Assembly: GCF_001270265.1 (NCBI RefSeq)
Contig: NZ_LGAP01000014.1
Coordinates: forward strand, 62,001 to 126,000
Origin: Ensifer adhaerens
GTDB taxonomy: Bacteria; Pseudomonadota; Alphaproteobacteria; Rhizobiales; Rhizobiaceae
DNA length: 64,000 bases
Direction of reading: 5' to 3'
The notes under the pieces are model-generated. The model did no database searches. It was not told where the DNA came from and saw nothing but the letters and a program-made list of their open reading frames with translations. This document shows positions 1-64,000 of the stretch, piece after piece (position 1 is the first letter of the stretch; each line of letters opens with the position of its first letter). The translations under genes and the position numbers were made by a program.

Positions 1-170
1 CGCAAATGCAAACCATGCATAGGCCTTGCCGAAATCGGAATTGGTCGCGCCCGGCCATGTTGTGCTTAATCCCGGCCCTAACAAGGGAACACGGCTGAGC
101 GTGGGGCAAACTCGCAAAACCTCACGACGGCCGTTCGCATGACGTTAAGTCCGAGAAGGGGATATTTCCG
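1..170. promoter_or_regulatory. 5' region of the peptide-transporter operon
   Basis: I see no convincing gene in this stretch. It precedes the first gene of the operon, and a purine-rich Shine-Dalgarno stretch (GAGAAGGGG, about 153-161) sits 9 nt before the ATG at 171. Any gene ending here lies mostly outside the window. No clear -35/-10 pair could be picked out. Confidence 0.35.
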
Positions 171-1769
171 ATGATTTCCAGACGCAACCTGTTGATCGGC
201 GGCGCTGCCGTGCCGTTTTTGTCCTATGTCAGCCTGGTGCCGGCCTTCGCCGAAACGCCGAAGGACATACTGGTTGTCGCTCAACAGCTCGACAACATGA
301 CGAGCCTCGATCCGCATGAGAGCTTCGAGGCGGTCGGCAGCGAAATCTGCGGCAATATCTACCAGAAGCTGGTTCACCCCAACCTGGACGACGCCAACAA
401 GGTCGACCCGATCCTGGCCGAATCCTGGGAAGCGGATGCCGACAGCAAGGTCTTCACCTTCAAGCTTCGCGCAGGCGCCACTTTTGCAAGCGGCGCGCCG
501 GTGACGGCGGAAGATGCGGCCTTCTCGCTGCAGCGCGCCATCAAGATGAACAAGGGCCCGGCCTTCATCATCGCCCAGTTCGGTTTCACGCCGGAGAATG
601 TCGAAGAGCGCATCGTCGCCGTCGACGGCTCGACCCTCCGCCTCACGCTCGAGCAGCCGGCATCGCTCGCCTTCCTGCTCTACTGCCTCTCGGCCAACGT
701 CGGCAGCATCGTCGAAAAGAAGGTCGCGCTCGAAAACGAAGTCGACGGCGACCTGGGCAATGCCTGGCTGCAGAAGAACACCGCCGGCTCGGGCGAATTC
801 GCGCTGCAGTCCTGGAAGCCGAGCGAGAGCGTCGCGCTGACGGTTAATCCGAACGGCCCCTACAAGGGCAATATCAAGCGCATCATCCTGCGCCATGTCG
901 CTGACCCTTCCTCGCAGCTCCTGATGCTGCAGAAGGGCGACGCCGATATTGCCCGCAACCTCAGCTCAGAACAGTTGCGCACGCTGCAGGGCGACGAGAA
1001 CTACACGCTCGTGCGCAAGGGTGTCGCCTCGCTCGTGCTGATCTCGCTCAACCAGAAGCAGGCGAACCTCGCAAAACCTCAGGTCTGGCAGGCCATCAAG
1101 CACGCGCTCGACTACAAGGGCATGCAGGAAAATATCGTCCCGCTCACCCACAAGATCCACCAGAGCTTCCTGCCCGAGGGCTATCCGGGGGTCGTCAACG
1201 ATACGCCGTTCGTGAAAGACGTGGCCAAGGCCAAGGCGCTGATGGCCGAGGCCGGCCTGGAAGCCGGCTTCGACATCGTCATGGATCATTATTCCGCACA
1301 GCCCTATCCGGATCTCGCGCAGGCGATCCAGGCAAACCTTGCCGAAATCGGCATCCGCGTGCAGCTGCAGGCGGCCGAAAACCGCCAGGTTCTGACCAAG
1401 ATGCGCGCACGCGAGCATCAGATGGCGCTTTCGGCCTGGGGATCCGACTATTTCGACCCGCACGCCAATGCCGACGTGTTCAACATCAATCTCGACAACT
1501 CGGATGATGCCAAGTCGCGGCCCTTCCTGTGGCGCTCGTCCTGGCAGAATGCCGAAATGGCAAAGAAGGCCGAGGCCGCCCGCGACGAGAAGGATCCGGC
1601 AAAGCGCATCGCGCTTTATGAGGAATTGCAGCGCGCCCACATGGAGCACAGCCCCTTCATCTTCATGCTGCAGACAACGACCACGGCGGCTTGCCGCAAG
1701 TCGGTTGCCGGCATCCGGCTCGGCACGTTGTCGGACGCCCACTCCTATGCAGAGGCGTCCAAGGCTTGA
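171..1769 (+). CDS. Peptide ABC transporter substrate-binding protein (SBP family 5, DppA/OppA type)
   Basis: Periplasmic binding protein that would capture short peptides for the permeases encoded downstream. The 532-residue product has the usual length of family 5 binding proteins. It opens with a twin-arginine-type signal (SRRNLL, then a hydrophobic run ending PAFA around residue 27), so Tat export is likely. The family-5 pattern follows: an early SLDPHES motif and a long two-lobed domain. The ATG at 171 is preceded by a GAAGGGG Shine-Dalgarno. The next gene starts inside its stop codon (TTGA overlap), so the genes are translationally coupled. The neighbouring D-aminopeptidase and D-amino-acid transaminase suggest that D-residue-containing peptides are the ligand; that substrate is inference. 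Confidence 0.9.
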   Translation: MISRRNLLIGGAAVPFLSYVSLVPAFAETPKDILVVAQQLDNMTSLDPHESFEAVGSEICGNIYQKLVHPNLDDANKVDPILAESWEADADSKVFTFKLRAGATFASGAPVTAEDAAFSLQRAIKMNKGPAFIIAQFGFTPENVEERIVAVDGSTLRLTLEQPASLAFLLYCLSANVGSIVEKKVALENEVDGDLGNAWLQKNTAGSGEFALQSWKPSESVALTVNPNGPYKGNIKRIILRHVADPSSQLLMLQKGDADIARNLSSEQLRTLQGDENYTLVRKGVASLVLISLNQKQANLAKPQVWQAIKHALDYKGMQENIVPLTHKIHQSFLPEGYPGVVNDTPFVKDVAKAKALMAEAGLEAGFDIVMDHYSAQPYPDLAQAIQANLAEIGIRVQLQAAENRQVLTKMRAREHQMALSAWGSDYFDPHANADVFNINLDNSDDAKSRPFLWRSSWQNAEMAKKAEAARDEKDPAKRIALYEELQRAHMEHSPFIFMLQTTTTAACRKSVAGIRLGTLSDAHSYAEASKA

Positions 1770-2779
1770 ACAAGCGTATCCGAAGCTTTTCCGCCACGTT
1801 GAGCAGCGTCTTCCTGACGCTGCTCGGCCTGACGATCGTCACGTTCATGATCGGGCGCGTCATGCCGGTCGACCCGGTGATTGCCGCAGTCGGCGACAAC
1901 GCCTCCGAGGCGGTGATCACCCGCGCCCGCATCGAAATGGGCCTCGACCAACCGCTGATCGCGCAGTTCTTCCGCTATCTCTGGCAGCTGCTGCACGGCG
2001 ATCTCGGCATGTCGATCCTGACCCGCAACCCTGTTTCCACCGATATCGCCCGGTTCTTCCCGGCAACGCTGGAGCTGGCAACGGCGGCACTGCTTTTGTC
2101 GGCGGCAATCGGCATTCCGCTCGGCGTCTGGGCTGCCGTCCGGCAGGGCAAGCTCGTCGACCAGGCGATCCGCGTCGTCTGCCTCGCCGGCCACTCCGTT
2201 CCGGTGTTCATGCTGTCACTGATCTCGCTCTTGATCTTCTACGCGACGCTTGGCCTGGCACCGGGACCCGGCCGCCAGGACGTGATCTTCGACGGCATGA
2301 TCGATCCGGTCACCGGCCTTTTGACGATCGATACGCTGATCGCCGGCGACTGGGATGCCTTCCGTGATGCCGTGGCGCACATGGCGCAGCCGGTCTGCAT
2401 CCTTGCCTATTTCAGCATGGCCTATATCACCCGCATGACCCGGGCCTTCATGGTCGATGCGCTCAAGGGCGAGTTCGTCATCACCGCGCGCGCCAAGGGT
2501 CTCTCGGCCTCGACCGTCATCTGGAGCCACGCGTTCCCGACAGTTGCCGTGCAGTTGGTGACGGTGCTGGCGCTGACCTATGCGGGGCTTCTCGAAGGAG
2601 CCGTCGTCACCGAGACGGTGTTCAGTTGGCCGGGCCTCGGCCAATACCTGACGGTGTCGCTGATGAACGCCGACATGAACCCGGTGGTCGCAGCAACGCT
2701 GCTGATCGGCCTCATCTATGTCGGCCTCAACCTCATCGCCGACCTTCTCTATCGTGTACTGGATCCTCGCGTCCGATGA
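1766..2779 (+). CDS. Peptide ABC transporter permease (DppB type)
   Basis: Inner-membrane permease of the peptide importer. The product of 337 residues has an N-terminal membrane segment, a periplasmic loop and then the BPD_transp_1 core. The EAA loop falls around ARAKGLS, followed by the family ending in which a FSWPGLGQ stretch precedes the last helix. I place the start at the TTG at 1766, overlapping the preceding TGA by 4 nt. An in-frame ATG at 1691 would extend the protein into the binding-protein gene with a non-membrane tail, which is unlikely. Its stop overlaps the next ATG (ATGA). Confidence 0.9.
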   Translation: MNKRIRSFSATLSSVFLTLLGLTIVTFMIGRVMPVDPVIAAVGDNASEAVITRARIEMGLDQPLIAQFFRYLWQLLHGDLGMSILTRNPVSTDIARFFPATLELATAALLLSAAIGIPLGVWAAVRQGKLVDQAIRVVCLAGHSVPVFMLSLISLLIFYATLGLAPGPGRQDVIFDGMIDPVTGLLTIDTLIAGDWDAFRDAVAHMAQPVCILAYFSMAYITRMTRAFMVDALKGEFVITARAKGLSASTVIWSHAFPTVAVQLVTVLALTYAGLLEGAVVTETVFSWPGLGQYLTVSLMNADMNPVVAATLLIGLIYVGLNLIADLLYRVLDPRVR

Positions 2780-3678
2780 TGCTTACGACCTTTCGAAACT
2801 GGGCACTGGATGAAACGCCCGCCTCCCGCACCCAGGCCTCCTGGGGCCATCGCTACCGCATCTGGCTGAAGCTCAGGTCCAACCCGCTGGCGATGATCGG
2901 GCTGACGATCATCCTCGTCTTCTCCCTGCTCGCCGTGCTTGCGCCGGTGCTGGCGCCGCACGACCCGGCGATCCAGAATCTGGCGAACCGGCTTGCCGCC
3001 CCGAGTGCGGCCCATTGGCTCGGCACCGACGAGCTTGGCCGTGACATCTTCTCGCGCATCCTTTTCGGCGGCCGCGTGACGCTCGGCATGGTCGTCGCGG
3101 TGGTTGTCCTGGTTGCGCCGATCGGCCTTGCCGTCGGTTGCATCGCCGGCTATTTCGGCGGCATCGTCGATACGGTGCTGATGCGCGTTACCGACGTGTT
3201 TCTCGCCTTCCCGCGCCTCATTCTGGCACTTGCCTTCGTCGCCGCATTGAAGCCGGGGGTCGAGAGTGCCGTTCTCGCCATTGCGCTCACCGCCTGGCCG
3301 CCCTATGCGCGCCTCGCCCGTGCCGAAACCATGACCGTGCGCCGCAGCGATTTCATCGCCGCCTGCCGGCTGACCGGCGCCTCGCCCTCGCGGATCATCA
3401 TGCGCCATGCGGCACCGCTCTGCGTGCCGAGCCTGATCGTGCGCATCACCCTCGACATGAGCTCGATCATCATCACCGCCGCAAGCCTCGGCTTCCTCGG
3501 CATGGGCGCGCAGCCGCCGTCGCCGGAATGGGGCGCGATGATCGCCACCGCCAAGCGCTTCATCTTCGAGCAGTGGTGGGTCGCCACCGTACCCGGCATC
3601 GCGATCTTCCTCGTGTCGCTCGCCTTCAACTTTCTCGGCGACGGATTGCGCGACGTGCTCGATCCGAAGGGAGACTGA
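2776..3678 (+). CDS. Peptide ABC transporter permease (DppC type)
   Basis: Second inner-membrane permease, 300 residues. It carries the OppC_N-like first helix (NPLAMIGLTIIL), the motif HWLGTDELGRDIFSRI that is highly characteristic of DppC/OppC, and a transmembrane core ending in FLGDGLRDVLDPK. The start is the ATG at 2776, which overlaps the stop of the upstream permease as ATGA; longer in-frame starts reach back into that gene and lack membrane character. The ATPase gene begins 3 nt after its stop, so the five transporter genes form one operon. Confidence 0.9.
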   Translation: MMLTTFRNWALDETPASRTQASWGHRYRIWLKLRSNPLAMIGLTIILVFSLLAVLAPVLAPHDPAIQNLANRLAAPSAAHWLGTDELGRDIFSRILFGGRVTLGMVVAVVVLVAPIGLAVGCIAGYFGGIVDTVLMRVTDVFLAFPRLILALAFVAALKPGVESAVLAIALTAWPPYARLARAETMTVRRSDFIAACRLTGASPSRIIMRHAAPLCVPSLIVRITLDMSSIIITAASLGFLGMGAQPPSPEWGAMIATAKRFIFEQWWVATVPGIAIFLVSLAFNFLGDGLRDVLDPKGD

Positions 3679-3681
3679 ACC

Positions 3682-4512
3682 ATGCTGGTTGACATCCAGA
3701 ACCTTCGCATCGCCTTCGAGAACCGCTCTTCCTGGTTCGGGGCGGGGCGCGGCGTCTCGCTTTCGCTCGGCGCGGAGAAACCCGGCATCGTGGGGGAAAG
3801 GGGCCCGGGAAAGGGCCTGACGGGGCGGGCGCTGAGGAAGCTGCTGCCCGCCAATGCCGCCATCACCGCCGACCGCCTTTCCTTCGACGGGATAGACTTG
3901 TTGGCCGCTTCGGAAAAACAGATGCGCCAGATCCGCGGCAAGCGGGCCGGCTTCATCCTGCAGGACCCGAAATACTCGCTGAACCCGGTGATGAATATCG
4001 GCCGGCAGGTCGCAGAAGCCTGGCGCGCCCACAAGGGCGGCAGCAAGAGGCAAGCGCTCGAGGCGGCGATCCATCTTCTCGACCAGGTCAAGATCCGCAA
4101 CCCGCGCGAAGTCGCCGCCTCTTATCCACACGAGGTCTCGGGCGGCATGGGGCAGCGAGTTATGATCGCGATGATGCTGGCGCCCGATCCGGAACTGCTG
4201 ATCGCCGACGAACCGACGAGCGCGCTCGACGCGACCGTGCAGGCAGAGATCCTGCGGCTGATCGAAGAGCTGGTATCCGAGCGCAACATGGGCCTCATTC
4301 TCATCAGCCACGACCTGCCGCTCGTTTCGCATTTCTGCGATCGCGTCGCGGTGATGTATTCCGGGCGGGTCATGGAAGAACTGAAAGCCTCGGAACTGCT
4401 GAATGCGCGCCACCCCTATACCAAGGGGCTCCTCAACTGCATGCCCTCCCTTACGCATCCCAGGGACCGGCTGCCTGTTCTCAACCGCGATGCATCGTGG
4501 CTCACCGCATGA
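3682..4512 (+). CDS. Peptide ABC transporter ATP-binding protein (DppD type) with an abnormal Walker A
   Basis: First ATPase subunit of the importer, 276 residues. The signature (SGGMGQRVMIA, about 153-163), Walker B with D-loop (LLIADEPTSALD) and switch histidine (LISHDL) are intact, as is the C-terminal peptide-transporter region with HPYTKGLL. Walker A is not: at residues 38-45 it reads GERGPGKG, so the Ser/Thr that normally follows the P-loop lysine is glycine. The codons around it are unusually G-rich. Either the subunit has a degenerate ATP site and relies on its partner, or this patch (about 3790-3835) contains base-call errors. The start at 3682 has a GGGAG Shine-Dalgarno. Confidence 0.85.
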   Translation: MLVDIQNLRIAFENRSSWFGAGRGVSLSLGAEKPGIVGERGPGKGLTGRALRKLLPANAAITADRLSFDGIDLLAASEKQMRQIRGKRAGFILQDPKYSLNPVMNIGRQVAEAWRAHKGGSKRQALEAAIHLLDQVKIRNPREVAASYPHEVSGGMGQRVMIAMMLAPDPELLIADEPTSALDATVQAEILRLIEELVSERNMGLILISHDLPLVSHFCDRVAVMYSGRVMEELKASELLNARHPYTKGLLNCMPSLTHPRDRLPVLNRDASWLTA

Positions 4513-5249
4513 TCGACGTTGAAAATCTCCGCATAAGGTTTGGCGACCGCGAGGTCGTCAAAGGTGTCTCGTTTTCGGTAAAGAAGGGCGACAGCTTCGG
4601 CATTGTCGGCGAAAGCGGCTCGGGCAAATCCACGATCCTCAGGGCGATGGCCGGGCTCAACGAAAGCTGGGAGGGCCGCATCGCCTTTGGCGGAGAGCCG
4701 GCTGCGCTGAAGCGCCCGCCGGGCTTCTTTCGCCGGGTGCAGATGGTGTTCCAGGACCCCTATGGCTCGCTGCATCCGCGCCAGACGATCGATCGTATTC
4801 TCAGCGAGTTGCCGCTGGTGCACGGCATGGACAACATCGACAAGCGCATCGTCCAGGCGCTTTCCGACGTGGCGCTGCCGCAGGCGGCCCGCTTCCGGTT
4901 TCCACACCAGCTTTCCGGCGGCCAGCGCCAGCGCGTGGCGATCGCCCGGGCGCTGATTGCCGACCCGCAGGTGCTGCTGCTCGACGAGCCGACGAGCGCG
5001 CTCGACGTTTCGGTGCAGGCGGAAATCCTCAACCTTTTGTCCGACCTTCGCGAAGCGCGAAACCTCACCTACATTCTCGTCAGCCACAACCTGGCCGTCA
5101 TCGCCCATCTCTGTGGTCAGGTTGGGGTCATGCTGAACGGCGAAATGGTGGAGCAACTGAGTGCGCAGGACCTTCGAGCGGGCAAGACAAGCCATGCCCA
5201 TACGACCGAACTGCGCATGCTGAGCGTCGGGTTGGAAGAGCCCGCCTGA
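4509..5249 (+). CDS. Peptide ABC transporter ATP-binding protein (DppF type)
   Basis: Second ATPase of the peptide importer, about 246 residues. All catalytic motifs are intact: Walker A GESGSGKST near residue 38, signature LSGGQRQRVAIARAL, Walker B VLLLDEPTSALD, and a switch histidine in LVSHNL. I place the start at ATG 4509, which overlaps the stop of the previous ATPase gene as ATGA; a GTG at 4497 is possible. It is shorter than many DppF proteins because it lacks a long C-terminal oligopeptide domain. As the sound ATPase of the pair, it may carry most of the hydrolysis if the DppD P-loop defect is real. Confidence 0.88.
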   Translation: MIDVENLRIRFGDREVVKGVSFSVKKGDSFGIVGESGSGKSTILRAMAGLNESWEGRIAFGGEPAALKRPPGFFRRVQMVFQDPYGSLHPRQTIDRILSELPLVHGMDNIDKRIVQALSDVALPQAARFRFPHQLSGGQRQRVAIARALIADPQVLLLDEPTSALDVSVQAEILNLLSDLREARNLTYILVSHNLAVIAHLCGQVGVMLNGEMVEQLSAQDLRAGKTSHAHTTELRMLSVGLEEPA

Positions 5250-5289
5250 CTTCGCCCCCTTGGTGACAACAAACGCAATGGAAGACAAC

Positions 5290-6804
5290 ATGCCGGCACA
5301 TCTCGATTGGCACGCCGCATCTGCTACCGCCGAAGGTTTCGCCAGGCAGTGGGCGGAGAACGAACCGGGCGGCGCGATCGTCGGCTTCGATGACAGCGGC
5401 ATCCGCTTTTCGCATGCGCGCGGCGTCGAGAGCCTGGCGACGCTCGCGCCGTTTTCGGCCGAAAGCGTCGTACGCTATGCCTCGGTCACCAAGCATTTCT
5501 TCTGTGCCATGGTTCTTGGCCATGACGACATCATCAAGCTCGACGACCGGCTTGGGCAGCATCTGCCAGAACTCGCCTCGCCGCTTGCCGACGTGACGGT
5601 CGGCCAGGCGCTCGACATGAGCGGCGGCCTGCCGGACACGCGCGAATGCCTGTCGCTGCTTGGCCTCTCCGTCTACACGGAAACCCAGGCCGCACCGCTT
5701 CTTGCATTTCTGGCGCGGTTGCGGCGGCTGAATTTCGACGCCGGCAGCGAAGTCTCCTACTCCAACACCGGCTATCGTCTCGTCGAGGCGGCGCTGGAGC
5801 GTAAAGGCTTTGCCTTCGACGACTTCATCCAGAGCGATGTTTCTGGGCCGCTCGGCGTGGCGTTCAAGGCGCCGGACGTCTGGAACGATCCGGTAAAAGG
5901 CCTGGTGCCGGGCTATTGGCATAACGGCGAGCGCTGGCAGCTCTCCGCGGCCGGCCTGCATATCTCCGCTTCCGGCAGCCTGACGGGTAGCGCCAATGCG
6001 CTCGTTGCCTGGCTGCAGGCATTGACGCGTGGGCAGGGCCATTTCGAAGGGGTGCTGGAGAAGTTGAAGGCCACACGCTTCCTGGCGGACGGACGGCCGA
6101 GCGGCTACAGCCTCGGCCTGCGCCTGTCGACGCTCGGCGACCGCAGCTTCGTCGGCCACGGCGGCTCGCATCCGGGCTACAAGACCTACTTCCTGCTCGA
6201 CGCAGAAAGCCGGTCGGGCTTGGTCGTCGTCTCCAACCGCGAAGACACGAACGGCCACAAGATCGCCCTCGAAAGCATGGCCGCGCTCACCGGCCTGCCG
6301 CTGCCGACACAGGCAACCGGCATTCCCGACGGTCTCTATGTGACGGAACAGGGTCCGTGGTGGCTCGAGATCAAGGGCAGTGTCTGCACCTATCTCGATG
6401 CCGACGACACGCTTTACGACGACGGCGACGGCTGGGTATCGTCGCGCTCGGCCTCCTCGCCGATGCGGTTGCTGATGGAGGGATCGGCGCTTGTCGGCGA
6501 GGCGGGCCATGCGGCGCGACGCTTCCTGCCCGTCACCGGGGAACAAGCGGTGCCGACATCTCTTTCTGGAACGTGGCAATCCCCGGAAGGGACCGAGTTC
6601 GAGATTCGCGACGGGGCGGTGCTGATGGGCGTCGGCCCGGTGCGTCACACGATGCCTCTCACCGCGCTCGGCAACAGCCGTTTCCTGTTCACCCTCCATG
6701 ACGGTCCGTGGACGAAGCGTGTCTGCCTGCATATCCTCGACGATAGCAGGGTGGAACTTGTGCTCAGCCGCGCGCGGATGATGGAATACCGCCGTCGCGG
6801 CTGA
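5290..6804 (+). CDS. dap: D-aminopeptidase (serine hydrolase, MEROPS S12, Dap type)
   Basis: Likely releases N-terminal D-amino acids from peptides. The roughly 504-residue length matches the Ochrobactrum D-aminopeptidase family: a beta-lactamase-like domain followed by two small C-terminal barrel domains. Counting from ATG 5290, the catalytic SxxK is S65-V-T-K68, YxN is Y157-S-N159, and the HxG-like element is H290-G-G, all close to the family positions. There is no signal peptide, so it is probably cytoplasmic. It starts about 40 nt after the transporter ATPase gene, so imported peptides would be its substrate. ATG 5290 has a GGAAGA Shine-Dalgarno; TTG 5260, GTG 5263 and ATG 5278 are in-frame alternatives. 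An esterase or other S12 peptidase role is the main alternative. Confidence 0.82.
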   Translation: MPAHLDWHAASATAEGFARQWAENEPGGAIVGFDDSGIRFSHARGVESLATLAPFSAESVVRYASVTKHFFCAMVLGHDDIIKLDDRLGQHLPELASPLADVTVGQALDMSGGLPDTRECLSLLGLSVYTETQAAPLLAFLARLRRLNFDAGSEVSYSNTGYRLVEAALERKGFAFDDFIQSDVSGPLGVAFKAPDVWNDPVKGLVPGYWHNGERWQLSAAGLHISASGSLTGSANALVAWLQALTRGQGHFEGVLEKLKATRFLADGRPSGYSLGLRLSTLGDRSFVGHGGSHPGYKTYFLLDAESRSGLVVVSNREDTNGHKIALESMAALTGLPLPTQATGIPDGLYVTEQGPWWLEIKGSVCTYLDADDTLYDDGDGWVSSRSASSPMRLLMEGSALVGEAGHAARRFLPVTGEQAVPTSLSGTWQSPEGTEFEIRDGAVLMGVGPVRHTMPLTALGNSRFLFTLHDGPWTKRVCLHILDDSRVELVLSRARMMEYRRRG

Positions 6805-6891
6805 TTTTTCTTGAAGCATGCCCAACTGTGCCTAAAAGAGGTCAGGTTACCGCCGCAAGGCGGAAATTGACGCTTTTCAGGAGTGCATGCT

Positions 6892-7794
6892 TTGGAAATC
6901 AAGTGGCTCGAAGACTTTCTGGCGCTGGCGAGCACGCTCAATTTTTCAAAGGCAGCCGACGAACGGCACGTCACCCAATCCGCCTTCAGCCGCCGGATCA
7001 AACAGCTTGAAGCCTGGGTCGGCGCGAGCCTTGTCGACCGCGCCACCTACCCCTCGCGGCTGACCGAGGCGGGCCAGAAATTCGTACCGGTGGCGCAGGA
7101 GACCCTCAAGCACCTCTACCAATCCCGGCGCAACCTGCAGAAGGAAGAGGGCTCGGACGCCAAGACGATCAAGGTGACGGCGCTCCACACGCTCTCCTTC
7201 ACCTTCTTTCCCGACTGGATGAACCGGATTAACAGGAAGGCCGGCCCGGTGTTCTCGCGCCTTCGCCCGGATTCCGGCAGCATGGAGGAGAACCTCAACT
7301 CGCTGGTCGACGGCTCCTGCGACTTCCTCCTGACCTATGCCCATACCCAGGTGCCGCTGCTCCTTGATCCGCAGGCGTTCGAACACCGTTCGCTCGGCCA
7401 CGAAAAGATCATTCCGGTTTCGGCACCTGATGAAACCGGGTCAGCCGCGCACGTGCTCGAAGGCGGCGCAAAGCCCTTCCCCCATATCAGCTACGAGAAG
7501 TCGTCGTTCTTCGGGCAGTTGCTGGGCGAATTGGTCGGCGCAGACCTCCCACCGTTTCAACGGGTACATGAAGGCAGCATGTCTGTCGGCCTGAAGGCGA
7601 TGGCGCAGGCCGGTTGGGGCATCGCTTGGGTGCCGGAAAGCCTGATGGTGACCGAGCTTGCCTCCGGCGCACTGGTCCGCGCCGCCGATCCCCGCTGGGA
7701 TATCAGTGTCGAAATCCGGCTCTACCGCGCCAAGGACAACCGGCGCCCGGTCGTTGGACGCATCTGGCAATCGCAGGAGGTTGTGGCGGCCTGA
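6892..7794 (+). CDS. LysR-family transcriptional regulator of the D-peptide locus
   Basis: DNA-binding regulator of 300 residues. The N-terminal winged helix-turn-helix (about 1-60) has the subgroup pattern EIKWLEDFLALA...TQSAFSRRIKQLE, followed by a substrate-binding-like effector domain. I choose the TTG at 6892 because a CAGGAG Shine-Dalgarno lies 8 nt upstream and the family begins with this residue; GTG 6883 would place the start on top of that site. It lies 87 nt after the D-aminopeptidase gene on the same strand and converges with the transaminase gene. It probably controls the transporter operon, the dmpA-dat pair, or both. That target is inference from position. Confidence 0.85.
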   Translation: MEIKWLEDFLALASTLNFSKAADERHVTQSAFSRRIKQLEAWVGASLVDRATYPSRLTEAGQKFVPVAQETLKHLYQSRRNLQKEEGSDAKTIKVTALHTLSFTFFPDWMNRINRKAGPVFSRLRPDSGSMEENLNSLVDGSCDFLLTYAHTQVPLLLDPQAFEHRSLGHEKIIPVSAPDETGSAAHVLEGGAKPFPHISYEKSSFFGQLLGELVGADLPPFQRVHEGSMSVGLKAMAQAGWGIAWVPESLMVTELASGALVRAADPRWDISVEIRLYRAKDNRRPVVGRIWQSQEVVAA

Positions 7795-7833
7795 TCGCGC
7801 GAGAGACGGGGCCGCCAAGTCCGGAACGCAAGC

Positions 7834-8700
7834 CTAGATCGCCGTGCGGCGGGCGTTTTCCATATAGAGTTCACGTAGCCGCTTGACCATCGGCCCAGGC
7901 GTGCCATCGCCGACAGGCTTCCCGTCGATGCGCGTGACCGGAACGACGAAGTTCGACGCACTTGTCAGGCAGGCCTCGCGGGCACGCAGCGCTTCGTCTA
8001 GCGAAAACGGCCGCTCCTCGATCGTCAGTCCCTGCTCGCGGGCCAATTCCAGTGCGGCAAGTCGCGTGCAGCCGGGCAGTGTCGCATGGCTGTTGCCGCG
8101 GGTGACAATCCTGCCATCGTCCGTGACGATATAGGCGGTGGAGGACGCGCCTTCCGTCACAAAGCCGTCCTCGATCATCCAGGCTTCGTCGCAGCCTTCG
8201 GCCTTGGCGATACGCTTCGCCATCACCTGCGGCAAAAGACACACGCTCTTGATATCGCGTCGCGCCCAGCGCTGGTCGTCCACCGACTTGACGGAAACAC
8301 CCCTGTCGACCGCCGCCACGTGCTCGAGCGTCTTTGCCTGGGTGAAGAGAAGCAGCGTCGGCTTGATCTCTCCTGAAAACAGGAAGTTGCGATCCTCGGC
8401 ACCACGCGTCAACTGCAGATAGACCACCCCCTCGACGAGTTTGTTTTCCCGCACCAGCCGGCGCTCGATCTCGACGATTTCGGAAACGGACACCGGAAGC
8501 GGCACGTCGATCTCGCGGGCGGAGCGTTCGAGCCGCGCCATATGCAGCGCGCTATCAATGAGCTTGCCTTCGAGCACTGCGGTCACTTCGTAGATCCCGT
8601 CACCGAACAGGAAGCCGCGGTCGAAGATCGAGAGATGCGCCGTGTTCTCGGAAACGAACTCGCCGTTCAGATAAACGATACGGCTGGTCGGGTTGGGCAT
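7834..8700 (-). CDS. dat: D-amino-acid transaminase (class IV PLP aminotransferase)
   Basis: Would transfer amino groups between D-amino acids and 2-oxo acids, for example D-alanine to pyruvate. The 288-residue length matches bacterial D-amino-acid transaminase. Visible motifs are the early FDRGFLFGDGIYE, the PLP lysine K151 in RRDIKS, and the cofactor-binding EGASSTAYI segment. It is transcribed 26 nt downstream of the DmpA-type peptidase gene, so the two form an operon. This fits a route in which peptidases release D-amino acids and this enzyme feeds them into central metabolism. A branched-chain aminotransferase or aminodeoxychorismate lyase is possible within class IV, but the overall pattern is closest to Dat. 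Confidence 0.88.
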   Translation of the reverse strand: MPNPTSRIVYLNGEFVSENTAHLSIFDRGFLFGDGIYEVTAVLEGKLIDSALHMARLERSAREIDVPLPVSVSEIVEIERRLVRENKLVEGVVYLQLTRGAEDRNFLFSGEIKPTLLLFTQAKTLEHVAAVDRGVSVKSVDDQRWARRDIKSVCLLPQVMAKRIAKAEGCDEAWMIEDGFVTEGASSTAYIVTDDGRIVTRGNSHATLPGCTRLAALELAREQGLTIEERPFSLDEALRAREACLTSASNFVVPVTRIDGKPVGDGTPGPMVKRLRELYMENARRTAI

Positions 8701-8726
8701 GGTAACTCCGTCTGAGGGAAAAGAAT

Positions 8727-9776
8727 TCAGGAGGCCTTGAGGGCCGCGAGCCGGTCGAGCGAGATCGCCTCCACCGAACTGGCCTTGCCGGCGGCGGCGT
8801 TGAAGCCGCTCATGGATTGCGCCGCAACCAGCGAATTGAGGATTGCCTCTTCGGTCGCTTCGATCGTCGCTTCGAACAGCGGCGACATCAGGTCGTTCGG
8901 CATGTCGGGATAGCTGGCGATCGCTGCGCGCCGTTCCCGCGTGCGACGGACAGCTTCAGCGGCCGAGAACGCCAACGCATAGTCGCCGGAGCCATTGCTG
9001 AGGGCGGCACCGGTGCGGGCCAGGCCGCCAAAGGCGCGTTCGGCCAGACGCTTGAGGTTGCGCGCCGACAACGGCGCGTCGGTGGCGACGACGATGACGA
9101 TAGAACCGTCGCGATCATGGCTGGACGGCGCATCGTAGGGCTGGCCGCAGATGAGCAGGCGGCCGCCGTAATTGGACTGCACCAGCACGCCGACAGTAAA
9201 GATTTCGCCCGCGGTCTTGACGCGGCGCGAACTGGTGCCGATCCCGCCCTTGAGACCGAAGGCGACCGTTCCGGTGCCAGCGCCGACGGCGCCCTCTTCG
9301 ACCGGGCCGGGTGTTGCGGCGGCAAGCGCCTTGCCGATCTCATCGATCGTCGGGCGACCGGCGCGGATATCGTTCAGCCGGGAGTCATTGGTCTCGCCGA
9401 CGACGGCATTGAGCGACACGACCTTTTCGTTGCCCTGCTGGGCCAGTGTAAAGCGGTTGATCGCCTCAATCGCCCGCCCGGTCGCCAGCGTATTGGTCAG
9501 CACGATGGGCGTTTCGATCTCGCCCAGTTCGGCGATCTGGGTGGAGCCGACAAACTTGCCGAAACCGTTGAGCACCGCCAGCGCCGCCGGCACCTTGTCC
9601 TGGAACAGATTGCCCGGGTGGGGAAAAATGGCGGTCGCGCCGGTGCGGATCCTGTCGCCCTCGACGATAGTCGCATGGCCAACGGCGACGTCGGTGATCG
9701 CGTTCAACGAACCGGTCTCATAGACGCCGGGGCAGAATCCGAGATCGCGAAGCCTTTGACGCGTGTTTGCCGACAT
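8727..9776 (-). CDS. P1-family N-terminal nucleophile peptidase (DmpA type)
   Basis: Homologue of L-aminopeptidase/D-Ala-esterase/amidase DmpA, 349 residues. The precursor should cleave itself into two chains at Gly224-Ser225 (DGSIVIVVATDAPL), Ser225 becoming the nucleophile. The conserved GAGTGTVAFGLKGGIGTSSRR stretch lies at about 165-184. Start ATG 9776 has an AAAAGG Shine-Dalgarno; the longer frame to 9863 adds 29 basic residues with no family counterpart. There is no signal peptide, so it is likely cytoplasmic. It heads the operon with the D-amino-acid transaminase. The preference (L-amino, D-amino or beta-peptide) cannot be read from the sequence. Confidence 0.87.
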   Translation of the reverse strand: MSANTRQRLRDLGFCPGVYETGSLNAITDVAVGHATIVEGDRIRTGATAIFPHPGNLFQDKVPAALAVLNGFGKFVGSTQIAELGEIETPIVLTNTLATGRAIEAINRFTLAQQGNEKVVSLNAVVGETNDSRLNDIRAGRPTIDEIGKALAAATPGPVEEGAVGAGTGTVAFGLKGGIGTSSRRVKTAGEIFTVGVLVQSNYGGRLLICGQPYDAPSSHDRDGSIVIVVATDAPLSARNLKRLAERAFGGLARTGAALSNGSGDYALAFSAAEAVRRTRERRAAIASYPDMPNDLMSPLFEATIEATEEAILNSLVAAQSMSGFNAAAGKASSVEAISLDRLAALKAS

Positions 9777-9968
9777 GTAGCCTTTTCCCCGTTCTGCCAG
9801 ATGGCGATCCGCCGCAAACGACCGTCGCCTTATTTGGCTGGAAGCTACTCTCCCCCGCGACAAAACGGCATCGCAAAAATGGAATAGTTCTATGAGAAGT
9901 CCGCAAGACGATGGGATACGTCTTTGCTCATCGTGGCCGCAGACCTCCGACGCCCCGACAAAGCAGGT

Positions 9969-10985
9969 CTAGTTCGTCGGCAGCTTGCGGCTCTTCCAGG
10001 CCATTTCCGGCACGATGCCGCCGATCGCATAGCTGAACGAGATAACCTCGACCGTCTCGAGGTCGACCTTGCACTTGAAGTCGACGTCGTACCAATTGCC
10101 CTTGCTGCGATAGGCTCCGCCGCTCGCATCGATCTGGTCCTTGCCGATAAACCCGCCGGATGGCCCGAAGGGCACGAGCATATCCGGAAAATCCTTTGGC
10201 CGCTGTCGGCGGATCTGCTCCAGGGCTTCAATGCTGCAGAGCTGGAGTATGCGCTTCTTGACTGGCAGCTGACCCATCGCCTGCTTGACGCGCGGATCGG
10301 CCACCGACTTCTCAGAAAAAAGCTCCTCGGCCTCGACGAAACGATCGGATGGCAACTTCGCCTTCGCCTCGGCCTTGCCATCGGCTTCGTCGCTTTTTTC
10401 CTTGTCGTCGGTGGGTTTGCGCACCGGCACCGGATCGGCTTTAGGCACCGCGTTGTCGGCATCCGCCTCGACAGCTGGCCTCTTCTCGGCAGCGCTTTTC
10501 TCGCCATTGGCAGTGCTCGAAAGGACTGCAAGCTGCTGCGGCGCAGGTTTTTCCGTCTCCGGCTGCTTCTGCGCCTTCGCCTCCACTTTCTCCGCCTTCT
10601 CCGTGGCATCGGCCGCAGCCGCTTTCTTCGGCTCGTTCACCACATCCTTTTTTTCGGCTTTTGCGGTGGGCGGAAGCTGAGCGACTTTGGCCTCCTGCTT
10701 GGTCTTGGCGGCGGCCGATTCGAACGCCTGCGGCTGCTGGCGGGCGGGCGCCCGCTGGGGCTTCGGCTGTTCCTTCTTCGGCTGAGCTTCCTGCTTGGGC
10801 TTTTCTTCCTGCTTGGGCTGCGGTGGAGATACGATTTCGACGTTGATGCTCTGCTCGCCCTGCGGCTTGGGCGCTTCATCCGGCAAGTGAAACAGCACGA
10901 GAACGATCACAAGCAGGTGCAAGGCCACCGAGGTCGGCGCGCCCCATCTGATCTTCTCCCACCATTTTTCGGAAAACAGCTGCAT
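9969..10985 (-). CDS. DUF930 protein with TonB/TolA-like architecture
   Basis: A 338-residue envelope protein of unknown function. It has a short cytoplasmic N-terminus, one membrane segment (about 18-34), and a long Lys/Pro/Glu/Ala-rich linker (about 40-215, with repeated PKQE-type units) that would span the periplasm. A C-terminal globular domain (about 225-338) with SVADPRVKQAMGQLP and CSIEALEQIRR matches DUF930, mainly known from Rhizobiales. The anchor plus extended linker plus small end domain resembles TonB or TolA, but no TonB signature is evident. It stands alone, with a separate promoter expected between 10986 and 11050. Confidence 0.8.
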   Translation of the reverse strand: MQLFSEKWWEKIRWGAPTSVALHLLVIVLVLFHLPDEAPKPQGEQSINVEIVSPPQPKQEEKPKQEAQPKKEQPKPQRAPARQQPQAFESAAAKTKQEAKVAQLPPTAKAEKKDVVNEPKKAAAADATEKAEKVEAKAQKQPETEKPAPQQLAVLSSTANGEKSAAEKRPAVEADADNAVPKADPVPVRKPTDDKEKSDEADGKAEAKAKLPSDRFVEAEELFSEKSVADPRVKQAMGQLPVKKRILQLCSIEALEQIRRQRPKDFPDMLVPFGPSGGFIGKDQIDASGGAYRSKGNWYDVDFKCKVDLETVEVISFSYAIGGIVPEMAWKSRKLPTN

Positions 10986-11599
10986 CGCCTACGAGATAAT
11001 GGACCAGAGGGGCGGAAGCTAGGTGTCCGCAAAATCTGACGAAATTATTGCATGGTCGCCCCGGGCATTGGACTGCAGCACGTTGGCTTGTGGCGCAGAC
11101 GGAAGGCCGAGTTGGAAACGGGACAGCTGTTTTTTGTTCTGCTTGTGGGCGTGCCAGTGATGGCGCTCGCCATGCTCTGCTCACTATAGCTGATCTGCGT
11201 CATCAAGCGTCCACTCCTTGGAATTGTTGGATTGGCCATCATCAGTGCGACGTATTGCTACGGCGAAGGCCATGCTCTCTTGCTCCTCGTGCCGGGGATC
11301 TTCGCCTGCGTTGCAGCGACGAGAGGACCTGGAAAGCCCCTCTCGAAAAGAATGCGAAGAGCTAAGCCCTCGTCGTCTCACCACCCTTAGCTAACTTTGT
11401 GGGAAGTGGCGGCCGCTTCGTCTCCGAGCTGCCATCCGCGCCATTTTCCGTTCAGATCGGAAATTTCTTCCCGCAACGGCGGAGATTCAGCACATTTATC
11501 CCTATTCTATAATTTCTATAGATTTAAAACTTACTTCAGTTGCAGCCCAGGATTTCACGGGCGGCGCGACGGACGAACATCATGGCCAGGAGCCTCTTC
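10986..11599. other. Intergenic region with an interrupted membrane ORF and a promoter
   Basis: This stretch separates the DUF930 gene from the amino-acid transporter operon. It holds the amber-interrupted hydrophobic reading frame listed separately (11052-11390). Further on is an AT-rich patch containing a TATAAT hexamer at 11508-11513, a plausible -10 box for the transporter operon starting at 11600. The -35 match is poor. No other feature was seen. Confidence 0.4.
11052..11390 (+). pseudogene. Possible membrane-protein gene interrupted by an amber codon
   Basis: Read from ATG 11052, the frame encodes 45 residues ending in a hydrophobic helix (LFFVLLVGVPVMALAMLCSL). It then meets a TAG at 11187-11189 and continues in the same frame for another 66 codons to a second TAG at 11388-11390. 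The second part has two more hydrophobic segments (about GIVGLAIISATYCYG and ALLLLVPGIFACVAA) and a basic C-terminus. A single continuous three-helix protein broken by one nonsense codon is a natural reading. No homologue is recognised, and a chance hydrophobic frame in spacer DNA remains possible. Confidence 0.3.
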
Positions 11600-12643
11600 A
11601 TGCAGCGAAATTCTATCGGAAGCAGATTTTTCACAAAGGCATTTGCAGCAACAGCGGCCCTCACCGCAGCCCTGATCGCCTCCTCGGCACTTGCGGGCGA
11701 AACCCTCGACAAGATCAAGGCGCGTGGCCTCATCAAGGTCGGCGTCGGTACCACTCCGGGCTTCTTCACGCCGGATAGCAATGGCCGCTGGCAGGGTTTC
11801 TTCGTTGATTTCGGCCGCGCACTTGCAGTCACCGTCTTCAATGACGCCGAGAAGGTCGAGTTCACCAACTCGTCGCCGCAGCAGCGACTGCCCGCCCTGC
11901 AGTCGGGTGAATTCGACATCCTGCTCTCCGGCGTCACCCAGACCGTGACCAGAGCGTTCAAGCTCGGCTTCCATTTCGGTCCGGTGGTTTTCTACGACGG
12001 CCAGGGTCTGCTGGTGCGCAAGGATCTCGGGGTTTCCAAGGGCGAGGAGCTCGACGGCGCAACCATCGGCGTGCAGAGCGGCACGACCGGCGAACTCAAC
12101 ATCGCCGACTTCTTCCGCAAGAGCGGCAAGGCCTTCACACCTGTCACGATCGAGGAAACCGGCGAGTTCCTGAAGGCGCTCGATTCCGGCCGCGTCGATG
12201 CCCTCACCCAGGACGCCACCGACCTTGCCGCCAAGCGCACGCAGCTTACCAAGCCGGATGACTATGTCCTTCTGCCCGAGCGCCTGTCGAAGGAACCGCT
12301 GGCACCGGCCATCCGCGCCGGCGACGACCAGTGGCTGGAGATCGTCAACTGGACCGTTTACGCCACGATCCAGGCGGAAGAATTCGGCATCACCCAGAAG
12401 AACGTCGACAGCTTCCTCACCAGCGAAGATCCGGGCATCAAGCGCTTCCTCGGCGTCGATCCGTCACTCGGCGAAGCCATCGGCCTCGATCCGAAGTTCG
12501 CCTACAACATCGTCAAGGCGGTCGGAAACTACGGCGAGATCTTCGATCGCAACGTCGGCGAGGGCACGCCGCTCAACTTCGACCGCGGTTACAACCAGCC
12601 CTGGACCGCCGGCGGCCTTCTCTATTCGCCGCCGTTTCGTTGA
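11600..12643 (+). CDS. Amino-acid ABC transporter substrate-binding protein (SBP family 3)
   Basis: Periplasmic binding protein, 347 residues, resembling AapJ/BztA-type general amino-acid binding proteins. A Sec signal peptide covers about residues 1-32 (basic start, hydrophobic run, ASSALAG). The mature part begins ETLDKIKARGLIKVGVG, the usual opening of family 3. The true start is ATG 11600, since AGGAG at 11588-11592 sits 7 nt before it; in-frame starts at 11540 and 11582 lack such a site. Two permease genes follow, the first 19 nt downstream. The ligand is probably an amino acid, but which one cannot be told. Confidence 0.88.
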   Translation: MQRNSIGSRFFTKAFAATAALTAALIASSALAGETLDKIKARGLIKVGVGTTPGFFTPDSNGRWQGFFVDFGRALAVTVFNDAEKVEFTNSSPQQRLPALQSGEFDILLSGVTQTVTRAFKLGFHFGPVVFYDGQGLLVRKDLGVSKGEELDGATIGVQSGTTGELNIADFFRKSGKAFTPVTIEETGEFLKALDSGRVDALTQDATDLAAKRTQLTKPDDYVLLPERLSKEPLAPAIRAGDDQWLEIVNWTVYATIQAEEFGITQKNVDSFLTSEDPGIKRFLGVDPSLGEAIGLDPKFAYNIVKAVGNYGEIFDRNVGEGTPLNFDRGYNQPWTAGGLLYSPPFR

Positions 12644-12662
12644 GCCGTTGCCGGTATCTGCG

Positions 12663-13853
12663 ATGACATTCACTCTTCGACCGGGCCCGCAAGGGCCCGG
12701 ACTTCCCTCCCGATTGCGCACCTGGCTCGGTCCCTCGCCACTTCAACAGGTTCTCCTGTTTGCCGGTGTGCTTGCGATCTTTGCACTCTTCGGCTCCAAC
12801 ACCGTCGACAGCATGCAACGCATGGGCCTCACTCCGGGTTTCGACTTTCTCTTCCATCAGGCGAATTTCGAAATCGGTGAGAGCGTGCTTCGCTATTCGG
12901 CCGGAGACACCTACGCCCGCGCGCTTGCGGCCGGCCTTGCCAACACTGTCAAGGTCGCCGTCGTCGGCTGCGTGCTCGCCACGGTTCTCGGCGTTGCCCT
13001 TGGCATCGCCCGGCTGTCGGGCAACCTGCTGCTGGCAACCTTCGTGCATGGCTATGTCGAGCTGGTGCGCAACACACCGCTCTTGCTGCAGCTCTTCCTC
13101 TGGAGCGCGATCATCCACGCGCTGCCGCCGCCACGCGGCGCCTATGCCTTCCTGGAAAGCGTCTATCTCAGCAATCGCGGCGTCTATGTCCCGTCCGTTT
13201 CGCTGCAGGGGCTTTCATGGGCGATCTGGCTTCCCGCAATCCTATTGACGGCGTACGGATCGCTGTCGCTTGCCCGGCGCCTCCTGACCGGCGCCACGTT
13301 CTACCTGCCGAAGGCCACCTTGACCGTCCTCGGGTCGCTAGTCGTCTGCTACCTCGCGCTCACCTCTTTCGGCCTTGCGGCCACGATCGATCTGCCGACC
13401 AAAGGCGGCTTCAACATCAAGGGCGGCCTCACACTGACGCCGGAGTTCTTCGCGCTTTTGATCGGCCTTGTCGTCAACGCGTCGGCGTCGATTTCCGAAA
13501 TCGTGCGCAGCGGCATCCAGTCGGTGAAATCAGGCCAATGGGAAGCCGCACGCGCCCTCGGCTTGAAACCGGCGCAGATCATGCGTCTTATCGTCCTGCC
13601 ACAGGCGTTGCGCGTCATCACGCCGCTGATGATCTCGAGCTTTCTCGATCTGACGAAGAATTCCAGCCTCGCTGTCGCCATCGGCTATCCCGATATCGTC
13701 AGCGTCGCCAACACCACCGCAAACACCACCGGCCAGGCACTCGAAGCGATCTGCATCATCGCCACCGTCTATCTCACCCTGAGCCTTTCGGTGTCCGCAC
13801 TTATGAACCGCTACAACAGCCGCATCGTCCTTCGCGGGGAGACACGGCGATGA
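12663..13853 (+). CDS. Amino-acid ABC transporter permease (AapQ/BztB type)
   Basis: Inner-membrane permease of about 396 residues. The extra length over ordinary HisM-type permeases comes from a long insert between the first conserved helices, as in AapQ. The conserved block ELVRNTPLLLQLFLW and the EAA loop SGQWEAARALGLKPAQIMRLIVLPQALRVI (shown only in part by key residues E, A, G and P) are present. ATG 12663 is chosen because the product then begins just before the first membrane region; the open frame extends back to 12198 antisense-like within the binding-protein gene. Its stop overlaps the next ATG (ATGA at 13850). Confidence 0.88.
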   Translation: MTFTLRPGPQGPGLPSRLRTWLGPSPLQQVLLFAGVLAIFALFGSNTVDSMQRMGLTPGFDFLFHQANFEIGESVLRYSAGDTYARALAAGLANTVKVAVVGCVLATVLGVALGIARLSGNLLLATFVHGYVELVRNTPLLLQLFLWSAIIHALPPPRGAYAFLESVYLSNRGVYVPSVSLQGLSWAIWLPAILLTAYGSLSLARRLLTGATFYLPKATLTVLGSLVVCYLALTSFGLAATIDLPTKGGFNIKGGLTLTPEFFALLIGLVVNASASISEIVRSGIQSVKSGQWEAARALGLKPAQIMRLIVLPQALRVITPLMISSFLDLTKNSSLAVAIGYPDIVSVANTTANTTGQALEAICIIATVYLTLSLSVSALMNRYNSRIVLRGETRR

Positions 13854-14923
13854 GCCACATCGAACTGCCGCCACCCGCCGCGCCGGACTGGCACCGCTGG
13901 CGAAGCGGCCTCTTCGGCGGCTGGGGCAACAGCCTCATCACGCTCGCTGCCTTCGGCATCTTTGTCTGGCTTCTGCAACCTTTCCTCCGCTGGGCAATCT
14001 TCGACGCGGTATGGACGGGAACGGCAAAGGATTGCGCCGTCGATGGCGCCGGCGCCTGCTGGGCGTTCATCGGCGCCAAGCTGCGTTTCATCCTCTTCGC
14101 GTTCTTTCCGCCGGACCTGCAATGGCGTCCCGCCCTAGTCGTTGCAACCGTGCTCAGCTTGCTGTTGTTGTCCGCCCTGCCCCGTTTCTGGAGTTTCAGG
14201 CTGGTGCCGCTATGGATCGCGGCGCTCGTCTTGAGCTGGCTGCTGATGGCGGGCACGCTGACGCCTCCTCAGGTATCGACCAACAACTGGGGCGGGCTGC
14301 CGATCACCCTGGTCGTCTCGATCGCCGGCCTGGCCTTCGCGTTTCCGATCGCGCTTCTGTTGGCGCTCGCCCGGCAATCGAGTATGGGCATCGTCCGGAC
14401 CTTGGCGATCGCATTCATCGAAACACTGCGCGGTGTGCCGATGATCGCCGTGCTCTACGTGGCCATGCTGATCGTTCCCCTCGCCCTGCCGAGCGGCGCT
14501 GCCATCGACAAGCTGTTGCGCGCGCAGATCGGCGTGACGCTGTTCTTCTCCGCCTATCTCGCCGAAGTCATTCGCGCCGGGCTGCAGGTGGTGCCCTGGG
14601 GGCAGCGGGAAGCAGCGCTTTCGCTTGGTCTTGGCTATACCCAGACGGTTCGCCTTGTCGTCCTTCCCCAGGCGCTGCGCGCCGTCATCCCGGCGATCGT
14701 CAATCTTTCGATCGGCATCGTTCTCAACACGTCGCTGCTGGCGGTGATCGGCATCTACGACCTCTTGAATGCGGCCAAGACCTCGGCTACGGACCCGACC
14801 TGGCTCGGCTTCTATACCGAGGCCTATGTCTTTGCCGCAGTGGTCTACTTCGTCATCTGCTTTACCGGCTCGCGCTACAGCATCTGGCTCGAGAAACGCC
14901 TGAATGCCGCCGCCCGGCATTGA
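13850..14923 (+). CDS. Amino-acid ABC transporter permease (AapM/BztC type)
   Basis: Partner permease, 357 residues, with several N-terminal membrane helices before the transport core. Conserved elements include ETLRGVPMIAVLY and the EAA loop around REAALSLGLGYTQT. ATG 13850 overlaps the preceding stop as ATGA. In known Aap and Bzt systems an ATPase gene follows directly; here the next gene is a flavoprotein 64 nt downstream, and no matching ATPase is adjacent. The permease pair must borrow an ATPase from elsewhere or be non-functional. The only other amino-acid type ATPase in view is fused to a different permease at 39063-40838. Confidence 0.87.
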   Translation: MSHIELPPPAAPDWHRWRSGLFGGWGNSLITLAAFGIFVWLLQPFLRWAIFDAVWTGTAKDCAVDGAGACWAFIGAKLRFILFAFFPPDLQWRPALVVATVLSLLLLSALPRFWSFRLVPLWIAALVLSWLLMAGTLTPPQVSTNNWGGLPITLVVSIAGLAFAFPIALLLALARQSSMGIVRTLAIAFIETLRGVPMIAVLYVAMLIVPLALPSGAAIDKLLRAQIGVTLFFSAYLAEVIRAGLQVVPWGQREAALSLGLGYTQTVRLVVLPQALRAVIPAIVNLSIGIVLNTSLLAVIGIYDLLNAAKTSATDPTWLGFYTEAYVFAAVVYFVICFTGSRYSIWLEKRLNAAARH

Positions 14924-14987
14924 AGCGGCATTCGCCCGCCTTGCGCGAGATGCGCTGACGGGCCAAGAGTGACTGCTACGGAATCGG

Positions 14988-16211
14988 ATGCCGGACGGGC
15001 GCATGAAAAGAAACGAAATCGCGATCATCGGCGGGGGGCCGAGCGGGCTGATGGCGGCAGAAATCCTGTCTCTGCAGAACCATTCGGTAACGGTCTACGA
15101 CAGCATGCCGACCGTGGCGCGCAAGTTTCTGCTTGCCGGCAAATCGGGCCTCAACATCACCCATTCCGAAGATTTCCCGCGCTTTGCCGGTCGCTTCGCG
15201 GCCTCATCGGAGCGATTGCGCGCAGCGCTCGACGCCTTCACACCCGCGGATGTGCGCGCCTGGGCGGAGGACCTCGGGACGGAGACCTTTGTCGGCTCTT
15301 CCGGCCGGGTCTTTCCAAAGGTGATGAAGGCTTCGCCGCTGCTGCGCGCCTGGATCAAGAGGCTGGAATCCCAAGGCGTGCAGATCCTGACACGACACCG
15401 TTGGACGGGCTTTGAGGGTCAGGCGCTGACCTTCGACACGCCGGATGGGCGCCAGGTCGTTCGCAGCGATGCGACGCTTTTGGCGCTCGGCGGCGCAAGC
15501 TACCCGCGGCTGGGATCGGATGCCAGCTGGCTCCCGGCTTTGAAAGACAAAGGTGTCGATGTCGCCGACTTCCGCCCCGCCAATTGCGGTTTCGACGTCG
15601 ACTGGAGCGAGACGTTCGGTGAGCGTTTTGCCGGAGAGGCGCTGAAATCCGTGACGGCAAGTTCAGAGGCGGGCACGATCCCCGGCGAATTCGTCATCAC
15701 CCGTCACGGCATCGAAGGCAGCCTCATCTATGCCCATACGGCACAATTGCGCGATCGCCTGCAGGCGCAGGGGACGGCAGTTTTGACCATCGATCTTGCG
15801 CCTGGACGAACCGGCGACCGGCTGGCCAAAGACCTTGCGCGCCAGGACAGCAAGATGAGTTTTTCCAATCGCCTGCGCAAAGGCGCTGGGCTGGAGGGGG
15901 TCAAGTCGGCGCTGCTGCGCGAGATTGCCCCCGAGGCGCCACGCGCCGATCCGAATGCGCTTGCCGAACGCATCAAGTCACTGCCAATTGCCGTTCTTCG
16001 TCCCCGCCCCATCGCCGAGGCGATTTCATCGGCAGGCGGTGTGCGTTGGAGCGCCATGGATGACGCCTACATGCTCAAGGCGCTGCCGGGCATTTTCGTC
16101 GCCGGTGAAATGATCGACTGGGAAGCGCCGACCGGCGGCTATCTGCTCACCGCCTGTTTCGCCACCGGCCGCGCCGCCGCGCGCGGCATCGACGCATGGC
16201 TGCGCCGGTAG
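14988..16211 (+). CDS. FAD-dependent oxidoreductase, HI0933/BaiN family (TIGR03862-like)
   Basis: Flavoprotein of about 407 residues. The N-terminal dinucleotide-binding motif IGGGPSGLMAAE, the family block ARKFLLAGKSGLNITHS, and the C-terminal GIFVAGEMIDWEAPTGGYLL region are all diagnostic of the HI0933-like family. Members bind FAD and some reduce unsaturated or steroid-like substrates, but the substrate here is unknown. The start may be ATG 14988 or ATG 15003 (MKRNEIAII); the latter is closer to the usual family start. It lies 64 nt behind the amino-acid permease gene on the same strand and may be co-transcribed, although no functional link is evident. Confidence 0.85.
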   Translation: MPDGRMKRNEIAIIGGGPSGLMAAEILSLQNHSVTVYDSMPTVARKFLLAGKSGLNITHSEDFPRFAGRFAASSERLRAALDAFTPADVRAWAEDLGTETFVGSSGRVFPKVMKASPLLRAWIKRLESQGVQILTRHRWTGFEGQALTFDTPDGRQVVRSDATLLALGGASYPRLGSDASWLPALKDKGVDVADFRPANCGFDVDWSETFGERFAGEALKSVTASSEAGTIPGEFVITRHGIEGSLIYAHTAQLRDRLQAQGTAVLTIDLAPGRTGDRLAKDLARQDSKMSFSNRLRKGAGLEGVKSALLREIAPEAPRADPNALAERIKSLPIAVLRPRPIAEAISSAGGVRWSAMDDAYMLKALPGIFVAGEMIDWEAPTGGYLLTACFATGRAAARGIDAWLRR

Positions 16212-16268
16212 GTGTCGCATTCACAAGATTGCGTCGATGACGCCCCGGCCAAGGAAAGCGAAACGCAA

Positions 16269-16296
16269 GACGCCGGCACACTCATGTACCGGCGTC
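16269..16296. terminator. Inverted repeat between convergent genes
   Basis: GACGCCGG (16269-16276) pairs perfectly with CCGGCGTC (16289-16296) across a 12-nt loop. It lies between the converging flavoprotein and exporter genes, so it may serve as a bidirectional terminator. No strong T-run follows on either strand. Confidence 0.45.
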
Positions 16297-16330
16297 CGTG
16301 CATTTCACCGTTTGCGGCTTGCACCTGACC

Positions 16331-18145
16331 TCAGCTGTCGTTGAGCACGAGGCCCTTGGTCAGTTCCAGCGCCTGCCGCTCGAACAGGCCCCGGTAGATG
16401 CCGCCGTCGAGGCGAATGAGCGCCTCGTGCGTGCCCTCCTCGGCGATGCGGCCGTGGCTGAACACCAGCAATCGGTCGAGCGCGCGCACGGTCGACAGCC
16501 GATGGGCGATCACCAGGGTGGTGCGCCCCAACATCAACCGCTCCATTGCCTGCTGGATCAGCACTTCCGATTCCGAATCGAGGCTCGAGGTCGCCTCGTC
16601 CAGAATGAGGATCGGTGCATCCGCCAGGAAGGCTCGGGCGATGGCGATACGCTGGCGCTCGCCGCCCGACAGCTTGACGCCACGTTCGCCCACCAGAGTG
16701 CCGTAACCTTTCGGCAGCGCCGTGATGAAATCGTGGGCGCTCGCAAGCTTTGCCGCCTTCTCGATCTCCGCTTGCGTGGCCGTCGGCCTGGCATAGGCGA
16801 TATTCTCAGCAAGCGAGCGGTGGAACAGGATCGGCTCCTGCTGGACGATCGCGATCTGTTGGCGCAGCGAAGCCTGGGCAACGCCGGCGATATCCTGACC
16901 GTCGATCCGGATCTGGCCGGACTTCAGGTCGTGCAGGCGCTGGATCAGCTTGACGAAAGTCGTCTTGCCCGAGCCGGAATGTCCAACAAGGCCGACACGC
17001 TCACCCGCAGGAATCGTCACCGAGAACCGATCATAGAGCGGCTTGCGGTGAGCGCCGTAGTGGAAGGTCACATCGTTGAACTCGATGCGACCATCGGTGA
17101 TCCGGATCGGCTTTGCATCGGCCTTGTCTTCGATACCGAGCGGCTGGGCGTGAATGTCCACCAGCTCTTCCATATCGTTGACGGACCGCTGCAGGTTGCG
17201 GATGTGCATGCCGACTTCACGCAGGTAACCCTGCAGGATGAAGAAGGAAGTCAGCACGAAGGTGATATCGCCCGCTGTCGCTTGCCCGCGCGACCAGAGA
17301 AACAGCGCAAAGCCGATGACCGCCGCCCTGAGGACGAGCAGTAGCGCACCCTGCGTCGTACCGTTCACCGTTCCGCGCACCCAGGTCCGACCCGTGCGAT
17401 CCCGCCATTTGGCCAGAACCTTGACGAGCCGGGCATCCTCGCGCTTTTCGGCGCCGAAGCCCTTCACGACGTTGTTGCAGCTGACCGCATCGGCAAGCGA
17501 GCCGCCGAGCTTGGTGTCCCAGCTGTTGGCCAGACGCGCCATCGGCGCGACGTAGCCCAGCGACAACGTGACCGTTGCAGCGATGAAGATGAGCGAGCCC
17601 ACGCCGATGATGACACCCATCATCGGCCAGTACCACGCCATCAGAGCGGTCGAGCCGACCAGCATGATGACCGACGGAAACAGCGCGATCAGCAGCGTGT
17701 CGTTCAACAGATCCAGCGCCCACATGCCGCGCGTCACCTTACGCACCGTCGAGCCGGCAAAGCTGTTGGCATGCCAATCGGACGAGAACCGCTGAATGCG
17801 GAAGAAGGCCGCCGAGGCGATGTCGGACATCATCTTGAGCGTCAGATCGACGACACCCATGAAGGTAAAATGCCGGAAAATGATGGCGCCGAGCGACAAG
17901 GCCGTCATCGTCCAGAACGCAGCAAGTGCTGCATCCCAGGCCACCTGGTCGGAGGCAGCACCGGTCACGACCGCGTCGACCAGCCGACCGGAGTAAAGCG
18001 GCGTCAAGACATCCGCGAGCGTCGAAAACAGAACGGCGCCGAGGATGAAGCAAAGGCGAAGCGGCTGGCGCTTCCAATGGACCCAGGTGAAACCGAGAAC
18101 GCTGCGGAACGCACCGCCACGCAAGGCGAAACGAGTAAAAGCCAT
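16331..18145 (-). CDS. ABC exporter half-transporter (MsbA/LmrA-like, fused membrane and ATPase domains)
   Basis: A 604-residue half-transporter expected to work as a homodimer. Residues 1 to about 330 form six membrane helices of the ABC_membrane type. The C-terminal nucleotide-binding domain has Walker A GHSGSGKTT, signature LSGGERQRIAIARAF, Walker B ILILDEATSSLD and switch histidine VIAHRLST. Members export lipids, drugs or peptides; the substrate cannot be inferred here. It is monocistronic, converging with the flavoprotein gene. The likely start is ATG 18145 with a hydrophobic region soon after. Confidence 0.88.
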   Translation of the reverse strand: MAFTRFALRGGAFRSVLGFTWVHWKRQPLRLCFILGAVLFSTLADVLTPLYSGRLVDAVVTGAASDQVAWDAALAAFWTMTALSLGAIIFRHFTFMGVVDLTLKMMSDIASAAFFRIQRFSSDWHANSFAGSTVRKVTRGMWALDLLNDTLLIALFPSVIMLVGSTALMAWYWPMMGVIIGVGSLIFIAATVTLSLGYVAPMARLANSWDTKLGGSLADAVSCNNVVKGFGAEKREDARLVKVLAKWRDRTGRTWVRGTVNGTTQGALLLVLRAAVIGFALFLWSRGQATAGDITFVLTSFFILQGYLREVGMHIRNLQRSVNDMEELVDIHAQPLGIEDKADAKPIRITDGRIEFNDVTFHYGAHRKPLYDRFSVTIPAGERVGLVGHSGSGKTTFVKLIQRLHDLKSGQIRIDGQDIAGVAQASLRQQIAIVQQEPILFHRSLAENIAYARPTATQAEIEKAAKLASAHDFITALPKGYGTLVGERGVKLSGGERQRIAIARAFLADAPILILDEATSSLDSESEVLIQQAMERLMLGRTTLVIAHRLSTVRALDRLLVFSHGRIAEEGTHEALIRLDGGIYRGLFERQALELTKGLVLNDS

Positions 18146-18609
18146 AACGATTGCCCAATGCCAAAAGCACTGGCCTCAAAATTCTAGTCAATGAAACATG
18201 CCGAGAAAGGGAAACGATTTTCCGATCGGCATCAATGGATTGGTAGCTTCCGCATCAAGGGAAGACCAAAGTCAGCGAAACAGGTCCTGACTTGAACAGC
18301 TAAAGAGCGCGAGTGCTCTCAAGCGTCTACTTCAGAACTGCACGCCGCCCCGTAGGGAGAAAGAATAAGCTGGCATCTGAAACCTCCCTGATCTGTTGCC
18401 GGAAGTCGGGTTATAGGCGAATCGACCGCAACCGCCAAGCGAGGAAATCTAGCCATGCCGCCAAAGCACAACCGGTGCGGCTCGTTTGCAACAGTGTACA
18501 GGCCGCGTCAGGGTTTACGGCGACACGGTCTTCATAGCAGAGTAAACAGTCGGCCGATGGCGGGATCAACCCGCCGGGATGACGATAATGAGGGAGGGAC
18601 CCCGCGCGC
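18146..18609. other. Intergenic region, possible gene remnants
   Basis: No full gene is seen here. On the minus strand a short frame ends at the stop 18332-18334 with the residues SFSLRGGVQF, which resembles the terminal strand of an outer-membrane beta-barrel; its upstream part soon meets a stop, so it is at best a fragment. A small perfect hairpin (GGCGGG/CCCGCC, 18559-18575) lies just before the truncated binding-protein frame. The region looks like a degraded junction. Confidence 0.25.
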
Positions 18610-18878
18610 ATGCTTCCCAAAGGGAGCAGGCATTGGTTGTGGTGGCGTGAAGTGTTGAAGGTCCGGTTCGTCATTCTTGCGGCATTGCGGCTGCTGGCAC
18701 TTGCCTGCGTCACCATGCTCGTGTCCGCGGCTCAGGCGGCCGAAAAACAGGACCTGGTGGTCGTCACCTCGTATCCGCCGTCGTTCTTAGAGCCGCTTCG
18801 GCAGGCGTTCGAGAGCGCGAACGCCGATATCCGAATGTCGACCGTTCAGCGCAACACGGCAAGCGCGACGCGTTTCGG
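18610..18878 (+). pseudogene. Truncated solute-binding protein gene (iron-type SBP family 1), 5' fragment
   Basis: The frame encodes a signal peptide (hydrophobic run ending SAAQA) followed by a mature N-terminus, DLVVVTSYPPSFLEPLRQAF, typical of family 1 (ferric iron type) binding proteins. After roughly 80 codons the resemblance stops at about 18870, where the frame meets the 3' end of the convergent FhuB gene and becomes antisense to it, ending at 18966. Intact homologues would be at least 300 residues. A GGGAGGG Shine-Dalgarno precedes ATG 18610. I read it as a gene cut off by the arrival or rearrangement of the siderophore locus. Confidence 0.65.
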
Positions 18879-20882
18879 TCATGCGGGTTTCTCCGTGCGA
18901 TTGAGCAGCCAGATGAGGTATGGCCCGCCGACCAGCGAGGCAAAGAGCCCGACGGGCAGCTGGTAGGGATAGATAATCAGCCGCGACAGCCAGTCGGCGC
19001 CGGCAAGCAGCCCCGCGCCCAGCAGGATGCTCGCGATGAGATGCTGAAGAACGCGCTGAAAACCGAGCAGCCGGGCGACGTGCGGCGCCACCAGTCCGAT
19101 CAGGCTGAGGGGTCCGACGATGAAGCAGGAGACGGCCGTCAGCAGCGCTGCGAACAGCGCAATCAGCAAACGGCTGCGGCCAAGCGCCAGACCGAGCGCA
19201 CGACCAGCGTCGTCGCCAAGCGGCAGGATGGCGAGCCAGCGCGCAAAGAACGGCAGCGGCGCGATGAGGGCTATCGCCGAGACGACGGCGATCCAGGCTT
19301 CGAAGGCGCCGACACGATTGGTCGACCCGGAAAGCCAGGTCAAAAGGACGAAGCCGCGCATGCCGCCGCTCGATAGCACGACCGTCACCAGCGTCATCGA
19401 GAAGGCTCCGATCGCCACACCCGCCAGCAGCAAGCGCTCCGGGCTGAAGCGGCTCTGCGCACTGATGACGAGCATCACAAGGAAGGCCGCAAGACCGCCG
19501 AGCGCCATGCCCGTGAGCATGATCGGCGGTGCGGCGAATGGTGCAAAGAGCAGCGCGATCGTCAGTCCCGCACCGGTGCCGGCACTGACACCCAGCACCT
19601 CCGGGCTTGCAACCGGGTTTCCCGTCATCTTCTGCATCAGGAAACCTGCGGCGGCCAGCATGGCGCCCGCTGCACCCGCTGCGACCGTGCGCGGGCCGCG
19701 AAAGACGAGCAGGTCCTCAAACAGGCGGCCGGTCGCGACCATCCAGCCATCGGCGTCCCGGCCGATGACGACAGCGCCCAGCACAAGCAGGAGGACACCG
19801 ACTGCAAGCAACGCCAGCGCCAGATACGGGCGGCGAAGTTCGCGAGCAGGCGCAGCAGCAACGCGCCCAGGCCCTCCAAGGGGTCCGCGTATGCGCGACA
19901 ACAGGAAAAGCAGAACGGGTCCACCGAGCAAGGCGACGGTAGCGCCGGCCGGAGCGAGATCGGAAAAGCCCGGAGACAGAAGCTGCATCGCGCAGTCGGT
20001 AACAAGCAGAAGTGCGGCACCGGAAAGCGGCGCCGCGAGAATCATCTGCTTCATGGTGCGGGCACCCAGCATCCGGGCGATTGCGGGCGCGGCCAGACCA
20101 AGGAAACCGATGACGCCGACTTCTGCGGTGACGGACGCCGACAGCCAGACGGCCAGGGCCAACACGCCGAGACGGGCGAAGTTGACAGAGAGCCCGAGGC
20201 TCGAGGCACCGGCATCGTCGAGGCCAAGCAACGTCAGCGGCCGCAGCAACACAGAGGCGATGGCGAGGCCGACAACAAACCGCGGTGCAAGTGATAGCAC
20301 CGTGCTCCAGTCCTGTTGCGCAAGCGATCCCGCTCCCCAGATGAAGATCGACATGGCGTATTCGCCGCGCGCCAGAATGATCGCAACCGCAAGCGCCGAT
20401 GCCATAAGGCCAACCATCATGCCGGACGGGGCAACGGCCACCGGATCGAGCGCACGCCGCCAGTTGAGGCCGACGACGATGGCAACGGCGGCAATCCCGC
20501 CTGAGAAAGCCACCCACTCCCGCGAGACGTCCAGTGCCGCAGGCGCAAGACCGACCGCCGCTGTCAGCGCAAGCTCGGAGCCGGACGCGATCCCGAGCGT
20601 CGAGGCGTCGGCGATCGGATTGCGCAGGATACGTTGCAGCAGCACGCCGGAAAGGCCGAGCGATGCGCCGGCAACGATCGCCACGACGAGGCGCGGTAGC
20701 AGACTATGCCAGAGGTAGAGCTGGTCGAGCCTGGCGGTCAGCTCGACGCTGCCCGGCGCCTGCGGACGCGTCAGAAGAACCAGGGCAACCGCGCAGATGG
20801 AGACGAGTGCAACGCCGGCGCGCGCCAAGTTTGCCCAGGGCCGACCCGGAAGGACGGCGCCACGCCTAACCGTTCCGTGCAT
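18879..20882 (-). CDS. fhuB: Ferric-hydroxamate ABC transporter permease (fused, FhuB type)
   Basis: Inner-membrane permease of 667 residues made of two tandem FecCD-type halves (about 1-330 and 345-667). That duplication is characteristic of FhuB rather than the separate permeases of other siderophore systems. Each half carries the glycine-rich conserved blocks, such as GASLGLSGVLLQRILRNPIA in the first and a matching GFLMQKMTGNPVASPEVLG in the second. ATG 20882 overlaps the end of the binding-protein gene by 17 nt, giving coupling; the longer frame to 20939 lies inside that gene. Its 3' end abuts the truncated gene at 18610-18878. Confidence 0.9.
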   Translation of the reverse strand: MHGTVRRGAVLPGRPWANLARAGVALVSICAVALVLLTRPQAPGSVELTARLDQLYLWHSLLPRLVVAIVAGASLGLSGVLLQRILRNPIADASTLGIASGSELALTAAVGLAPAALDVSREWVAFSGGIAAVAIVVGLNWRRALDPVAVAPSGMMVGLMASALAVAIILARGEYAMSIFIWGAGSLAQQDWSTVLSLAPRFVVGLAIASVLLRPLTLLGLDDAGASSLGLSVNFARLGVLALAVWLSASVTAEVGVIGFLGLAAPAIARMLGARTMKQMILAAPLSGAALLLVTDCAMQLLSPGFSDLAPAGATVALLGGPVLLFLLSRIRGPLGGPGRVAAAPARELRRPYLALALLAVGVLLLVLGAVVIGRDADGWMVATGRLFEDLLVFRGPRTVAAGAAGAMLAAAGFLMQKMTGNPVASPEVLGVSAGTGAGLTIALLFAPFAAPPIMLTGMALGGLAAFLVMLVISAQSRFSPERLLLAGVAIGAFSMTLVTVVLSSGGMRGFVLLTWLSGSTNRVGAFEAWIAVVSAIALIAPLPFFARWLAILPLGDDAGRALGLALGRSRLLIALFAALLTAVSCFIVGPLSLIGLVAPHVARLLGFQRVLQHLIASILLGAGLLAGADWLSRLIIYPYQLPVGLFASLVGGPYLIWLLNRTEKPA

Positions 20883-21753
20883 TGAGCATCCCTTCGACCA
20901 GCAGATTGGCAAAACGCAAGGCGGCGGGAACTGCGCCATAGGGATTGACCGAACCGAGCGTCAGCACGCGCCCGCCCGCCACCGCCGGCAGGGCATTCCA
21001 GAAGGCGCTTTGTTCAAGCCTTCGAAGCGCATCGAGCGGATGGGGCGGAATGAGAACGATCCAGGCATCCGGGGCGGCAGCCAGTGCCTCGATGCCGACC
21101 GGAGCATTTGCGGAATAGCTGGTGGCATCCTTCCAGGCATTTTCGAGGCCGAGCCGCGCCAGCACATCGCCGAAGATGCTGTCGGCGCCGAAGGCGCGGA
21201 AGTGTCGGGCGTCACCGAGATTGATCGGCATGACGGCTCTGCCATCGCCGCCTCCGAGCCGCTGGCGCAACCGTTCCAGCTCGGCCCGCGCCCCGTCGAC
21301 GAAGCGCGCAGCGTTATCGAGCTTCAACCGTTGGCCGAGCGCGAGGGCGGCGCTTTCCGACAGCGCATAGGGAGATTGCCCTGAGACATAGACCGAGTGG
21401 GTCTCGACCGGGGCGATCCGCGACATGCGTTCGTTCGCCCACTGATAGAAATTGGAGTTGACGATGAGATCGGGCGCCGCCAGCCGCAAGGCTTCGAAAT
21501 TGGGCGTGCCGCGCAAGCCAAGATCGGCGACCCCTGCGGGGATCTCAGGTTTGACGGCGACCTCGCGAAACTGCAAAAGTTCCGTCGCGGCGACGACATT
21601 GGCCCCGATCGCCAGCAGAGTTTCCAGAAGCGCCCAATCGAGCGTCGCGACCCGCACACCCGCTTCCGCTCGCAGGCTACGCGGTAGCAGGGCGGCCGCG
21701 GCACCGAGCGCGAGAAACTCTCGTCGTGCAAGTCGTCTGCCGTTCATGCGCAT
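20866..21753 (-). CDS. fhuD: Ferric-siderophore substrate-binding protein (FhuD type)
   Basis: Periplasmic binding protein of about 295 residues delivering ferric siderophore to FhuB. A twin-arginine signal (RREFLALGAAAALL, around residues 10-24) suggests Tat export, common in FhuD. The two-lobed family 8 fold is indicated by the N-terminal RVATLDWALLETLLAIG block and GLRGTPNFEALRLAAPDLI. ATG 21753 overlaps the ATPase stop by one nucleotide (TGATG), so fhuC-fhuD-fhuB are tightly coupled in that order. The hydroxamate preference is inferred from the fused FhuB permease and the FhuA-like receptor. Confidence 0.87.
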   Translation of the reverse strand: MRMNGRRLARREFLALGAAAALLPRSLRAEAGVRVATLDWALLETLLAIGANVVAATELLQFREVAVKPEIPAGVADLGLRGTPNFEALRLAAPDLIVNSNFYQWANERMSRIAPVETHSVYVSGQSPYALSESAALALGQRLKLDNAARFVDGARAELERLRQRLGGGDGRAVMPINLGDARHFRAFGADSIFGDVLARLGLENAWKDATSYSANAPVGIEALAAAPDAWIVLIPPHPLDALRRLEQSAFWNALPAVAGGRVLTLGSVNPYGAVPAALRFANLLVEGMLNARNG

Positions 21754-22532
21754 CAAAGCAGGTAACTGACGGGGTTGCCGGTCGCCGGATGGGCAAATAC
21801 GCCCATCTGAACGCCGAAGATCGCCTGCAGCACATCGGTCTGCATGATGGCATCAGGCCCGCCGCGATGGGCGATGCGCCCCGCATTCAGCGCGAAGAGT
21901 TCGTCGCAGTGGCGCGCGGCGAGATTGATGTCATGAAGCACGATGACGATGGCGAGCTGCCTTTCCCTCGCAAGGGATTGCAGAAGCGACAACATCGAGG
22001 ACTGATGGGCGAGGTCGAGTGCCGACGTCGGTTCGTCCAGCAGCAGGCAGCGGGCATCCTGGGCCAGCATCATCGCGATCCAGGCACGTTGCCTTTCGCC
22101 ACCGGACATGTTGGCAACCGGACGGTCGGCAAAATCGCCGAGTTCGGTGCGCGCAATCGCGGCATCAACCAGCGACCGGTCATGCGCTGTGAAACGACCA
22201 AGGGCCCCATGCCAGGGAAAGCGGCCAAGCGAGATAAGTTCGCGCACCGTCATCCCGTCGGTTGCGGGCGTGAATTGCGGCATGTAGGCGACCTTGCGCG
22301 CGAAGGCGCGCCCCGGCCACTCGCCGAATTCCTTGCCCTCCAGTAGGACGCGGCCACTCTCCGCCGTCAGTTGGCGCGCAAGGATCTTGAGCAGCGTACT
22401 CTTTCCCGATCCGTTCGGACCGACCAGTCCATAGATCCTGCCGGCTTCAAGCGAGAGATCGATCCCCGCCAGAATGCGCTTCGAACCGATGGAATGGCGG
22501 ACATCGGAAAGGGCAAGCAGCGGTGACGACAA
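21753..22532 (-). CDS. fhuC: Ferric-siderophore ABC transporter ATP-binding protein (FhuC type)
   Basis: ATPase of 259 residues for the FhuBD importer. It contains Walker A GPNGSGKST (about 38-46), signature MSGGERQRAWIAMMLAQ, Walker B CLLLDEPTSALD and switch histidine VLHDIN, the last typical of siderophore and B12 importers. It is the first gene of the minus-strand fhuCDB operon. The 89-nt space to the receptor gene holds a 16-nt inverted repeat (22601-22616) that could be its operator. Confidence 0.92.
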   Translation of the reverse strand: MSSPLLALSDVRHSIGSKRILAGIDLSLEAGRIYGLVGPNGSGKSTLLKILARQLTAESGRVLLEGKEFGEWPGRAFARKVAYMPQFTPATDGMTVRELISLGRFPWHGALGRFTAHDRSLVDAAIARTELGDFADRPVANMSGGERQRAWIAMMLAQDARCLLLDEPTSALDLAHQSSMLSLLQSLARERQLAIVIVLHDINLAARHCDELFALNAGRIAHRGGPDAIMQTDVLQAIFGVQMGVFAHPATGNPVSYLL

Positions 22533-22600
22533 CGATTCGTTTCCTGAGAGCTGAGTGCGGATCCGGGCCGGTCACGGCCGGTCCCGAACGGTTCACATAA

Positions 22601-22616
22601 ACTATACTGTTATAGT
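22601..22616 (-). promoter_or_regulatory. Inverted repeat upstream of fhuCDB
   Basis: ACTATA (22601-22606) and TATAGT (22611-22616) form a perfect inverted repeat around CTGT, 69 nt before the fhuC start and just after the receptor stop. It sits where an operator or the core promoter of fhuCDB would be. I could not match it to a known RirA, Irr or Fur consensus. Confidence 0.35.
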
Positions 22617-22621
22617 CAGCA

Positions 22622-24820
22622 TTACCATTTCTTGCTGAGCTTCAAGGTCAGCGTCCGGCTTTCGCCATATCCACAAACCGATAGCCCCTGGCACCCCTTC
22701 ACATATTCCTTGTCGAAGAGGTTGGAGACATTGAGCGATGCCGCCCAATCATTCTTCTCGTAACGGATTGCCGCGTCGACCAATGCGGCGGAGGGTACTT
22801 TCCGCGTATTGGCTGCGTCGGCCCAGGATTCACCCTGGTATCTGACGCCGGCACCAACGCTCAGTCCCTCAAGCGCGCCCGAGGGCACGGTGTAGTCGAG
22901 CCATAGCGACGCCTGCGTTTCCGGCACGATGACCGGCGACTTGCCGATCAGGCTGGCGTCGAGTTCTTCGGTAACCTCAAGATCCGTATAGGAAAACGCG
23001 CCGATGACCTTCCAGTCATTGTTGATGTTGACCTTGCCCTCAAGCTCGAAGCCGGTCGACTGGACCTCGCCGAGCTGCGCATTGACGAAGAAGCCGGGCA
23101 CGGGGACCGAGACGTTCTGCTTGGTGATCTGGAACACCGACGCAGTGAACAGGCCGTCGACGAAGGTCGGTTCGTATTTGACGCCGGCTTCATATTGATG
23201 GCCGTCCTCCGGCTGCAGGGCTGCAAGCTTGGCGGGGTTCAGCGGGTCGCTCGGATCGGTCGTGCGCGTTCCGACGAGAGGGTTGAAGAAGGTCGCGACG
23301 CTGACATAGGGCGTCACGCCATTGTCGAACTCATAGGCAAGGCCAGCACGGCCGCTGAGGGCACCGTCGTTCGAATCGAAGCTCGTTCCGACCACCGCTT
23401 TCGAAACCGTATCGACATAGTCGTAGCGGCCGTTGAGGGTGACGAGCCAGCCGCCGCCGAAGCGGATCTGGTCCTGGACGTAGACGCCGACCTGCTGTTG
23501 CCTGACGACCTGGTCGAGATAGACGAAGTTCGGGTTCTGCGGCACGCCGTAAACCGGATCGGTGGCGCTGATCGGCGTTGCGCCGCAACAGGCCTGGATG
23601 TGATCGAGCCGGTAGTACTTGTAGTCGAGGCCAGCCAGGAACGAATGGTTCGCACCGCCGAGGTCGAATTTGTTCTCGGCGCGATTGTCGATCGCAAAGG
23701 TGTCGACCTTGGACGTCGCCTCGAAGCCGATCCGATTGAGCAGATAATCCGGTCCGGTCGGCGCACCGCCCACCCAGCCGAAGGTATAGGGGCCAGCCTC
23801 GTGCTTGTAGAGGTGGCTGTAGCGGGCGTTCTGCGTCAGGCTCCAGCCGCTTTCAAGCTCATGCCTGGCCTCGTAGCCGATCATCTGCTGGACATAGGTG
23901 CCCGTGTCCAGATCCGGTTCGCCATAAAAGGCGTCGCGATCGATCTTGCCGAAGGGCGCATCGACGACCGTGCCGACATAGGGCAGAAAGCCGTTGCCGA
24001 CATGCACCTGGTCGAGGCCCTGCAGAACGCCGTAAACCGTCAGGCTCGTCGCATCGTCCGGGGCGTAGGTGATCTGCGGAATGATGACGCCGCGCAGATC
24101 GTTTGAGAAGTCGGTGTAGGTGTCCCCGCCCGCAACCTTGCCGGTGACGCGGTATCGGATAGTGCCATCGTCGGTCAGCTTGTCGTTGATGTCGAAGCCG
24201 GTGAAGGCATTGCCTTCGCTGTTGATGCCGATCTCCGTGTAATAGAGCGGTTCATCGAGCGGCCGCTTGCTGATCAGGTTGATGATGCCGCCGGGGTTGG
24301 CGCCGCCGTAGAGCACCGAAGCGGGGCCCTTCAGCACCTCGACCCGCTCAAGCATGAAGGGATCGATCTGGAAACCGCCAAAACCAAAGCTGAAGAGCGT
24401 CAGACCGTCGAGGAACACGCCGGTCTGCGTCGCATCGAAGCCGCGGATATAAAACCAGTCCGTATCCGCGTCGGTGCCGAAAGGTTCGGCGGTGACACCA
24501 GGCGTGTAGCGCAAGGCCTCGTCGACCTTGTTGACCACGCCGCGATCGTCGAGTTCATCGCGACCGATGACGGAGACGGATTGCGGGATTTCAGTGATTG
24601 GCGTGGCTGACTTGGAGCCCGTCGTCGTGGCCTTGGCGACGTAACCGTCAACGGGCCCCGTGGCCTCGTCGCGCGCGCCCTGCGCCTGCACTTCGATCTT
24701 TTCGAGTTTCGTGGCGCTGCCATCCTGGGCGACAGCCGCCGTCGACACCAGCAACGCGAAACCGGCGACGCCGCTCGCAAGCAGTTCTCTCAAACGCACA
24801 CTTTCACCATGACGCTGCAT
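22622..24820 (-). CDS. TonB-dependent siderophore receptor (FhuA/FoxA type)
   Basis: Outer-membrane receptor of about 732 residues. A signal peptide (about 1-31, ending STAAVAQ) leads to a plug domain with ITEIPQSVSVIGRDEL, the RGFDATQTGVFLDG block and the strongly conserved VLKGPASVLYGGANPGGIINL. The barrel follows and ends in LKLSKKW with an aromatic C-terminal residue. The pattern matches TIGR01783 ferric-siderophore receptors, closest in feel to ferrichrome/ferrioxamine receptors. I start at ATG 24820, giving a normal signal peptide; the open frame reaches 24961. The gene precedes fhuCDB on the same strand, so all four may respond to iron. Confidence 0.88.
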   Translation of the reverse strand: MQRHGESVRLRELLASGVAGFALLVSTAAVAQDGSATKLEKIEVQAQGARDEATGPVDGYVAKATTTGSKSATPITEIPQSVSVIGRDELDDRGVVNKVDEALRYTPGVTAEPFGTDADTDWFYIRGFDATQTGVFLDGLTLFSFGFGGFQIDPFMLERVEVLKGPASVLYGGANPGGIINLISKRPLDEPLYYTEIGINSEGNAFTGFDINDKLTDDGTIRYRVTGKVAGGDTYTDFSNDLRGVIIPQITYAPDDATSLTVYGVLQGLDQVHVGNGFLPYVGTVVDAPFGKIDRDAFYGEPDLDTGTYVQQMIGYEARHELESGWSLTQNARYSHLYKHEAGPYTFGWVGGAPTGPDYLLNRIGFEATSKVDTFAIDNRAENKFDLGGANHSFLAGLDYKYYRLDHIQACCGATPISATDPVYGVPQNPNFVYLDQVVRQQQVGVYVQDQIRFGGGWLVTLNGRYDYVDTVSKAVVGTSFDSNDGALSGRAGLAYEFDNGVTPYVSVATFFNPLVGTRTTDPSDPLNPAKLAALQPEDGHQYEAGVKYEPTFVDGLFTASVFQITKQNVSVPVPGFFVNAQLGEVQSTGFELEGKVNINNDWKVIGAFSYTDLEVTEELDASLIGKSPVIVPETQASLWLDYTVPSGALEGLSVGAGVRYQGESWADAANTRKVPSAALVDAAIRYEKNDWAASLNVSNLFDKEYVKGCQGLSVCGYGESRTLTLKLSKKW

Positions 24821-24999
24821 CGTATCGTCGCCCCTGCGTGCCGGACCCGCCATCCCCACAGCGTCCGGCCCGGCTTCCTGACTGCTGATAAGATGAGCAT
24901 TTATATCAACTATTAGGGCGAGGCTTGTTTCGATCCCCGAAAGTTGAACACTCTTGGGCAAATATGTGCGGGCAACTGTTCAAAGCCGAAGGCATTTGC

Positions 25000-25884
25000 T
25001 CAGACGAGACGGCTTCTTTTCCAAAGCGCCGGTGTCGTTCCGACCGCCTTGCGGAAGACGCGGGTGAAATGTGCCTGGTCCGAGAAGCCGGTTTCGGCAG
25101 CGATCGCGGTCAGGGACGCTTCATTCTTCAATAGCAGATGCTTTGCCCGCTCTATCCGGGCGTTCGTCTGCCATTGATGCGGCGCCACGCCCGTCGATGC
25201 CTTGAAGGCGTGGCTGAAATGGGACTGCGAAAGCCCGGCCAGGCTCGCCAGTTCCTCAAGCCGGATGTTGCGAACGCTGTTTTCCTCGATGTACTCCACC
25301 GCCCGACGCAGCTGCCAGGACGCGAGCTGGCTGCGCTTGCGCGTGCTTGCACGGTTGAGCTTCATCAGATCGATGAACAGCGCAAGCGTCAGGCCGTCGC
25401 CATAGAGATCGTGGAGAGGCTCAGGATTGAGGCATTCCGAGGCGATCAGCCGGGCGAGCTGGAGAAACCGCTCGTCGTGGAACATCAGCCGTGGCACGTC
25501 GCACCGGTCAGCGTCGAGATCCTCCATCAGCCGGCGGCTGAGGATGTCGATGTTGAAGTGCAGATCGAGATGACGGATATATTTGACATCGACCACATCC
25601 GCCCAGATCTCCATGCCGGCCGGGATGTAGGAGATCGCCTGTTCCCGGTAATTCTGGACCGTGCCGTTTCCCTGTGAAGAGAGCTTGACGTTGCAGCTGC
25701 TTCCGCCCTGCGCATCGAGAACGATGAACATCCGCGGATCATTCGAGACGTAGTAGCCGCCGGCACGCGGGTCGCACTCGACATCCCACACATCGGCAAT
25801 GATCCCGTTCCACTCCCGGCGGTGCAACTCGCCCAGGATCTTGAAACCGGCAATCTTGTTCTGCATCCGCGGCTGAAACGTCAT
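25000..25884 (-). CDS. AraC-family transcriptional regulator of the siderophore locus
   Basis: Regulator of about 294 residues. The C-terminal 100 residues form a double helix-turn-helix: first helix unit NIRLEELASLAGLSQSHFSHAF, second unit SLTAIAAETGFSDQAHFTRVF (described by position: about residues 205-275). The N-terminal part is a ligand-sensing domain of unassigned type. The start is uncertain: ATG 25884 has no good Shine-Dalgarno, while a TTG at 25941 would extend it. Next to a TonB receptor, such regulators commonly sense the cognate ferric siderophore, as PchR, YbtA and RhrA do; that role is inference. Confidence 0.83.
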   Translation of the reverse strand: MTFQPRMQNKIAGFKILGELHRREWNGIIADVWDVECDPRAGGYYVSNDPRMFIVLDAQGGSSCNVKLSSQGNGTVQNYREQAISYIPAGMEIWADVVDVKYIRHLDLHFNIDILSRRLMEDLDADRCDVPRLMFHDERFLQLARLIASECLNPEPLHDLYGDGLTLALFIDLMKLNRASTRKRSQLASWQLRRAVEYIEENSVRNIRLEELASLAGLSQSHFSHAFKASTGVAPHQWQTNARIERAKHLLLKNEASLTAIAAETGFSDQAHFTRVFRKAVGTTPALWKRSRLV

Positions 25885-26019
25885 TATCGCTTTGTCCGTC
25901 TTCGGGACGGCCTGTCTTCCGGACTTTATTCCTTCCTTCAATACTCATCTTTAAACCGCAACGGAAGTCCCCCGCCGTTGCTTTCGGAAAAGGCGCCACC
26001 AAGCGGTCCTGACGTGAAA

Positions 26020-26039
26020 AATCGCGCCGCGGCGCGATT
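26020..26039. terminator. 20-bp perfect palindrome, possible terminator
   Basis: AATCGCGCCGCGGCGCGATT reads the same on both strands. On the minus strand it is followed by TTTC, as in an intrinsic terminator, but no minus-strand gene ends just upstream of it. It lies between the AraC gene start and the small gene at 26134. It may be a terminator left from an earlier gene order or a regulator site. Confidence 0.4.
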
Positions 26040-26133
26040 ATTTCTGGGATTCCACATCAAAGGATCACGCGGACGGTCCCCTGTGCGGTCGATATGGTTA
26101 TAAGGCTTCACTCGAACAGATCAGGAGCCTGCC

Positions 26134-26340
26134 ATGGAAACCGTCGAAATCGCAGACCGCAGCGAATTTGCCCTTTGGGCAATCCAGCGCGCGCAGGAAA
26201 TCGTCGTGACCGAAGGCGCGTCTTTCGCCATGGCGGCGCGCGACATGGACGACACTGCCTTAAGTGCCGCAGCCGCAACCCTCGGCAAAGCCATCAGCGA
26301 GGCCATGCTCGAAGTGTTTGACGGCCTCGTTTCGGACTGA
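26134..26340 (+). CDS. Small acidic helical protein of unknown function
   Basis: A 68-residue protein that I do not recognise. AGGAG lies 7 nt before ATG 26134, and a strong hairpin terminator follows at 26354-26378, so it looks like a real single-gene unit. It is acidic and alanine-rich, with no signal peptide, cysteines or membrane segment, and is predicted to be mainly alpha-helical (two long helices, about 8-40 and 42-65). It lies between the siderophore regulator and the metallo-beta-lactamase gene, with no clear link to either. Confidence 0.65.
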   Translation: METVEIADRSEFALWAIQRAQEIVVTEGASFAMAARDMDDTALSAAAATLGKAISEAMLEVFDGLVSD

Positions 26341-26353
26341 GCCGCCAAAGGCA

Positions 26354-26378
26354 ACGGGCCACGCAAAGTGCGGCCCGT
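26354..26378. terminator. Bidirectional hairpin terminator
   Basis: ACGGGCC (26354-26360) pairs with GGCCCGT (26372-26378) over an 11-nt loop, between the convergent small gene ending at 26340 and the lactamase gene ending at 26384. It is followed by a pyrimidine-rich stretch on the plus strand. Confidence 0.6.
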
Positions 26379-26383
26379 CTCTC

Positions 26384-27244
26384 TCATTGTCTCGCCTTCT
26401 GCCTTGCAAGCTCCTTCTTGAAGGCGGCGCGGGATTTTTCGACGATCTGGCTGAGCAGATCCGGATCGATGAAAGCAACTTTCTCGCCTGCGTCCCGCCG
26501 CGCGGCCCGGCCGAGAACATCGGCAAATTCCGGATGAGCCGGCAGCACCACATCCGCCTTCATAGCCGCCAGCCGATCGAAACTCGTCTCGAAGTCGGCA
26601 ACGATGCCGGGATAGCGCCTGTTGCCGAAGAGCTTGTTGCCGGCGACGGTGACGCTGCAGGGAAAGACCACCTTGAGCGCGCGTCCGGCCTCGGTCACCG
26701 ATGTTGACCAGGTGGTGCAGCCGGGCGTGTGGCCGGGCGTCAGCGTCGCCTTCAGGCTGACGTCTCCAAGTGCCACGACTTCGCCGTCGGCAAGCACATG
26801 GTCGACCTTGACCGCCGGAAACGTCCCGCGCTTATAGGTGGTCTCGCCGTCGTGCAGGCCGTTTTCCAGCGCCCAACGATCCGCGGCGATCGCATAGAGC
26901 TTGGCGCCGCTGTCGCGCTTGATTTGCGCAACGCCGGCGACATGATCGAAATGCGCATGGCTGGTGACGATGATCTTGATATCGGAGAGCTTGAAGCCGA
27001 GCGCCGTGATATTGCTCTCGACTAGGAATGCGGTGCTCTTCAGCGTTCCGTCGAGCAGAATGGCCTGTTTGCCTGATGTGATGAGATAGGCCGCCAGCCC
27101 CTTGGTGCCGACGTAATAGATATTACCGACGACGCGAAATGGCTTCGTCGGCTGCGACCAATCGGCATTGTCGGCTATCGCCGCACTCGCCAGGCATACC
27201 GTCGTGATCGCCGTCGCCAGGGCGCACCGTATCAACTTTCTCAT
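26384..27244 (-). CDS. Subclass B3 metallo-beta-lactamase
   Basis: Zinc hydrolase expected to open beta-lactam rings in the periplasm. From ATG 27244 (GGAGG Shine-Dalgarno 5 nt upstream) the product is 286 residues with a Sec signal peptide (about 1-24, ending AAIAD). Zinc ligands are visible: H96-A-H98-F-D100-H101, H172 in PGHTPGCTTW, and H237 in LPAHPEF. The PCSVTVAGNKLF block is typical of subclass B3. The frame runs back to 27361, but no signal would then be exposed. It lies divergent from a deacetylase gene and carries, 73-112 nt upstream, the 40-nt element also found beside ampR. Whether it is active on clinical beta-lactams is unknown. Confidence 0.88.
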   Translation of the reverse strand: MRKLIRCALATAITTVCLASAAIADNADWSQPTKPFRVVGNIYYVGTKGLAAYLITSGKQAILLDGTLKSTAFLVESNITALGFKLSDIKIIVTSHAHFDHVAGVAQIKRDSGAKLYAIAADRWALENGLHDGETTYKRGTFPAVKVDHVLADGEVVALGDVSLKATLTPGHTPGCTTWSTSVTEAGRALKVVFPCSVTVAGNKLFGNRRYPGIVADFETSFDRLAAMKADVVLPAHPEFADVLGRAARRDAGEKVAFIDPDLLSQIVEKSRAAFKKELARQKARQ

Positions 27245-27316
27245 ACCAGCCTCCGCATCTCGAATTGACGCTTCACGAACCTCGGATGCGTCTTGCCTAA
27301 GCAGCTGTGACACCGT

Positions 27317-27356
27317 CGGCAAACGACGATAATTTGCAGCAGTCATTAGAATAATT
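27317..27356 (-). promoter_or_regulatory. Candidate AmpR site upstream of the metallo-beta-lactamase gene
   Basis: On the minus strand this 40-nt element reads AATT, 3 nt, CTAATG, then CTGCAAAT four bases later, and closes with TTTGCCG. Aligned without gaps to 29534-29573 on the plus strand, 31 of 40 positions are identical. A T-N11-A arrangement typical of LysR-family boxes (element positions 12 and 24) is conserved. It points toward the lactamase gene and ends 73 nt before its start codon, a normal distance for a LysR activator site; TTTGCCG could include the -35 box. Within it and just beyond, ATAATTTGCA is repeated 22 nt apart (27329-27338 and 27351-27360). Confidence 0.55.
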
Positions 27357-27508
27357 TGCATTTCGAGCGGCAGGCAATCTACCCGGCATCAACGGAGACC
27401 ACGGTCTTCCGCGCGACATGACAGCGGCGAGAAAATCTCGCCCATGCAATGCTCCAGCAACCCTTGCGTACGAGGGTCGTTCTCATTTCCATTCGCAGAA
27501 GAGGGACG

Positions 27509-28558
27509 ATGGTGAAGGAAACCGGACTTCACTGCGCCTGCAGCACGCGGCAGAACTTGGCAGGGATATGCGCACGAACGGCCGGCACAATCAGGCGCTG
27601 CATACCGCTTGCTTTCACGCCTTGGATTGCGCTCGTTTTCTTCCTGATCGACGCTCATGCTGAAACCGGCGGCGTCACCCGGGAGAAATCCGTCGCCATC
27701 ACATTCGACGACCTGCCCCACGCCAATGCCGGCGACGACGGAGCGGATCAGCCTTCAGCCCAAAGCATCCAGGATGCGAACGCCCGCATTCTTGCCGCCC
27801 TTGGGGATCACAAGGCACCGGCAATCGGCTTTGTCGTGGAAAGCAAGGCGCGCGCCGTCGGACCGGTTGCAAAGGACATCCTGAAGGATTGGACCGGACC
27901 GCGACTGACGCTCGGCAATCATACCTTTTCGCACGCGGACACCAATACGCTCGACATCGCCGGCATCAAGCGCGAGATCGTTGATGGCGAGAAGACGACG
28001 AGGCGAACACTCAAGGCCGCAGGCAAGGATCTGCGTTTCCTGCGCTTCCCCTATAACCACACCGTCGATACGCCGGAAAAACAGAAGGCGATTGCGGCCC
28101 TTGCGGCGAAGCTTGGTTATACGATTGCCGCCTCCACCATCGACACCTCGAACGATGTCTTCGATCGCGCCTATGAGCGCGCCCTTGCCGAGAATGACAC
28201 GGAAGCCGCCCACCGCATCAGGACGGCCTATCTGATGCACACCCAGCAACAGATCGCCTACTACGCCGATCTCAACGAGCAGGTGCTTGGCTACGAACCG
28301 CCGGCCATCATGTTGCTGCATGTCAACCGGCTGAATGCGGACGCCATCAAGGGGATCCTGTCGCTGTTCGAAGAAAGCGGCCCCGGCTTCATTACGCTCG
28401 AAAAGGCGCAGGCCGATGCCGCCTATCGACGGCCGCTCTCCTATACGACGAAATACGGCCCGATGTGGGGCTATCGCTGGGCGAAGGACAGGAGCGTGCG
28501 TATCGACGGCAGCCTGGAAAGAGAGCCGCCGGAATGGATCGTCAGCTACGGAGAATAG
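27509..28558 (+). CDS. Polysaccharide deacetylase-family protein (NodB homology)
   Basis: Metal-dependent carbohydrate esterase family 4-like protein of about 349 residues. Catalytic elements visible are TFDDLPH (the Asp-Asp pair), the metal-binding GNHTFSH (His-x3-His) and LRFPYNH (arginine/proline motif). A hydrophobic segment ending in DAHAET (about residues 32-53) looks like a late signal peptide or anchor, so the domain is probably periplasmic or exported; the N-terminal extension before it is unusual and the start (ATG 27509 or GTG 27512) is uncertain. Peptidoglycan or exopolysaccharide N-deacetylation is plausible. It diverges from the lactamase gene and converges with ampR. Confidence 0.8.
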   Translation: MVKETGLHCACSTRQNLAGICARTAGTIRRCIPLAFTPWIALVFFLIDAHAETGGVTREKSVAITFDDLPHANAGDDGADQPSAQSIQDANARILAALGDHKAPAIGFVVESKARAVGPVAKDILKDWTGPRLTLGNHTFSHADTNTLDIAGIKREIVDGEKTTRRTLKAAGKDLRFLRFPYNHTVDTPEKQKAIAALAAKLGYTIAASTIDTSNDVFDRAYERALAENDTEAAHRIRTAYLMHTQQQIAYYADLNEQVLGYEPPAIMLLHVNRLNADAIKGILSLFEESGPGFITLEKAQADAAYRRPLSYTTKYGPMWGYRWAKDRSVRIDGSLEREPPEWIVSYGE

Positions 28559-28606
28559 TCGTGCGCCGACCGCTGGCGACACTGTCCCTCGCCGACGCAG
28601 TGCAGC

Positions 28607-29524
28607 CTATGCCGAGTTGCTCGCCTCCGGCTCATGCAATTGAGCAGAGCTGTCTTCCTTCGCCGCCATCAGCCAATCGTGGAAGGCAGACATCGCCAGC
28701 GTCGGCGCGCGCGACTTCAACCGCGTCAGCCAGTAGCTCCCCATCGAGGTATAGACGTCGAACGGCTGGCGTACCGTGCCGTTTGACAGTAGCCGGGAAA
28801 ACATCAACGGAGGGGCCAGAGCAACGCCGATGCCCTGGGCGGCCGCCTCCATCATGGCGAGCGACGAATCGAAGACGACGCCCTTGAGAAGCGGCGCCGG
28901 ATAGGTGATGCCGGCGGCGGCGAACCAGTTGACCCATTCATCCGCCCGGTAGGACCTGAGCAGCGTCTGGCTCAGAAGATCGGCGGGACGGCGCAGCGTA
29001 TCGGCAATCTCAGGAACGCACAGGACCGAAAGCGGCGCCTCGAACAGCCGCGTCGCCTCGATGTTGTGCCAGGAGCCGCTGCCGAAGCGAACGGCGTAGT
29101 CGAGCCCTTCAGCAGCCATGTCGACACGGTTGTTGTTCGTCGACAGCCGGACATCGATGAAGGGGTATTTTTCCTGAAAATCCGCAAGGCGGGGCAACAG
29201 CCAGCCGACAGCAAAGGTGCCGACGGCACCGATCATCAAGACCTCCCTGAGATGGCCGCCCTCGAACCGCTCGAGCATATCGGCCATGCGATCAAAGGAA
29301 TCCTGCAGCACCGGCAGCAACGCCTCGCCCTCGGCGGTGATCATCAGGCCGCGCGGCAGGCGCTTGAACAGCGTCACGGTCAGCCGGCTCTCCAGCAACT
29401 TGACCTGGTGGCTGACAGCAGCCTGCGTCACGCACAGTTCGATCGCCGCGCGGGTAAAGCTCAGATGTCGTGCGGATGCCTCGAAGGCACGAAGCGCATT
29501 GAGAGGGAGATATGGTCTGACCAT
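28607..29524 (-). CDS. ampR: AmpR-type LysR regulator
   Basis: Regulator of 305 residues that senses cell-wall fragments in known members (repressor with UDP-MurNAc-pentapeptide, activator with anhydro-muropeptides). The winged helix-turn-helix begins RPYLPLNALRAFEASARHL, and many blocks of enterobacterial AmpR are recognisable: SFTRAAIELCVTQAAVSHQ, LPVLQDSFDRMADMLERF, AVGTFAVGWLLPRL, STNNNRVDMAAEGLDYAVR, LLRSYRADEW and GSYWLTRL. No class C beta-lactamase gene is adjacent. Instead, genes for a B3 metallo-beta-lactamase and two penicillin-binding proteins lie nearby, both sharing the element described at 29534-29573. The start is ATG 29524. Confidence 0.88.
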   Translation of the reverse strand: MVRPYLPLNALRAFEASARHLSFTRAAIELCVTQAAVSHQVKLLESRLTVTLFKRLPRGLMITAEGEALLPVLQDSFDRMADMLERFEGGHLREVLMIGAVGTFAVGWLLPRLADFQEKYPFIDVRLSTNNNRVDMAAEGLDYAVRFGSGSWHNIEATRLFEAPLSVLCVPEIADTLRRPADLLSQTLLRSYRADEWVNWFAAAGITYPAPLLKGVVFDSSLAMMEAAAQGIGVALAPPLMFSRLLSNGTVRQPFDVYTSMGSYWLTRLKSRAPTLAMSAFHDWLMAAKEDSSAQLHEPEASNSA

Positions 29525-29533
29525 GGATGCCCT

Positions 29534-29573
29534 AATTCAGCTAATGGGTCCTGCAAATAAACGTGGTTTGCCG
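29534..29573 (+). promoter_or_regulatory. Candidate AmpR site between ampR and the PBP operon
   Basis: It starts 10 nt upstream of the ampR ATG and is oriented away from it, toward the penicillin-binding-protein genes. It is identical to the lactamase-side element (27317-27356, minus) at 31 of 40 positions, including AATT, CTAATG, CTGCAAAT and GTTTGCCG blocks at the same spacing. AmpR sites in enterobacteria are likewise placed between ampR and its divergent target and repress ampR itself. The regulator assignment is inferred. Confidence 0.55.
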
Positions 29574-29690
29574 CGGCAGTACAACCGCTTTACGGTGAAC
29601 TCACGTCGGCACCCCGTTTCGTCGGGGCGTGTCCGCCAACGCATAGAGGATCTGGCTCCTCAAACATACGTCTCCGTGGAGGATCCAACC

Positions 29691-29708
29691 ATGTGTCGTC
29701 TCGACTGA
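29691..29708 (+). CDS. Possible five-residue leader peptide (MCRLD)
   Basis: ATG 29691 is followed by four codons and a TGA. GGAGG (29678-29682) lies 8 nt upstream, an ideal ribosome-binding site for such a tiny frame. A 43-bp stem-loop sequence starts 42 nt downstream. The arrangement resembles a leader peptide with attenuator, or it could be chance within a repeated element. Confidence 0.3.
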   Translation: MCRLD

Positions 29709-29750
29709 ACGCCCATAGGCACGTGCCCCACAAATTTCGCACCGCCATAT

Positions 29751-29793
29751 CTGTGACCACCGCAGCCGCGAGCCGCGGCTGCGGTGGTCACAG
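29751..29793. repeat. 43-bp near-perfect palindrome (20-bp arms, 3-nt loop)
   Basis: The arm 29751-29770 (beginning CTGTGACCACC) is perfectly complementary to 29774-29793, around the loop AGC. Outside it, TTTCGC (about 29735-29740) and GCGAAA (about 29803-29808) extend the symmetry imperfectly. No T-run follows, so it is not a classical terminator. Palindromic intergenic repeats of the RIME or REP kind in rhizobia are a possible class. Confidence 0.7.
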
Positions 29794-29976
29794 CCTTTGG
29801 TGGCGAAACGGAGGCGACAGATTGCCCCTGGCTGCATAGACGAAACATCAGGCGCCTGAGCCTGCTCCGCTACCGCGCATCGCCTTCACGCAACAGACCA
29901 TGCATGTCAGCCGCTCCCATCGGGATCGGATGGCGAAGCCGTGTCGTTCGAACCTCGAAAGTCCCCGACATCCATT

Positions 29977-32430
29977 ATGAAGCTCATCGCAAACCTGCTC
30001 GCGACCCTGATCAACCTCGCCACGCTTCTCGGCGTCGCACTGGCATTCTGTGCTGCGGCCCTGACACGAGACCTGCCGGATCATCGGGCGTTGGCAAACT
30101 GGGAGCCGGCGGTCACCACCCGGCTTTACGCCGGTGACGGCGCCATGATCGCGCAATATGCGCGGGAACGCCGGCTGTTCCTGCCGATCGGCGCCATGCC
30201 TGCCCGGCTCAAGCAGGCATTCCTTTCGGCCGAGGACAAGAACTTCTACCTTCATCCCGGCATCGACCTGACGAGCCTTGCCACTGCGCTCTGGTCGAAC
30301 CTTGCCAATTACGGCTCGGGTCGACGGATGATCGGCGGCTCGACGATCACGCAGCAGATCGCCAAGAACTTCCTTTTGTCGTCAGACCGCACGGTGGAGC
30401 GCAAGCTGCGCGAAGCGATCCTGTCGATCCGCATCGATCAGACCTATTCTAAGGACCGGATTCTCGAACTCTATCTCAACGACATCTATCTGGGTCTCGG
30501 CGCCTATGGCGTCGCACAGGCGGCCCTCACCTATTTCGACAAGCCGGTCGGTCAGTTGACGGTGGCCGAAGCCGCCTACCTCGCCGCTCTGCCGAAGGCT
30601 CCGAACAATTATGACCCGTACCGGCATCCGGACCGGGCCGTCGCCCGGCGCGACTGGGTCATCGAACAGATGCGCCGCAACGGCGTCATCGATACCGACG
30701 TTGCGGCGGCAGCGACCGCCTCGCCGCTCGGCACCAAGCCGAAACGACAGGAGACATCCGCCGACAAGACGGACTATTTCACCGAGGATGTGCGCCGCCA
30801 GCTCGGCACCCGCTATGGCGAGTTAGCGCTCTATACCGCCGGGCTTTCGGTGCGCACGACGCTCGATCCGCGGCTGCAACAGGCGGCCATGCAGGCGTTG
30901 CGAAAGGGCCTCGTCGCCTACGATCAGGCGAAGGGATATAGAGGCCCGCTCACCCGCCTGCCCTCCCTTGGTGGATGGCGCCAAGCGCTCGCCAAGCGCC
31001 AGCCGCTCGCGGACGTGCCGGAATGGCAGCTCGCCGTCGTCCTCTCTGCAGCCAAGGATACAGCCGAACTCGGTCTCAGGCCGGTCGTGACCGGTGCCTC
31101 GACAGCCGACGCACCCACGGTCACGATCGACCGCAACGACACAGCCTGGGCTTTGTGCCGGCTCACCGAAGGCAAGCGCCGTTGCGGCTCTTCCCTCGAC
31201 GGCATGCTGTCACCGGGCGATGTCGTCTATGTTGAGAAGTTGGAGGCCGGCCATGTCCTGCGCCAGCCGCCCCAGGTGCAGGGAGCGCTGGTCTCGATGG
31301 ACCCGAACACCGGACGGGTGCTTGCGGTCGCCGGCGGCTTTTCCTACGCGCAATCCGAGTTCAACCGCGCGACCCAAGCCTACCGGCAGCCCGGCTCGTC
31401 GTTCAAGCCGTTCGTCTACGCCGCAGCCCTCGATACCGGATATGCGCCGACCACGCTTGTCATGGACGCGCCGATCGCCATTCCTGATGGTACCGGCAAG
31501 ACATGGCGGCCGAAGAACTACGACGGACGCTTCAGCGGCCCCTCGACCCTGCGCACGGGGCTTGAAAACAGCCGCAATCTGATGACGGTCCGCCTTGCCC
31601 GCCATCTGGGCATGGATCTTGTTGCCGACTACGGCAAGCGCTTCGGCATCTACGACGAGCTTCGCACTTACCTGCCGATGGCGCTCGGCGCCGGTGAAAC
31701 GACCCTGCTCCGGCTCGTTTCCGCCTATGCCGTCATCGCCAACGGCGGCAAGGCCATCACCCCGTCGATGATCGACCGCGTCCAGGATCGATACGGCCGG
31801 ACGATCTACCGACAGGACAGCCGCCAGTGTGCGGACTGCAACGCGCTCGCCTGGGAAAACCAGGAAGAGCCGGTGCTTGCCGACAACCGGGATTATGTGC
31901 TCGACCCGATGACCGCATTCCAGATCACCGCGATGATGCGCGGCGTGGTGGAACGAGGCACCGCCAGAAATGTCGCAACACTCGGCGTCCCGATCGCCGG
32001 CAAGACCGGAACGACCAACGATGAGAAGGACGTCTGGTTCGTGGGCTTCACCCCCAACATCGTCACGGGCGTTTTTCTCGGTTACGACACGCCAAAACCG
32101 ATGGGTTACGGCGAAACCGGCGGCGGGTTGGCGGCACCGATCTTCATCGACTTCATGAAGGTCGCGCTTCAGGGAAAGCCCGCGGCCGAGTTTCACCCGC
32201 CGCCCGGCATGGTTTTCCAGACGGTCGATAAAAAGACGGGCCGGGTGGCTGAGGACGGCGCACCAGGCGCCATCGTCGAGGCCTTCAAGCCGGGGACCGG
32301 TCCCTGCGAGGGCAATTGTACCGTCATCGACGATAACGAGATGGCCGAGTTGCCGGCCGGCGAGGCGGACAAGGGCCTGACACCTCAACTGCGGCAGAAG
32401 CTGCTCAGCAATACCGGCGGGCTCTACTGA
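29977..32430 (+). CDS. Bifunctional class A penicillin-binding protein (PBP1 type)
   Basis: Peptidoglycan glycosyltransferase/transpeptidase of about 817 residues anchored by an N-terminal helix (about 4-28). The GT51 domain shows the catalytic glutamate E86 in LSAEDKNFY and the GGSTITQQIAKNFLL motif. The transpeptidase domain has SSFK with the nucleophile at about S474, and KTGTT in AGKTGTTNDEKDVWF. It ends in a short C-terminal extension with a CEGNC cysteine pair. Start ATG 29977 (MKLIANLL) is preferred; GTG 29941 would add 12 residues. The next gene, another PBP, starts 1 nt after the stop. The position opposite ampR suggests induction by wall damage or beta-lactams. Confidence 0.88.
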   Translation: MKLIANLLATLINLATLLGVALAFCAAALTRDLPDHRALANWEPAVTTRLYAGDGAMIAQYARERRLFLPIGAMPARLKQAFLSAEDKNFYLHPGIDLTSLATALWSNLANYGSGRRMIGGSTITQQIAKNFLLSSDRTVERKLREAILSIRIDQTYSKDRILELYLNDIYLGLGAYGVAQAALTYFDKPVGQLTVAEAAYLAALPKAPNNYDPYRHPDRAVARRDWVIEQMRRNGVIDTDVAAAATASPLGTKPKRQETSADKTDYFTEDVRRQLGTRYGELALYTAGLSVRTTLDPRLQQAAMQALRKGLVAYDQAKGYRGPLTRLPSLGGWRQALAKRQPLADVPEWQLAVVLSAAKDTAELGLRPVVTGASTADAPTVTIDRNDTAWALCRLTEGKRRCGSSLDGMLSPGDVVYVEKLEAGHVLRQPPQVQGALVSMDPNTGRVLAVAGGFSYAQSEFNRATQAYRQPGSSFKPFVYAAALDTGYAPTTLVMDAPIAIPDGTGKTWRPKNYDGRFSGPSTLRTGLENSRNLMTVRLARHLGMDLVADYGKRFGIYDELRTYLPMALGAGETTLLRLVSAYAVIANGGKAITPSMIDRVQDRYGRTIYRQDSRQCADCNALAWENQEEPVLADNRDYVLDPMTAFQITAMMRGVVERGTARNVATLGVPIAGKTGTTNDEKDVWFVGFTPNIVTGVFLGYDTPKPMGYGETGGGLAAPIFIDFMKVALQGKPAAEFHPPPGMVFQTVDKKTGRVAEDGAPGAIVEAFKPGTGPCEGNCTVIDDNEMAELPAGEADKGLTPQLRQKLLSNTGGLY

Positions 32431-32431
32431 A

Positions 32432-34171
32432 ATGGTTCAACGCGTTTCATCGCGCGCGGATCGCCGCAAGCGCATCCTCTTTCTGATCGCCGTCTTTGTC
32501 GTCGTGTTCCTGACGATGCTCGCGCGATTGATCCAGCTGGGCACGGCCGAAATCGAGACCACCGGCTATGTCCCGAAGCGCCCCTCGGTCGGCCGCCCTT
32601 CGATCCTGGATCGGAACGGCAATCTGCTGGCGATCGACGTGCCGAGTTCCGGCGTCTATGCCGAGCCCCGCTTCATCGGCGACGTCGACGAGGCGGTGGA
32701 GAAGCTGACAGCCATCTTCCCCGATCTCGATGCCCGCGAACTGCACCAGCGCCTGAACAGCAAGACGCCCTTCGCCTGGATCAAGCGCCAGGTGACGCCA
32801 GCGCAGGAGCAGGCACTCTGGGATGCCGGCATTCCTGCGGTCGGCTTCCAGCGGGAAAAGCGGCGCGTCTACCCCAACGGCTCGCTCGCGGCCCACGTCC
32901 TCGGCACCGTCGATATCGACAATATTGGTATCGCCGGCATCGAAAAATGGATCGAAAGCCAGGGGTTGGACGTCCTGCGACAGACGGGCATGGATCTCTC
33001 CCACCAGAACCTGCAGCCTGTCACGCTGACGCTCGATATCCGGATCCAGCACGCGCTGCAGATCGAGCTTGCCAAGGCGATCGAGAAGTTCGGGGCAAAG
33101 GCCGGCGCCGGGCTGGTGCTCGATATCACCAATGGAGAAGTGCTGGCACTTGCCTCCGCCCCGGATTTCGACCCCAATAACCCCGCCGATGCGCTGAAGC
33201 CGGACCGTATCAACCGTATTGCCGCCGCCACCTTCGAGATGGGCTCCACCTTCAAGGCGCTTACGACCGCGATGGCGCTCGATTCCGGGCAGTTCACCAT
33301 CCGCTCGGTCATCGATGCCAGCAAGCCGCTGGCCTTCGGCCGGTTTCGCATCCGCGATTATCTCGGCAAATACCGGCCGCTCAGCCTGCCGGAAGCCTTC
33401 ATCTATTCCTCCAACATCTCGATGGCGAAGATGGCAATCGCGCTGGGTCCTGAAAACTTCCGCGCCTTTCTCTCCCGTTTCGGCCAGATGTCGCGACTGA
33501 CGACCGAGCTGCCGGAAAGCGCCCACCCGCAACTACCGCGCTCCTGGGGGCAGATCGACACGGCAACCGCGTCCTACGGCCACGGCATTGCGGTGACGCC
33601 GCTGCAGGCAAGCATTGCGGTTGCCGCGCTCGTCAACGGCGGGCGCCTGATCAGGCCTACCTTGATCAAGGGCTCAGCCGTCGAGGACCGGCTGCTTGCC
33701 ACCGACCTCATCAAGCCCGAAACCGGCGAAGCCATGCGCTTTCTGCTCCGCCTCAATGCCAGGAGCGGGTCGGCACGAAAGGCCGAGGTCAAAGGCTATT
33801 TCATCGGCGGCAAAACCGGCACGGCAGAAAAGGTGGTCGGCGGGCGCTATGCCAAGGATCTCAATCTCACGTCCTTCATGGGCGTCGTGCCGGCCGACAA
33901 TCCGCGTTATCTGCTCCTGACCATTCTGGACGAACCCAAGGGGCTGCCGGAAACCTATGGCTTTCGTACCTCCGGCTGGAATGCGGCCCCGCTCGGCGGT
34001 GCGGTGTTCGAGCGCATCCTGCCGATGATGAACCTGATGCCGTCCTTCGACGTGCGGGACGTGACGTTTCCGTCGATCGTCGCACAACGGGCCTTTGGTT
34101 CGGAGCTGTTTTCCGGCGTGAACCTGCGCGATGCCCCCAGTCATGATACCGCTGTCGAGGAGCCGCTTTGA
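32432..34171 (+). CDS. Class B penicillin-binding protein (FtsI/PBP3-like)
   Basis: Monofunctional transpeptidase of 579 residues with an N-terminal anchor (about 14-34), a dimerisation domain beginning around RPSILDRNGNLLA, and the transpeptidase motifs S272-T-F-K275, S326-S-N328 and K461-T-G-T464. The main ftsI normally sits in the division/cell-wall cluster with murE and mraW, which is not here, so this is probably an accessory copy (PBP3b-like). It is co-transcribed with the PBP1-type gene and followed by a strong hairpin at 34207-34233. A pair of class A and class B enzymes suggests a dedicated synthase couple for stress. Confidence 0.88.
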   Translation: MVQRVSSRADRRKRILFLIAVFVVVFLTMLARLIQLGTAEIETTGYVPKRPSVGRPSILDRNGNLLAIDVPSSGVYAEPRFIGDVDEAVEKLTAIFPDLDARELHQRLNSKTPFAWIKRQVTPAQEQALWDAGIPAVGFQREKRRVYPNGSLAAHVLGTVDIDNIGIAGIEKWIESQGLDVLRQTGMDLSHQNLQPVTLTLDIRIQHALQIELAKAIEKFGAKAGAGLVLDITNGEVLALASAPDFDPNNPADALKPDRINRIAAATFEMGSTFKALTTAMALDSGQFTIRSVIDASKPLAFGRFRIRDYLGKYRPLSLPEAFIYSSNISMAKMAIALGPENFRAFLSRFGQMSRLTTELPESAHPQLPRSWGQIDTATASYGHGIAVTPLQASIAVAALVNGGRLIRPTLIKGSAVEDRLLATDLIKPETGEAMRFLLRLNARSGSARKAEVKGYFIGGKTGTAEKVVGGRYAKDLNLTSFMGVVPADNPRYLLLTILDEPKGLPETYGFRTSGWNAAPLGGAVFERILPMMNLMPSFDVRDVTFPSIVAQRAFGSELFSGVNLRDAPSHDTAVEEPL

Positions 34172-34206
34172 GATTAAGACGGCACTCGCGACCTGCCGAA
34201 TGCATT

Positions 34207-34233
34207 CGCCGAGGGCAAGGTTAGCCCTCGGCG
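34207..34233. terminator. Hairpin terminator after the PBP operon
   Basis: CGCCGAGGGC (34207-34216) and GCCCTCGGCG (34224-34233) are perfectly complementary around a 7-nt loop. It lies between the PBP operon and the convergent nitroreductase gene. No long T-run follows, so it could act on both sides. Confidence 0.6.
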
Positions 34234-34253
34234 TGGTCACTGGTGTCCGCGTG

Positions 34254-34856
34254 TTAAGACCGCTCGAAGTGGCCTTCGGACGAGATCTCCGAAAGGGATT
34301 TCCGTGGGCTCGGCACTTCGCGCTCCCGCAGCCCTTCGGGCAGTTGCGCCTTGTCGCCGATCCTGCCGATGGCGACGGCGGCTTCAACGCGGTAATCGGA
34401 CGGGACGCCAAGGTCGGTCCGCGCCCTGTCATAGTCGAGGCCGGCCATTCCGTGTGCCTGCCAGCCTGAATAGGCGGCCTGCAGCGCGAGCGCACCCCAG
34501 GCGGCGCCGGTGTCGAATGAATGCGTGTAAGAGGGCACTTCCTCGCTGGCGCCCGGTGGCAGCAGCGATGTTTTCGACAGCACGAAGATCAGCGCCGAAG
34601 CGTCCTTGGCCCAGCTCTGGTTGAACGCGTTGAGGATGCCGAACAGCTTGTCCCAATGCTCGGTGCCTCTGCGGGCATAGATGAAATGCCAGGGTTGCGC
34701 GTTATAGGCCGAGGGCGCCCAGCGCGCCGCCTCCAGAATGCCGAACAGTTCGGCTTCGGAGATATCTGCTCCAGCATAGGCGCGTGGCGACCAGCGCTCG
34801 AGGAACAGCGGGTTGATCGGGTGGCCGGCGATACGCGAATTGATTTCGATGGTCAT
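34254..34856 (-). CDS. Nitroreductase-family protein
   Basis: FMN-dependent oxidoreductase of 200 residues. The early RWSPRAYAGADISEAEL and the FMN-binding block AARWAPSAYNAQPWHFIYA are typical, as are the central GAAWGALALQAAYSGWQAHGM and the C-terminal AAVAIGRIG. Nitroaromatics or quinones are usual substrates of the family, but the physiological one is unknown. It stands at the end of a minus-strand series but is separated from the upstream small gene by about 55 nt and may be in its own unit. Confidence 0.85.
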   Translation of the reverse strand: MTIEINSRIAGHPINPLFLERWSPRAYAGADISEAELFGILEAARWAPSAYNAQPWHFIYARRGTEHWDKLFGILNAFNQSWAKDASALIFVLSKTSLLPPGASEEVPSYTHSFDTGAAWGALALQAAYSGWQAHGMAGLDYDRARTDLGVPSDYRVEAAVAIGRIGDKAQLPEGLREREVPSPRKSLSEISSEGHFERS

Positions 34857-34910
34857 GGTTTTCCCGTGTAGTGGCGTTGTTGTCTGTCGCCTTCAGCCGC
34901 AGAGTCGTTT

Positions 34911-35114
34911 TCACCAGCTTTCGTAGCGTTCACGTCGACGCTTGAGATTGGTGATTTCGTCCGAAAGCTCTGCGATGCGGTCTCGAAGTTCGTTCGTCGT
35001 TCCGTCTTCGAAATCATCGATGCCGAAACAATCCCTCGCTTCGTAAAGCTCAAGCTTGCCTTGCAGGACATCTCGGATCGCGCTCAGGCGTTCATATTGC
35101 CGCAGGACACTCAT
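34911..35114 (-). CDS. Small coiled-coil protein of unknown function
   Basis: From ATG 35114 (GAGGTG Shine-Dalgarno) this frame gives 67 residues, charged throughout, with a heptad-like C-terminal half (LRDRIAELSDEITNLKRRRE) that should form a coiled coil. There is a single cysteine and no signal or membrane segment. The longer frame to 35186 adds a basic leader without a ribosome site. I do not recognise the family. It is probably a stand-alone gene, with the 193-nt space upstream as its promoter region. Confidence 0.55.
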   Translation of the reverse strand: MSVLRQYERLSAIRDVLQGKLELYEARDCFGIDDFEDGTTNELRDRIAELSDEITNLKRRRERYESW

Positions 35115-35308
35115 GGCACACCTCGTCAAAAGCTGTTTAGAAATGCGCGAACCACGGAAAGGTTTCGTTCGACTGCTCGGCTTCAAGCACCCTGAAAATT
35201 ATCGACTTAAACAGTAGATTAAAGGAACCCAGGCCCAAAGATCGGGCGAGGGTTGGAAAAGTGATCCGGCGGCGTCGCGCGAGCGCTCGATCTCCGCCCC
35301 CGCCAAGC

Positions 35309-35894
35309 CTACGGCCTCTCGCCTTTCAGGTGCTGTTCCAGAAACGGCAGGTTGTCCTGGCCCCAATAGATCTCGCCGTCATAAACAAACGTCGGGAACC
35401 CGAAGACGCCGTTCTTGACCGCATGATCCCGATCGGAGGCCCATTTCCCGGCAACATCTCCGGCATCTTCCCGTGCAAGCAAGGCACCGCCATCAAAACC
35501 GGCGCGGACCGCCACGGCCTCGCGCACGTTTGGCTGGCCGATGTCCTCGGCACGGACCCAGAAGGCCTCCTGCAGAGCCTCCGTCAAGGCGAGCCAGTCC
35601 TTGCCGTCGAGATAGGCGGCAATCACCAACCGCGACGCAGGGGCGGCCGTCGAGAAGAAGGTTCTTGCCCCGGGCACGGCTCCAGCGTTTCAGGTCGCGC
35701 GTGCCGTACGCGCGTCGCGCCTCTGGCCGGTTGCGCGAGAAGATGCCGCCATTCTCCTCAACCACGGTCGCCAGGTAAGGCTTTATCTCAACGCCGTTCT
35801 GGCGCGCGAGCACGGCAAAGGCTTCAAGCCCGATGAAAGACCAGGGCGAGCCGATCGAGAAGAAGAAGTCGACGCTTTTGGTCACGTGAGACAT
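35309..35894 (-). pseudogene. Frameshifted 2-hydroxychromene-2-carboxylate isomerase-like gene (DsbA/GST-kappa fold)
   Basis: The N-terminal half is read from ATG 35894 (VDFFFSIGSPWSFIGLEAF, then EENGGIFSRNRPEARRAYG, LKRW, GKNLLLDGRP) and the C-terminal half continues in another frame (PASRLVIAAYLDGKDW, EAFWVRAEDIGQP, VFGFPTFVYDGEIYWGQ, LPFLEQHLKG). The switch falls at about 35638-35655. Intact relatives have a few extra residues there, so a short deletion that is not a multiple of three is likely; a sequencing error is the alternative. The gene is last in the long minus-strand operon, 39 nt after the luciferase-like monooxygenase gene. If expressed as is, it would yield only the first frame of 133 residues. 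Confidence 0.78.
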
Positions 35895-35933
35895 GTCCTT
35901 GTATCGTTGTTGTCTGAGCTTGTGGGCCGCGTC

Positions 35934-37013
35934 CTAGGCGGCAGCGGGGTCCGAAGACTGTGCTCGGGCAGCGCCCTCGTTTGCCCGGGCGCCGGGTGGC
36001 GTCCGAGACCATTCAAGCTCCGGTGTGATGCGAGCTACGACATCATCGAGGATCTGACGGTACTCGTCGTGCTCGAACTCGTAGGGCAATTCGAGCCTGA
36101 GTTCGCGGACATGTGGGAGGATCGGGTCAGCAAGCAATCGTTCAAGGATCTGCTCGGACGTGCCGACGAGATCGCGGGCAAACAGCGTTCGCCGCTCGCC
36201 TTGCGGCGTCAGCGTGCGCTCGTGGCGGCCGGCGGCATAGTCGAGATACCGGCGGCGGGTGCTGGCGTCCGCGCCGTCGAGCGGAACGATGACGCGGCCG
36301 AGCGCGACGCGCCTTTCTGCTCCGCCAGCCTGTCGATAGGTTTCGAGTTGACGTGCCTGTGCCTCGAAGAAGTCGTCCGTCTCCTCGCCTGTCGTGACGT
36401 TTCCGATCAGCAGATTGAAGCCGTTCTCGCCAGCCCAACGGGCCGAACGCAGTGAGCCCCCGCCGTACCAGAGCCTGTCGGCCAGTCCCTTGGCATGGGG
36501 TTGCAACCGCGGGCGCTGCGGGCCGAACGGTGTCTTGATGACGGTGTAGTCGTCGCCGAGAAATTCCCCGCGCAGATTTTGCGCAAAACGCAGAACCCGC
36601 TGATGCGAGAAATCGTAGGCAGACCAGTCCCCATCGAAGGCGAGTGGTCCGATGAGATCCACATGCGGCGGGCGTCCCGCACTCAAGCCAACGTTCAGGC
36701 GGCCACGCGACAGGACGTCAACGGTCGAAAGGTCTTCGGCCAGCCGATAGGGATTCTCATAACCGATCGGGATCACCGCCGTGCCGAGCTGAATGCGATC
36801 CGTTCTCTGGGTGGCCGCCGCCAGAAAGGCGGCTGCCGACGAGATGCCGGGTTCCAGATGGCGCTGTCTCACCCAGGCGCTGGCGAAACCGAGTGTCTCA
36901 CCATATTCGAGCAGGCGGAGCGTCTGCTCCAGGCCCGCCAATGGATCGTCGCTCGCATAGTTTCCCGGCGTCAGAAAGCCGATGTGATCGATCGAGATCT
37001 TGTGCTTCGTCAT
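35934..37013 (-). CDS. Luciferase-like (LLM class) flavin-dependent monooxygenase
   Basis: Flavin-dependent monooxygenase of 359 residues with the bacterial-luciferase TIM-barrel pattern: IDHIGFLTPGNYASDDPLAGLEQTLRL near the start, QLGTAVIPIGYENPYRLAEDLSTVDVLSRGRLNVGL at about 72-107 (given by key residues G, T, P, R and L), and LADRLWYGGGSLRSARWAGENG later. It needs reduced FMN from a separate reductase. It follows two solute-binding protein genes in the same operon with a 12-nt gap. The likely role is oxygenation of an organosulfur compound or modified amino acid, inferred from neighbours. Confidence 0.83.
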   Translation of the reverse strand: MTKHKISIDHIGFLTPGNYASDDPLAGLEQTLRLLEYGETLGFASAWVRQRHLEPGISSAAAFLAAATQRTDRIQLGTAVIPIGYENPYRLAEDLSTVDVLSRGRLNVGLSAGRPPHVDLIGPLAFDGDWSAYDFSHQRVLRFAQNLRGEFLGDDYTVIKTPFGPQRPRLQPHAKGLADRLWYGGGSLRSARWAGENGFNLLIGNVTTGEETDDFFEAQARQLETYRQAGGAERRVALGRVIVPLDGADASTRRRYLDYAAGRHERTLTPQGERRTLFARDLVGTSEQILERLLADPILPHVRELRLELPYEFEHDEYRQILDDVVARITPELEWSRTPPGARANEGAARAQSSDPAAA

Positions 37014-37025
37014 CGTTGCGCACCC

Positions 37026-37964
37026 TCAGGATTTCGGCAGACCGGGAGGATTGGTTTCCGACTTCGGCAGCGCCTCTTCCGCCAGGTGCCAGCGGTCGAG
37101 AATTTTGGCATAGGCGCCATTTTCGATGAGGCCATTGGTGGCAGCGGTTAGCGCATCGGCAAGGCCGCTGCCCTTGCGCGTGGTGATCGCCACGTCGGAA
37201 CGCTCCGGCCAGCCGGCGCTCAGAGTTCCCACGCGCTTGATGTTCTTGTCTCGGGCCGCGATGAAAACAAGCTGCGCGTGTGGCTGGACGATCACGTCGG
37301 CGCGACCCGAAGCCAGTGCTACAAGGCTCGTCGCCTCATCGTCATAGTATTGCAGCTCGAGTGGCTTCAGTCCGGCTACGACATTCTCGTCGTTCCATTT
37401 GAGAAGAATGCGCTCCTGGCTGGTGCCTGCACCAACGATGATCCTGAGGCCGGCGGCGTCCTTCGGCTCCTTGATCGAGGTGACCGCGCTGTCAGCCCTC
37501 ACGAAGAAGCCGTGCAATCCCTGACGGTAGCTCGAAAAATCGAACTTCTCCTTGCGTTGCTCGGTGACGCCGACATTCGAAATCACCGCGTCGTATTTGC
37601 CCGACGTCAGGCCGAGCGGCCAATCGATCCAGGCGATCGGTACAAGCTCCAGGGTCAGCCCGAAACTGTCGGCGACCGCCAGTGCGTAATCCGGATCCGC
37701 GCCGATCACCGTTCTTGCGTCGGTCGCATAGGTCGCAAGCGGCGGCCCGCCGGGGCTGACGGCAACGGTGAATTTGCCCGGCGTTACGAACTTGAAGCCC
37801 GGCGAAATTGCCGCGATGGCCGCATCGTTTCGTTCGGCACGAATGCGCCCCGGTTGTTCCGGGCTGAAGTCGAAGCCGTCGGCGGCCGCAGACGGGCCGA
37901 GATGGAAGAGTGCCGTCGCAAATGCGGCGATGAACGAGGGGCGTAGTGCGGCCAAACCGAACAT
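37026..37964 (-). CDS. Amino-acid/cystine-type ABC substrate-binding protein (SBP family 3), copy 2
   Basis: Periplasmic binding protein of about 312 residues. The signal peptide covers about 1-27 (HLGPSAAADG). It shares long blocks with the adjacent paralogue at 38041: GKYDAVISNV, VTEQRKEKFDFSSYR, SIKEPKDAAGL and the ending TNPPGLPKS. GGAG lies 9 nt before ATG 37964, as in the paralogue, which guided the start choice; the open frame reaches 38030. The tandem pair matches the two binding proteins (TcyJ, TcyK) of the Bacillus cystine-type importer. Ligand likely an S-substituted cysteine or related compound, inferred. Confidence 0.86.
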   Translation of the reverse strand: MFGLAALRPSFIAAFATALFHLGPSAAADGFDFSPEQPGRIRAERNDAAIAAISPGFKFVTPGKFTVAVSPGGPPLATYATDARTVIGADPDYALAVADSFGLTLELVPIAWIDWPLGLTSGKYDAVISNVGVTEQRKEKFDFSSYRQGLHGFFVRADSAVTSIKEPKDAAGLRIIVGAGTSQERILLKWNDENVVAGLKPLELQYYDDEATSLVALASGRADVIVQPHAQLVFIAARDKNIKRVGTLSAGWPERSDVAITTRKGSGLADALTAATNGLIENGAYAKILDRWHLAEEALPKSETNPPGLPKS

Positions 37965-38040
37965 ATTTGTCGTCTCCGGAGGGGATGTTGAGGGAGCGGG
38001 CCGGCGGCACTTGCACATTCCGGCCCGCAACCGGTTATGG

Positions 38041-38985
38041 TCAGGAACCGCTCTTCGGCAGGCCCGGAGGATTGGTCTGCGATGCGTCCACGGCCTCGTC
38101 GGTCAGGCTCCAGCGCTTCAGCACTTCACCGTATTTGCCGTTCTTGATCAGGTCGTTGACGGCAAGGGTAATTGCGTCGGCAAGCCCACCGCCCTTGCGC
38201 GTCGTCACCGCGATCTCGGCCGTCAGCGGCCAGCCGCCGCTGGCGATACCGACGACCTTGGTGTCATTGCGGATCGAAGCGGCATAGGCGCGCGTCGCAT
38301 TGGGATTGAATTCCACATCGGCACGCCCGGATTGCAGCGCCAGATCGCTCGCCGCGCGATCGTCATAATACTGCACCTCGATCGGCTTCAGCCCGGCGGC
38401 GACATTCTGCCTGTCCCATTCCAGAATGATCTTTTCCTGGTTGGTGCCGGCGCCGGTGATCACCTTCAGGCCCGCCACGTCCTTCGGTTCCTTGATCGAG
38501 GTGATCGGGCTATCGGACTTGACGAAGAAGCCGAGCACGTCGCGCCGGTAGGTCGAGAAATCGAACTTCTCCTTGCGCTCCTCGGTCACGCTCACATTGC
38601 TGATCACCGCGTCATATTTGCCCGAAGCGACGCCGAGCGGCCAATCCGCCCAGGCGACGGCCACGAGATCCAGTTCAAGACCGAGGGAATCGGCCACCAA
38701 CGAGGCAAGATCGGGATCGGCGCCAACAACGGTCTTCGAGTCCGAGGCGTAGGTCGCGATCGGTGGATCCCACGGGTTGACGGCAACGGTGAACTTGCCG
38801 GGGTTTACGAACTTGAAGTCGGGCGCAATGGCCTTGATGGCTGCTTCGTTTCGCTCGGCGTGCACACGGTTGGACCTATCGGGGCTGAGATCGAACTTCT
38901 CCTGCGCCTGAACCGAGGCTGTACCGAGCGTCGCGACGGCGACCGCCCCTGCCAAAAGCAGCTTTGCTCTGTCGAAGAATGCCAT
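38041..38985 (-). CDS. Amino-acid/cystine-type ABC substrate-binding protein (SBP family 3), copy 1
   Basis: Paralogue of the downstream gene, 314 residues, with a Sec signal peptide (about 1-27, ending ASVQAQ). The ligand-binding domain begins FKFVNPGKFTVAVNPWDPPIATY and includes GKYDAVISNVSVTEERKEKF. The start at ATG 38985 is supported by GGAG 9 nt upstream; ATG 39000 is an alternative with a nearer AAGGTG. It lies 77 nt after the permease-ATPase gene and 76 nt before its paralogue. The two copies could differ in ligand range while sharing one membrane transporter. Confidence 0.86.
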   Translation of the reverse strand: MAFFDRAKLLLAGAVAVATLGTASVQAQEKFDLSPDRSNRVHAERNEAAIKAIAPDFKFVNPGKFTVAVNPWDPPIATYASDSKTVVGADPDLASLVADSLGLELDLVAVAWADWPLGVASGKYDAVISNVSVTEERKEKFDFSTYRRDVLGFFVKSDSPITSIKEPKDVAGLKVITGAGTNQEKIILEWDRQNVAAGLKPIEVQYYDDRAASDLALQSGRADVEFNPNATRAYAASIRNDTKVVGIASGGWPLTAEIAVTTRKGGGLADAITLAVNDLIKNGKYGEVLKRWSLTDEAVDASQTNPPGLPKSGS

Positions 38986-39062
38986 GTACTTGGTCTCCAT
39001 TTCACCTTTAGGTTGCAGATTGCGTCGGCCTGATCCAGCGTGCCCATGCACGCCTGGAATTT

Positions 39063-40838
39063 TCAGAGAACCTTGGCGAGGAATTCGCGGGTGCGCGGAT
39101 GTTCCGCGGCGGTGAAGATGCGTGACGGTGGTCCAGCCTCCAGGATGCGTCCGGCTTCCATGAAGACGACGGTGTCGGCGACCTCGCGGGCAAAACCGAC
39201 CTCGTGGGTGACGATCACCAGCGTCGTGCCGGTGCGCGCCAGTTCCTTGATGACATCGAGCACTTCGCCAACCAGTTCCGGATCAAGTGCCGAGGTCGGC
39301 TCGTCGAAGAGTAGGACCTTCGGCCTGAGGGCGAGAGCCCGCGCAATCGCCACACGCTGTTGCTGGCCACCCGAAAGCTGTCGGGGATAGGCGTTGATCT
39401 TGTCGCTCAAGCCCACCCGCGCCAGCAGATCCTGCGCCAGCCGGACGGCATCGTCGCGCTTCAGACCGCGAACCTGTATCGGCGCTTCGACAAGATTTTC
39501 CAGGACCGTCAGGTGCGGGAAGAGATTGAAATTCTGGAACACCATGCCGATGTCGGCGCGGCGCTTCAAGATATCCTTCTCCTTCAGTTCATAGAGCGTG
39601 TTGCCCTTCTGGCTGTAGCCGACGAGATCGCCGTCGATCGAGATGAAGCCGTCATCGACCCGCTCCAGATGATTGATGGCGCGCAGCAGGGTCGACTTGC
39701 CAGAGCCGGACGGCCCGAGGATCGCCGTGACGCTGCCGGCGGGCAAGCTCAGCTCGACATCATCCAGCACTTTCAGCGGACCGAAACTTTTGGAGATGCC
39801 GTGGATGCGGACGGCACCGCCGGCGCGGAACGCCGTTGCGTCATGAAAGCCGGCCTTGCGGGCGATCGCGCCGTTGCTAGCAACCTCGGCCAGTGGACGT
39901 CGAAACCGCGAGAAGAACGCCTGGAACGGCAGCGGCACCGGATTGCGGACGGCACCCTTGGAAAAATGCCGCTCGATATAATGCTGGGCGATCGACAGCC
40001 CCGTCATGATCACCAGATACCAGACGGTCGCAACCATCAGGAGCGGAATGACTTCGAGATTGCGGCGATAGATGACCTGAACGGTGTAGAACAGTTCGGG
40101 CAGCGCCAGCACGTAGACCATGGACGTGCTCTTGGCGAGACCGATGATCTCGTTGAAGCCGGTCGGCAGGATCGAGCGCATCGCCTGCGGCAGCACGATC
40201 CGGAATGCCTGGCGGTGCCGCGGAAGGCCAAGTGCGGCAGCGGCCTCGTGTTGCCCGTGGTCGACGGAGAGAATGCCGCCGCGCACGATCTCGGCAAAGA
40301 AGGCTGACTGATTGAGCGTGAGCCCCAGGAAGGCTGCCGCAAACGGTGTCAGTAGCTGGGTGGTCGGGTAGTTGAAGAATGTGGTGCCGGTGAAGGGAAT
40401 GCCGACCGAGATCGTCTCGTAGAGATAGCCGAGATTGTTGAGAACGAGCAGCAGCACGATCAGCGGAATGGACCGCAGCAGCCAGATGTAGCCGAAGGAC
40501 AAGCCGCCGAGCAGCGGCGACTTCGAAACCCGGGCGAGCGCCAGCGCCGTTCCCAAGAGCGAGCCGGAAACCGTGGCGAGCGCCGTCAGCAGCAATGTCC
40601 GCCCGAGGCCTGCGAGCACCGGCTCGGCAAAGAACCACTCGGCAAAGACCGGCCACCCCCAGCGTGGATTGGTCAGCACCGAATAAAGCACGCCGGCAAT
40701 GACGAGCGCGGCGAACAATGTGCCCAGTGCGCGCGCCGGGTGGCGGGCCGGGACAATGCGGTAATGCGCATAGCCCGGATTGGGTTCGCTCGTTCGTCCC
40801 GCATCGGCAACGCCGGCATAATCGGTCAGAATGGCCAT
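39063..40838 (-). CDS. Fused amino-acid ABC permease-ATPase
   Basis: A single 591-residue chain joins a HisM-type permease (about 40-300, with LLRSIPLIVLLLVLNNLGYLY and the EAA-like HEAAAALGLPRHRQAFRIVLPQAM region) to a full ATPase domain (about 345-591). The ATPase has Walker A GPSGSGKST, Q-loop MVFQNFNLFPH, signature LSGGQQQRVAIARAL, Walker B VLLFDEPTSALDP and switch VTHEVGF. Such fusions occur in proteobacterial amino-acid importers. It matches the work of TcyL/M plus TcyN in the Bacillus operon. GAGGATG precedes ATG 40838. As a fusion it should dimerise, giving two permease and two ATPase domains. Confidence 0.9.
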   Translation of the reverse strand: MAILTDYAGVADAGRTSEPNPGYAHYRIVPARHPARALGTLFAALVIAGVLYSVLTNPRWGWPVFAEWFFAEPVLAGLGRTLLLTALATVSGSLLGTALALARVSKSPLLGGLSFGYIWLLRSIPLIVLLLVLNNLGYLYETISVGIPFTGTTFFNYPTTQLLTPFAAAFLGLTLNQSAFFAEIVRGGILSVDHGQHEAAAALGLPRHRQAFRIVLPQAMRSILPTGFNEIIGLAKSTSMVYVLALPELFYTVQVIYRRNLEVIPLLMVATVWYLVIMTGLSIAQHYIERHFSKGAVRNPVPLPFQAFFSRFRRPLAEVASNGAIARKAGFHDATAFRAGGAVRIHGISKSFGPLKVLDDVELSLPAGSVTAILGPSGSGKSTLLRAINHLERVDDGFISIDGDLVGYSQKGNTLYELKEKDILKRRADIGMVFQNFNLFPHLTVLENLVEAPIQVRGLKRDDAVRLAQDLLARVGLSDKINAYPRQLSGGQQQRVAIARALALRPKVLLFDEPTSALDPELVGEVLDVIKELARTGTTLVIVTHEVGFAREVADTVVFMEAGRILEAGPPSRIFTAAEHPRTREFLAKVL

Positions 40839-40884
40839 GATGCATCCTCTCTGGAGTGGTTGGTGCGCCCGTCGGACGATGGCG

Positions 40885-41436
40885 TTAGGAGTGGCTGGCC
40901 GGCTGCAGATGCGATGGATGCGGCTCTCCGAGAAGGGCGAGCGACGCGACGAGATGGGTGATGTCCTTCTCGAACGGCAGCGTCTTGTAGATCTCCGGAT
41001 CGGCTTCGACGTCGAACAGCGCGGTGTAGCCGTTGACGAGATAGAGGCCGACGGCCTCCGGCTGCCGGAAACCGGTCGTCAGATAGATCCGCGAATAGCC
41101 TTGGCGCGCAGCCTGCGCTTCGAGTTCAAGCAGCACCTTGCGCGCCAGTCCCTGGCGGCGCAGGTCGGAGCGCGTCCAGATGCGTTTGAACTCGGCGGTG
41201 CGGTCGTCATGGTGCTTGAAGGCACCGCCGCCGATCGTCTCACCGTTGCGGATCAGCAGCACGAAATTGCCATGCGGCGGCGCGAAAGCCTCCGGCGGAT
41301 AGCGGTGGAGCTCTGCCGCGGCACCTTCGTCACTGAAATAGGTGCCGTAGCGGCTGTCATATTCGATGATCAGTTCGTCGATCAGCGGCTTGGCACGCGG
41401 GTCGAGGGGGGTGGTGTAGAGAAACGTATCGCTCAT
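40885..41436 (-). CDS. GNAT-family N-acetyltransferase (candidate SnaA-like)
   Basis: Acetyl-CoA-dependent N-acetyltransferase of 183 residues. The acetyl-CoA-binding motif A is RRQGLARKVL (about 99-108), followed by LTTGFRQPEAVGLYLVNGY, the usual GNAT C-terminal part. The start at ATG 41436 is preferred over the open frame to 41466, which overlaps the upstream gene. In this operon it stands beside an M20 deacylase and a monooxygenase, the same set as SnaA, SndA and CmoJ in Bacillus, where the acetyltransferase N-acetylates S-(2-succino)cysteine. That substrate is inference by gene content; generic amine acetylation is the alternative. Confidence 0.8.
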   Translation of the reverse strand: MSDTFLYTTPLDPRAKPLIDELIIEYDSRYGTYFSDEGAAAELHRYPPEAFAPPHGNFVLLIRNGETIGGGAFKHHDDRTAEFKRIWTRSDLRRQGLARKVLLELEAQAARQGYSRIYLTTGFRQPEAVGLYLVNGYTALFDVEADPEIYKTLPFEKDITHLVASLALLGEPHPSHLQPASHS

Positions 41437-41462
41437 GGGTTTCGCCAATCCCGTTGTCGTCA

Positions 41463-42650
41463 TCATGCGAGGAAGGTTTCGACCAGCCGCACCCAGTAGC
41501 GGGCGGCAGGCGCGATGATTGCGTCGTTGAAGTCGTAGTTGGCGCTATGGAGCGGCGCGCTGTCGCCATTACCGACGAAGAGATAGCTGCCGGCCTTCTC
41601 CTCGAGCATGAAGGCGAAGTCCTCGCTTGCCGTGCGCGGTTTGAAGTCGCTGACGACCTGGCCAGGGCCGAAGGTCTCAACGGCCACATCGTGGGCAAGC
41701 TCCGTCTCGGCACGGTGATTGATCAGTGCCGGGAACCCGCGGCGGTAATCCACCTCCGCAACCGCGCCGAAGCTTTCGGCCTGTGCACGCGCCAGTGCCG
41801 GAACGCGCTCGCCCAGCAGCCCGCGGGTGGTCTCGTTGAAGGCCCGCAGGGTCAGTTTCAGGGACACGCTTTCAGGGATGACGTTGGAAGCCGAACCGCC
41901 ATGGATCGAGCCGACGGTGACGACCGCCATTTCCTGCGGATCGACATTGCGCGAAACCACGCTTTGCAGGGCCGTGATCAGCGACGCGGTTGCCAGCACC
42001 GGATCGACGGTGAGCTGCGGTTCCGCCCCATGGCCGCCCTTGCCGACGATCTTGATATTGCACTGGTCGACCGAAGCCATGGCCGGGCCGGCGACGAAGC
42101 CTAATTGCCCGGCCGGCACGCCCGGCCAATTGTGCAGGCCGAACACGGCGTCGACGGGAAAGCGCTTAAACAGCCCTTCGGACAGCATCTTGCGTGCGCC
42201 GGCACCGATCTCTTCGGCAGGCTGGAAGATCAGCCGCAAGGTGCCGTCGAAACGACCGGCTTCCGCCAGATAGCGGGCGGCGGCCAGCAGGATAGCCGTG
42301 TGGCCATCGTGGCCGCAGGCATGCATGACGCCGGGATTGACGCTGGCATGGGCAAGGCCCGTCGCCTCCTCGATCGGCAAGGCATCCATGTCGGCGCGAA
42401 TGCCGATGCTGCGCGCGCCTCTGCCCCGGCTCAAGGTGGCGACGACGCCCGTCCCGGCAATTCCGGTCGCCACCTCGTAGCCCCAGGCGGAAAGCCGGGA
42501 GGCGACGATTTCGCTGGTGCGGCGTTCGTGAAACGCAAGCTCGGGATGCCGGTGGAGATCGTGGCGCAGCGCAACGATCTCATCGAGATAGGCGCCAATG
42601 CCTCGCTCGACCGCGTCCCCCGCCGGTGTGTCCTTGACGATCATGTTCAT
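41463..42650 (-). CDS. M20-family amidohydrolase/N-deacylase (candidate SndA-like)
   Basis: Zinc- or manganese-dependent amidohydrolase of 395 residues, M20D type (hippurate hydrolase, N-acyl-amino-acid deacylase). Recognisable are the opening LRHDLHRHPELAFHE, RADMDALPI, MHACGHDGHTA, LIFQPAEE with the catalytic glutamate, the HGAEP dimerisation element, and the late ASEDFAFMLE. In the Bacillus ytm/ytn operon a member of this family removes the N-acetyl group in the last step to give free cysteine. Here it lies 18 nt after the large monooxygenase gene and 26 nt before the acetyltransferase gene. Its specificity cannot be read from the sequence. Confidence 0.85.
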   Translation of the reverse strand: MNMIVKDTPAGDAVERGIGAYLDEIVALRHDLHRHPELAFHERRTSEIVASRLSAWGYEVATGIAGTGVVATLSRGRGARSIGIRADMDALPIEEATGLAHASVNPGVMHACGHDGHTAILLAAARYLAEAGRFDGTLRLIFQPAEEIGAGARKMLSEGLFKRFPVDAVFGLHNWPGVPAGQLGFVAGPAMASVDQCNIKIVGKGGHGAEPQLTVDPVLATASLITALQSVVSRNVDPQEMAVVTVGSIHGGSASNVIPESVSLKLTLRAFNETTRGLLGERVPALARAQAESFGAVAEVDYRRGFPALINHRAETELAHDVAVETFGPGQVVSDFKPRTASEDFAFMLEEKAGSYLFVGNGDSAPLHSANYDFNDAIIAPAARYWVRLVETFLA

Positions 42651-42668
42651 GGGCGGTTCCCCGACGCC

Positions 42669-44033
42669 TCAAGCGCCAACGGCCCTTCCCTGCTCGATCT
42701 CGGCTGCCGGCGCCGCATAGCGGCTCTCGCGGTAAGACAGCCCGAGATGGTCGCGCAGCGTCTCGCCCTTCAGATGCGGGTCGAAATAGCCGCGCTGCTC
42801 GAGGAGCGGCAGCACGTGGGCGACAAAATCCTGCAGGCCTTCGGCAATGACGGGGAAGCCGAGGATGAAACCGTCTGCAGCGTCGCCATCGACCCAACGG
42901 ATGATCTCGTCGGCGATGTGCTCGGCGGTGCCGATGAAGGCGGTTCGCGGCGTTGCGACATCAAGCGCGATCTCGCGCAATGTCTGGCCGGTCTCGCGCG
43001 CCGTCTTCTTGATCCGGTCTGTGGTCGCGCGAAAGCTGTTCTTGCCGATATCGCCGATATCGGGGAAAGGCTCGTCGAGAGGATAGACGCTGAAATCGTG
43101 GTGATCGAAGAACCGGCCGAGGTAAAGCAGCGCCTCCTCGACCGTGACCAGCGCCCGGATCGCCTGGTACTTGGCTTCGGCCTCCTCGGCGGTCGCGCCG
43201 ACGATCGGGGCGATGCCGGGGAAGAGGCCGACATCGGCCGCCCTTCGCCCCTGCGCGATCGCGCTCTGCTTGATCTGCTTGTAGAAGGTTTGAGCGTCTT
43301 CGACCGGGCCGCCATTGGTGAAGACGGCATCGGCGTGTTTGCCGGCGAGACGAATGCCTGAATCGGAGGCTCCTGCCTGGAAGACCACCGGCTGCCCCTG
43401 GCGCGAGCGGCTGATGTTGAGCGGTCCTTCGATGCGGAAGAAACGGCCCTTGTGGTTCAACCGGCGCATCTTGGCCTTGTCGACATAGACGCCGGCCTGG
43501 CGGTCACGGACAAAGGCATCGTCATCCCATGAATCCCAGAGGCCTTTGGCCGCATCCAGATATTCGTCGGCGATCTCGTAGCGCAGTTCATGTTCCGGAT
43601 GCTCGCGACCGTAGTTGCGGCCGGAGCCCTCCAGCGGCGACGTCACCGCGTTCCAGCCCGCACGTCCGCCGCTGATGAGGTCGAGCGAGGCGAATTGGCG
43701 GGCGATGGTGAAAGGGTCGCTGTAGGAGGTCGAAACCGTGCCGACCAGCCCAATCTTCGAGGTCGACGCGGCAAGCGCCGACAGAATGGTCAGCGGCTCG
43801 AAGCGATTGAGGAAATGCGGGATCGACTGTTCGTTGATGTAGAGACCATCGGCAACGAAGGCAAAGGCGATGCCGGCGGCCTCAGCCTTGCGCGCTGTGT
43901 CGACGAAGAAGTCGAAATTGACGCTGGCGTCTGCGGGGCCGCTCGGATGCTTCCAGGCATTCATGTGGCCGCCGGGGCCCTGCAGCATGATACCGAAGGT
44001 GATGTTCTTTCTGGTGATGGGCTTCCTGGTCAT
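42669..44033 (-). CDS. NtaA/SnaA/DszA-family flavin monooxygenase (candidate CmoJ-like)
   Basis: FMNH2-dependent monooxygenase of 454 residues, the length typical of the NtaA/SnaA/DszA group. Motifs include the N-terminal [70 protein letters not shown] and [23 protein letters not shown] (key residues by position: about 265-287). The Bacillus counterpart CmoJ (YtnJ) cleaves the C-S bond of N-acetylated S-(2-succino)cysteine. AGAGGA lies 8 nt before ATG 44033. The gene is second in the operon, 23 nt after the first. Other members degrade nitrilotriacetate or dibenzothiophene sulfone, which remain possible alternatives. Confidence 0.85.
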
Positions 44034-44056
44034 GGACGAGATCCTCTTGCGGATGT

Positions 44057-45052
44057 TCAGGCGACGAGCGAAAGCCGCTCTCTTGCGATGAGTTCGATCG
44101 ATGCGAAGCGTTCGGCCGCAGGAAGGGCCGGTGTGTCGATCACGAATTCCTTGACGCCGTAGCGCCGATGGAGCGCATCCAGTTCCTGGCGGACCTGACG
44201 CGGTGTTCCGTGCAGCACGCTGGGGCTCTTTTCCTCGACCCGGTAGTCGCTGACGCCGGCCTGGCGCGCGAATTCGGCCGCCTGCTCCTCGCTGCCGACA
44301 TTGACGCTCTGGCCGTTGCCAAGAAAAACCTTGAAGATGCGAAGGCCGGCGACGCGCTCGCGGGCATGCTCTTCGCTTTCCGCCGCCAGCGCCGCGACCG
44401 CCAAAATGGGCCGACCGCCGCCCGTTGCGCGCTCATATGCCGCAACCGTTCGCTCAAGGTTTTCCGGGTCGCCGTTGAGATGCGCGGCAAAGACAAGTTG
44501 CCAGCCTTTCGCTGCAGCGAGTTCGGCGCTCTCGACGCTGGCGCCGAGCAGGAACCGCTCCGGCGCATGCGCCGGCAAAGGCGTTGCCAACAGCGCCCCC
44601 TCTTCCGTCTTGCCAGGCGCGAGATAGCGGTTGAGATCGCTCAGTTGCTCGGCGAAACCCGGCTTGCGCTCGGGATCGGTTCCGATCTGCAGCGCCCGTG
44701 TCGCGAGGGGGAAGCCACCCGGCGCCTTGCCGACGCCGAGATCGACCCGTCCCGGCGCAAGCGACGCCAGCAGATTGAACGTTTCGGCGACCTTGTAAGC
44801 GCTGTAATGCTGCAACATGACGCCACCAGAGCCGACGCGGATCTTGGACGTCCTTGCCAGCAGATAGGCAATCAGCGTTTCGGGCGCCGAGCTTGCGAGG
44901 CCCGCCATGTTGTGATGCTCGGCCAGCCAGAAGCGGTGATAGCCCCACTCCTCTGCTTTCGCCGCCAGCCTGGCCGTCGCCTGCAGCGCGTCAGTCGCGG
45001 GACTCCCGGGATCGATCGGGCTCTTGTCGAGAAGGCTGAGAAGATAGGACAT
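44057..45052 (-). CDS. Luciferase-like monooxygenase, MsnO8/YtmO type
   Basis: LLM-class enzyme of about 331 residues and first gene of the operon. The opening [16 protein letters not shown], then [28 protein letters not shown], and [25 protein letters not shown] correspond to the subgroup related to Bacillus YtmO (CmoO). I start it at ATG 45052; the open frame extends to a GTG at 45082. Reduced flavin must be supplied by another enzyme. The promoter lies in the AT-rich 45060-45150 stretch, which contains palindromic ATGCAT-centred motifs. Confidence 0.84.
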
Positions 45053-45129
45053 GCCAAGTGTTCCAGATTGTCTCGGCGCCACTGTCGGTCGCCATTAATC
45101 TATAAAACACATAGACAATATGCATTATA

Positions 45130-45143
45130 AGAAATGCATTTCT
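45130..45143 (-). promoter_or_regulatory. 14-bp palindrome upstream of the monooxygenase operon
   Basis: AGAAATGCATTTCT is its own reverse complement. A second ATGCAT sits 14 nt away (45120-45125), and TATAAT on the minus strand lies between them. It is 78-91 nt before the first start codon of the operon, a likely regulator site. I cannot name the regulator; none is encoded next to the operon. Confidence 0.45.
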
Positions 45144-45151
45144 ATTTCATG

Positions 45152-45173
45152 GCGGGTTGAGAGAAAAACCCGC
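45152..45173. terminator. Small hairpin before the operon promoter
   Basis: GCGGGTT (45152-45158) pairs with AACCCGC (45167-45173) over an 8-nt purine-rich loop. It may insulate the operon from read-through of the DUF992 gene. No T-run of note follows. Confidence 0.35.
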
Positions 45174-45380
45174 TCGGAGTTTGGCCCCTGAAATTCCGTT
45201 GAAGGCAGCTCGCTGCAAGCGCTGGAAGACCGGCGCTAGACGGAACGTGCAGGAGATGAATTCAGCCTTGCGGGAATGACGCTTAAGCGTGGTCGCGCGA
45301 CAGGATTGCCCAGCCGTCACCTTCGACTGCGGCAGCGTGGCGATCCGGAAAGTTAAGACGTCGAAGAAGACAGGAGAAGC

Positions 45381-45409
45381 ATCGGCGCGCAGCAGAGCCG
45401 CGCGCCGAT
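45381..45409 (-). terminator. Hairpin terminator of the DUF992 gene
   Basis: ATCGGCGCGC (45381-45390) and GCGCGCCGAT (45400-45409) form a perfect 10-bp stem with a 9-nt loop, 7 nt past the DUF992 stop codon on the minus strand. Confidence 0.6.
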
Positions 45410-45415
45410 CAAAAA

Positions 45416-45943
45416 TCAGTTCACCGAGGTGAGCGTCATCGATGTGCCGGTGGCGGCGACATTGAGACCGAGCTGACCCGTCACGCTGACCGTCTGCAGA
45501 TGAATGGCGCCGGCCGTACCGCCGACAAGAATGTTCGCTCCAACGCCAGCACCAAGCGTCGCCTCGGCTGTCGCACCCTGGTAGATGCCGCTCAGCGAGC
45601 CCTTGTGGTAGCCGGCAGTCGGCGCGAACACTGCCCAAATCAACCGGCTGCGGGTGGTGAAGCCAACATCCACGCCGAGCTTGCGGATCGCGCCGGCATA
45701 GTGGTCGGAAGCCTCGGCGCCAACAGTCGAACGGAAGACGCACTCGACTTCCTTGGCCGAACCCAGGACATAGCCGGCACCGCCGGCAATGTTGCAATCG
45801 AGGTAACCGATCTTCACGCCATCGCGCGCGTCCGGCTCCCGGTAGGTTTCCTTGTAGGTCGGCAGGTCGGCAGCATTGACAGCCCACGCACCGGCAAAGG
45901 CCAGGGAGGCGGCGGCAAGCGTCATCGCAAGGCTCAGTTTCAT
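45416..45943 (-). CDS. DUF992 secreted protein
   Basis: A 175-residue exported protein of unknown function. The signal peptide is about 1-25 (LAMTLAAASLAFAGAWAVNA), and the mature part has DUF992 hallmarks: VKIGYLDCNIAGGAGYVLGSAKEVECVF with two cysteines, AIRKLGVDVGFTT and a glycine-rich C-terminus with GATAEATLGAGVGANILVGG. AAGGAG lies 7 nt upstream of ATG 45943; the frame to 46114 is not coding-like. It is monocistronic, ended by the 45381 hairpin. DUF992 proteins are common in Rhizobiales, and their role is not established as far as I know. Confidence 0.83.
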   Translation of the reverse strand: MKLSLAMTLAAASLAFAGAWAVNAADLPTYKETYREPDARDGVKIGYLDCNIAGGAGYVLGSAKEVECVFRSTVGAEASDHYAGAIRKLGVDVGFTTRSRLIWAVFAPTAGYHKGSLSGIYQGATAEATLGAGVGANILVGGTAGAIHLQTVSVTGQLGLNVAATGTSMTLTSVN

Positions 45944-46258
45944 ATGTTCGCTCCTTTTCGGGTCGTTATTGATCAACAGCACTCGGTCTTCTGGGAAACG
46001 AATCGAGCAACAGAAACGCCACCGTTGAACGCGGATCGGACATTTCGAAGGCACCGCGCCGGACACGACGCCCCGCATGCAAGTTTGCGGCGGACTGTTG
46101 CTCCCAGAGAACACCTAATCATGGGAACACCAATCGCCGATGGACACCTGCCGAACCGCAGCTGCGCCAACGTAGACGTGTGGTGCAAAAGCCTCATAGG
46201 GGAGAAAGATCCTGAGAAGAAACGGCCGCGCGGCCTCTCCGCTTCGTCCGCCTGCGCG
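45944..46258. other. Intergenic region, promoter of the DUF992 gene
   Basis: No gene is seen. It should contain the promoter of the minus-strand DUF992 gene near its left end and the terminator of the small membrane-protein gene near its right end (46224-46235). I found no convincing repeat or other RNA structure. Confidence 0.4.
46224..46235 (-). terminator. GC palindrome followed by T-rich tail
   Basis: GGCCGCGCGGCC is fully palindromic and on the minus strand is followed by GTTTCTTCTC. It lies 24 nt past the stop of the small membrane-protein gene at 46259-46471, as expected of an intrinsic terminator. Confidence 0.45.
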
Positions 46259-46471
46259 TCAGCTTGTCTTACGGTCGAGTCCCGTCAACCACCCAATCGC
46301 CATCAGCAAGAGGATTGCCGCGAGCGCGCATAAACCGACGGTATACATCACCAGGAATTCGACGAGGCGCGGCACGAACAGGAGAACCTGCAACGACGTC
46401 GGTCGAGCGCCGCGCCACGCGGGCAACTCATCCCGATTGAAAGCCTCCAGCCGACGAACAAGGAAACGCAT
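46259..46471 (-). CDS. Small single-span membrane protein
   Basis: From ATG 46471 (GAGGT upstream) the frame gives 70 residues: a basic, arginine-rich N-terminal third, then a hydrophobic helix (about VEFLVMYTVGLCALAAILLLMAIGWL, residues 38-63) and a short charged tail. It lies downstream of the glycosyltransferase gene on the same strand, 111 nt away. I do not recognise a family. It could be a small accessory protein of the polysaccharide locus or unrelated to it. Confidence 0.5.
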   Translation of the reverse strand: MRFLVRRLEAFNRDELPAWRGARPTSLQVLLFVPRLVEFLVMYTVGLCALAAILLLMAIGWLTGLDRKTS

Positions 46472-46582
46472 GCCTACCTCTTCCGGCCGGCAGCAGGCCA
46501 AAGCGGCGCGCCGGCAAATCCCTTTTCCAAAACGACAACCCGCGTTTTCGCAGGCTCGCAACCAGTCCGTTGCGCCGCGTGC

Positions 46583-47761
46583 TCAATGCAACGGCGTCGC
46601 GCCTTCGGCCTCGCGCATCTGGAATCCACCGATCGCCAGCTTTCCGTCACCGAACGGCAACGCTCGGCGCTGGCGAAGCTCGTCATCGATGACCGCCTGC
46701 ATGCCGGCCTTGAACTTCCGGACACTGAACTGTCCCGTGTGCGCCCTGATGACATCAGGCCGAAACGCATCTTCCCGCGCCTCGAAGGCGTAGATCGCCT
46801 TGATCAGCGCATCGACGCTCTGCTGTTCGAAAAGCAGCCCCGTCAGATTGGGCACGACGGTCTCAAGCGCACCCCCGGCGCCAAAGGCAATGACCGGGCG
46901 GCCGCTCGCCATAGCCTCCACCGGCACGATGCCAAAATCCTCTTCTCCGGGAAAAACCAGGGCGCGGCAGCGTGCGAGCTTTTCCTTCAGCACGGCAAAG
47001 GGCGCGCGCCCCAGGAAGGTGACGGTGGGACCGGCCATGCGCTTCAACCTGGCTATATCCTGCTCCTTGCCGTCGCCGATCACGACGAGGTTCTTGCCCA
47101 TCTTCGTGAAGGCCTCGACGGCCAGATCGATCCGCTTGTAGGGAACGATCTGGCCCGCGCAGAGATAAAAGTCCTCGATCTGCATCGAGGGCGCGAAGTC
47201 CTCCGTGCTGACAGGCGGGTAAATCACCGTGGCCGGACGGCGATAGTATTTGCTGATGCGCGCCGCCACGTGATGGGAATTGGCGACGAAGCGGTCCACC
47301 CGCATGCTGGTATTGACGTCCCAGGTCCGCAACATCGGCGCCAGCACCGGCATCATCATCCGCGACAGCAGGCCCGCGCTCGACCGATAGGCATGATAGT
47401 GATCCCAGAGGTAGCGCATGGGCGAATGGCAATAGCAGATGTGGGCCGCATGCGGCGGCGGGATGATCCCCTTCGCCGGCCCGGATTCGCTTGAAATGAT
47501 CAGGTCGTAGCCGCTGAGATCGAGGCTCTCCAGCGCGAAGGGCATCAGGGGCAGCAATGATTGATAGTGCCCGATGGCGCCGGGAATGCGCTGCAGGAAC
47601 GATGAGGTGACCTTGTGCTTCTTGATCGTGTCGGACACGCGGCCCTGATCATAGACCAGAGTGAAGATGTCAGCCTCGGGATAAAGATCGCAAAGCGACT
47701 CGATCACCTTCTCCCCGCCCCGCATCGATACCAGCCAATAATGAACGATTGCGACGCGCAT
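46583..47761 (-). CDS. GT4-family glycosyltransferase
   Basis: Retaining glycosyltransferase of 392 residues with a GT-B fold. The N-terminal domain opens MRVAIVHYWLVSMRGGEKVIE, with a short glycine-rich loop, and contains the CYCHSPMRYLWDHYH motif. The C-terminal nucleotide-sugar domain has CAGQIVPYKRIDLAVEAF, the central GDGKE element, and the EX7E motif in PGEEDFGIVPVEAMASGRPVIAF. GGGGGAG lies just before ATG 47761. It diverges from exoF and is the first of the surface-polysaccharide genes. Donor and acceptor sugars are unknown. Confidence 0.87.
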   Translation of the reverse strand: MRVAIVHYWLVSMRGGEKVIESLCDLYPEADIFTLVYDQGRVSDTIKKHKVTSSFLQRIPGAIGHYQSLLPLMPFALESLDLSGYDLIISSESGPAKGIIPPPHAAHICYCHSPMRYLWDHYHAYRSSAGLLSRMMMPVLAPMLRTWDVNTSMRVDRFVANSHHVAARISKYYRRPATVIYPPVSTEDFAPSMQIEDFYLCAGQIVPYKRIDLAVEAFTKMGKNLVVIGDGKEQDIARLKRMAGPTVTFLGRAPFAVLKEKLARCRALVFPGEEDFGIVPVEAMASGRPVIAFGAGGALETVVPNLTGLLFEQQSVDALIKAIYAFEAREDAFRPDVIRAHTGQFSVRKFKAGMQAVIDDELRQRRALPFGDGKLAIGGFQMREAEGATPLH

Positions 47762-48092
47762 GGCGCTCCCCCATTGCAACGATCCTGTCGCAGCATGGGG
47801 CAGACGGGGCTCGCGTGCACAGCGCCAAGATCGGTCCGACGGTGCATCCGAAGGAACGATCGCCCTACTCGAAAGGTTTAGCGACCAGCGGTGGCCGTGC
47901 GGGGTTTAGACATCGGCCGAGGCTATCCTATCCGATGGTGCCGCCGGTTTAGAGTCGCTCCCCTAAAGGGATTAGCCGCGATTAGACCGCAGGGAATTTA
48001 CCTCGAACGTTTTGGGCCGACAATCAATCCGACGCGCCACGCCAAGCTGACCTGTCCGGCACCGTTGCGCGCAGGAACATCTGCGAGGCCCC
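47762..48092. promoter_or_regulatory. Divergent promoter region of the polysaccharide locus
   Basis: This 331-nt space separates the minus-strand glycosyltransferase gene from the plus-strand exoF-like gene and should hold both promoters. It contains repeated GGTTTAG/GATTAG motifs (listed at 47875-47985). No gene was seen; the predicted translations across it are not coding-like. Confidence 0.5.
47875..47985. repeat. Repeated GGTTTAG-like motifs in the divergent promoter region
   Basis: GGTTTAG occurs at 47875-47881, 47903-47909 and 47946-47952. Related GGATTAG and CGATTAG follow at 47969-47975 and 47979-47985, and a reverse copy (CCTAAA) lies at about 47962-47967. Spacings are 28, 43, 23 and 10 nt. 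Such clustering between divergent genes fits a multi-site regulator, unidentified. Confidence 0.35.
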
Positions 48093-49418
48093 ATGCCCCA
48101 TGCCGATCACCGTATCTTACATCGCCTGTCGTCCCTTGGCCGTGTCTCGACCCTGTGCCTGGCAATCAGCCTGAGCACTCTTGCTCCCCTCCATCAGGCT
48201 CAGGCCGAGCCGGTGTTCCGTCTGCAGCCGCAGACGAGGATCAAGGTCGCAATCGTCGAATGGGTCGCCTCGACGGGCGAGTACAAGGAATGGACCGCGC
48301 TCAACGGCGAGTATGTCGTCTCCCCTGCCGGTACGATCTCGGTTCCGCTGGTCGGCGAAGTCAAGGCCGGGGATCAAACACCCGCGGAACTGGCAGCCAA
48401 GATCGCCGACCTCCTGAAGGAGCGCACCGGCCTCAGCAAGGCGCCGGAGACATCCGTCGAAGTCGTCCGCTACCCCATGATCTACGTTACGGGTCTGGTC
48501 GACCGACCGAGCGAGCTGGAATTCCGACCGGGCATGACGGTGATGCAGGCGGTGGCGATGGCGGGCGGACGCGAACGCCGTACCAACCCTGCCGGCGGCT
48601 ACTCCGACATGGAGCAGATCCGCTACACCGGCGAATTGAACCGGATGGAACTCGAGATGATGCAACTCGCCGCCCGTCGGGCCCGGCTGAGGGCAGAGTT
48701 CACGGACGGTGCCAAGATCGAGTTTCCCCAAGCGCTCAAGGTCGCCGATGGCGCCGCCATCCAGCAGATCGTGCGCGACGAGAGCACGCTCTTCGACGCC
48801 CGGGTCGAAGCCATGCGCCGCCAACTCGATTCCCTTGCCGAGCTTGGCACTCTGCTGAAGAACGAAATCGACGTGCTTGACGAAAAGACGGCCGTCCAAC
48901 AGCGCCAGATCGAGATCGCGCAGGACGAGCTCAAAGGCATATCCAAGCTGGTGAACGACCAGACTGTGACGAAATCGCGTCAGACTTCGCTCGAGCGGAT
49001 CGTCGCCGAGCTGCAAAGCGACAAGCTCGACCTTCAGGTGGCCGCAATGCGCGCCAAACAGAAACTCAGCGAGACGGAGCGCGACGCAGTAACCTTGCAG
49101 GGTCAGCGCCGAACCGAAGCCGGCCGCGATCTGCAGATGACAGAAGCCGCGATCGAGGATCTAAAGCTCAAGCGCAGCACGACGCTGCAACTGCTGCAGA
49201 TCAACGGTGCTTCCCTCTCTCGTTTCGCCGATAGGAAAGCGATGGACCTGGAGCCGCTGGAGTACTGGATAACCCACGGCGGTGGGAACGGCACGGCCAT
49301 CAAAGTCACGGACGCCACATTGCTGGATCCGGGCGACCTGCTCGACGTTCGCTCGGCGCTGACGGCAGCGCTGGACAACAAGCTTCTGACATCGGTGGGC
49401 ATCGAACAGTCCCAATAA
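48093..49418 (+). CDS. exoF: Outer-membrane polysaccharide export protein with coiled coil (ExoF type)
   Basis: Exopolysaccharide export protein of 441 residues. A signal peptide covers about 1-38 (ending HQAQA), then a Poly_export domain (YVVSPAGTISVPLVGEVKAGDQT, about 73-95) and a SLBB-like segment (ITVTGLVDRP-type block YVTGLVDRPSELEFRPGMTVMQAV, about 130-155). A long alpha-helical coiled coil (about 185-375) follows, as in ExoF of rhizobial succinoglycan export. ATG 48093 has GAGG 4-5 nt upstream. The ExoP-like gene follows after 46 nt. The gene symbol is by family, not proven orthology to the succinoglycan gene. Confidence 0.83.
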   Translation: MPHADHRILHRLSSLGRVSTLCLAISLSTLAPLHQAQAEPVFRLQPQTRIKVAIVEWVASTGEYKEWTALNGEYVVSPAGTISVPLVGEVKAGDQTPAELAAKIADLLKERTGLSKAPETSVEVVRYPMIYVTGLVDRPSELEFRPGMTVMQAVAMAGGRERRTNPAGGYSDMEQIRYTGELNRMELEMMQLAARRARLRAEFTDGAKIEFPQALKVADGAAIQQIVRDESTLFDARVEAMRRQLDSLAELGTLLKNEIDVLDEKTAVQQRQIEIAQDELKGISKLVNDQTVTKSRQTSLERIVAELQSDKLDLQVAAMRAKQKLSETERDAVTLQGQRRTEAGRDLQMTEAAIEDLKLKRSTTLQLLQINGASLSRFADRKAMDLEPLEYWITHGGGNGTAIKVTDATLLDPGDLLDVRSALTAALDNKLLTSVGIEQSQ

Positions 49419-49464
49419 CAGCAGCAGATCGACTGAGGCACAGAGTATTTCGTGGGGAACACCA

Positions 49465-51738
49465 ATGGTCGTGCATGACATCTCAAAAATCGTGCTGGAT
49501 GAGAACTTCGAGGCCAAGCGTTCGGTCGGCCAGGAGAGCATATCCTTCCGCGATGTTTCCGACTTCCTGCGGCGACACCTCGTTCGCATCGCGATCTGTG
49601 GCGTGATCGGGCTGGCGCTCGGCGCCTTCTACATTTTCAATACGGCACCGACCTTTACCGCGACCGTCCGTCTGGTGATCGACCCCGAGCAGGGCCGCAT
49701 CGCCTCCCAGGATGCCTCGACCGGAACGATCATCATCGAAGCGGCCGAGATCGCCAGCGAAGTCGAAATTGTCAAATCCGAGGCGATTGCCCGCGCCGTC
49801 ATCGAGCAGCTAGATCTGACCAACGATCCGGAAATCGTCGGCGGTGGCGTCTCGATCCGAGGCATGATCGGCGCGCTTTTCTCGTCAGGTGCCAAAAATA
49901 CCGAAGACAATGCGGCTGACGACGAATACCTGATGCGGCGCACCATGGCCGCCTTCCTCTCGCGCGTCACCGTCCGGCGCGTCGGTCAGTCCTACGTCCT
50001 CGAGATCGGTTATTCCTCCACCAGTCCGCAAAAGGCGGCAAAGACAGCCAATGCCATTGCCGGCGCCTATATCCGGACAGGCATGAACGAGCGATCCGAT
50101 GCTGCAAGGAGCGGCGCCAAGTGGCTGGAAAGCCGCCTGATCGAAGTCGGCGCGCAGGCGCGCGCAGCCGCAATGACCGTGGAAGAGTTCCGGGCCAAGA
50201 ACGACATCACCACGGTCGGCACCACGTCGACACTCGATCAGCAGCAGCTTTCCGAAATCAGCAGCCAGATGCTGGCTGCGCGCGCCGCGACTGCGGCTGA
50301 GTCCGCCAAGCTGATGACGCTGCAACAACTCATGTCGAGAGACACGATGGTCGCCAGCGTCAACGACAGCCTCGACAACCCGCAGATCCAGAAGCTCAAC
50401 GAAGAAATGCGCCTGGCGACAGCCAAGCTCGATAATCTCAAGACCCGATACGATAGCGGAAACCCCGCCATTGTCGCCGCCGAGGCGGATATCGCGCGGC
50501 TGGACGCCGCACTTCGCAACGAATTCCTGCGCATCGAACAGTTCTACAAGTCGAATGTCGAGATCGCCAAGACCCGGGAAAAGCTGCTGGAAAGCGAGCT
50601 TGCCAATCTGACCGCAGCGGGTGCCGGCAAGAACGTCGCCCGAGTCGAACTCTCCGAGATGGAAAGCCGCGCCACGACCTATCGTAATATGTACGAGGGT
50701 ATTCTTCAGCAGCTCATCGGCGCGATGCAAAAACAGTCTTTTCCCCTCGGCAAGGCCCGTATCGTGACGGCGGCGACTGCACCGTTGGGCAAGACCTGGC
50801 CCAAGCCTTCGACGATCATGCCGTTTTCCTTGATGTTCGGACTGGCGACCGGCCTTATGCTATCGGTGCTGCGTGATGGCCTCGACCGACGCGTCAGCTC
50901 CAGCGAGCGCCTCCGCGCCGAGCTCGGCATTACATCGCTCGGCCACGTACCGATGTTCAGAAGCAGCCCACGTCCGCATCAGCCCCCGATCGCCTCCACA
51001 ATGCTGCCGCTGCGATCGGTTTTGGACATGCCCTATTCGCGGTTCTCCGAGGCCTTGCGCGGGGTGAAGACCTCCGTCGATCCCGCCTTCCCCGCCAATG
51101 CGACTGCGGTCATCGGCGTGACCTCGGTCGGTCCCGGCGAAGGCAAGACCACGATCGCTGCCAACCTCGCCCAGCTCTACATGAACGAAGGGGCTTCGGT
51201 CCTGCTTGTGGACGCGGACTTCGTCGGCTCCCGCCTCAGCCGCGTAGCCACCGAAGACGGCGCGGGCTTCGGCATGGAGAGCCTGCGGATCCTGGGCATT
51301 CCCGGCCAATATTCCCGGCGTAGATCGAGTGAGGCGATACAGCACGTCGAGGAGTTCGACGGCAAGGCCGTGCGCTGCGTGCCGGTTCTGACGGTCGACC
51401 AGACACGCAAGGCCGCCGTCGCGCATCAACGTTACGGCCACCTGCCGGCGCTGAAATCAGAACTCGAGCTGCTGCGACAGCGCTACAAAGTGATCATCGT
51501 CGATATGTCCGGGTTCGAAGATTCCGCCGATACGCGCGTAATCTGCACCTATCTCGACGGCATCGTCGTGGTCCTCGGGCAATCCGACAAGATGACCGTC
51601 GAACGGCTCGGCGAGGCTCTTGCGACATTCGGCAAATCTCGCGTCGCGCTGCTCGGCGTCATTTCAAACAGAAGCGACGGCCCGCGCCGTACCAACATTC
51701 GCTGGGACCGAAAACAATGGCGCAAGTTCAGAAAATGA
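49465..51738 (+). CDS. exoP: Polysaccharide co-polymerase/ATPase (ExoP/Wzc type)
   Basis: Inner-membrane chain-length and export protein of 757 residues. The Wzz domain is flanked by two membrane helices (about 41-58 and 450-467), with a coiled-coil periplasmic part between them. A C-terminal cytoplasmic ATPase domain has Walker A GPGEGKTT (about 557-564) and Walker A' LLVDADF. The C-terminus is basic (RWDRKQWRKFRK) and has no tyrosine cluster, unlike many Wzc tyrosine kinases. GGGGA precedes ATG 49465. It overlaps the next gene by 4 nt (ATGA at 51735). Confidence 0.86.
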   Translation: MVVHDISKIVLDENFEAKRSVGQESISFRDVSDFLRRHLVRIAICGVIGLALGAFYIFNTAPTFTATVRLVIDPEQGRIASQDASTGTIIIEAAEIASEVEIVKSEAIARAVIEQLDLTNDPEIVGGGVSIRGMIGALFSSGAKNTEDNAADDEYLMRRTMAAFLSRVTVRRVGQSYVLEIGYSSTSPQKAAKTANAIAGAYIRTGMNERSDAARSGAKWLESRLIEVGAQARAAAMTVEEFRAKNDITTVGTTSTLDQQQLSEISSQMLAARAATAAESAKLMTLQQLMSRDTMVASVNDSLDNPQIQKLNEEMRLATAKLDNLKTRYDSGNPAIVAAEADIARLDAALRNEFLRIEQFYKSNVEIAKTREKLLESELANLTAAGAGKNVARVELSEMESRATTYRNMYEGILQQLIGAMQKQSFPLGKARIVTAATAPLGKTWPKPSTIMPFSLMFGLATGLMLSVLRDGLDRRVSSSERLRAELGITSLGHVPMFRSSPRPHQPPIASTMLPLRSVLDMPYSRFSEALRGVKTSVDPAFPANATAVIGVTSVGPGEGKTTIAANLAQLYMNEGASVLLVDADFVGSRLSRVATEDGAGFGMESLRILGIPGQYSRRRSSEAIQHVEEFDGKAVRCVPVLTVDQTRKAAVAHQRYGHLPALKSELELLRQRYKVIIVDMSGFEDSADTRVICTYLDGIVVVLGQSDKMTVERLGEALATFGKSRVALLGVISNRSDGPRRTNIRWDRKQWRKFRK

Positions 51739-52655
51739 TGCCAGCAACGGATAACCATCCCGACGTTCGTCCGGTAACGGTTGCCATCGGCATACCGAGC
51801 TGTGGGCGAAGAGACATTCTCTCCGCCGTCCTGCCCCTTATCGCCAGGCAGACCCGGCAACCGGACGAGATCTTCGTCTGCCTTTCATCGCCGGAGGACA
51901 TGGACCCGAGCTGTACGGACAGGCTCACCTGCCCCGTCACCGTGATCCTGTCCGAACGTGGCCTGTGCCGCCAGCGCAACCGGATACTGGCGGCCGTGGA
52001 TGCCGACATCATTCTGTTTCTCGACGACGATTTCCTGATGGCGCCATCCTATGTAGACGAACTCCTAGGGCTGTTTCTCAGCCAGCCTGATGTCGTCATG
52101 TGCACGGGCACTGTTATCGCCGATGGCATTATCGGACCTGGCATCTCAATCGACGACGGGCTTGAGATGATCGAGGTCGGATTGCCCCAACCTGATCAGA
52201 CGGAGACTTTCGCGCCGATTTACAGTGCCTACGGGTGCAACATGGCTGTGAGGACCGCCGCGATCCGGCGCGGCGGGTTGCGCTTTGACGAGAACCTGCC
52301 GCTCTATGGCTGGCTCGAAGATGTCGACTTTAGCCGGTTGGTCGCCAAACAAGGCCGCGTCGTTCGGTCGAGCCGATTGCTGGGTGTTCATCTTGGAACG
52401 AAGAAGGCCCGCACTCCTGGCGTCAAATTCGGTTACTCGCAGATCGCCAACCCCATCTACCTGATGCGCAAGCACACGATGAGCATCCGTCACGCCACCG
52501 TCCAGATGGGGCGAAACCTGATTGCGAACTCGGTCAAGGTCTGGAACCCGGAGCCGTGGGTCGATCGAAAGGGCCGCCTGCGCGGCAATGCACGCGCATT
52601 CCTGGATCTGTTCACCGGTCGGCTGGCGCCGCAGAACGTCGAAAGGCTCGAGTAG
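51735..52655 (+). CDS. GT2-family glycosyltransferase
   Basis: Inverting glycosyltransferase of about 306 residues with a GT-A fold: an N-terminal VTVAIGIPSCGRRDIL nucleotide-binding strand, the DxD-like FLDDDF (about 97-102) that binds the metal-nucleotide sugar, and a late GWLEDVDFSR acid/base-type motif. ATG 51735 overlaps the ExoP stop (ATGA); ATG 51717 is an in-frame alternative. The C-terminal region is basic and has no membrane segment. It is part of the plus-strand polysaccharide operon. Confidence 0.85.
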   Translation: MMPATDNHPDVRPVTVAIGIPSCGRRDILSAVLPLIARQTRQPDEIFVCLSSPEDMDPSCTDRLTCPVTVILSERGLCRQRNRILAAVDADIILFLDDDFLMAPSYVDELLGLFLSQPDVVMCTGTVIADGIIGPGISIDDGLEMIEVGLPQPDQTETFAPIYSAYGCNMAVRTAAIRRGGLRFDENLPLYGWLEDVDFSRLVAKQGRVVRSSRLLGVHLGTKKARTPGVKFGYSQIANPIYLMRKHTMSIRHATVQMGRNLIANSVKVWNPEPWVDRKGRLRGNARAFLDLFTGRLAPQNVERLE

Positions 52656-52659
52656 TGCC

Positions 52660-53967
52660 ATGATAGTTCAGCCGCCCGACCGCGTCGTCGTCATCAACGA
52701 TCGTTCCACCAGGGTCGGTGGCGCCACGAATCTCGCCATACTCTCGGCCGAACTGCTCCAGCAGCGCGGAATCTCGGTCACGTTCTTTGCCGGGGACGGC
52801 GTGCCGGCCAACAAGCCGGCGGCCGACACGATCAATCTCGATGCGGTTCCCTTGCTGGAGCGACGGCGGAGCGACGCAATGCGTCTCGGCCTTTACGATC
52901 CGCCCGTCTACGAGGCGCTCGCCGGGCTAATTGCCAGCCGGGATACGCCAACGACGATCTATCATGTTCATGGCTGGTCGAAGATCCTGTCGCCGGCAAT
53001 CTTCCGGGCGCTCGCGCCGGTGCGCGACCGCGTGGTCCTCCACGCTCACGATTATTTCCTCGCCTGCCCCAATGGCGGCTTCGTCAACTTCCAGACCCAT
53101 CGCGTCTGTCAACTGAAACCGATGTCCAGCCGTTGCTTGACGACCCAATGCGACAAACGCGGCCTGCACGAGAAGGCCTGGCGCTCAGTGCGACATATGC
53201 TGCGCGAACATCTTTTCCCGACCAAGCGGGTGGCCGCAAACATCATCGTCGTGCACGAGAGGATGCGGGGCTACTTCGAGCGCGCTGGCATGAACGGCAC
53301 CCGCATCGAGACGATCCGCAATCCTGTGCTTCCCTTCATCGACCCCGGGCTCCAGCCCTGGACCAACCGCAACTTCGTGTTCGTCGGCCGACTGGAACCC
53401 GAAAAGGGGTTCGAGGATGCAGCCAGGGCGGCACACCTTGCCAAGGTGCCGCTTCATTTCATCGGCGACGGCGCCGGTCGTGCACTTATCGAAAAGACGT
53501 TTCCAGAAGCAATCGTTCACGGCTGGAAATCCAAGGACGAGATGCGGGATATCATTCATGGCGCTCGCGCCGTCGTGGTCTCGTCGCGTGTACCGGAACC
53601 GTTCGGCCTGGCGGCCCTTGAAGCTATCTCCAGCGGCATACCGGTCATCCTGACCGATGCCGCATTGCTCGCAGACGAAATCGCTGCCCTCGGCTGCGGT
53701 GTCAAATTCCGCGTCGCCGATGTCGAGGATCTTGCCGCCACGATGCGCACCCTTGCTGCCAACGACGCACTGGTTCGGCAAATGAGCGGAAACTGCTTCA
53801 GGGAGGCGGCCGCGCTCGCGCATACGCCGGAAACCTGGGCGGACGCATTGGTCGACCTCTATGGTCGCGTGTTGCAGCGCGCCAACCGGAGCACGGTCGA
53901 TATCCGACGGCACCAACTGGTAGCCACCGCGGCTCGGGGCGATCTGCGCAGTGGAGAGGCCGGATGA
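52660..53967 (+). CDS. GT4-family glycosyltransferase
   Basis: Glycosyltransferase of 435 residues, GT-B fold. The N-terminal part has RVVVINDRSTRVGGATNLAI and a cysteine-containing middle segment (CPNGGF, CQLKPMSSRCLTTQCDKRG) typical of rhizobial EPS transferases. The C-terminal domain shows FVFVGRLEPEKGFEDAARAA, IHGARAVVVSSRVPEPFGLAALEAISSGIPVI (given by key residues E, P, F, G, E) as the EX7E donor-binding region. ATG 52660 starts 4 nt after the preceding stop. The following small frame begins inside its stop codon. Confidence 0.86.
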   Translation: MIVQPPDRVVVINDRSTRVGGATNLAILSAELLQQRGISVTFFAGDGVPANKPAADTINLDAVPLLERRRSDAMRLGLYDPPVYEALAGLIASRDTPTTIYHVHGWSKILSPAIFRALAPVRDRVVLHAHDYFLACPNGGFVNFQTHRVCQLKPMSSRCLTTQCDKRGLHEKAWRSVRHMLREHLFPTKRVAANIIVVHERMRGYFERAGMNGTRIETIRNPVLPFIDPGLQPWTNRNFVFVGRLEPEKGFEDAARAAHLAKVPLHFIGDGAGRALIEKTFPEAIVHGWKSKDEMRDIIHGARAVVVSSRVPEPFGLAALEAISSGIPVILTDAALLADEIAALGCGVKFRVADVEDLAATMRTLAANDALVRQMSGNCFREAAALAHTPETWADALVDLYGRVLQRANRSTVDIRRHQLVATAARGDLRSGEAG

Positions 53968-54185
53968 AACCGCTTCAATCAGTGTTTGAAACAAGCCGCC
54001 AGCGAAGGCGCTCCGTCTCCTCGCGATTAGGACGTTTACCCGGTGGCACAGCAATCCTGCCCGCTGCGTACCTCCATTGGACTAGGCCTTGCCCATCAGG
54101 ATCGATTGTAAATCAAGGCGCCCGCTGGCAGCCTGTTAAAGGCGAACGGTGTTTGGGGGGTGAGAGATATGCTGTCTGTTTCTGA
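53964..54185 (+). pseudogene. Short ORF coupled to the glycosyltransferase gene, possible gene remnant
   Basis: The ATG at 53964 overlaps the preceding stop as ATGA, the pattern of coupled genes in this operon. The frame runs 73 codons and ends at 54185, already inside the ExoY-like gene in a different frame. The product is basic and not like a known domain. Since the locus has no Wzy polymerase, this could be the start of a deleted gene, or merely chance. Confidence 0.25.
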
Positions 54186-54846
54186 TGGCGCTGCACATCA
54201 AAGACACACTGCGCGCGGAGCCATCGCAGCACGACGCGGCAGCAGATCCAAACGTCTGATCGACGTGACCATCTCCATCCTGGCGCTCATCTTCCTTGCG
54301 CCGGCCCTCGCGCTGATCGCAATAGCACTTGTCATCGTCGACGGCCGGCCGATCATTTTCCGGCAAGCCCGCGTCGGTGCGCAAGGGAAGATGTTCGAAT
54401 GCCTCAAGTTCCGGACCATGCGCCGCGATGCGGCGGAAAGGCTTGCCGAACTTCTGGCGTCGGACCCCGAGCGAAACAGGGAGTGGATGGAGAAACGCAA
54501 ACTCGTCGGCGATCCACGTGTGCATTGGCTCGGCAAGATCCTGCGGATGACATGCCTCGACGAATTACCGCAATTCTACAATGTGCTGCGCGGTGACATG
54601 AGCCTTGTCGGGCCTCGCCCGATCTCGCTGGAGGAAACCGAGAAATACGGCCCGAACCTGCACTACTACACAGCGCTGAAGCCGGGCATCACCGGCATGT
54701 GGCAAGTCAAAAGACGGCCGGAAACAACCTATGACGAGCGGGTTCAGTTCGACATCGACTACTACCAGTCCCGCTCGATCTACCTCGATATCGTGATCAT
54801 CGTAAAAACGGTAGGCGTCGTCCTCTTTGCAACAAACGAGATCTGA
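54169..54846 (+). CDS. exoY: Undecaprenyl-phosphate sugar-phosphate transferase (ExoY type)
   Basis: Initiating transferase of 225 residues that would load the first sugar phosphate onto the lipid carrier. Features are the single N-terminal membrane helix (about 34-57), the catalytic block ARVGAQGKMFECLKFRTM, LGKILRMTCLDELPQFYNVLRGDMSLVGPRP (about 125-155, given by its key residues D-E, N, G, P-R-P), and ITGMWQV. Start ATG 54169 has a GGGGGGTGAG site; GTG 54160 is the longer alternative. Whether the sugar is galactose or glucose cannot be said. Confidence 0.88.
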   Translation: MLSVSDGAAHQRHTARGAIAARRGSRSKRLIDVTISILALIFLAPALALIAIALVIVDGRPIIFRQARVGAQGKMFECLKFRTMRRDAAERLAELLASDPERNREWMEKRKLVGDPRVHWLGKILRMTCLDELPQFYNVLRGDMSLVGPRPISLEETEKYGPNLHYYTALKPGITGMWQVKRRPETTYDERVQFDIDYYQSRSIYLDIVIIVKTVGVVLFATNEI

Positions 54847-55287
54847 CGGGGGCGTTTACCAGATGAAAAAGATCACGGCCGCCCAAAAAACAAGGCACAG
54901 CACGACCACGGACCAGCGAATGGCCAGCTTCGTGTTCCATGAAGGCCGATTGGTCATGGCGCCCTCTTTGTCCAACGAGATCCGTCTCAACATCTATTGC
55001 GAGCTCCCCTCTCCCGCGCACGCCTCCAGTCGTTCCCTGACCGCGACCGGCCATGGAATTCAGGCGAACTGCGGGCGCCAACGTTCATGCGATAGCGCAT
55101 TCTGGCGCACAAAACGGGCTATACCCGAATCATGGCGTCAACGCATACCATACCTTAGGAGTTGCGAATTTTCAGCAAAACGGGGCAATTTCGCAAAAGC
55201 CGGCATGCAAAACCTGCCACGCCCACATGAGCCCGGTGGCTTCTCATGTTCCCGGCAACGCCACTTACTCCCAGTCGTGGTGCAGTG
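54847..55287. other. Intergenic region between exoY and the flippase gene
   Basis: This 441-nt stretch contains one short minus-strand frame for a 33-residue membrane protein (54856-54957). Longer frames drawn through it on both strands are not coding-like by composition, including one with a CxxCH motif that overlaps the flippase gene. The flippase gene's promoter may lie here. Confidence 0.45.
54856..54957 (-). CDS. 33-residue single-span membrane microprotein
   Basis: Minus-strand frame: a short polar N-terminus (MTNRPSWNTKLAIRW) then a hydrophobic helix rich in V, L, F and W ending in FFIW. An AGAGGG ribosome site lies 4-5 nt upstream of ATG 54957, and the stop is 9 nt from the end of the convergent exoY gene. 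The amphipathic start and clean hydrophobic core look like a real small membrane protein, but no homologue is known to me. Confidence 0.45.
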   Translation of the reverse strand: MTNRPSWNTKLAIRWSVVVLCLVFWAAVIFFIW

Positions 55288-56808
55288 ATGTCCAGCTGGT
55301 TCGAGACGGCACTTCCCCGGCTGCGAAGGCTATTGCCAGGTTTCCCCCGCGTATTGCGCCTACCGCATCTGATCGGCGACGGCTTCGCTGCCCTGTGCGC
55401 CAAAGTCATCTCACAGGCCGCTCAACTGTCGATCTTCATCGTTGCGGCGCACGTGCTCGCGGCAGCCGAATTCGGCTTCTTTGCCTTTGCCTCCTCCCTC
55501 GCCATCTTCGTTCTCGTCGTCGCCGAGGGCGGCTGGGGCGAGTTCGTGATGAAAGGCGGCACTGAAAAGACCGACCTCGATCAGCTTGCGACCCTGTCGA
55601 TTTTGTCCGGCCTTATCGCCACGCTCCTGGGGCTGTGTACGGCTGCAACCATGTTCATGCTGGGCCATGGCTGGAGCGCGTTGCTGATCGCCCTCTTCAG
55701 TTCCTGGTATCTGCCGGCGTCGCTGTCGACAGTTTACGACGGCATTCTCATCTCGCATGGTCGATTGCGAGGCCAATCCATCATCAGGATCGCGGCCGAG
55801 ATCATCGGGCTGCTGGTGGCGATCGGCGGGCTTTCACTGGGGTGGAACATCGTTGCGCTCATCGGCGGGCGGTTGGCGCAACAGCTGACGATCCTGGTTG
55901 CCTCGATGATCATGCTGCGATGGTTGCCGCATCTGCGCCTACACCGCTCATACGCCAAGCAGGTGCTGGAGTTCTCGCGCCATATCGTCGCCAACCGGCT
56001 CGTGGTGTTCTTTCGCTCATACGCGGGCACGCTGGTGGTCGGCAGCTTCCTAGGCCTTGCTGAAGCGGGCTACTACCGCGCGGCGGAGCGGATCGTCGCC
56101 GCCTTCTCCGAGCTCATAGGCGAACCGGCCCGGATGCTTGCCTGGATCCTCTTCGGCCGCGTCGCGGGCAAGGACAAGGGTAACGTCGACCGGGCCGCGA
56201 TCGGGGCGACGGCCACCACCTTCATGACCGTTCTGATGGCGATCTCGACACCGATCTATCTCGGCCTCGCACTGATCTCTGCAGAACTGATCGACGTCGT
56301 ACTGGGTGAGAAATGGGCACCGGCAGCGATCCTCGTCGCAATCCTCGCCGCAAAACAGACGCTTTTGATCCCGGGCTATGTGACCGAGCCGCTGCTTTCG
56401 CTGAGCGGCAACATTCACAGGATGCCGAGGGCGGTCATGCTGAACGGCGCGATTTCCGTCAGCCTGATCATTCTCCTGACCCCGTTCGGCGCGGTTGCTA
56501 CGGCGCTCGGACAATGCGTCGCCGCGCTGTTCTCGTTCAACATATCCATGCGGCTTCAATCGCGCGAGGGCGACCTTGCCTGGAACCGCGTTCTTCGCGA
56601 CTGCGGCCTGGTGGCAATCGCCGTCTGCGCCATGGCGGCCGCCGTCTTTCTGTTCGGCCGGATCGCCGAAGCGTCGTCGCTGAGGCAAATGTCGACGATC
56701 GCGCTGCAAGTGGTTGCCGGTGCGGCGATCTATGTTGCCGCGCTCGCCATTCTGCAGCGATGGAGCGACGCCCTGCGGCCGCTCTTCGCGTTCGGTCGCC
56801 ACGGATGA
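55288..56808 (+). CDS. Polysaccharide flippase (Wzx/MOP superfamily, lipopolysaccharide-biosynthesis type)
   Basis: Integral membrane protein of about 506 residues with 12-14 predicted helices, such as AQLSIFIVAAHVLAAAEFGFFAFASSLAIFV. It would flip lipid-linked repeat units across the inner membrane for the ExoP/ExoF export machinery. The start is ATG 55288 (GTG 55285 directly before it); ATG 55246 lies upstream without a good ribosome site. The next gene starts 46 nt after its stop. Confidence 0.85.
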   Translation: MSSWFETALPRLRRLLPGFPRVLRLPHLIGDGFAALCAKVISQAAQLSIFIVAAHVLAAAEFGFFAFASSLAIFVLVVAEGGWGEFVMKGGTEKTDLDQLATLSILSGLIATLLGLCTAATMFMLGHGWSALLIALFSSWYLPASLSTVYDGILISHGRLRGQSIIRIAAEIIGLLVAIGGLSLGWNIVALIGGRLAQQLTILVASMIMLRWLPHLRLHRSYAKQVLEFSRHIVANRLVVFFRSYAGTLVVGSFLGLAEAGYYRAAERIVAAFSELIGEPARMLAWILFGRVAGKDKGNVDRAAIGATATTFMTVLMAISTPIYLGLALISAELIDVVLGEKWAPAAILVAILAAKQTLLIPGYVTEPLLSLSGNIHRMPRAVMLNGAISVSLIILLTPFGAVATALGQCVAALFSFNISMRLQSREGDLAWNRVLRDCGLVAIAVCAMAAAVFLFGRIAEASSLRQMSTIALQVVAGAAIYVAALAILQRWSDALRPLFAFGRHG

Positions 56809-56854
56809 GAAACGCACGGAATAACGCAGGCGCGAAAACCACGGGAGACGCATC

Positions 56855-57676
56855 GTGCTGACCAGCGACATCAAGAACACCGCCTACCCGCTTCTGCGCA
56901 GCGCCGTGCGTAGCCTCAACCGCTCCCTGACGCCGCTGAAGGCAGCCGGCGGCCGGCTGCGATACCTCTCGCCTTTTCCACAGCGCTTCACCGGTGCCTA
57001 CTCGTCGTTCGAAGACGCCATCGCCGCTGCCCGCTCCAACGGACTTGCCGGCTATGATCATGAGGAAATCGCGCAGGTCGCCTTCGACAAGATGTGCCAG
57101 GTCGCGCCCTGGGACTATCCGGTGCTTTTCTGGATGCGGCAGGTGATGGGCGAGATCGACGGTCTCGTCGATGCCGGCGGCCATATGGGCACGAAATACA
57201 GGGCATTCCGCGACCTTCTCTCTCTCGAGGGGTCCTTCCGATGGGTTGTCTACGACCTGCCGGCCATCGTCCAAGCGGGCCGACGCAGGGCCGAGCAGGA
57301 CGAGCTCGACAATCTGCATTTCGTCGACCGTATCGGCGATGCCGGCCCTGTGCCGTTGTTTCTCGGCTCAGGGCTGCTGCAATATCTCGATATCCAGTTG
57401 TCAGACTTGCTGGGGCGGATGCCCGCCCTGCCGCGTCACCTCCTGCTCAACAAGGTAGCCCTCAGAGAGGGCGGCGCCATCGTGACGCTCGAGCGTATCG
57501 GCAAAGCGATCGTGCCTTACCAGATGCGCGACGAAGAGGCCATTCGCCGTGATGTCGAGCGGCTCGGCTACCACCTCGTCGACCGCTGGACTATCCCGTC
57601 GCTCGCGCACGTGATCGAGACACATCCCGAACTGGGGCCGAGCGAAAGCGCCGGTTTCTATTTCCGACTGCAATGA
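56855..57676 (+). CDS. Putative methyltransferase, TIGR04325 family
   Basis: A 273-residue protein of the TIGR04325 family, often found in surface-polysaccharide loci and annotated as putative SAM-dependent methyltransferase. Visible elements are the N-terminal SFEDAIAAARSNGLAGYDH block, the glycine-rich IDGLVDAGGHMGTKYRAFRD (SAM-like site, about 101-120) and ESAGFYFRLQ at the C-terminus. The start is the GTG at 56855 with GGGAGA 7 nt before it. It likely modifies a sugar of the exopolysaccharide, inferred from location. The convergent GMC gene ends 33 nt downstream. Confidence 0.8.
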   Translation: MLTSDIKNTAYPLLRSAVRSLNRSLTPLKAAGGRLRYLSPFPQRFTGAYSSFEDAIAAARSNGLAGYDHEEIAQVAFDKMCQVAPWDYPVLFWMRQVMGEIDGLVDAGGHMGTKYRAFRDLLSLEGSFRWVVYDLPAIVQAGRRRAEQDELDNLHFVDRIGDAGPVPLFLGSGLLQYLDIQLSDLLGRMPALPRHLLLNKVALREGGAIVTLERIGKAIVPYQMRDEEAIRRDVERLGYHLVDRWTIPSLAHVIETHPELGPSESAGFYFRLQ

Positions 57677-57709
57677 CGACCAGACGCTAATAGCGGAAGG
57701 GGGCCGGCA

Positions 57710-59434
57710 TCAAAGCCCGGGTGCGGCAGCGGCTTCTTCAGTGACCGCGCGAGGCGTCAACGTCGCTGCCGAACGTTTTTCCAGCCGCATTTTCAGATGG
57801 TCGGCGAGACGCATCGCCAGGCCAAGCGTCATCAATGTCGGGTTGGCGTGACCAGGCGTTGGAAAGATTGAGCTGCCGGCGACAAAAAGCCCCTCCACCC
57901 CGTGCACCATGGCATTCGGATCGACGACGCTGGTCGCCGGGTCGCTTCCCATGCGCGTCGTGCAGGACGGATGCGCCATATCGGTGAACGCGGCCTTCCC
58001 ATCGTCATCCCAGGCTATCCAGTCGGCCAGACGCGGCTGTGGAAGGCCATTGCGTCCGAATTCGGAGGCCAGTGCCCGCGCAAGCCGCTTGACGCTCTGC
58101 ACCTCTGTGGGGCCGATTTTCCAGGCGACCCGCGGCAGCGGCACGCCGAGTGTATCCCGTTGATCCGCGAGGGTGATGCGGCTCTCCGCGTCGAGCTTCT
58201 GCTCGACCATAACATCGAAGCGCAGCTCGTCGGATCTGTGCATCATTCCCCGCTTTTGTACCATCCGGCGGAAGGTGCCCTTCGCCAGGAAGGCAGGCGA
58301 CCTGGCGACGACGGCAAGATCGCTCGCAAGCCGCGTGCGATCGCCCCGCATCAGTCGCTTCAGTGCCGCCCAGGGGTCGCTCGCCGAATGGACCTGCACA
58401 GGATAGGCAGCACAGTTGACGAGCGCCTCGCGTCTTTGCACGGTCGGGCTGAGGCGCAGACCATGGAGATAGAACCGGGTCGCCCCTTCCTCGGACAGGC
58501 CGTAGAAGTTGAAGTGGCGTGCCACCGCGTCGATATCCCGCCGGTCAAACCGGAGAAGCGTCGAGCGCGGGTGATCGGCGAGGTAGCGCCCAACGACACC
58601 TCTGCCGTTGCCGACGCCGCCTGGCATGACCGATGTCGAAGCCAGCAACAGGCGCGCGTTCTCGATACCGCCTGTGCACAGAACGACCGCCTCGGGCCGC
58701 ACGCTTGCACCGGCTCCGTCCAGGCTGCGAAGATCGAGCGAGGCGACGCGCCTGCCGCTCTCATCGAGATGGATCGCCGTGACAGTCGCATGCGTCAGGA
58801 TGTCAATGTTCGGGGTCACCAGCTCTGCCGCCACATTGGCAAACCGCATGGGCTCGCCCCGCCGATCGCGCTCATGGCTGAATTGCCAGAAGAAGGGGCG
58901 AAGGAGATCGCGGTCGAAGCCGCGTTCGTCCGGCGGCGAATGCAGCCGGCCAAACAGCCTCTCGTCATAGAGATTGGGTCCAAGATTGAGCAGGCGCGCC
59001 GCGCGATCAAGCGCTGGCGCCAGACTTTCGCGCGTCATCGGCCAACCGGATACCGGCAGCCACGACCGTCGCTCGAAATCGATTTCGTCGAAGCTCGCGC
59101 ATTTGCCGATCCAGGTATGCGTGCTGCCGCCGAGCACTCGGTTGCGTAACTCGAAAGGGGGGATGTCATTCAGCCAGGCGAGGCTGCCGTTATAGCCCCG
59201 GCCGGGACTTTCGACACCGTCGCGGGCAAAAGGCTCGCCGACATTAACGACGGAATTCAGCGTCTGCTGCGCTGCTGCGAAGTCGGTGCCACCGCTTTCG
59301 ATGATCAGCACCCGACAACGGCTGTTGGCCAGTTCCCGGGCTATCGTCAGGCCGACGGGGCCGCCGCCGACGATCGCTACATCCGGACGAAACTCGGTGT
59401 CTGGGGTGATTGATCGGAGGTCACGGATCGGCAT
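57710..59434 (-). CDS. GMC-family FAD-dependent oxidoreductase
   Basis: Flavoprotein of 574 residues oxidising an alcohol. The N-terminal FAD-binding motif is VAIVGGGPVGLTIARELA, followed by ESGGTDF and the NRVLGGSTHTWIGKCA segment (cofactor site, about 98-114). The C-terminal block HPSCTTRMGSD with LFVAGSSIFPTPGHANPTLMTLGLAMRLADHL (around 500-545, key residues H, N, P) is the GMC_oxred_C part with the active-site His/Asn pair. The substrate is unknown. It diverges from the aminotransferase gene, with 276 nt between them. Confidence 0.85.
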   Translation of the reverse strand: MPIRDLRSITPDTEFRPDVAIVGGGPVGLTIARELANSRCRVLIIESGGTDFAAAQQTLNSVVNVGEPFARDGVESPGRGYNGSLAWLNDIPPFELRNRVLGGSTHTWIGKCASFDEIDFERRSWLPVSGWPMTRESLAPALDRAARLLNLGPNLYDERLFGRLHSPPDERGFDRDLLRPFFWQFSHERDRRGEPMRFANVAAELVTPNIDILTHATVTAIHLDESGRRVASLDLRSLDGAGASVRPEAVVLCTGGIENARLLLASTSVMPGGVGNGRGVVGRYLADHPRSTLLRFDRRDIDAVARHFNFYGLSEEGATRFYLHGLRLSPTVQRREALVNCAAYPVQVHSASDPWAALKRLMRGDRTRLASDLAVVARSPAFLAKGTFRRMVQKRGMMHRSDELRFDVMVEQKLDAESRITLADQRDTLGVPLPRVAWKIGPTEVQSVKRLARALASEFGRNGLPQPRLADWIAWDDDGKAAFTDMAHPSCTTRMGSDPATSVVDPNAMVHGVEGLFVAGSSIFPTPGHANPTLMTLGLAMRLADHLKMRLEKRSAATLTPRAVTEEAAAAPGL

Positions 59435-59710
59435 GCAAAGAACTCCCGCGTGCTACATATCGGTCATAGCACCAGCGCTATCGCGCCGAAATCTCCCAAT
59501 ATGCATAGGGGAGTAGGGCAACTACTGATTTCGGCTAGCTGGAGCCTGCACACTTTGTTCAGGCGCTGGCCGGAAGTCCATTTTGAAACGATGTCGCGAC
59601 GCGACTAGGCTTATTCATTGGGGCCGGTACCCAGCAGGCGATTTGTCTTCATCCCTGAACGCCGATGGTCGGCGTAGCGCGGAGAGCCGGCGAGGATCGG
59701 AGAGCACAGG

Positions 59711-60892
59711 ATGGCGCGCGTAGGTATCAGGGAATGGTTGGCACTTGCTCCGGTGTTTGCATCGGGCAAACTGGCCCGCTTCAGCAGTGGCGGCAACGGG
59801 CCGCTCACGCGGTTCGAAGCGGATTTCGCCGCCAAGTTCGGCGTAGGCCATGTTCTGACGGTCAGCAGCGGCACCGGCGCATTGATCGCGGCACTGGCTG
59901 CGGCCGGGATCGGCCCGGGCGACGAGGTGCTGGTGCCGGCCTATACCTGGATCGCGACGGCCGGTGCGGCACTGGCCGTCGGCGCTGTGCCCATCATCGT
60001 CGATATCGACGAGACGCTGACGATGGATCCGGCAGATATCCTGCGAAAGATCACGCCCTATACGCGCGCCATCGTGCCCGTGCACATGGCCAACATGGTG
60101 TGCGACATGGACAGCATCATGCCGATCGCCCGCCAGCATGGGCTCGTCGTCATCGAGGATGCCTGCCAGGCCGTCGGCCTGACCTACAAGGGGGTGCGCG
60201 TGGGCACGATCGGCGATGCCGGCGCCTTCAGCTTCAACCAGTTCAAGAACATCAATATCGGCGAAGGCGGGGCAGTCGTGACCAACGACGACCAACTCTT
60301 TGCAAGGGCCCGCATGTATCACGACATCGGCGCGCTGTTTCGCGGCCACCTCGACAATGCCAACGAGCCGCCCATGCTCGGCGTCAATCTCAAGGCCAGC
60401 CAGATCCAGGGCGCCATGCTGAACGTGCAGTTGAAGAAGCTGGATCCGATGATCCGTCGCATGCGTCGTCGCTACGATGCGATTGCCGGGATCCTCTCGG
60501 CCAGCAATGCGATGCGCATCGGCCCGCACAACGATCAGGACCATGCCGCCGGCCTGCACGTGATCTTCGACACCGCCGAGGAGGCCCGGGCCTTTGCCGC
60601 CGAAAACAAGCGCGGGGTCTACCGCCTCTACGATTCCAGCCGGCACGTCTACAGCAACTGGTTGCCGGTGCTGGAGCAGCGCACGGCAAATCCGAAGATG
60701 AACCCTTATGCCTGGGCGTCCCGCAAGATCGAGTACTCGCCGGATATGTGCCCGCGCTCGCTGGATATCCTGAAGAGGACGTGCCGCATCGGGCTTGGCG
60801 AGAATTATCCCTTACCGCTCATGACCTACTTCGCCCGACGCATGCTGCGCCAGCGGCCCGCTTCGAAGGGGAGCCTCGTCTATGCGACCTAG
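59711..60892 (+). CDS. DegT/DnrJ/EryC1/StrS-family PLP aminotransferase
   Basis: Sugar- or cyclitol-type aminotransferase of 393 residues. It has VSSGTGALIAALAAAGIGPGDEVLVPAYTW (about 51-80, key residues S-G-T, P, Y-T), the PLP-contact ED in VIEDACQAVG (about D150), and the PLP lysine K179 in SFNQFKNINIGEGGAV. Typically it transfers an amino group from glutamate or glutamine to a keto-sugar. GGAGAG lies before ATG 59711. Its last 11 nt overlap the start of the phosphopantetheinyl transferase gene, so both are translated together. The substrate may be a keto-sugar or a polyketide-type precursor. Confidence 0.86.
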   Translation: MARVGIREWLALAPVFASGKLARFSSGGNGPLTRFEADFAAKFGVGHVLTVSSGTGALIAALAAAGIGPGDEVLVPAYTWIATAGAALAVGAVPIIVDIDETLTMDPADILRKITPYTRAIVPVHMANMVCDMDSIMPIARQHGLVVIEDACQAVGLTYKGVRVGTIGDAGAFSFNQFKNINIGEGGAVVTNDDQLFARARMYHDIGALFRGHLDNANEPPMLGVNLKASQIQGAMLNVQLKKLDPMIRRMRRRYDAIAGILSASNAMRIGPHNDQDHAAGLHVIFDTAEEARAFAAENKRGVYRLYDSSRHVYSNWLPVLEQRTANPKMNPYAWASRKIEYSPDMCPRSLDILKRTCRIGLGENYPLPLMTYFARRMLRQRPASKGSLVYAT

Positions 60893-61682
60893 CCTGGACC
60901 GGATCGGTCCCAACTTCATCGATATCTGGCGCTGGAACCTCGACCCGGCCCCGGGCGAAATCGACCCGTTATTCCCAACGCTGAGCGGCGAGGAAAAGGC
61001 ACGAGCCTCACGCTTCGTGCATCCGGAACACCGCCAACGTTTCATCGCCGGACGTGCCGGCCTACGCCTCGTGCTTGGCCACTACCTCCATGTTCCGCCA
61101 CACCGCATCGGTCTGACCTATAACGTCTTCGGCAAGCCGCGCATCGCCGGCGCATCAGAGTTGCTGCATTTCAACCTCAGCCACAGCGCCGCCGTGGCGA
61201 TGCTGGCGGTTTCCGACCATTACCCTGTGGGGATCGATATCGAAGCGATCAAACCTCTGGAAGAGGATATTACCGGGCATTTCTTTTCGAAGCGCGAGTG
61301 CAATGCTCTGGCCGCGTTCGACGGCGACGACTATCTGCACGCGTTCTATCGCTGCTGGACGCGGAAGGAAGCTTTCGTGAAGGCCCACGGCGCCGGACTG
61401 TCGCTGCCACTCGACTCCTTCGACGTCACCGTCGACGCGACCTCCCGCCCAAAGCTCGAATCCCTGGATGGAGATAGGGACGCGCCGCTGAACTGGAGCC
61501 TATTTGATGTCGCGACCCCGCCTGGGTTCGCCGGCACCTTGGCGGCGCTGACCCTCGGCAACGCCGTCCATCTTCGTTACTGGAATGATGATGTGCTCGC
61601 GCTCAAAGCGTCAGTCGCGCATCCAGCACATAGCGATCCCCGGCAGCGTCAAAATGGTGGCAACCGAGCAATCCGGGTTTGA
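60882..61682 (+). CDS. 4'-phosphopantetheinyl transferase, Sfp type
   Basis: Activates carrier proteins by adding the phosphopantetheine arm. The 266-residue product has the Sfp-type pattern: RQRFIAGRAGLRLVLGHYL, FNLSHSAAVAMLAV, the metal-binding VGIDIEAI (about 113-120) and the catalytic CWTRKEAFVKAHG. This type serves NRPS, PKS and similar systems rather than plain fatty-acid ACP. ATG 60882 overlaps the aminotransferase gene's end. The last 80 nt are antisense to the convergent gene at 61603, which adds a likely non-conserved tail of about 26 residues. The partner carrier protein is not in the window but a thioesterase domain is at 63214. Confidence 0.85.
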   Translation: MRPSLDRIGPNFIDIWRWNLDPAPGEIDPLFPTLSGEEKARASRFVHPEHRQRFIAGRAGLRLVLGHYLHVPPHRIGLTYNVFGKPRIAGASELLHFNLSHSAAVAMLAVSDHYPVGIDIEAIKPLEEDITGHFFSKRECNALAAFDGDDYLHAFYRCWTRKEAFVKAHGAGLSLPLDSFDVTVDATSRPKLESLDGDRDAPLNWSLFDVATPPGFAGTLAALTLGNAVHLRYWNDDVLALKASVAHPAHSDPRQRQNGGNRAIRV

Positions 61683-63189
61683 AATCAGGCTTGATCGTTC
61701 TGATGCACCGTTCCCGATAGTTCTCCAGGTCCAGCTGCTCGATCTCCATGATGTTCAGCCCATAGCCGTAAATGCCGTGGGCATTGTGCTGGGACGGGCG
61801 GAAGACACGGCCCTCGCGGGCGAAGATCCGGCCGGCATTGCGCGCAAATGTGCTGCCGAGCACCACCGGATTGCGCTTGTGCGGCGTAATGCGCGCCAGC
61901 CCCGGCCCGTCGACTTCAAAGATATGAAGCTCGCTGCAATGGTCCTCATAGGCGTGGAACTCGGAGAGGTTCGTAAACAGCCACCACCGCCCGTCATGGC
62001 GGGTCAGCACACTGTCGGCGGCGGACAGGCCGTTGAGCGCCGTTGCGTGCAGCTCCCACTTCAGCGGAAACTCGACACAGCGCCAGATTTCGATGCGCTT
62101 GGATTGATGCGTCTCCGGCATCATGAAGATGTCCTCGCCGTCGCGGAAGACGAACGGATAGGACAGATGATAGTCGCAGTTCAGCGCGATCCCCACGGGC
62201 TCGAGGCGGTCGCCGTCGAAGCGGCCCACAGCAATATGCGCCTTGCGGTCTCCGTTGGCATAGGCCTCGTAGAACAGGTAGCACTCGCCTTCATGCTGGA
62301 GCAGGAACGGATCCGCCTTGATATCCGTCGACGTCGGCGGGATCTCGACGGAAACGCCCGGCTCGAAATCGTCGATACGGCCGCTCCCGGTAAAGAGCGT
62401 CCAGACGGCCGACCCGGTCCCGGCCTTGTGTTGCACTGCCTTCTTCACTCGCCCGGCGAGGTGGCCGCTGAGGATGCCGAGATACCGGGCCAACTCGTCG
62501 ATCGACGGCGGCGAGGCTGGCCGGCGCGTCGGCAGCGGTGTCGTGATCAGCTCACCGGTATCGGCCAGTCGCGCCAGTTCGCGCAACAGCAGGGTAGCGG
62601 CGCGTTCCTTGACAAAATTGATGTTTCTGACCGCGCTGAACTTGATGTTGAAGGAGGACGAAGCGATGGCAACGGACGACGCTGATGCCCCGAGACGAAC
62701 GTAGAGCGCCAGGTCCACGGCCGGCGCGCCGCTGACCACCTCGAGATAGCTGAACCACTCGCCCGCTCCCGATTTCTGATCGGAGAAAGAGAGCGCCCAT
62801 TCGCCATAGGGCAGCTCGCGCACAGCGTCGTCAGGCAGGCCATTCGGCGTCATGCGGATCACCAGATCGAGACCAAGCTCCGCCACTTGCGCCTGCGCGG
62901 CGCCGTGTTGCGATGTCGCCAGTGGCACGATCCGTTGTTTGTGCGCATCGAAGTTGCAGGGATTGTATACTGCCTGGCGGCCGAACGCCGCCTGCTCGAG
63001 CCGATGCGCAAGCTTGAAGAGCACGGAACTCCGGCCGGACCCATATGGCGCCGGGTGAGCAAGCAAGGCGGTTAAGGAATATCGCGGATCGGCAACGATC
63101 CGATCAAAGACCATCAGTTGCCAATTCTCGAATTGCTCGTTCTGTTCGACCAGGATGCCGATGCGCAATGGGAGGCTTGTGACACGCAT
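61603..63189 (-). CDS. GINT1-like protein: formyltransferase-like N-terminus plus beta-propeller
   Basis: A 528-residue protein. The first 200 or so residues (SLPLRIGILVEQNEQFENWQ, DLVIRMTPNGLPDDAVRELP) resemble the N-terminal fold of formyltransferase-like enzymes. From about 265 onward repeated motifs (KADPFLLQHEGECYLFYEAY, HLSYPFVFRDGEDIFMMPE, LFTNLSEFHAYEDHCSELHIF) match the five-bladed propeller of the glucosamine inositolphosphorylceramide transferase 1 N-terminal domain family. No catalytic mechanism is established to my knowledge; a role in glycan or lipid assembly is plausible. It starts 25 nt upstream-adjacent to the thioesterase gene end and overlaps the PPTase gene by 80 nt at its 3' end. 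Confidence 0.72.
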   Translation of the reverse strand: MRVTSLPLRIGILVEQNEQFENWQLMVFDRIVADPRYSLTALLAHPAPYGSGRSSVLFKLAHRLEQAAFGRQAVYNPCNFDAHKQRIVPLATSQHGAAQAQVAELGLDLVIRMTPNGLPDDAVRELPYGEWALSFSDQKSGAGEWFSYLEVVSGAPAVDLALYVRLGASASSVAIASSSFNIKFSAVRNINFVKERAATLLLRELARLADTGELITTPLPTRRPASPPSIDELARYLGILSGHLAGRVKKAVQHKAGTGSAVWTLFTGSGRIDDFEPGVSVEIPPTSTDIKADPFLLQHEGECYLFYEAYANGDRKAHIAVGRFDGDRLEPVGIALNCDYHLSYPFVFRDGEDIFMMPETHQSKRIEIWRCVEFPLKWELHATALNGLSAADSVLTRHDGRWWLFTNLSEFHAYEDHCSELHIFEVDGPGLARITPHKRNPVVLGSTFARNAGRIFAREGRVFRPSQHNAHGIYGYGLNIMEIEQLDLENYRERCIRTIKPDFKPGLLGCHHFDAAGDRYVLDARLTL

Positions 63190-63213
63190 GAATGTTGCCT
63201 TCGCACGTCGTGT

Positions 63214-64000
63214 TCAGCTCTCGCCATGAGAGCGGAATCTGTTGATGACGATGGTCGCCAGGGCCTGAATGCTGTTGCTGTTGAGACTATCCTCATGCCA
63301 GCCTTCAAGGTCGAATACTTCGCTGTCCCCGGCAATCGCACCACCCCAGCCGAAGAGCAGCTTGCGAGCGCGGCGATGAGTGGCTTCGCTGCGGAACAGC
63401 AGCACCGACTTTTCATTCGTCGTCGGCGGCCGGTAGCGACGGGCCGCATTGATCAGCAAGTCGGTAACATCGGCATTGACGGCTTCTTCCTGGGAATAGG
63501 TCCCCGCCCGCAGTCCCAGACGCTTCAGCAAGGCAAGCGTGAAGTTGAACTCCCTGAGATAGTCGACGAAACTGATGCGGCCGGAAAAGAGCTTGCGGGT
63601 GAAATAGCCGATGCGTTTCAGGCGGCGCTCGCCGTTCCAGCGAAGGCGCCGGAGCCGGGGCTGCGACCTGACATAGCCCGGGGCCCAGGCATCGATGACG
63701 GCGGTGAAACGAAGATCGGCGCCGCGCTCGCGCAATTGTCGGGCAATTTCGACCGCCAGCACGCCGTTGACGCAAAGCCCCATCACGCCGACCGGCCCTT
63801 TGAGAATGTCCGCGCCCATGCTGTCGACGGCATGCCCGGCGATCTCCTCGAGCGACATGGAGGCGAGATGTCCGGTGAGATCCGCATGGAACATGTTGGC
63901 GTTGTAGACCGACACGGCATCGCCGAGATCGGTGGCAAGCCGGTAGTAAAGGAACGGATGATTGAGCGTGTAGAGCGTATAGGGCGCATCGGTACGCCCG
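63214..64000 (-). CDS. Thioesterase domain protein (NRPS/PKS type), partial at window edge
   Basis: The frame is open to the window edge, so the N-terminal part is missing. The visible 260 or so residues form an alpha/beta-hydrolase thioesterase: LNHPFLYYRLATDLG, the nucleophile elbow GLCVNGVLA with Cys in place of the usual Ser, AVIDAWAPGYV near the acid, and EGWHEDSL with the likely catalytic His. Such domains release products from NRPS or PKS carrier proteins. Whether it is a stand-alone TE or the end of a large synthetase cannot be seen here. It is in the same direction as, and just upstream of, the GINT1-like gene, 24 nt apart. Confidence 0.75.
   Translation of the reverse strand, partial: GRTDAPYTLYTLNHPFLYYRLATDLGDAVSVYNANMFHADLTGHLASMSLEEIAGHAVDSMGADILKGPVGVMGLCVNGVLAVEIARQLRERGADLRFTAVIDAWAPGYVRSQPRLRRLRWNGERRLKRIGYFTRKLFSGRISFVDYLREFNFTLALLKRLGLRAGTYSQEEAVNADVTDLLINAARRYRPPTTNEKSVLLFRSEATHRRARKLLFGWGGAIAGDSEVFDLEGWHEDSLNSNSIQALATIVINRFRSHGES

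Follow-up and report, generated by a model that had tools for sequence, protein, structure and literature searches.

Two 40-nt elements on a contig of Ensifer adhaerens are very probably operators of the LysR-type regulator AmpR. From element E2, AmpR is predicted to activate a pair of penicillin-binding protein (PBP) genes, and from element E1 a subclass B3 metallo-beta-lactamase (MBL) gene, while a class D lactamase with an operator of its own would belong to the same regulon. The operators are read from sequence comparisons, and we infer AmpR binding, muropeptide control and the induction of PBPs and lactamases. The window, i.e. the whole 64,000-nt stretch of DNA analyzed, contains the following features:

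26384..27244, minus strand: subclass B3 metallo-beta-lactamase gene (286 aa; HAHFDH; NF033105 333 bits, cut-off 240)
27300-27295, minus strand: E1 -10-like box TTAGGC, 17 nt past TTTGCC
27323-27318, minus strand: E1 -35-like box TTTGCC, spaced 17 nt from the -10-like box
27317..27356, minus strand: E1, predicted AmpR operator of the B3 lactamase (matrix, MBL-upstream conservation)
27509..28558, plus strand: polysaccharide deacetylase gene (PF01522), between the lactamase and the ampR/PBP units
28607..29524, minus strand: ampR (305 aa; PDB 5mmh, P. aeruginosa AmpR, E 5e-92)
29534..29573, plus strand: E2, predicted AmpR operator in the gap that separates ampR from the PBP genes (matrix, gap conservation)
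29567-29572, plus strand: E2 -35-like box TTTGCC, within E2
29590-29595, plus strand: E2 -10-like box TTACGG, downstream of E2
29691..29708, plus strand: micro-ORF MCRLD* in the PBP leader, with GGAGGA ahead
29977..32430, plus strand: AmpR-linked class A PBP, PBP1a type (817 aa; TIGR02074 625 bits, cut-off 509)
32432..34171, plus strand: AmpR-linked class B PBP, FtsI/PBP3-like (579 aa; PF00905, PF03717)

Similarity of E1 and E2

E1 (27356-27317, minus) and E2 (29534-29573, plus) are identical at 31 of 40 positions without gaps. A recount agrees with the earlier note on this figure, and the sequence blocks named there are equally spaced. The same note had placed E1 73 nt upstream of the B3 lactamase gene; the position upstream holds, while the distance is 72 nt counted up to the ATG (first base 27244). 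The likeness of the two elements exceeds chance. An all-versus-all comparison of 40-mers on both strands of the window yields 18 clusters with at least 30 of 40 matching positions, E1/E2 included; from their coordinates, repeats within coding sequence or local palindromes seem to account for the remaining 17. Moreover, YTWATGNNTNNNGCNARWWAWCRTSGTTTG with up to 3 mismatches matches the window twice versus 0 times in 100 shuffles, and it occurs twice in the 7.46 Mb genome, both times with 0 mismatches (reversed-pattern control: 0).

E1 further contains CTGCTGCAAATT, which agrees at 12/14 positions with the Citrobacter freundii AmpR site TCTGCTGCAAATTT, as quoted in the available text of PMC3315558, and is the sole 12-match in the window. 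E2 reaches only 9/14, a value that 171 positions of the window attain and 27 exceed. The C. freundii 14-mer was thus rejected as a lone search motif, being too short to single out E2. A variant of the AmpR motif gave no match in a literature search.

AmpR and its predicted operators in the genome

T103, S221 and Y264 are presumably the ligand-contact residues of AmpR. In the ampR product of the window, these three and G102 are identical in residue and number to 3kos, and the residues altered in the 3kot chain are unaltered. The protein combines PF00126 (LysR HTH) with the effector domain PF03466, which matches 5mmh. In AmpR systems, muropeptides are imported and recycled by AmpG, NagZ and AmpD; here, the best match to the AmpG model reaches 135.8 bits, below the family cut-off of 350.

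Search patterns were composed after E1 and E2 were known; the independent test is a leave-genus-out matrix, trained on 50 distinct ampR upstream sites, none of them from the genus Ensifer. This matrix scores E1 at 47.3, E2 at 35.3 and the class D lactamase site at 32.8 bits. Above 12 bits it finds 83 matches in 2,148,832 positions (the window plus 80 loci), each of which lies upstream of either ampR (one at a displaced position) or an MBL (B3 lactamase) gene. E2-type sites of the genus reach merely 27-37 bits. With the full matrix, E1 scores 49.1 bits while being absent from the training set, and E2 scores 45.2 bits with genus sites forming part of that set.

Across the 7.46 Mb genome, three operator sites are found, all with 0 mismatches, none with 1-3 mismatches and 0 in the control: upstream of the B3 lactamase, in the ampR/PBP gap and at an unlinked class D lactamase on contig C27. 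The last of these was returned by the genome scan for further copies that the earlier note had proposed. Lactamases are therefore predicted AmpR targets in an extended sense only: the MBL (E1) and the class D gene carry the site, but the divergent neighbor of ampR is the PBP operon. E2 is located directly upstream of ampR, between ampR and the divergent PBP genes; its outer end and the start codon of ampR are 9 nt apart, a proximity that makes it most likely that AmpR restrains its own production as well.

A site precedes ampR by 7-21 nt (mostly 9-12 nt) in 75 of 80 AmpR loci, is displaced in one and absent from four. E1 and E2 share sequence, place and orientation with these ampR-upstream sites, and the extended site directly precedes ampR orthologues of both alpha- and gammaproteobacteria. 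In the tally of ampR neighbors at the 80 loci, 5 without a divergent ORF and 9 with odd or out-of-frame ORFs were left unclassified.

Conservation within Ensifer and beyond

The layout of ampR, operator and PBP genes is present in 16/16 genomes of the genus. Separate operator sites occur before the B3 lactamase in 7/16, before AmpC in 7/16 and before a class D lactamase in 4/16, where the AmpC and class D counts refer to site-bearing genes only. The genomes with an AmpC site differ from those with an MBL site, and AmpC lies on contigs other than that of ampR. An MBL protein search recovers 7/16 genus genomes, the very seven that carry the MBL-upstream site. Consequently, the likeness is retained in relatives that have both loci, a point on which the earlier note had staked its reading: both sites are present in 7/7 MBL-bearing genus genomes.

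Among 8 MBL upstream regions (7 distinct), 82.5% of element columns are invariant versus 24% elsewhere, gapped columns counting as variable. At the sequence level, E1 is a sharp footprint of conservation in these regions. It sits in the gap common to the lactamase and the deacetylase gene, which adjoins 6 of the 7 genus MBL genes (exception, G305).

In 297 genomes of the family outside the genus, 40 sites were found, 38 of them with a lactamase downstream (class C, 15; D, 13; A, 8; B3, 2) and 28 with AmpR adjoining. At L242, the site lies beside ampR without a lactamase and with an oxidoreductase-like ORF on the far side; at L243, neither a lactamase nor ampR is alongside. MBL homologues of other genera (family search threshold E <= 1e-60) have an upstream site in 5/5 cases, at 26-53 bits. 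Matches with 3 mismatches in G298 and G154 were considered as further AmpR targets and rejected: L128 is without a matrix match and L135 precedes another LysR gene.

The ampR-PBP link also occurs in at least five further loci (L030, L049 and L148-L150). A PBP1 match was obtained in 382/394 genomes, and 30 loci from these were examined for PBP-linked ampR. In other genera, three AmpR loci with linked PBP genes reach just 19-24 bits with the full matrix, hardly above the best unrelated LysR gene site (19.4 bits, other matrix), so that their assignment rests on position.

The PBP pair and alternative readings of the sites

Contig C1 of the genome encodes a second PBP1a-like protein, of which the AmpR-linked class A PBP is a paralogue with 57% identity; linked PBP1 genes group in a separate clade. 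The class B PBP shares 47% identity with an FtsI-like protein on contig C9. The glycosyltransferase motif EDxxFxxHxG as well as SxxK, SxN and KTG are present in the class A protein, and the class B protein retains SxxK, SSN and KTGT, as does the FtsI-like protein. The idea that active-site motifs reveal a low drug affinity was rejected, as 17 linked and 20 other PBP1a sequences display no difference in kind and no abnormal motif, a result that speaks neither for nor against low affinity itself. On the lactamase side, the zinc motif HxHxDH is present and PDB 8u00 is matched with E 2e-83.

The best-conserved blocks of the ampR-PBP gap include the operator and the -10-like TTTACGGTGA, which stands at the usual spacing and shows little or no variation among 11 upstream regions of the Ensifer type; the rest of the gap is mostly poorly conserved, except for the start of the micro-ORF. 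The earlier note had assigned the elements a -35 element of their own. The TTTG is constant, with a -10-like block 17 nt further on, while a scan of 27200-30050 found no sigma-70 consensus promoter, which leaves this part plausible, but unproven.

It is improbable, though worth weighing, that E2 serves ampR autoregulation only, with the PBPs expressed from their own promoter further down and not as AmpR targets, and with E1 as the sole working target site. This would fit the roughly 400 nt from E2 to the PBP start, a distance that varies in relatives, the mere 9 nt to the ampR start, the missing sigma-70 consensus and the ampR-linked site L242 of another genus, which has neither a lactamase nor a PBP on its far side. 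However, E2 matches in orientation and place those ampR-linked sites that have a lactamase on the far side, TTTACGGTGA is kept where most of the gap varies, and the ampR-PBP link extends through all 16 genus genomes and five more loci, with the linked PBP1 genes in one clade.

The genome has 105 LysR-like matches, and for one regulator, 32-34% identical to AmpR, the region ahead of the gene contains a sequence of some similarity in 8/16 genus genomes; it is nevertheless very unlikely that E1 and E2 belong to a LysR-type regulator of the GcvA/AmpR group other than AmpR, as the site of this regulator differs (CTCATCTATCGGCTGAGAAATC) and scores below 20 bits, and the extended site precedes alpha- and gammaproteobacterial ampR orthologues and lactamases of four classes. 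The 31/40 shared positions only 2.2 kb apart could also be a remnant of promoter duplication, one place now being functionless, yet we give this almost no credence: E1 outscores E2 against out-of-genus sites and is therefore no mere copy of E2, both sites persist in all seven MBL-bearing genus genomes while the MBL flanks diverge, and MBL homologues in 5 other genomes bear sites of their own.

We thus favor AmpR operators at both places, as the earlier note had proposed, a reading supported by the likeness to ampR-upstream sites (75/80 loci) and by the 38/40 family sites that precede a lactamase. Its further proposal, that lactamase and peptidoglycan-synthesis genes are joined in one regulon, likewise gains support from sites conserved at both.

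Proposed mechanism and relation to known systems

AmpR is the textbook sensor that couples cell-wall damage to lactamase induction. In the mechanism proposed here, a cell-wall precursor would keep AmpR off, and cell-wall fragments building up under beta-lactam attack would turn it on. From E2, AmpR would then activate an auxiliary pair of cell-wall synthases, the class A PBP1a-like and the class B PBP3-like protein, and from E1 the B3 lactamase; the class D lactamase would join the regulon via the third operator. A single cell-wall-damage signal may thereby raise both defences, i.e. lactamases and penicillin-target synthases.

In the ampR-ampC systems of Citrobacter, Pseudomonas aeruginosa and Agrobacterium tumefaciens, AmpR is likewise a LysR-type protein whose ligand-pocket residues are the same, and the operator adjoining ampR serves a divergently oriented target. 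There, this target is the lactamase, whereas here it consists of a class A and a class B PBP gene; the lactamases lie apart with their own sites. Stenotrophomonas maltophilia possesses a subclass B3 lactamase, L1, and a class A lactamase, L2. One AmpR is required for both, according to the available text of PMC5574705, which resembles the control of several lactamases proposed here but mentions no PBP operon as a target of AmpR. In A. tumefaciens, inducible ampicillin resistance requires AmpR (PMC9238390, available text). P. aeruginosa AmpR acts beyond ampC, with the PBP gene mrcB 3.5-fold up and among the genes affected solely with beta-lactam present; unlike here, the available text of PMC3315558 gives no AmpR site adjoining a PBP operon. 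Further, "PBP" and "penicillin-binding" are absent from the available main text of the P. aeruginosa ChIP-Seq paper PMC3902932.

In Vibrio cholerae, penicillin upregulates the genes for PBP1A and PBP1B via WigKR (PMC6863773, available text). WigKR, in contrast, is a two-component system that acts on major PBPs, and its regulator is unrelated to AmpR. In staphylococci, inducible PBP2a is encoded by mecA under MecR1/BlaR1. Should the PBPs here prove drug-tolerant, this would be the closest parallel in function, with a substitute PBP and a lactamase induced by one signal; regulator and enzymes differ, and the PBP1 catalytic motifs here look ordinary.

No description of a divergent ampR-PBP unit was found in a literature search of open-licence papers. 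While AmpR control of lactamases is already known, what appears new is an AmpR regulon whose PBP target stays fixed while the lactamases vary. With the penicillin-target pair as genus-wide constant neighbor of ampR, the damage signal would also replace or boost the attacked synthases. One ampR and the three sites found make this a simple genetic system for asking whether Gram-negatives combine target-side rescue with drug destruction. Lactamases of four classes, ampR-linked or unlinked, can apparently come under one regulator via one 37-nt site.

More speculatively, and in our view rather doubtful, AmpR would induce a dedicated pair of beta-lactam-tolerant substitute synthases (PBP1a plus PBP3 type), with the PBP target constant in Ensifer, exchangeable lactamases acquired along with an operator each, and a leader peptide that adds a second level of PBP control. 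If true, the wall could still be built during clearance of the drug by lactamases, and the system would be the Gram-negative equivalent of inducible PBP2a, with muropeptides as the signal sensed.

The PBP leader

The PBP leader of about 400 nt contains the micro-ORF and a palindrome; as it is long for a direct promoter, these elements make further control possible. In 12 loci of relatives, ampR and the longest PBP ORF lie between 127 and 448 nt apart. An Rfam scan of 24000-36000 gave 5 matches, all far under their gathering scores, three of which are microRNA models on the palindrome near 29751, and 4 terminator-like sites lie in 27200-30050 versus 2.9 expected. A counterpart of the micro-ORF occurs near the same place in 16/16 genus genomes. 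The leader micro-ORF, the third operator at the class D lactamase and the genus-constant PBP target with changing lactamase are observations absent from the earlier note.

Two similar elements at the lactamase and PBP genes

The genome around the window comprises 7.46 Mb in 99 contigs; among named relatives, its AmpR places it closest to Ensifer sp. LC163 (99% identical). In the window, ampR lies between a subclass B3 metallo-β-lactamase (MBL) gene and a pair of penicillin-binding protein (PBP) genes, arranged as follows:

26384-27244, minus strand: B3 lactamase gene
27356-27317, minus strand: E1, 40-nt element directed at the lactamase
27509-28558, plus strand: polysaccharide deacetylase gene
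28607-29524, minus strand: ampR
29534-29573, plus strand: E2, 40-nt element directed at the PBPs, away from ampR
29977-32430, plus strand: PBP1a-type class A PBP gene
32432-34171, plus strand: PBP3/FtsI-like class B PBP gene
elsewhere in the genome, 41005-41041 of contig C27 (locus L210), minus strand: third operator of the AmpR type, upstream of an unlinked gene for a class D lactamase

The likeness of E1 and E2 described in the earlier note is correct, with 31 of 40 positions identical. The upstream gap of the deacetylase gene (27377-27508) is common to E1, and this gene could be a further one affected by AmpR. The deacetylase is absent in genome G305 (L005), where ampR and the MBL gene are consecutive on one strand.

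When each 40-mer of the window is compared with the rest on both strands, 18 clusters reach ≥ 30/40, including E1/E2; judged by coordinates, the remaining clusters seem to be local palindromes or repeats of coding sequence. With a consensus pattern, E1 and E2 are the sole hits in the window (100 shuffles give none) and, with up to three mismatches allowed, in the whole genome as well (reversed control, none). Since the consensus patterns were devised with E1 and E2 already known, a matrix was also trained without them. The scan for further genomic copies proposed in the earlier note adds the class D lactamase site: a broad pattern, written with that site already known, finds exactly three sites, all without mismatch, at the MBL, PBP, and class D genes.

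The elements have the layout of AmpR operators

Comparative sequence evidence marks E1 and E2 as probable AmpR operators. Among 80 fetched AmpR loci, 75 carry a site of the same layout upstream of the ampR start, at a distance of 7-21 nt and mostly 9-12 nt, in records of Rhizobiales, Azospirillum, Pseudomonas, Halomonas, Litchfieldella, and Hahella, among others. One site is displaced (L054), and in four loci none was found before ampR (L023, L029, L063, L064). In L054, a Phyllobacterium record, an inverted-repeat stretch at about 5790-5990 separates ampR from the operator, which lies ~165 nt farther away than usual. The 58 distinct sites yield the consensus AATTtatcTaATGgCTcncgCnAgATATCgTCGTTTG (43.9 bits). 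A matrix built from 50 distinct sites, leaving out L005-L014 (Ensifer) as well as L030 and L049 (PBP-linked), scores E1 at 47.3 and E2 at 35.3 bits. Scoring of 2,148,832 positions from the window and from the 80 loci yields 83 hits above 12 bits, each of them a site upstream of ampR (one displaced) or of an MBL gene.

The regulator itself matches the effector domain of P. aeruginosa AmpR (5e-92) and keeps G102 and the ligand-contact residues T103, S221, and Y264 at the same numbers as in 3kos. E1 agrees with the 14-letter C. freundii AmpR site, as quoted in PMC3315558, in 12 letters and is the sole 12-match in the window, while E2 agrees in 9, which alone is unremarkable. The gene of a different LysR-type regulator, with 32-34% identity to AmpR, is preceded by a related but distinct site (e.g. 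CTCATCTATCGGCTGAGAAATCACTCTTTG) in 8 of the 16 genus genomes (L189, L195, L197, L205-L209).

The PBP site is constant while the lactamase sites vary

In all 16 genus genomes examined, the site lies in the gap that separates ampR from the PBP1 gene. A separate site precedes the B3 lactamase in seven (G000, the genome of the window, G299, G301, G302, G305, G270, G307), AmpC on another contig in seven others (G300, G071, G304, G306, G216, G297, G303), and a class D lactamase in four (G000, G299, G302, G270), the AmpC and class D genes being located via their sites only. MBL-site and AmpC-site genomes do not overlap, and in G298 and G154 the PBP site was the only one seen. A protein search of the 16 genomes returns the MBL in the same seven, so that 7/7 genus MBL genes have the site. 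The similarity is hence kept in relatives with both loci, and the earlier reading of an AmpR-site pair joining lactamase and peptidoglycan-synthesis genes is supported and extended.

In an alignment of eight MBL upstream sequences (seven distinct; gapped columns counted as variable), 82.5% of the element columns are invariant compared to 24% of the rest. Five MBL homologues from other genera (58-64% identical) all have an upstream site (26-53 bits), and three have ampR directly divergent. The other two, L099 and L102, have no close AmpR within the stretch; in G147, the genome of one of them, AmpR is found on another contig (L242).

The class D gene exceeds the cut-off of NF000270 (351 versus 280 bits); its best model, the OXA-42 family, is matched below cut-off. 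Its site scores 32.8 bits with the leave-genus-out matrix. Genes 61-66% identical lie directly beside ampR in relatives outside the genus (L224, L226, L241, L252, L254), which suggests that the class D gene brought its own operator along.

Putative operator targets outside the genus are mostly lactamases

The divergent neighbour of ampR in the 80 loci is class D-like in 24, class C-like in 21, the PBP pair in 12, and class A-like in 9; five have no ORF and nine odd ORFs. Representatives of the class D and class A clusters exceed NCBIfam cut-offs, while the class C cluster was assigned by likeness, one member and a confirmed AmpC matching the same genes. A family-wide scan with up to two mismatches finds 50 sites in 40 of 297 genomes. 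Ten belong to five genus genomes; the other 40 were all fetched, and in 38 cases a lactamase gene follows the site (15 of class C, 13 of class D, 8 of class A, and 2 of B3). AmpR (≥ 57% identical) adjoins 28 of the 40. The two exceptions, possibly with other targets, are L242, where the site has ampR on one side and an oxidoreductase-like ORF opposite, and L243, with neither ampR nor lactamase within the stretch. Ensifer is not alone in having scattered AmpR sites: G147 (L099/L227 with L242), G219 (L251 with L252), G263 (L225 with L241), and G273 (L253 with L254) likewise combine a site linked to ampR with a separate one at a lactamase gene. The PBP pair as operator target is, on this evidence, nearly peculiar to Ensifer.

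The linked PBPs and their leader

The linked PBP1 and class B PBP are 57% and 47% identical to a PBP1a-like and an FtsI-like protein elsewhere in the same genome, which has nine transpeptidase-domain matches in total, the class D lactamase among them. In a PBP1 tree (38 of 40 rows distinct), 17 linked sequences form one fully supported clade with a long stem, separate from 20 PBP1a sequences assumed to be housekeeping. The linked set includes L030 and L049 from other Rhizobiales and, from other genera, L148-L150, whose AmpR is more distant (57-59%). Linked and other PBP1 proteins have intact catalytic motifs of the same kind, which thus give no hint of low drug affinity at the sequence level.

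PMC9238390 and PMC13046382 describe AmpR as repressing with UDP-MurNAc-pentapeptide and activating with anhydro-muropeptides. We infer that AmpR binds the sites and that the PBPs are induced; one signal would then increase the levels of two lactamases and of a spare pair of synthases. As to muropeptide import, the AmpG model matches the genome only below cut-off, and the Caulobacter paper (PMC13046382) states that alphaproteobacteria may differ. The closest precedents are the Stenotrophomonas L1/L2 regulon (PMC5574705) and the β-lactam-dependent rise of mrcB in P. aeruginosa (PMC3315558). A literature search covering open-licence papers returned no ampR-PBP divergent unit.

Between ampR and the PBP genes, conservation is seen in the operator and in a -10-like TTTACGGTGA, and most of the remainder is poorly conserved. 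The leader contains a micro-ORF behind GGAGGA (29691-29708, plus strand; MCRLD and stop), a possible leader peptide. A micro-ORF recurs 107-120 nt after the operator's TTTG in 16/16 genus genomes. The encoded peptides, each ending in a stop, are MCRL[DRNS] in six, MCRPI in one, and MRRF[ITAN]WP in seven, with longer readings in two; GGAG, GAGG, or AGGA precedes 12 of the 16. Within each group, changes are synonymous at codons 2, 3, and 7 and mostly so at codon 4, in closely related genomes and with a search pattern that itself fixes part of codons 1-3. The leader also holds a near-perfect palindrome (29751-29796) with no T run behind it; not seen in the other aligned upstream regions, it is partly alike in the nearest relative.
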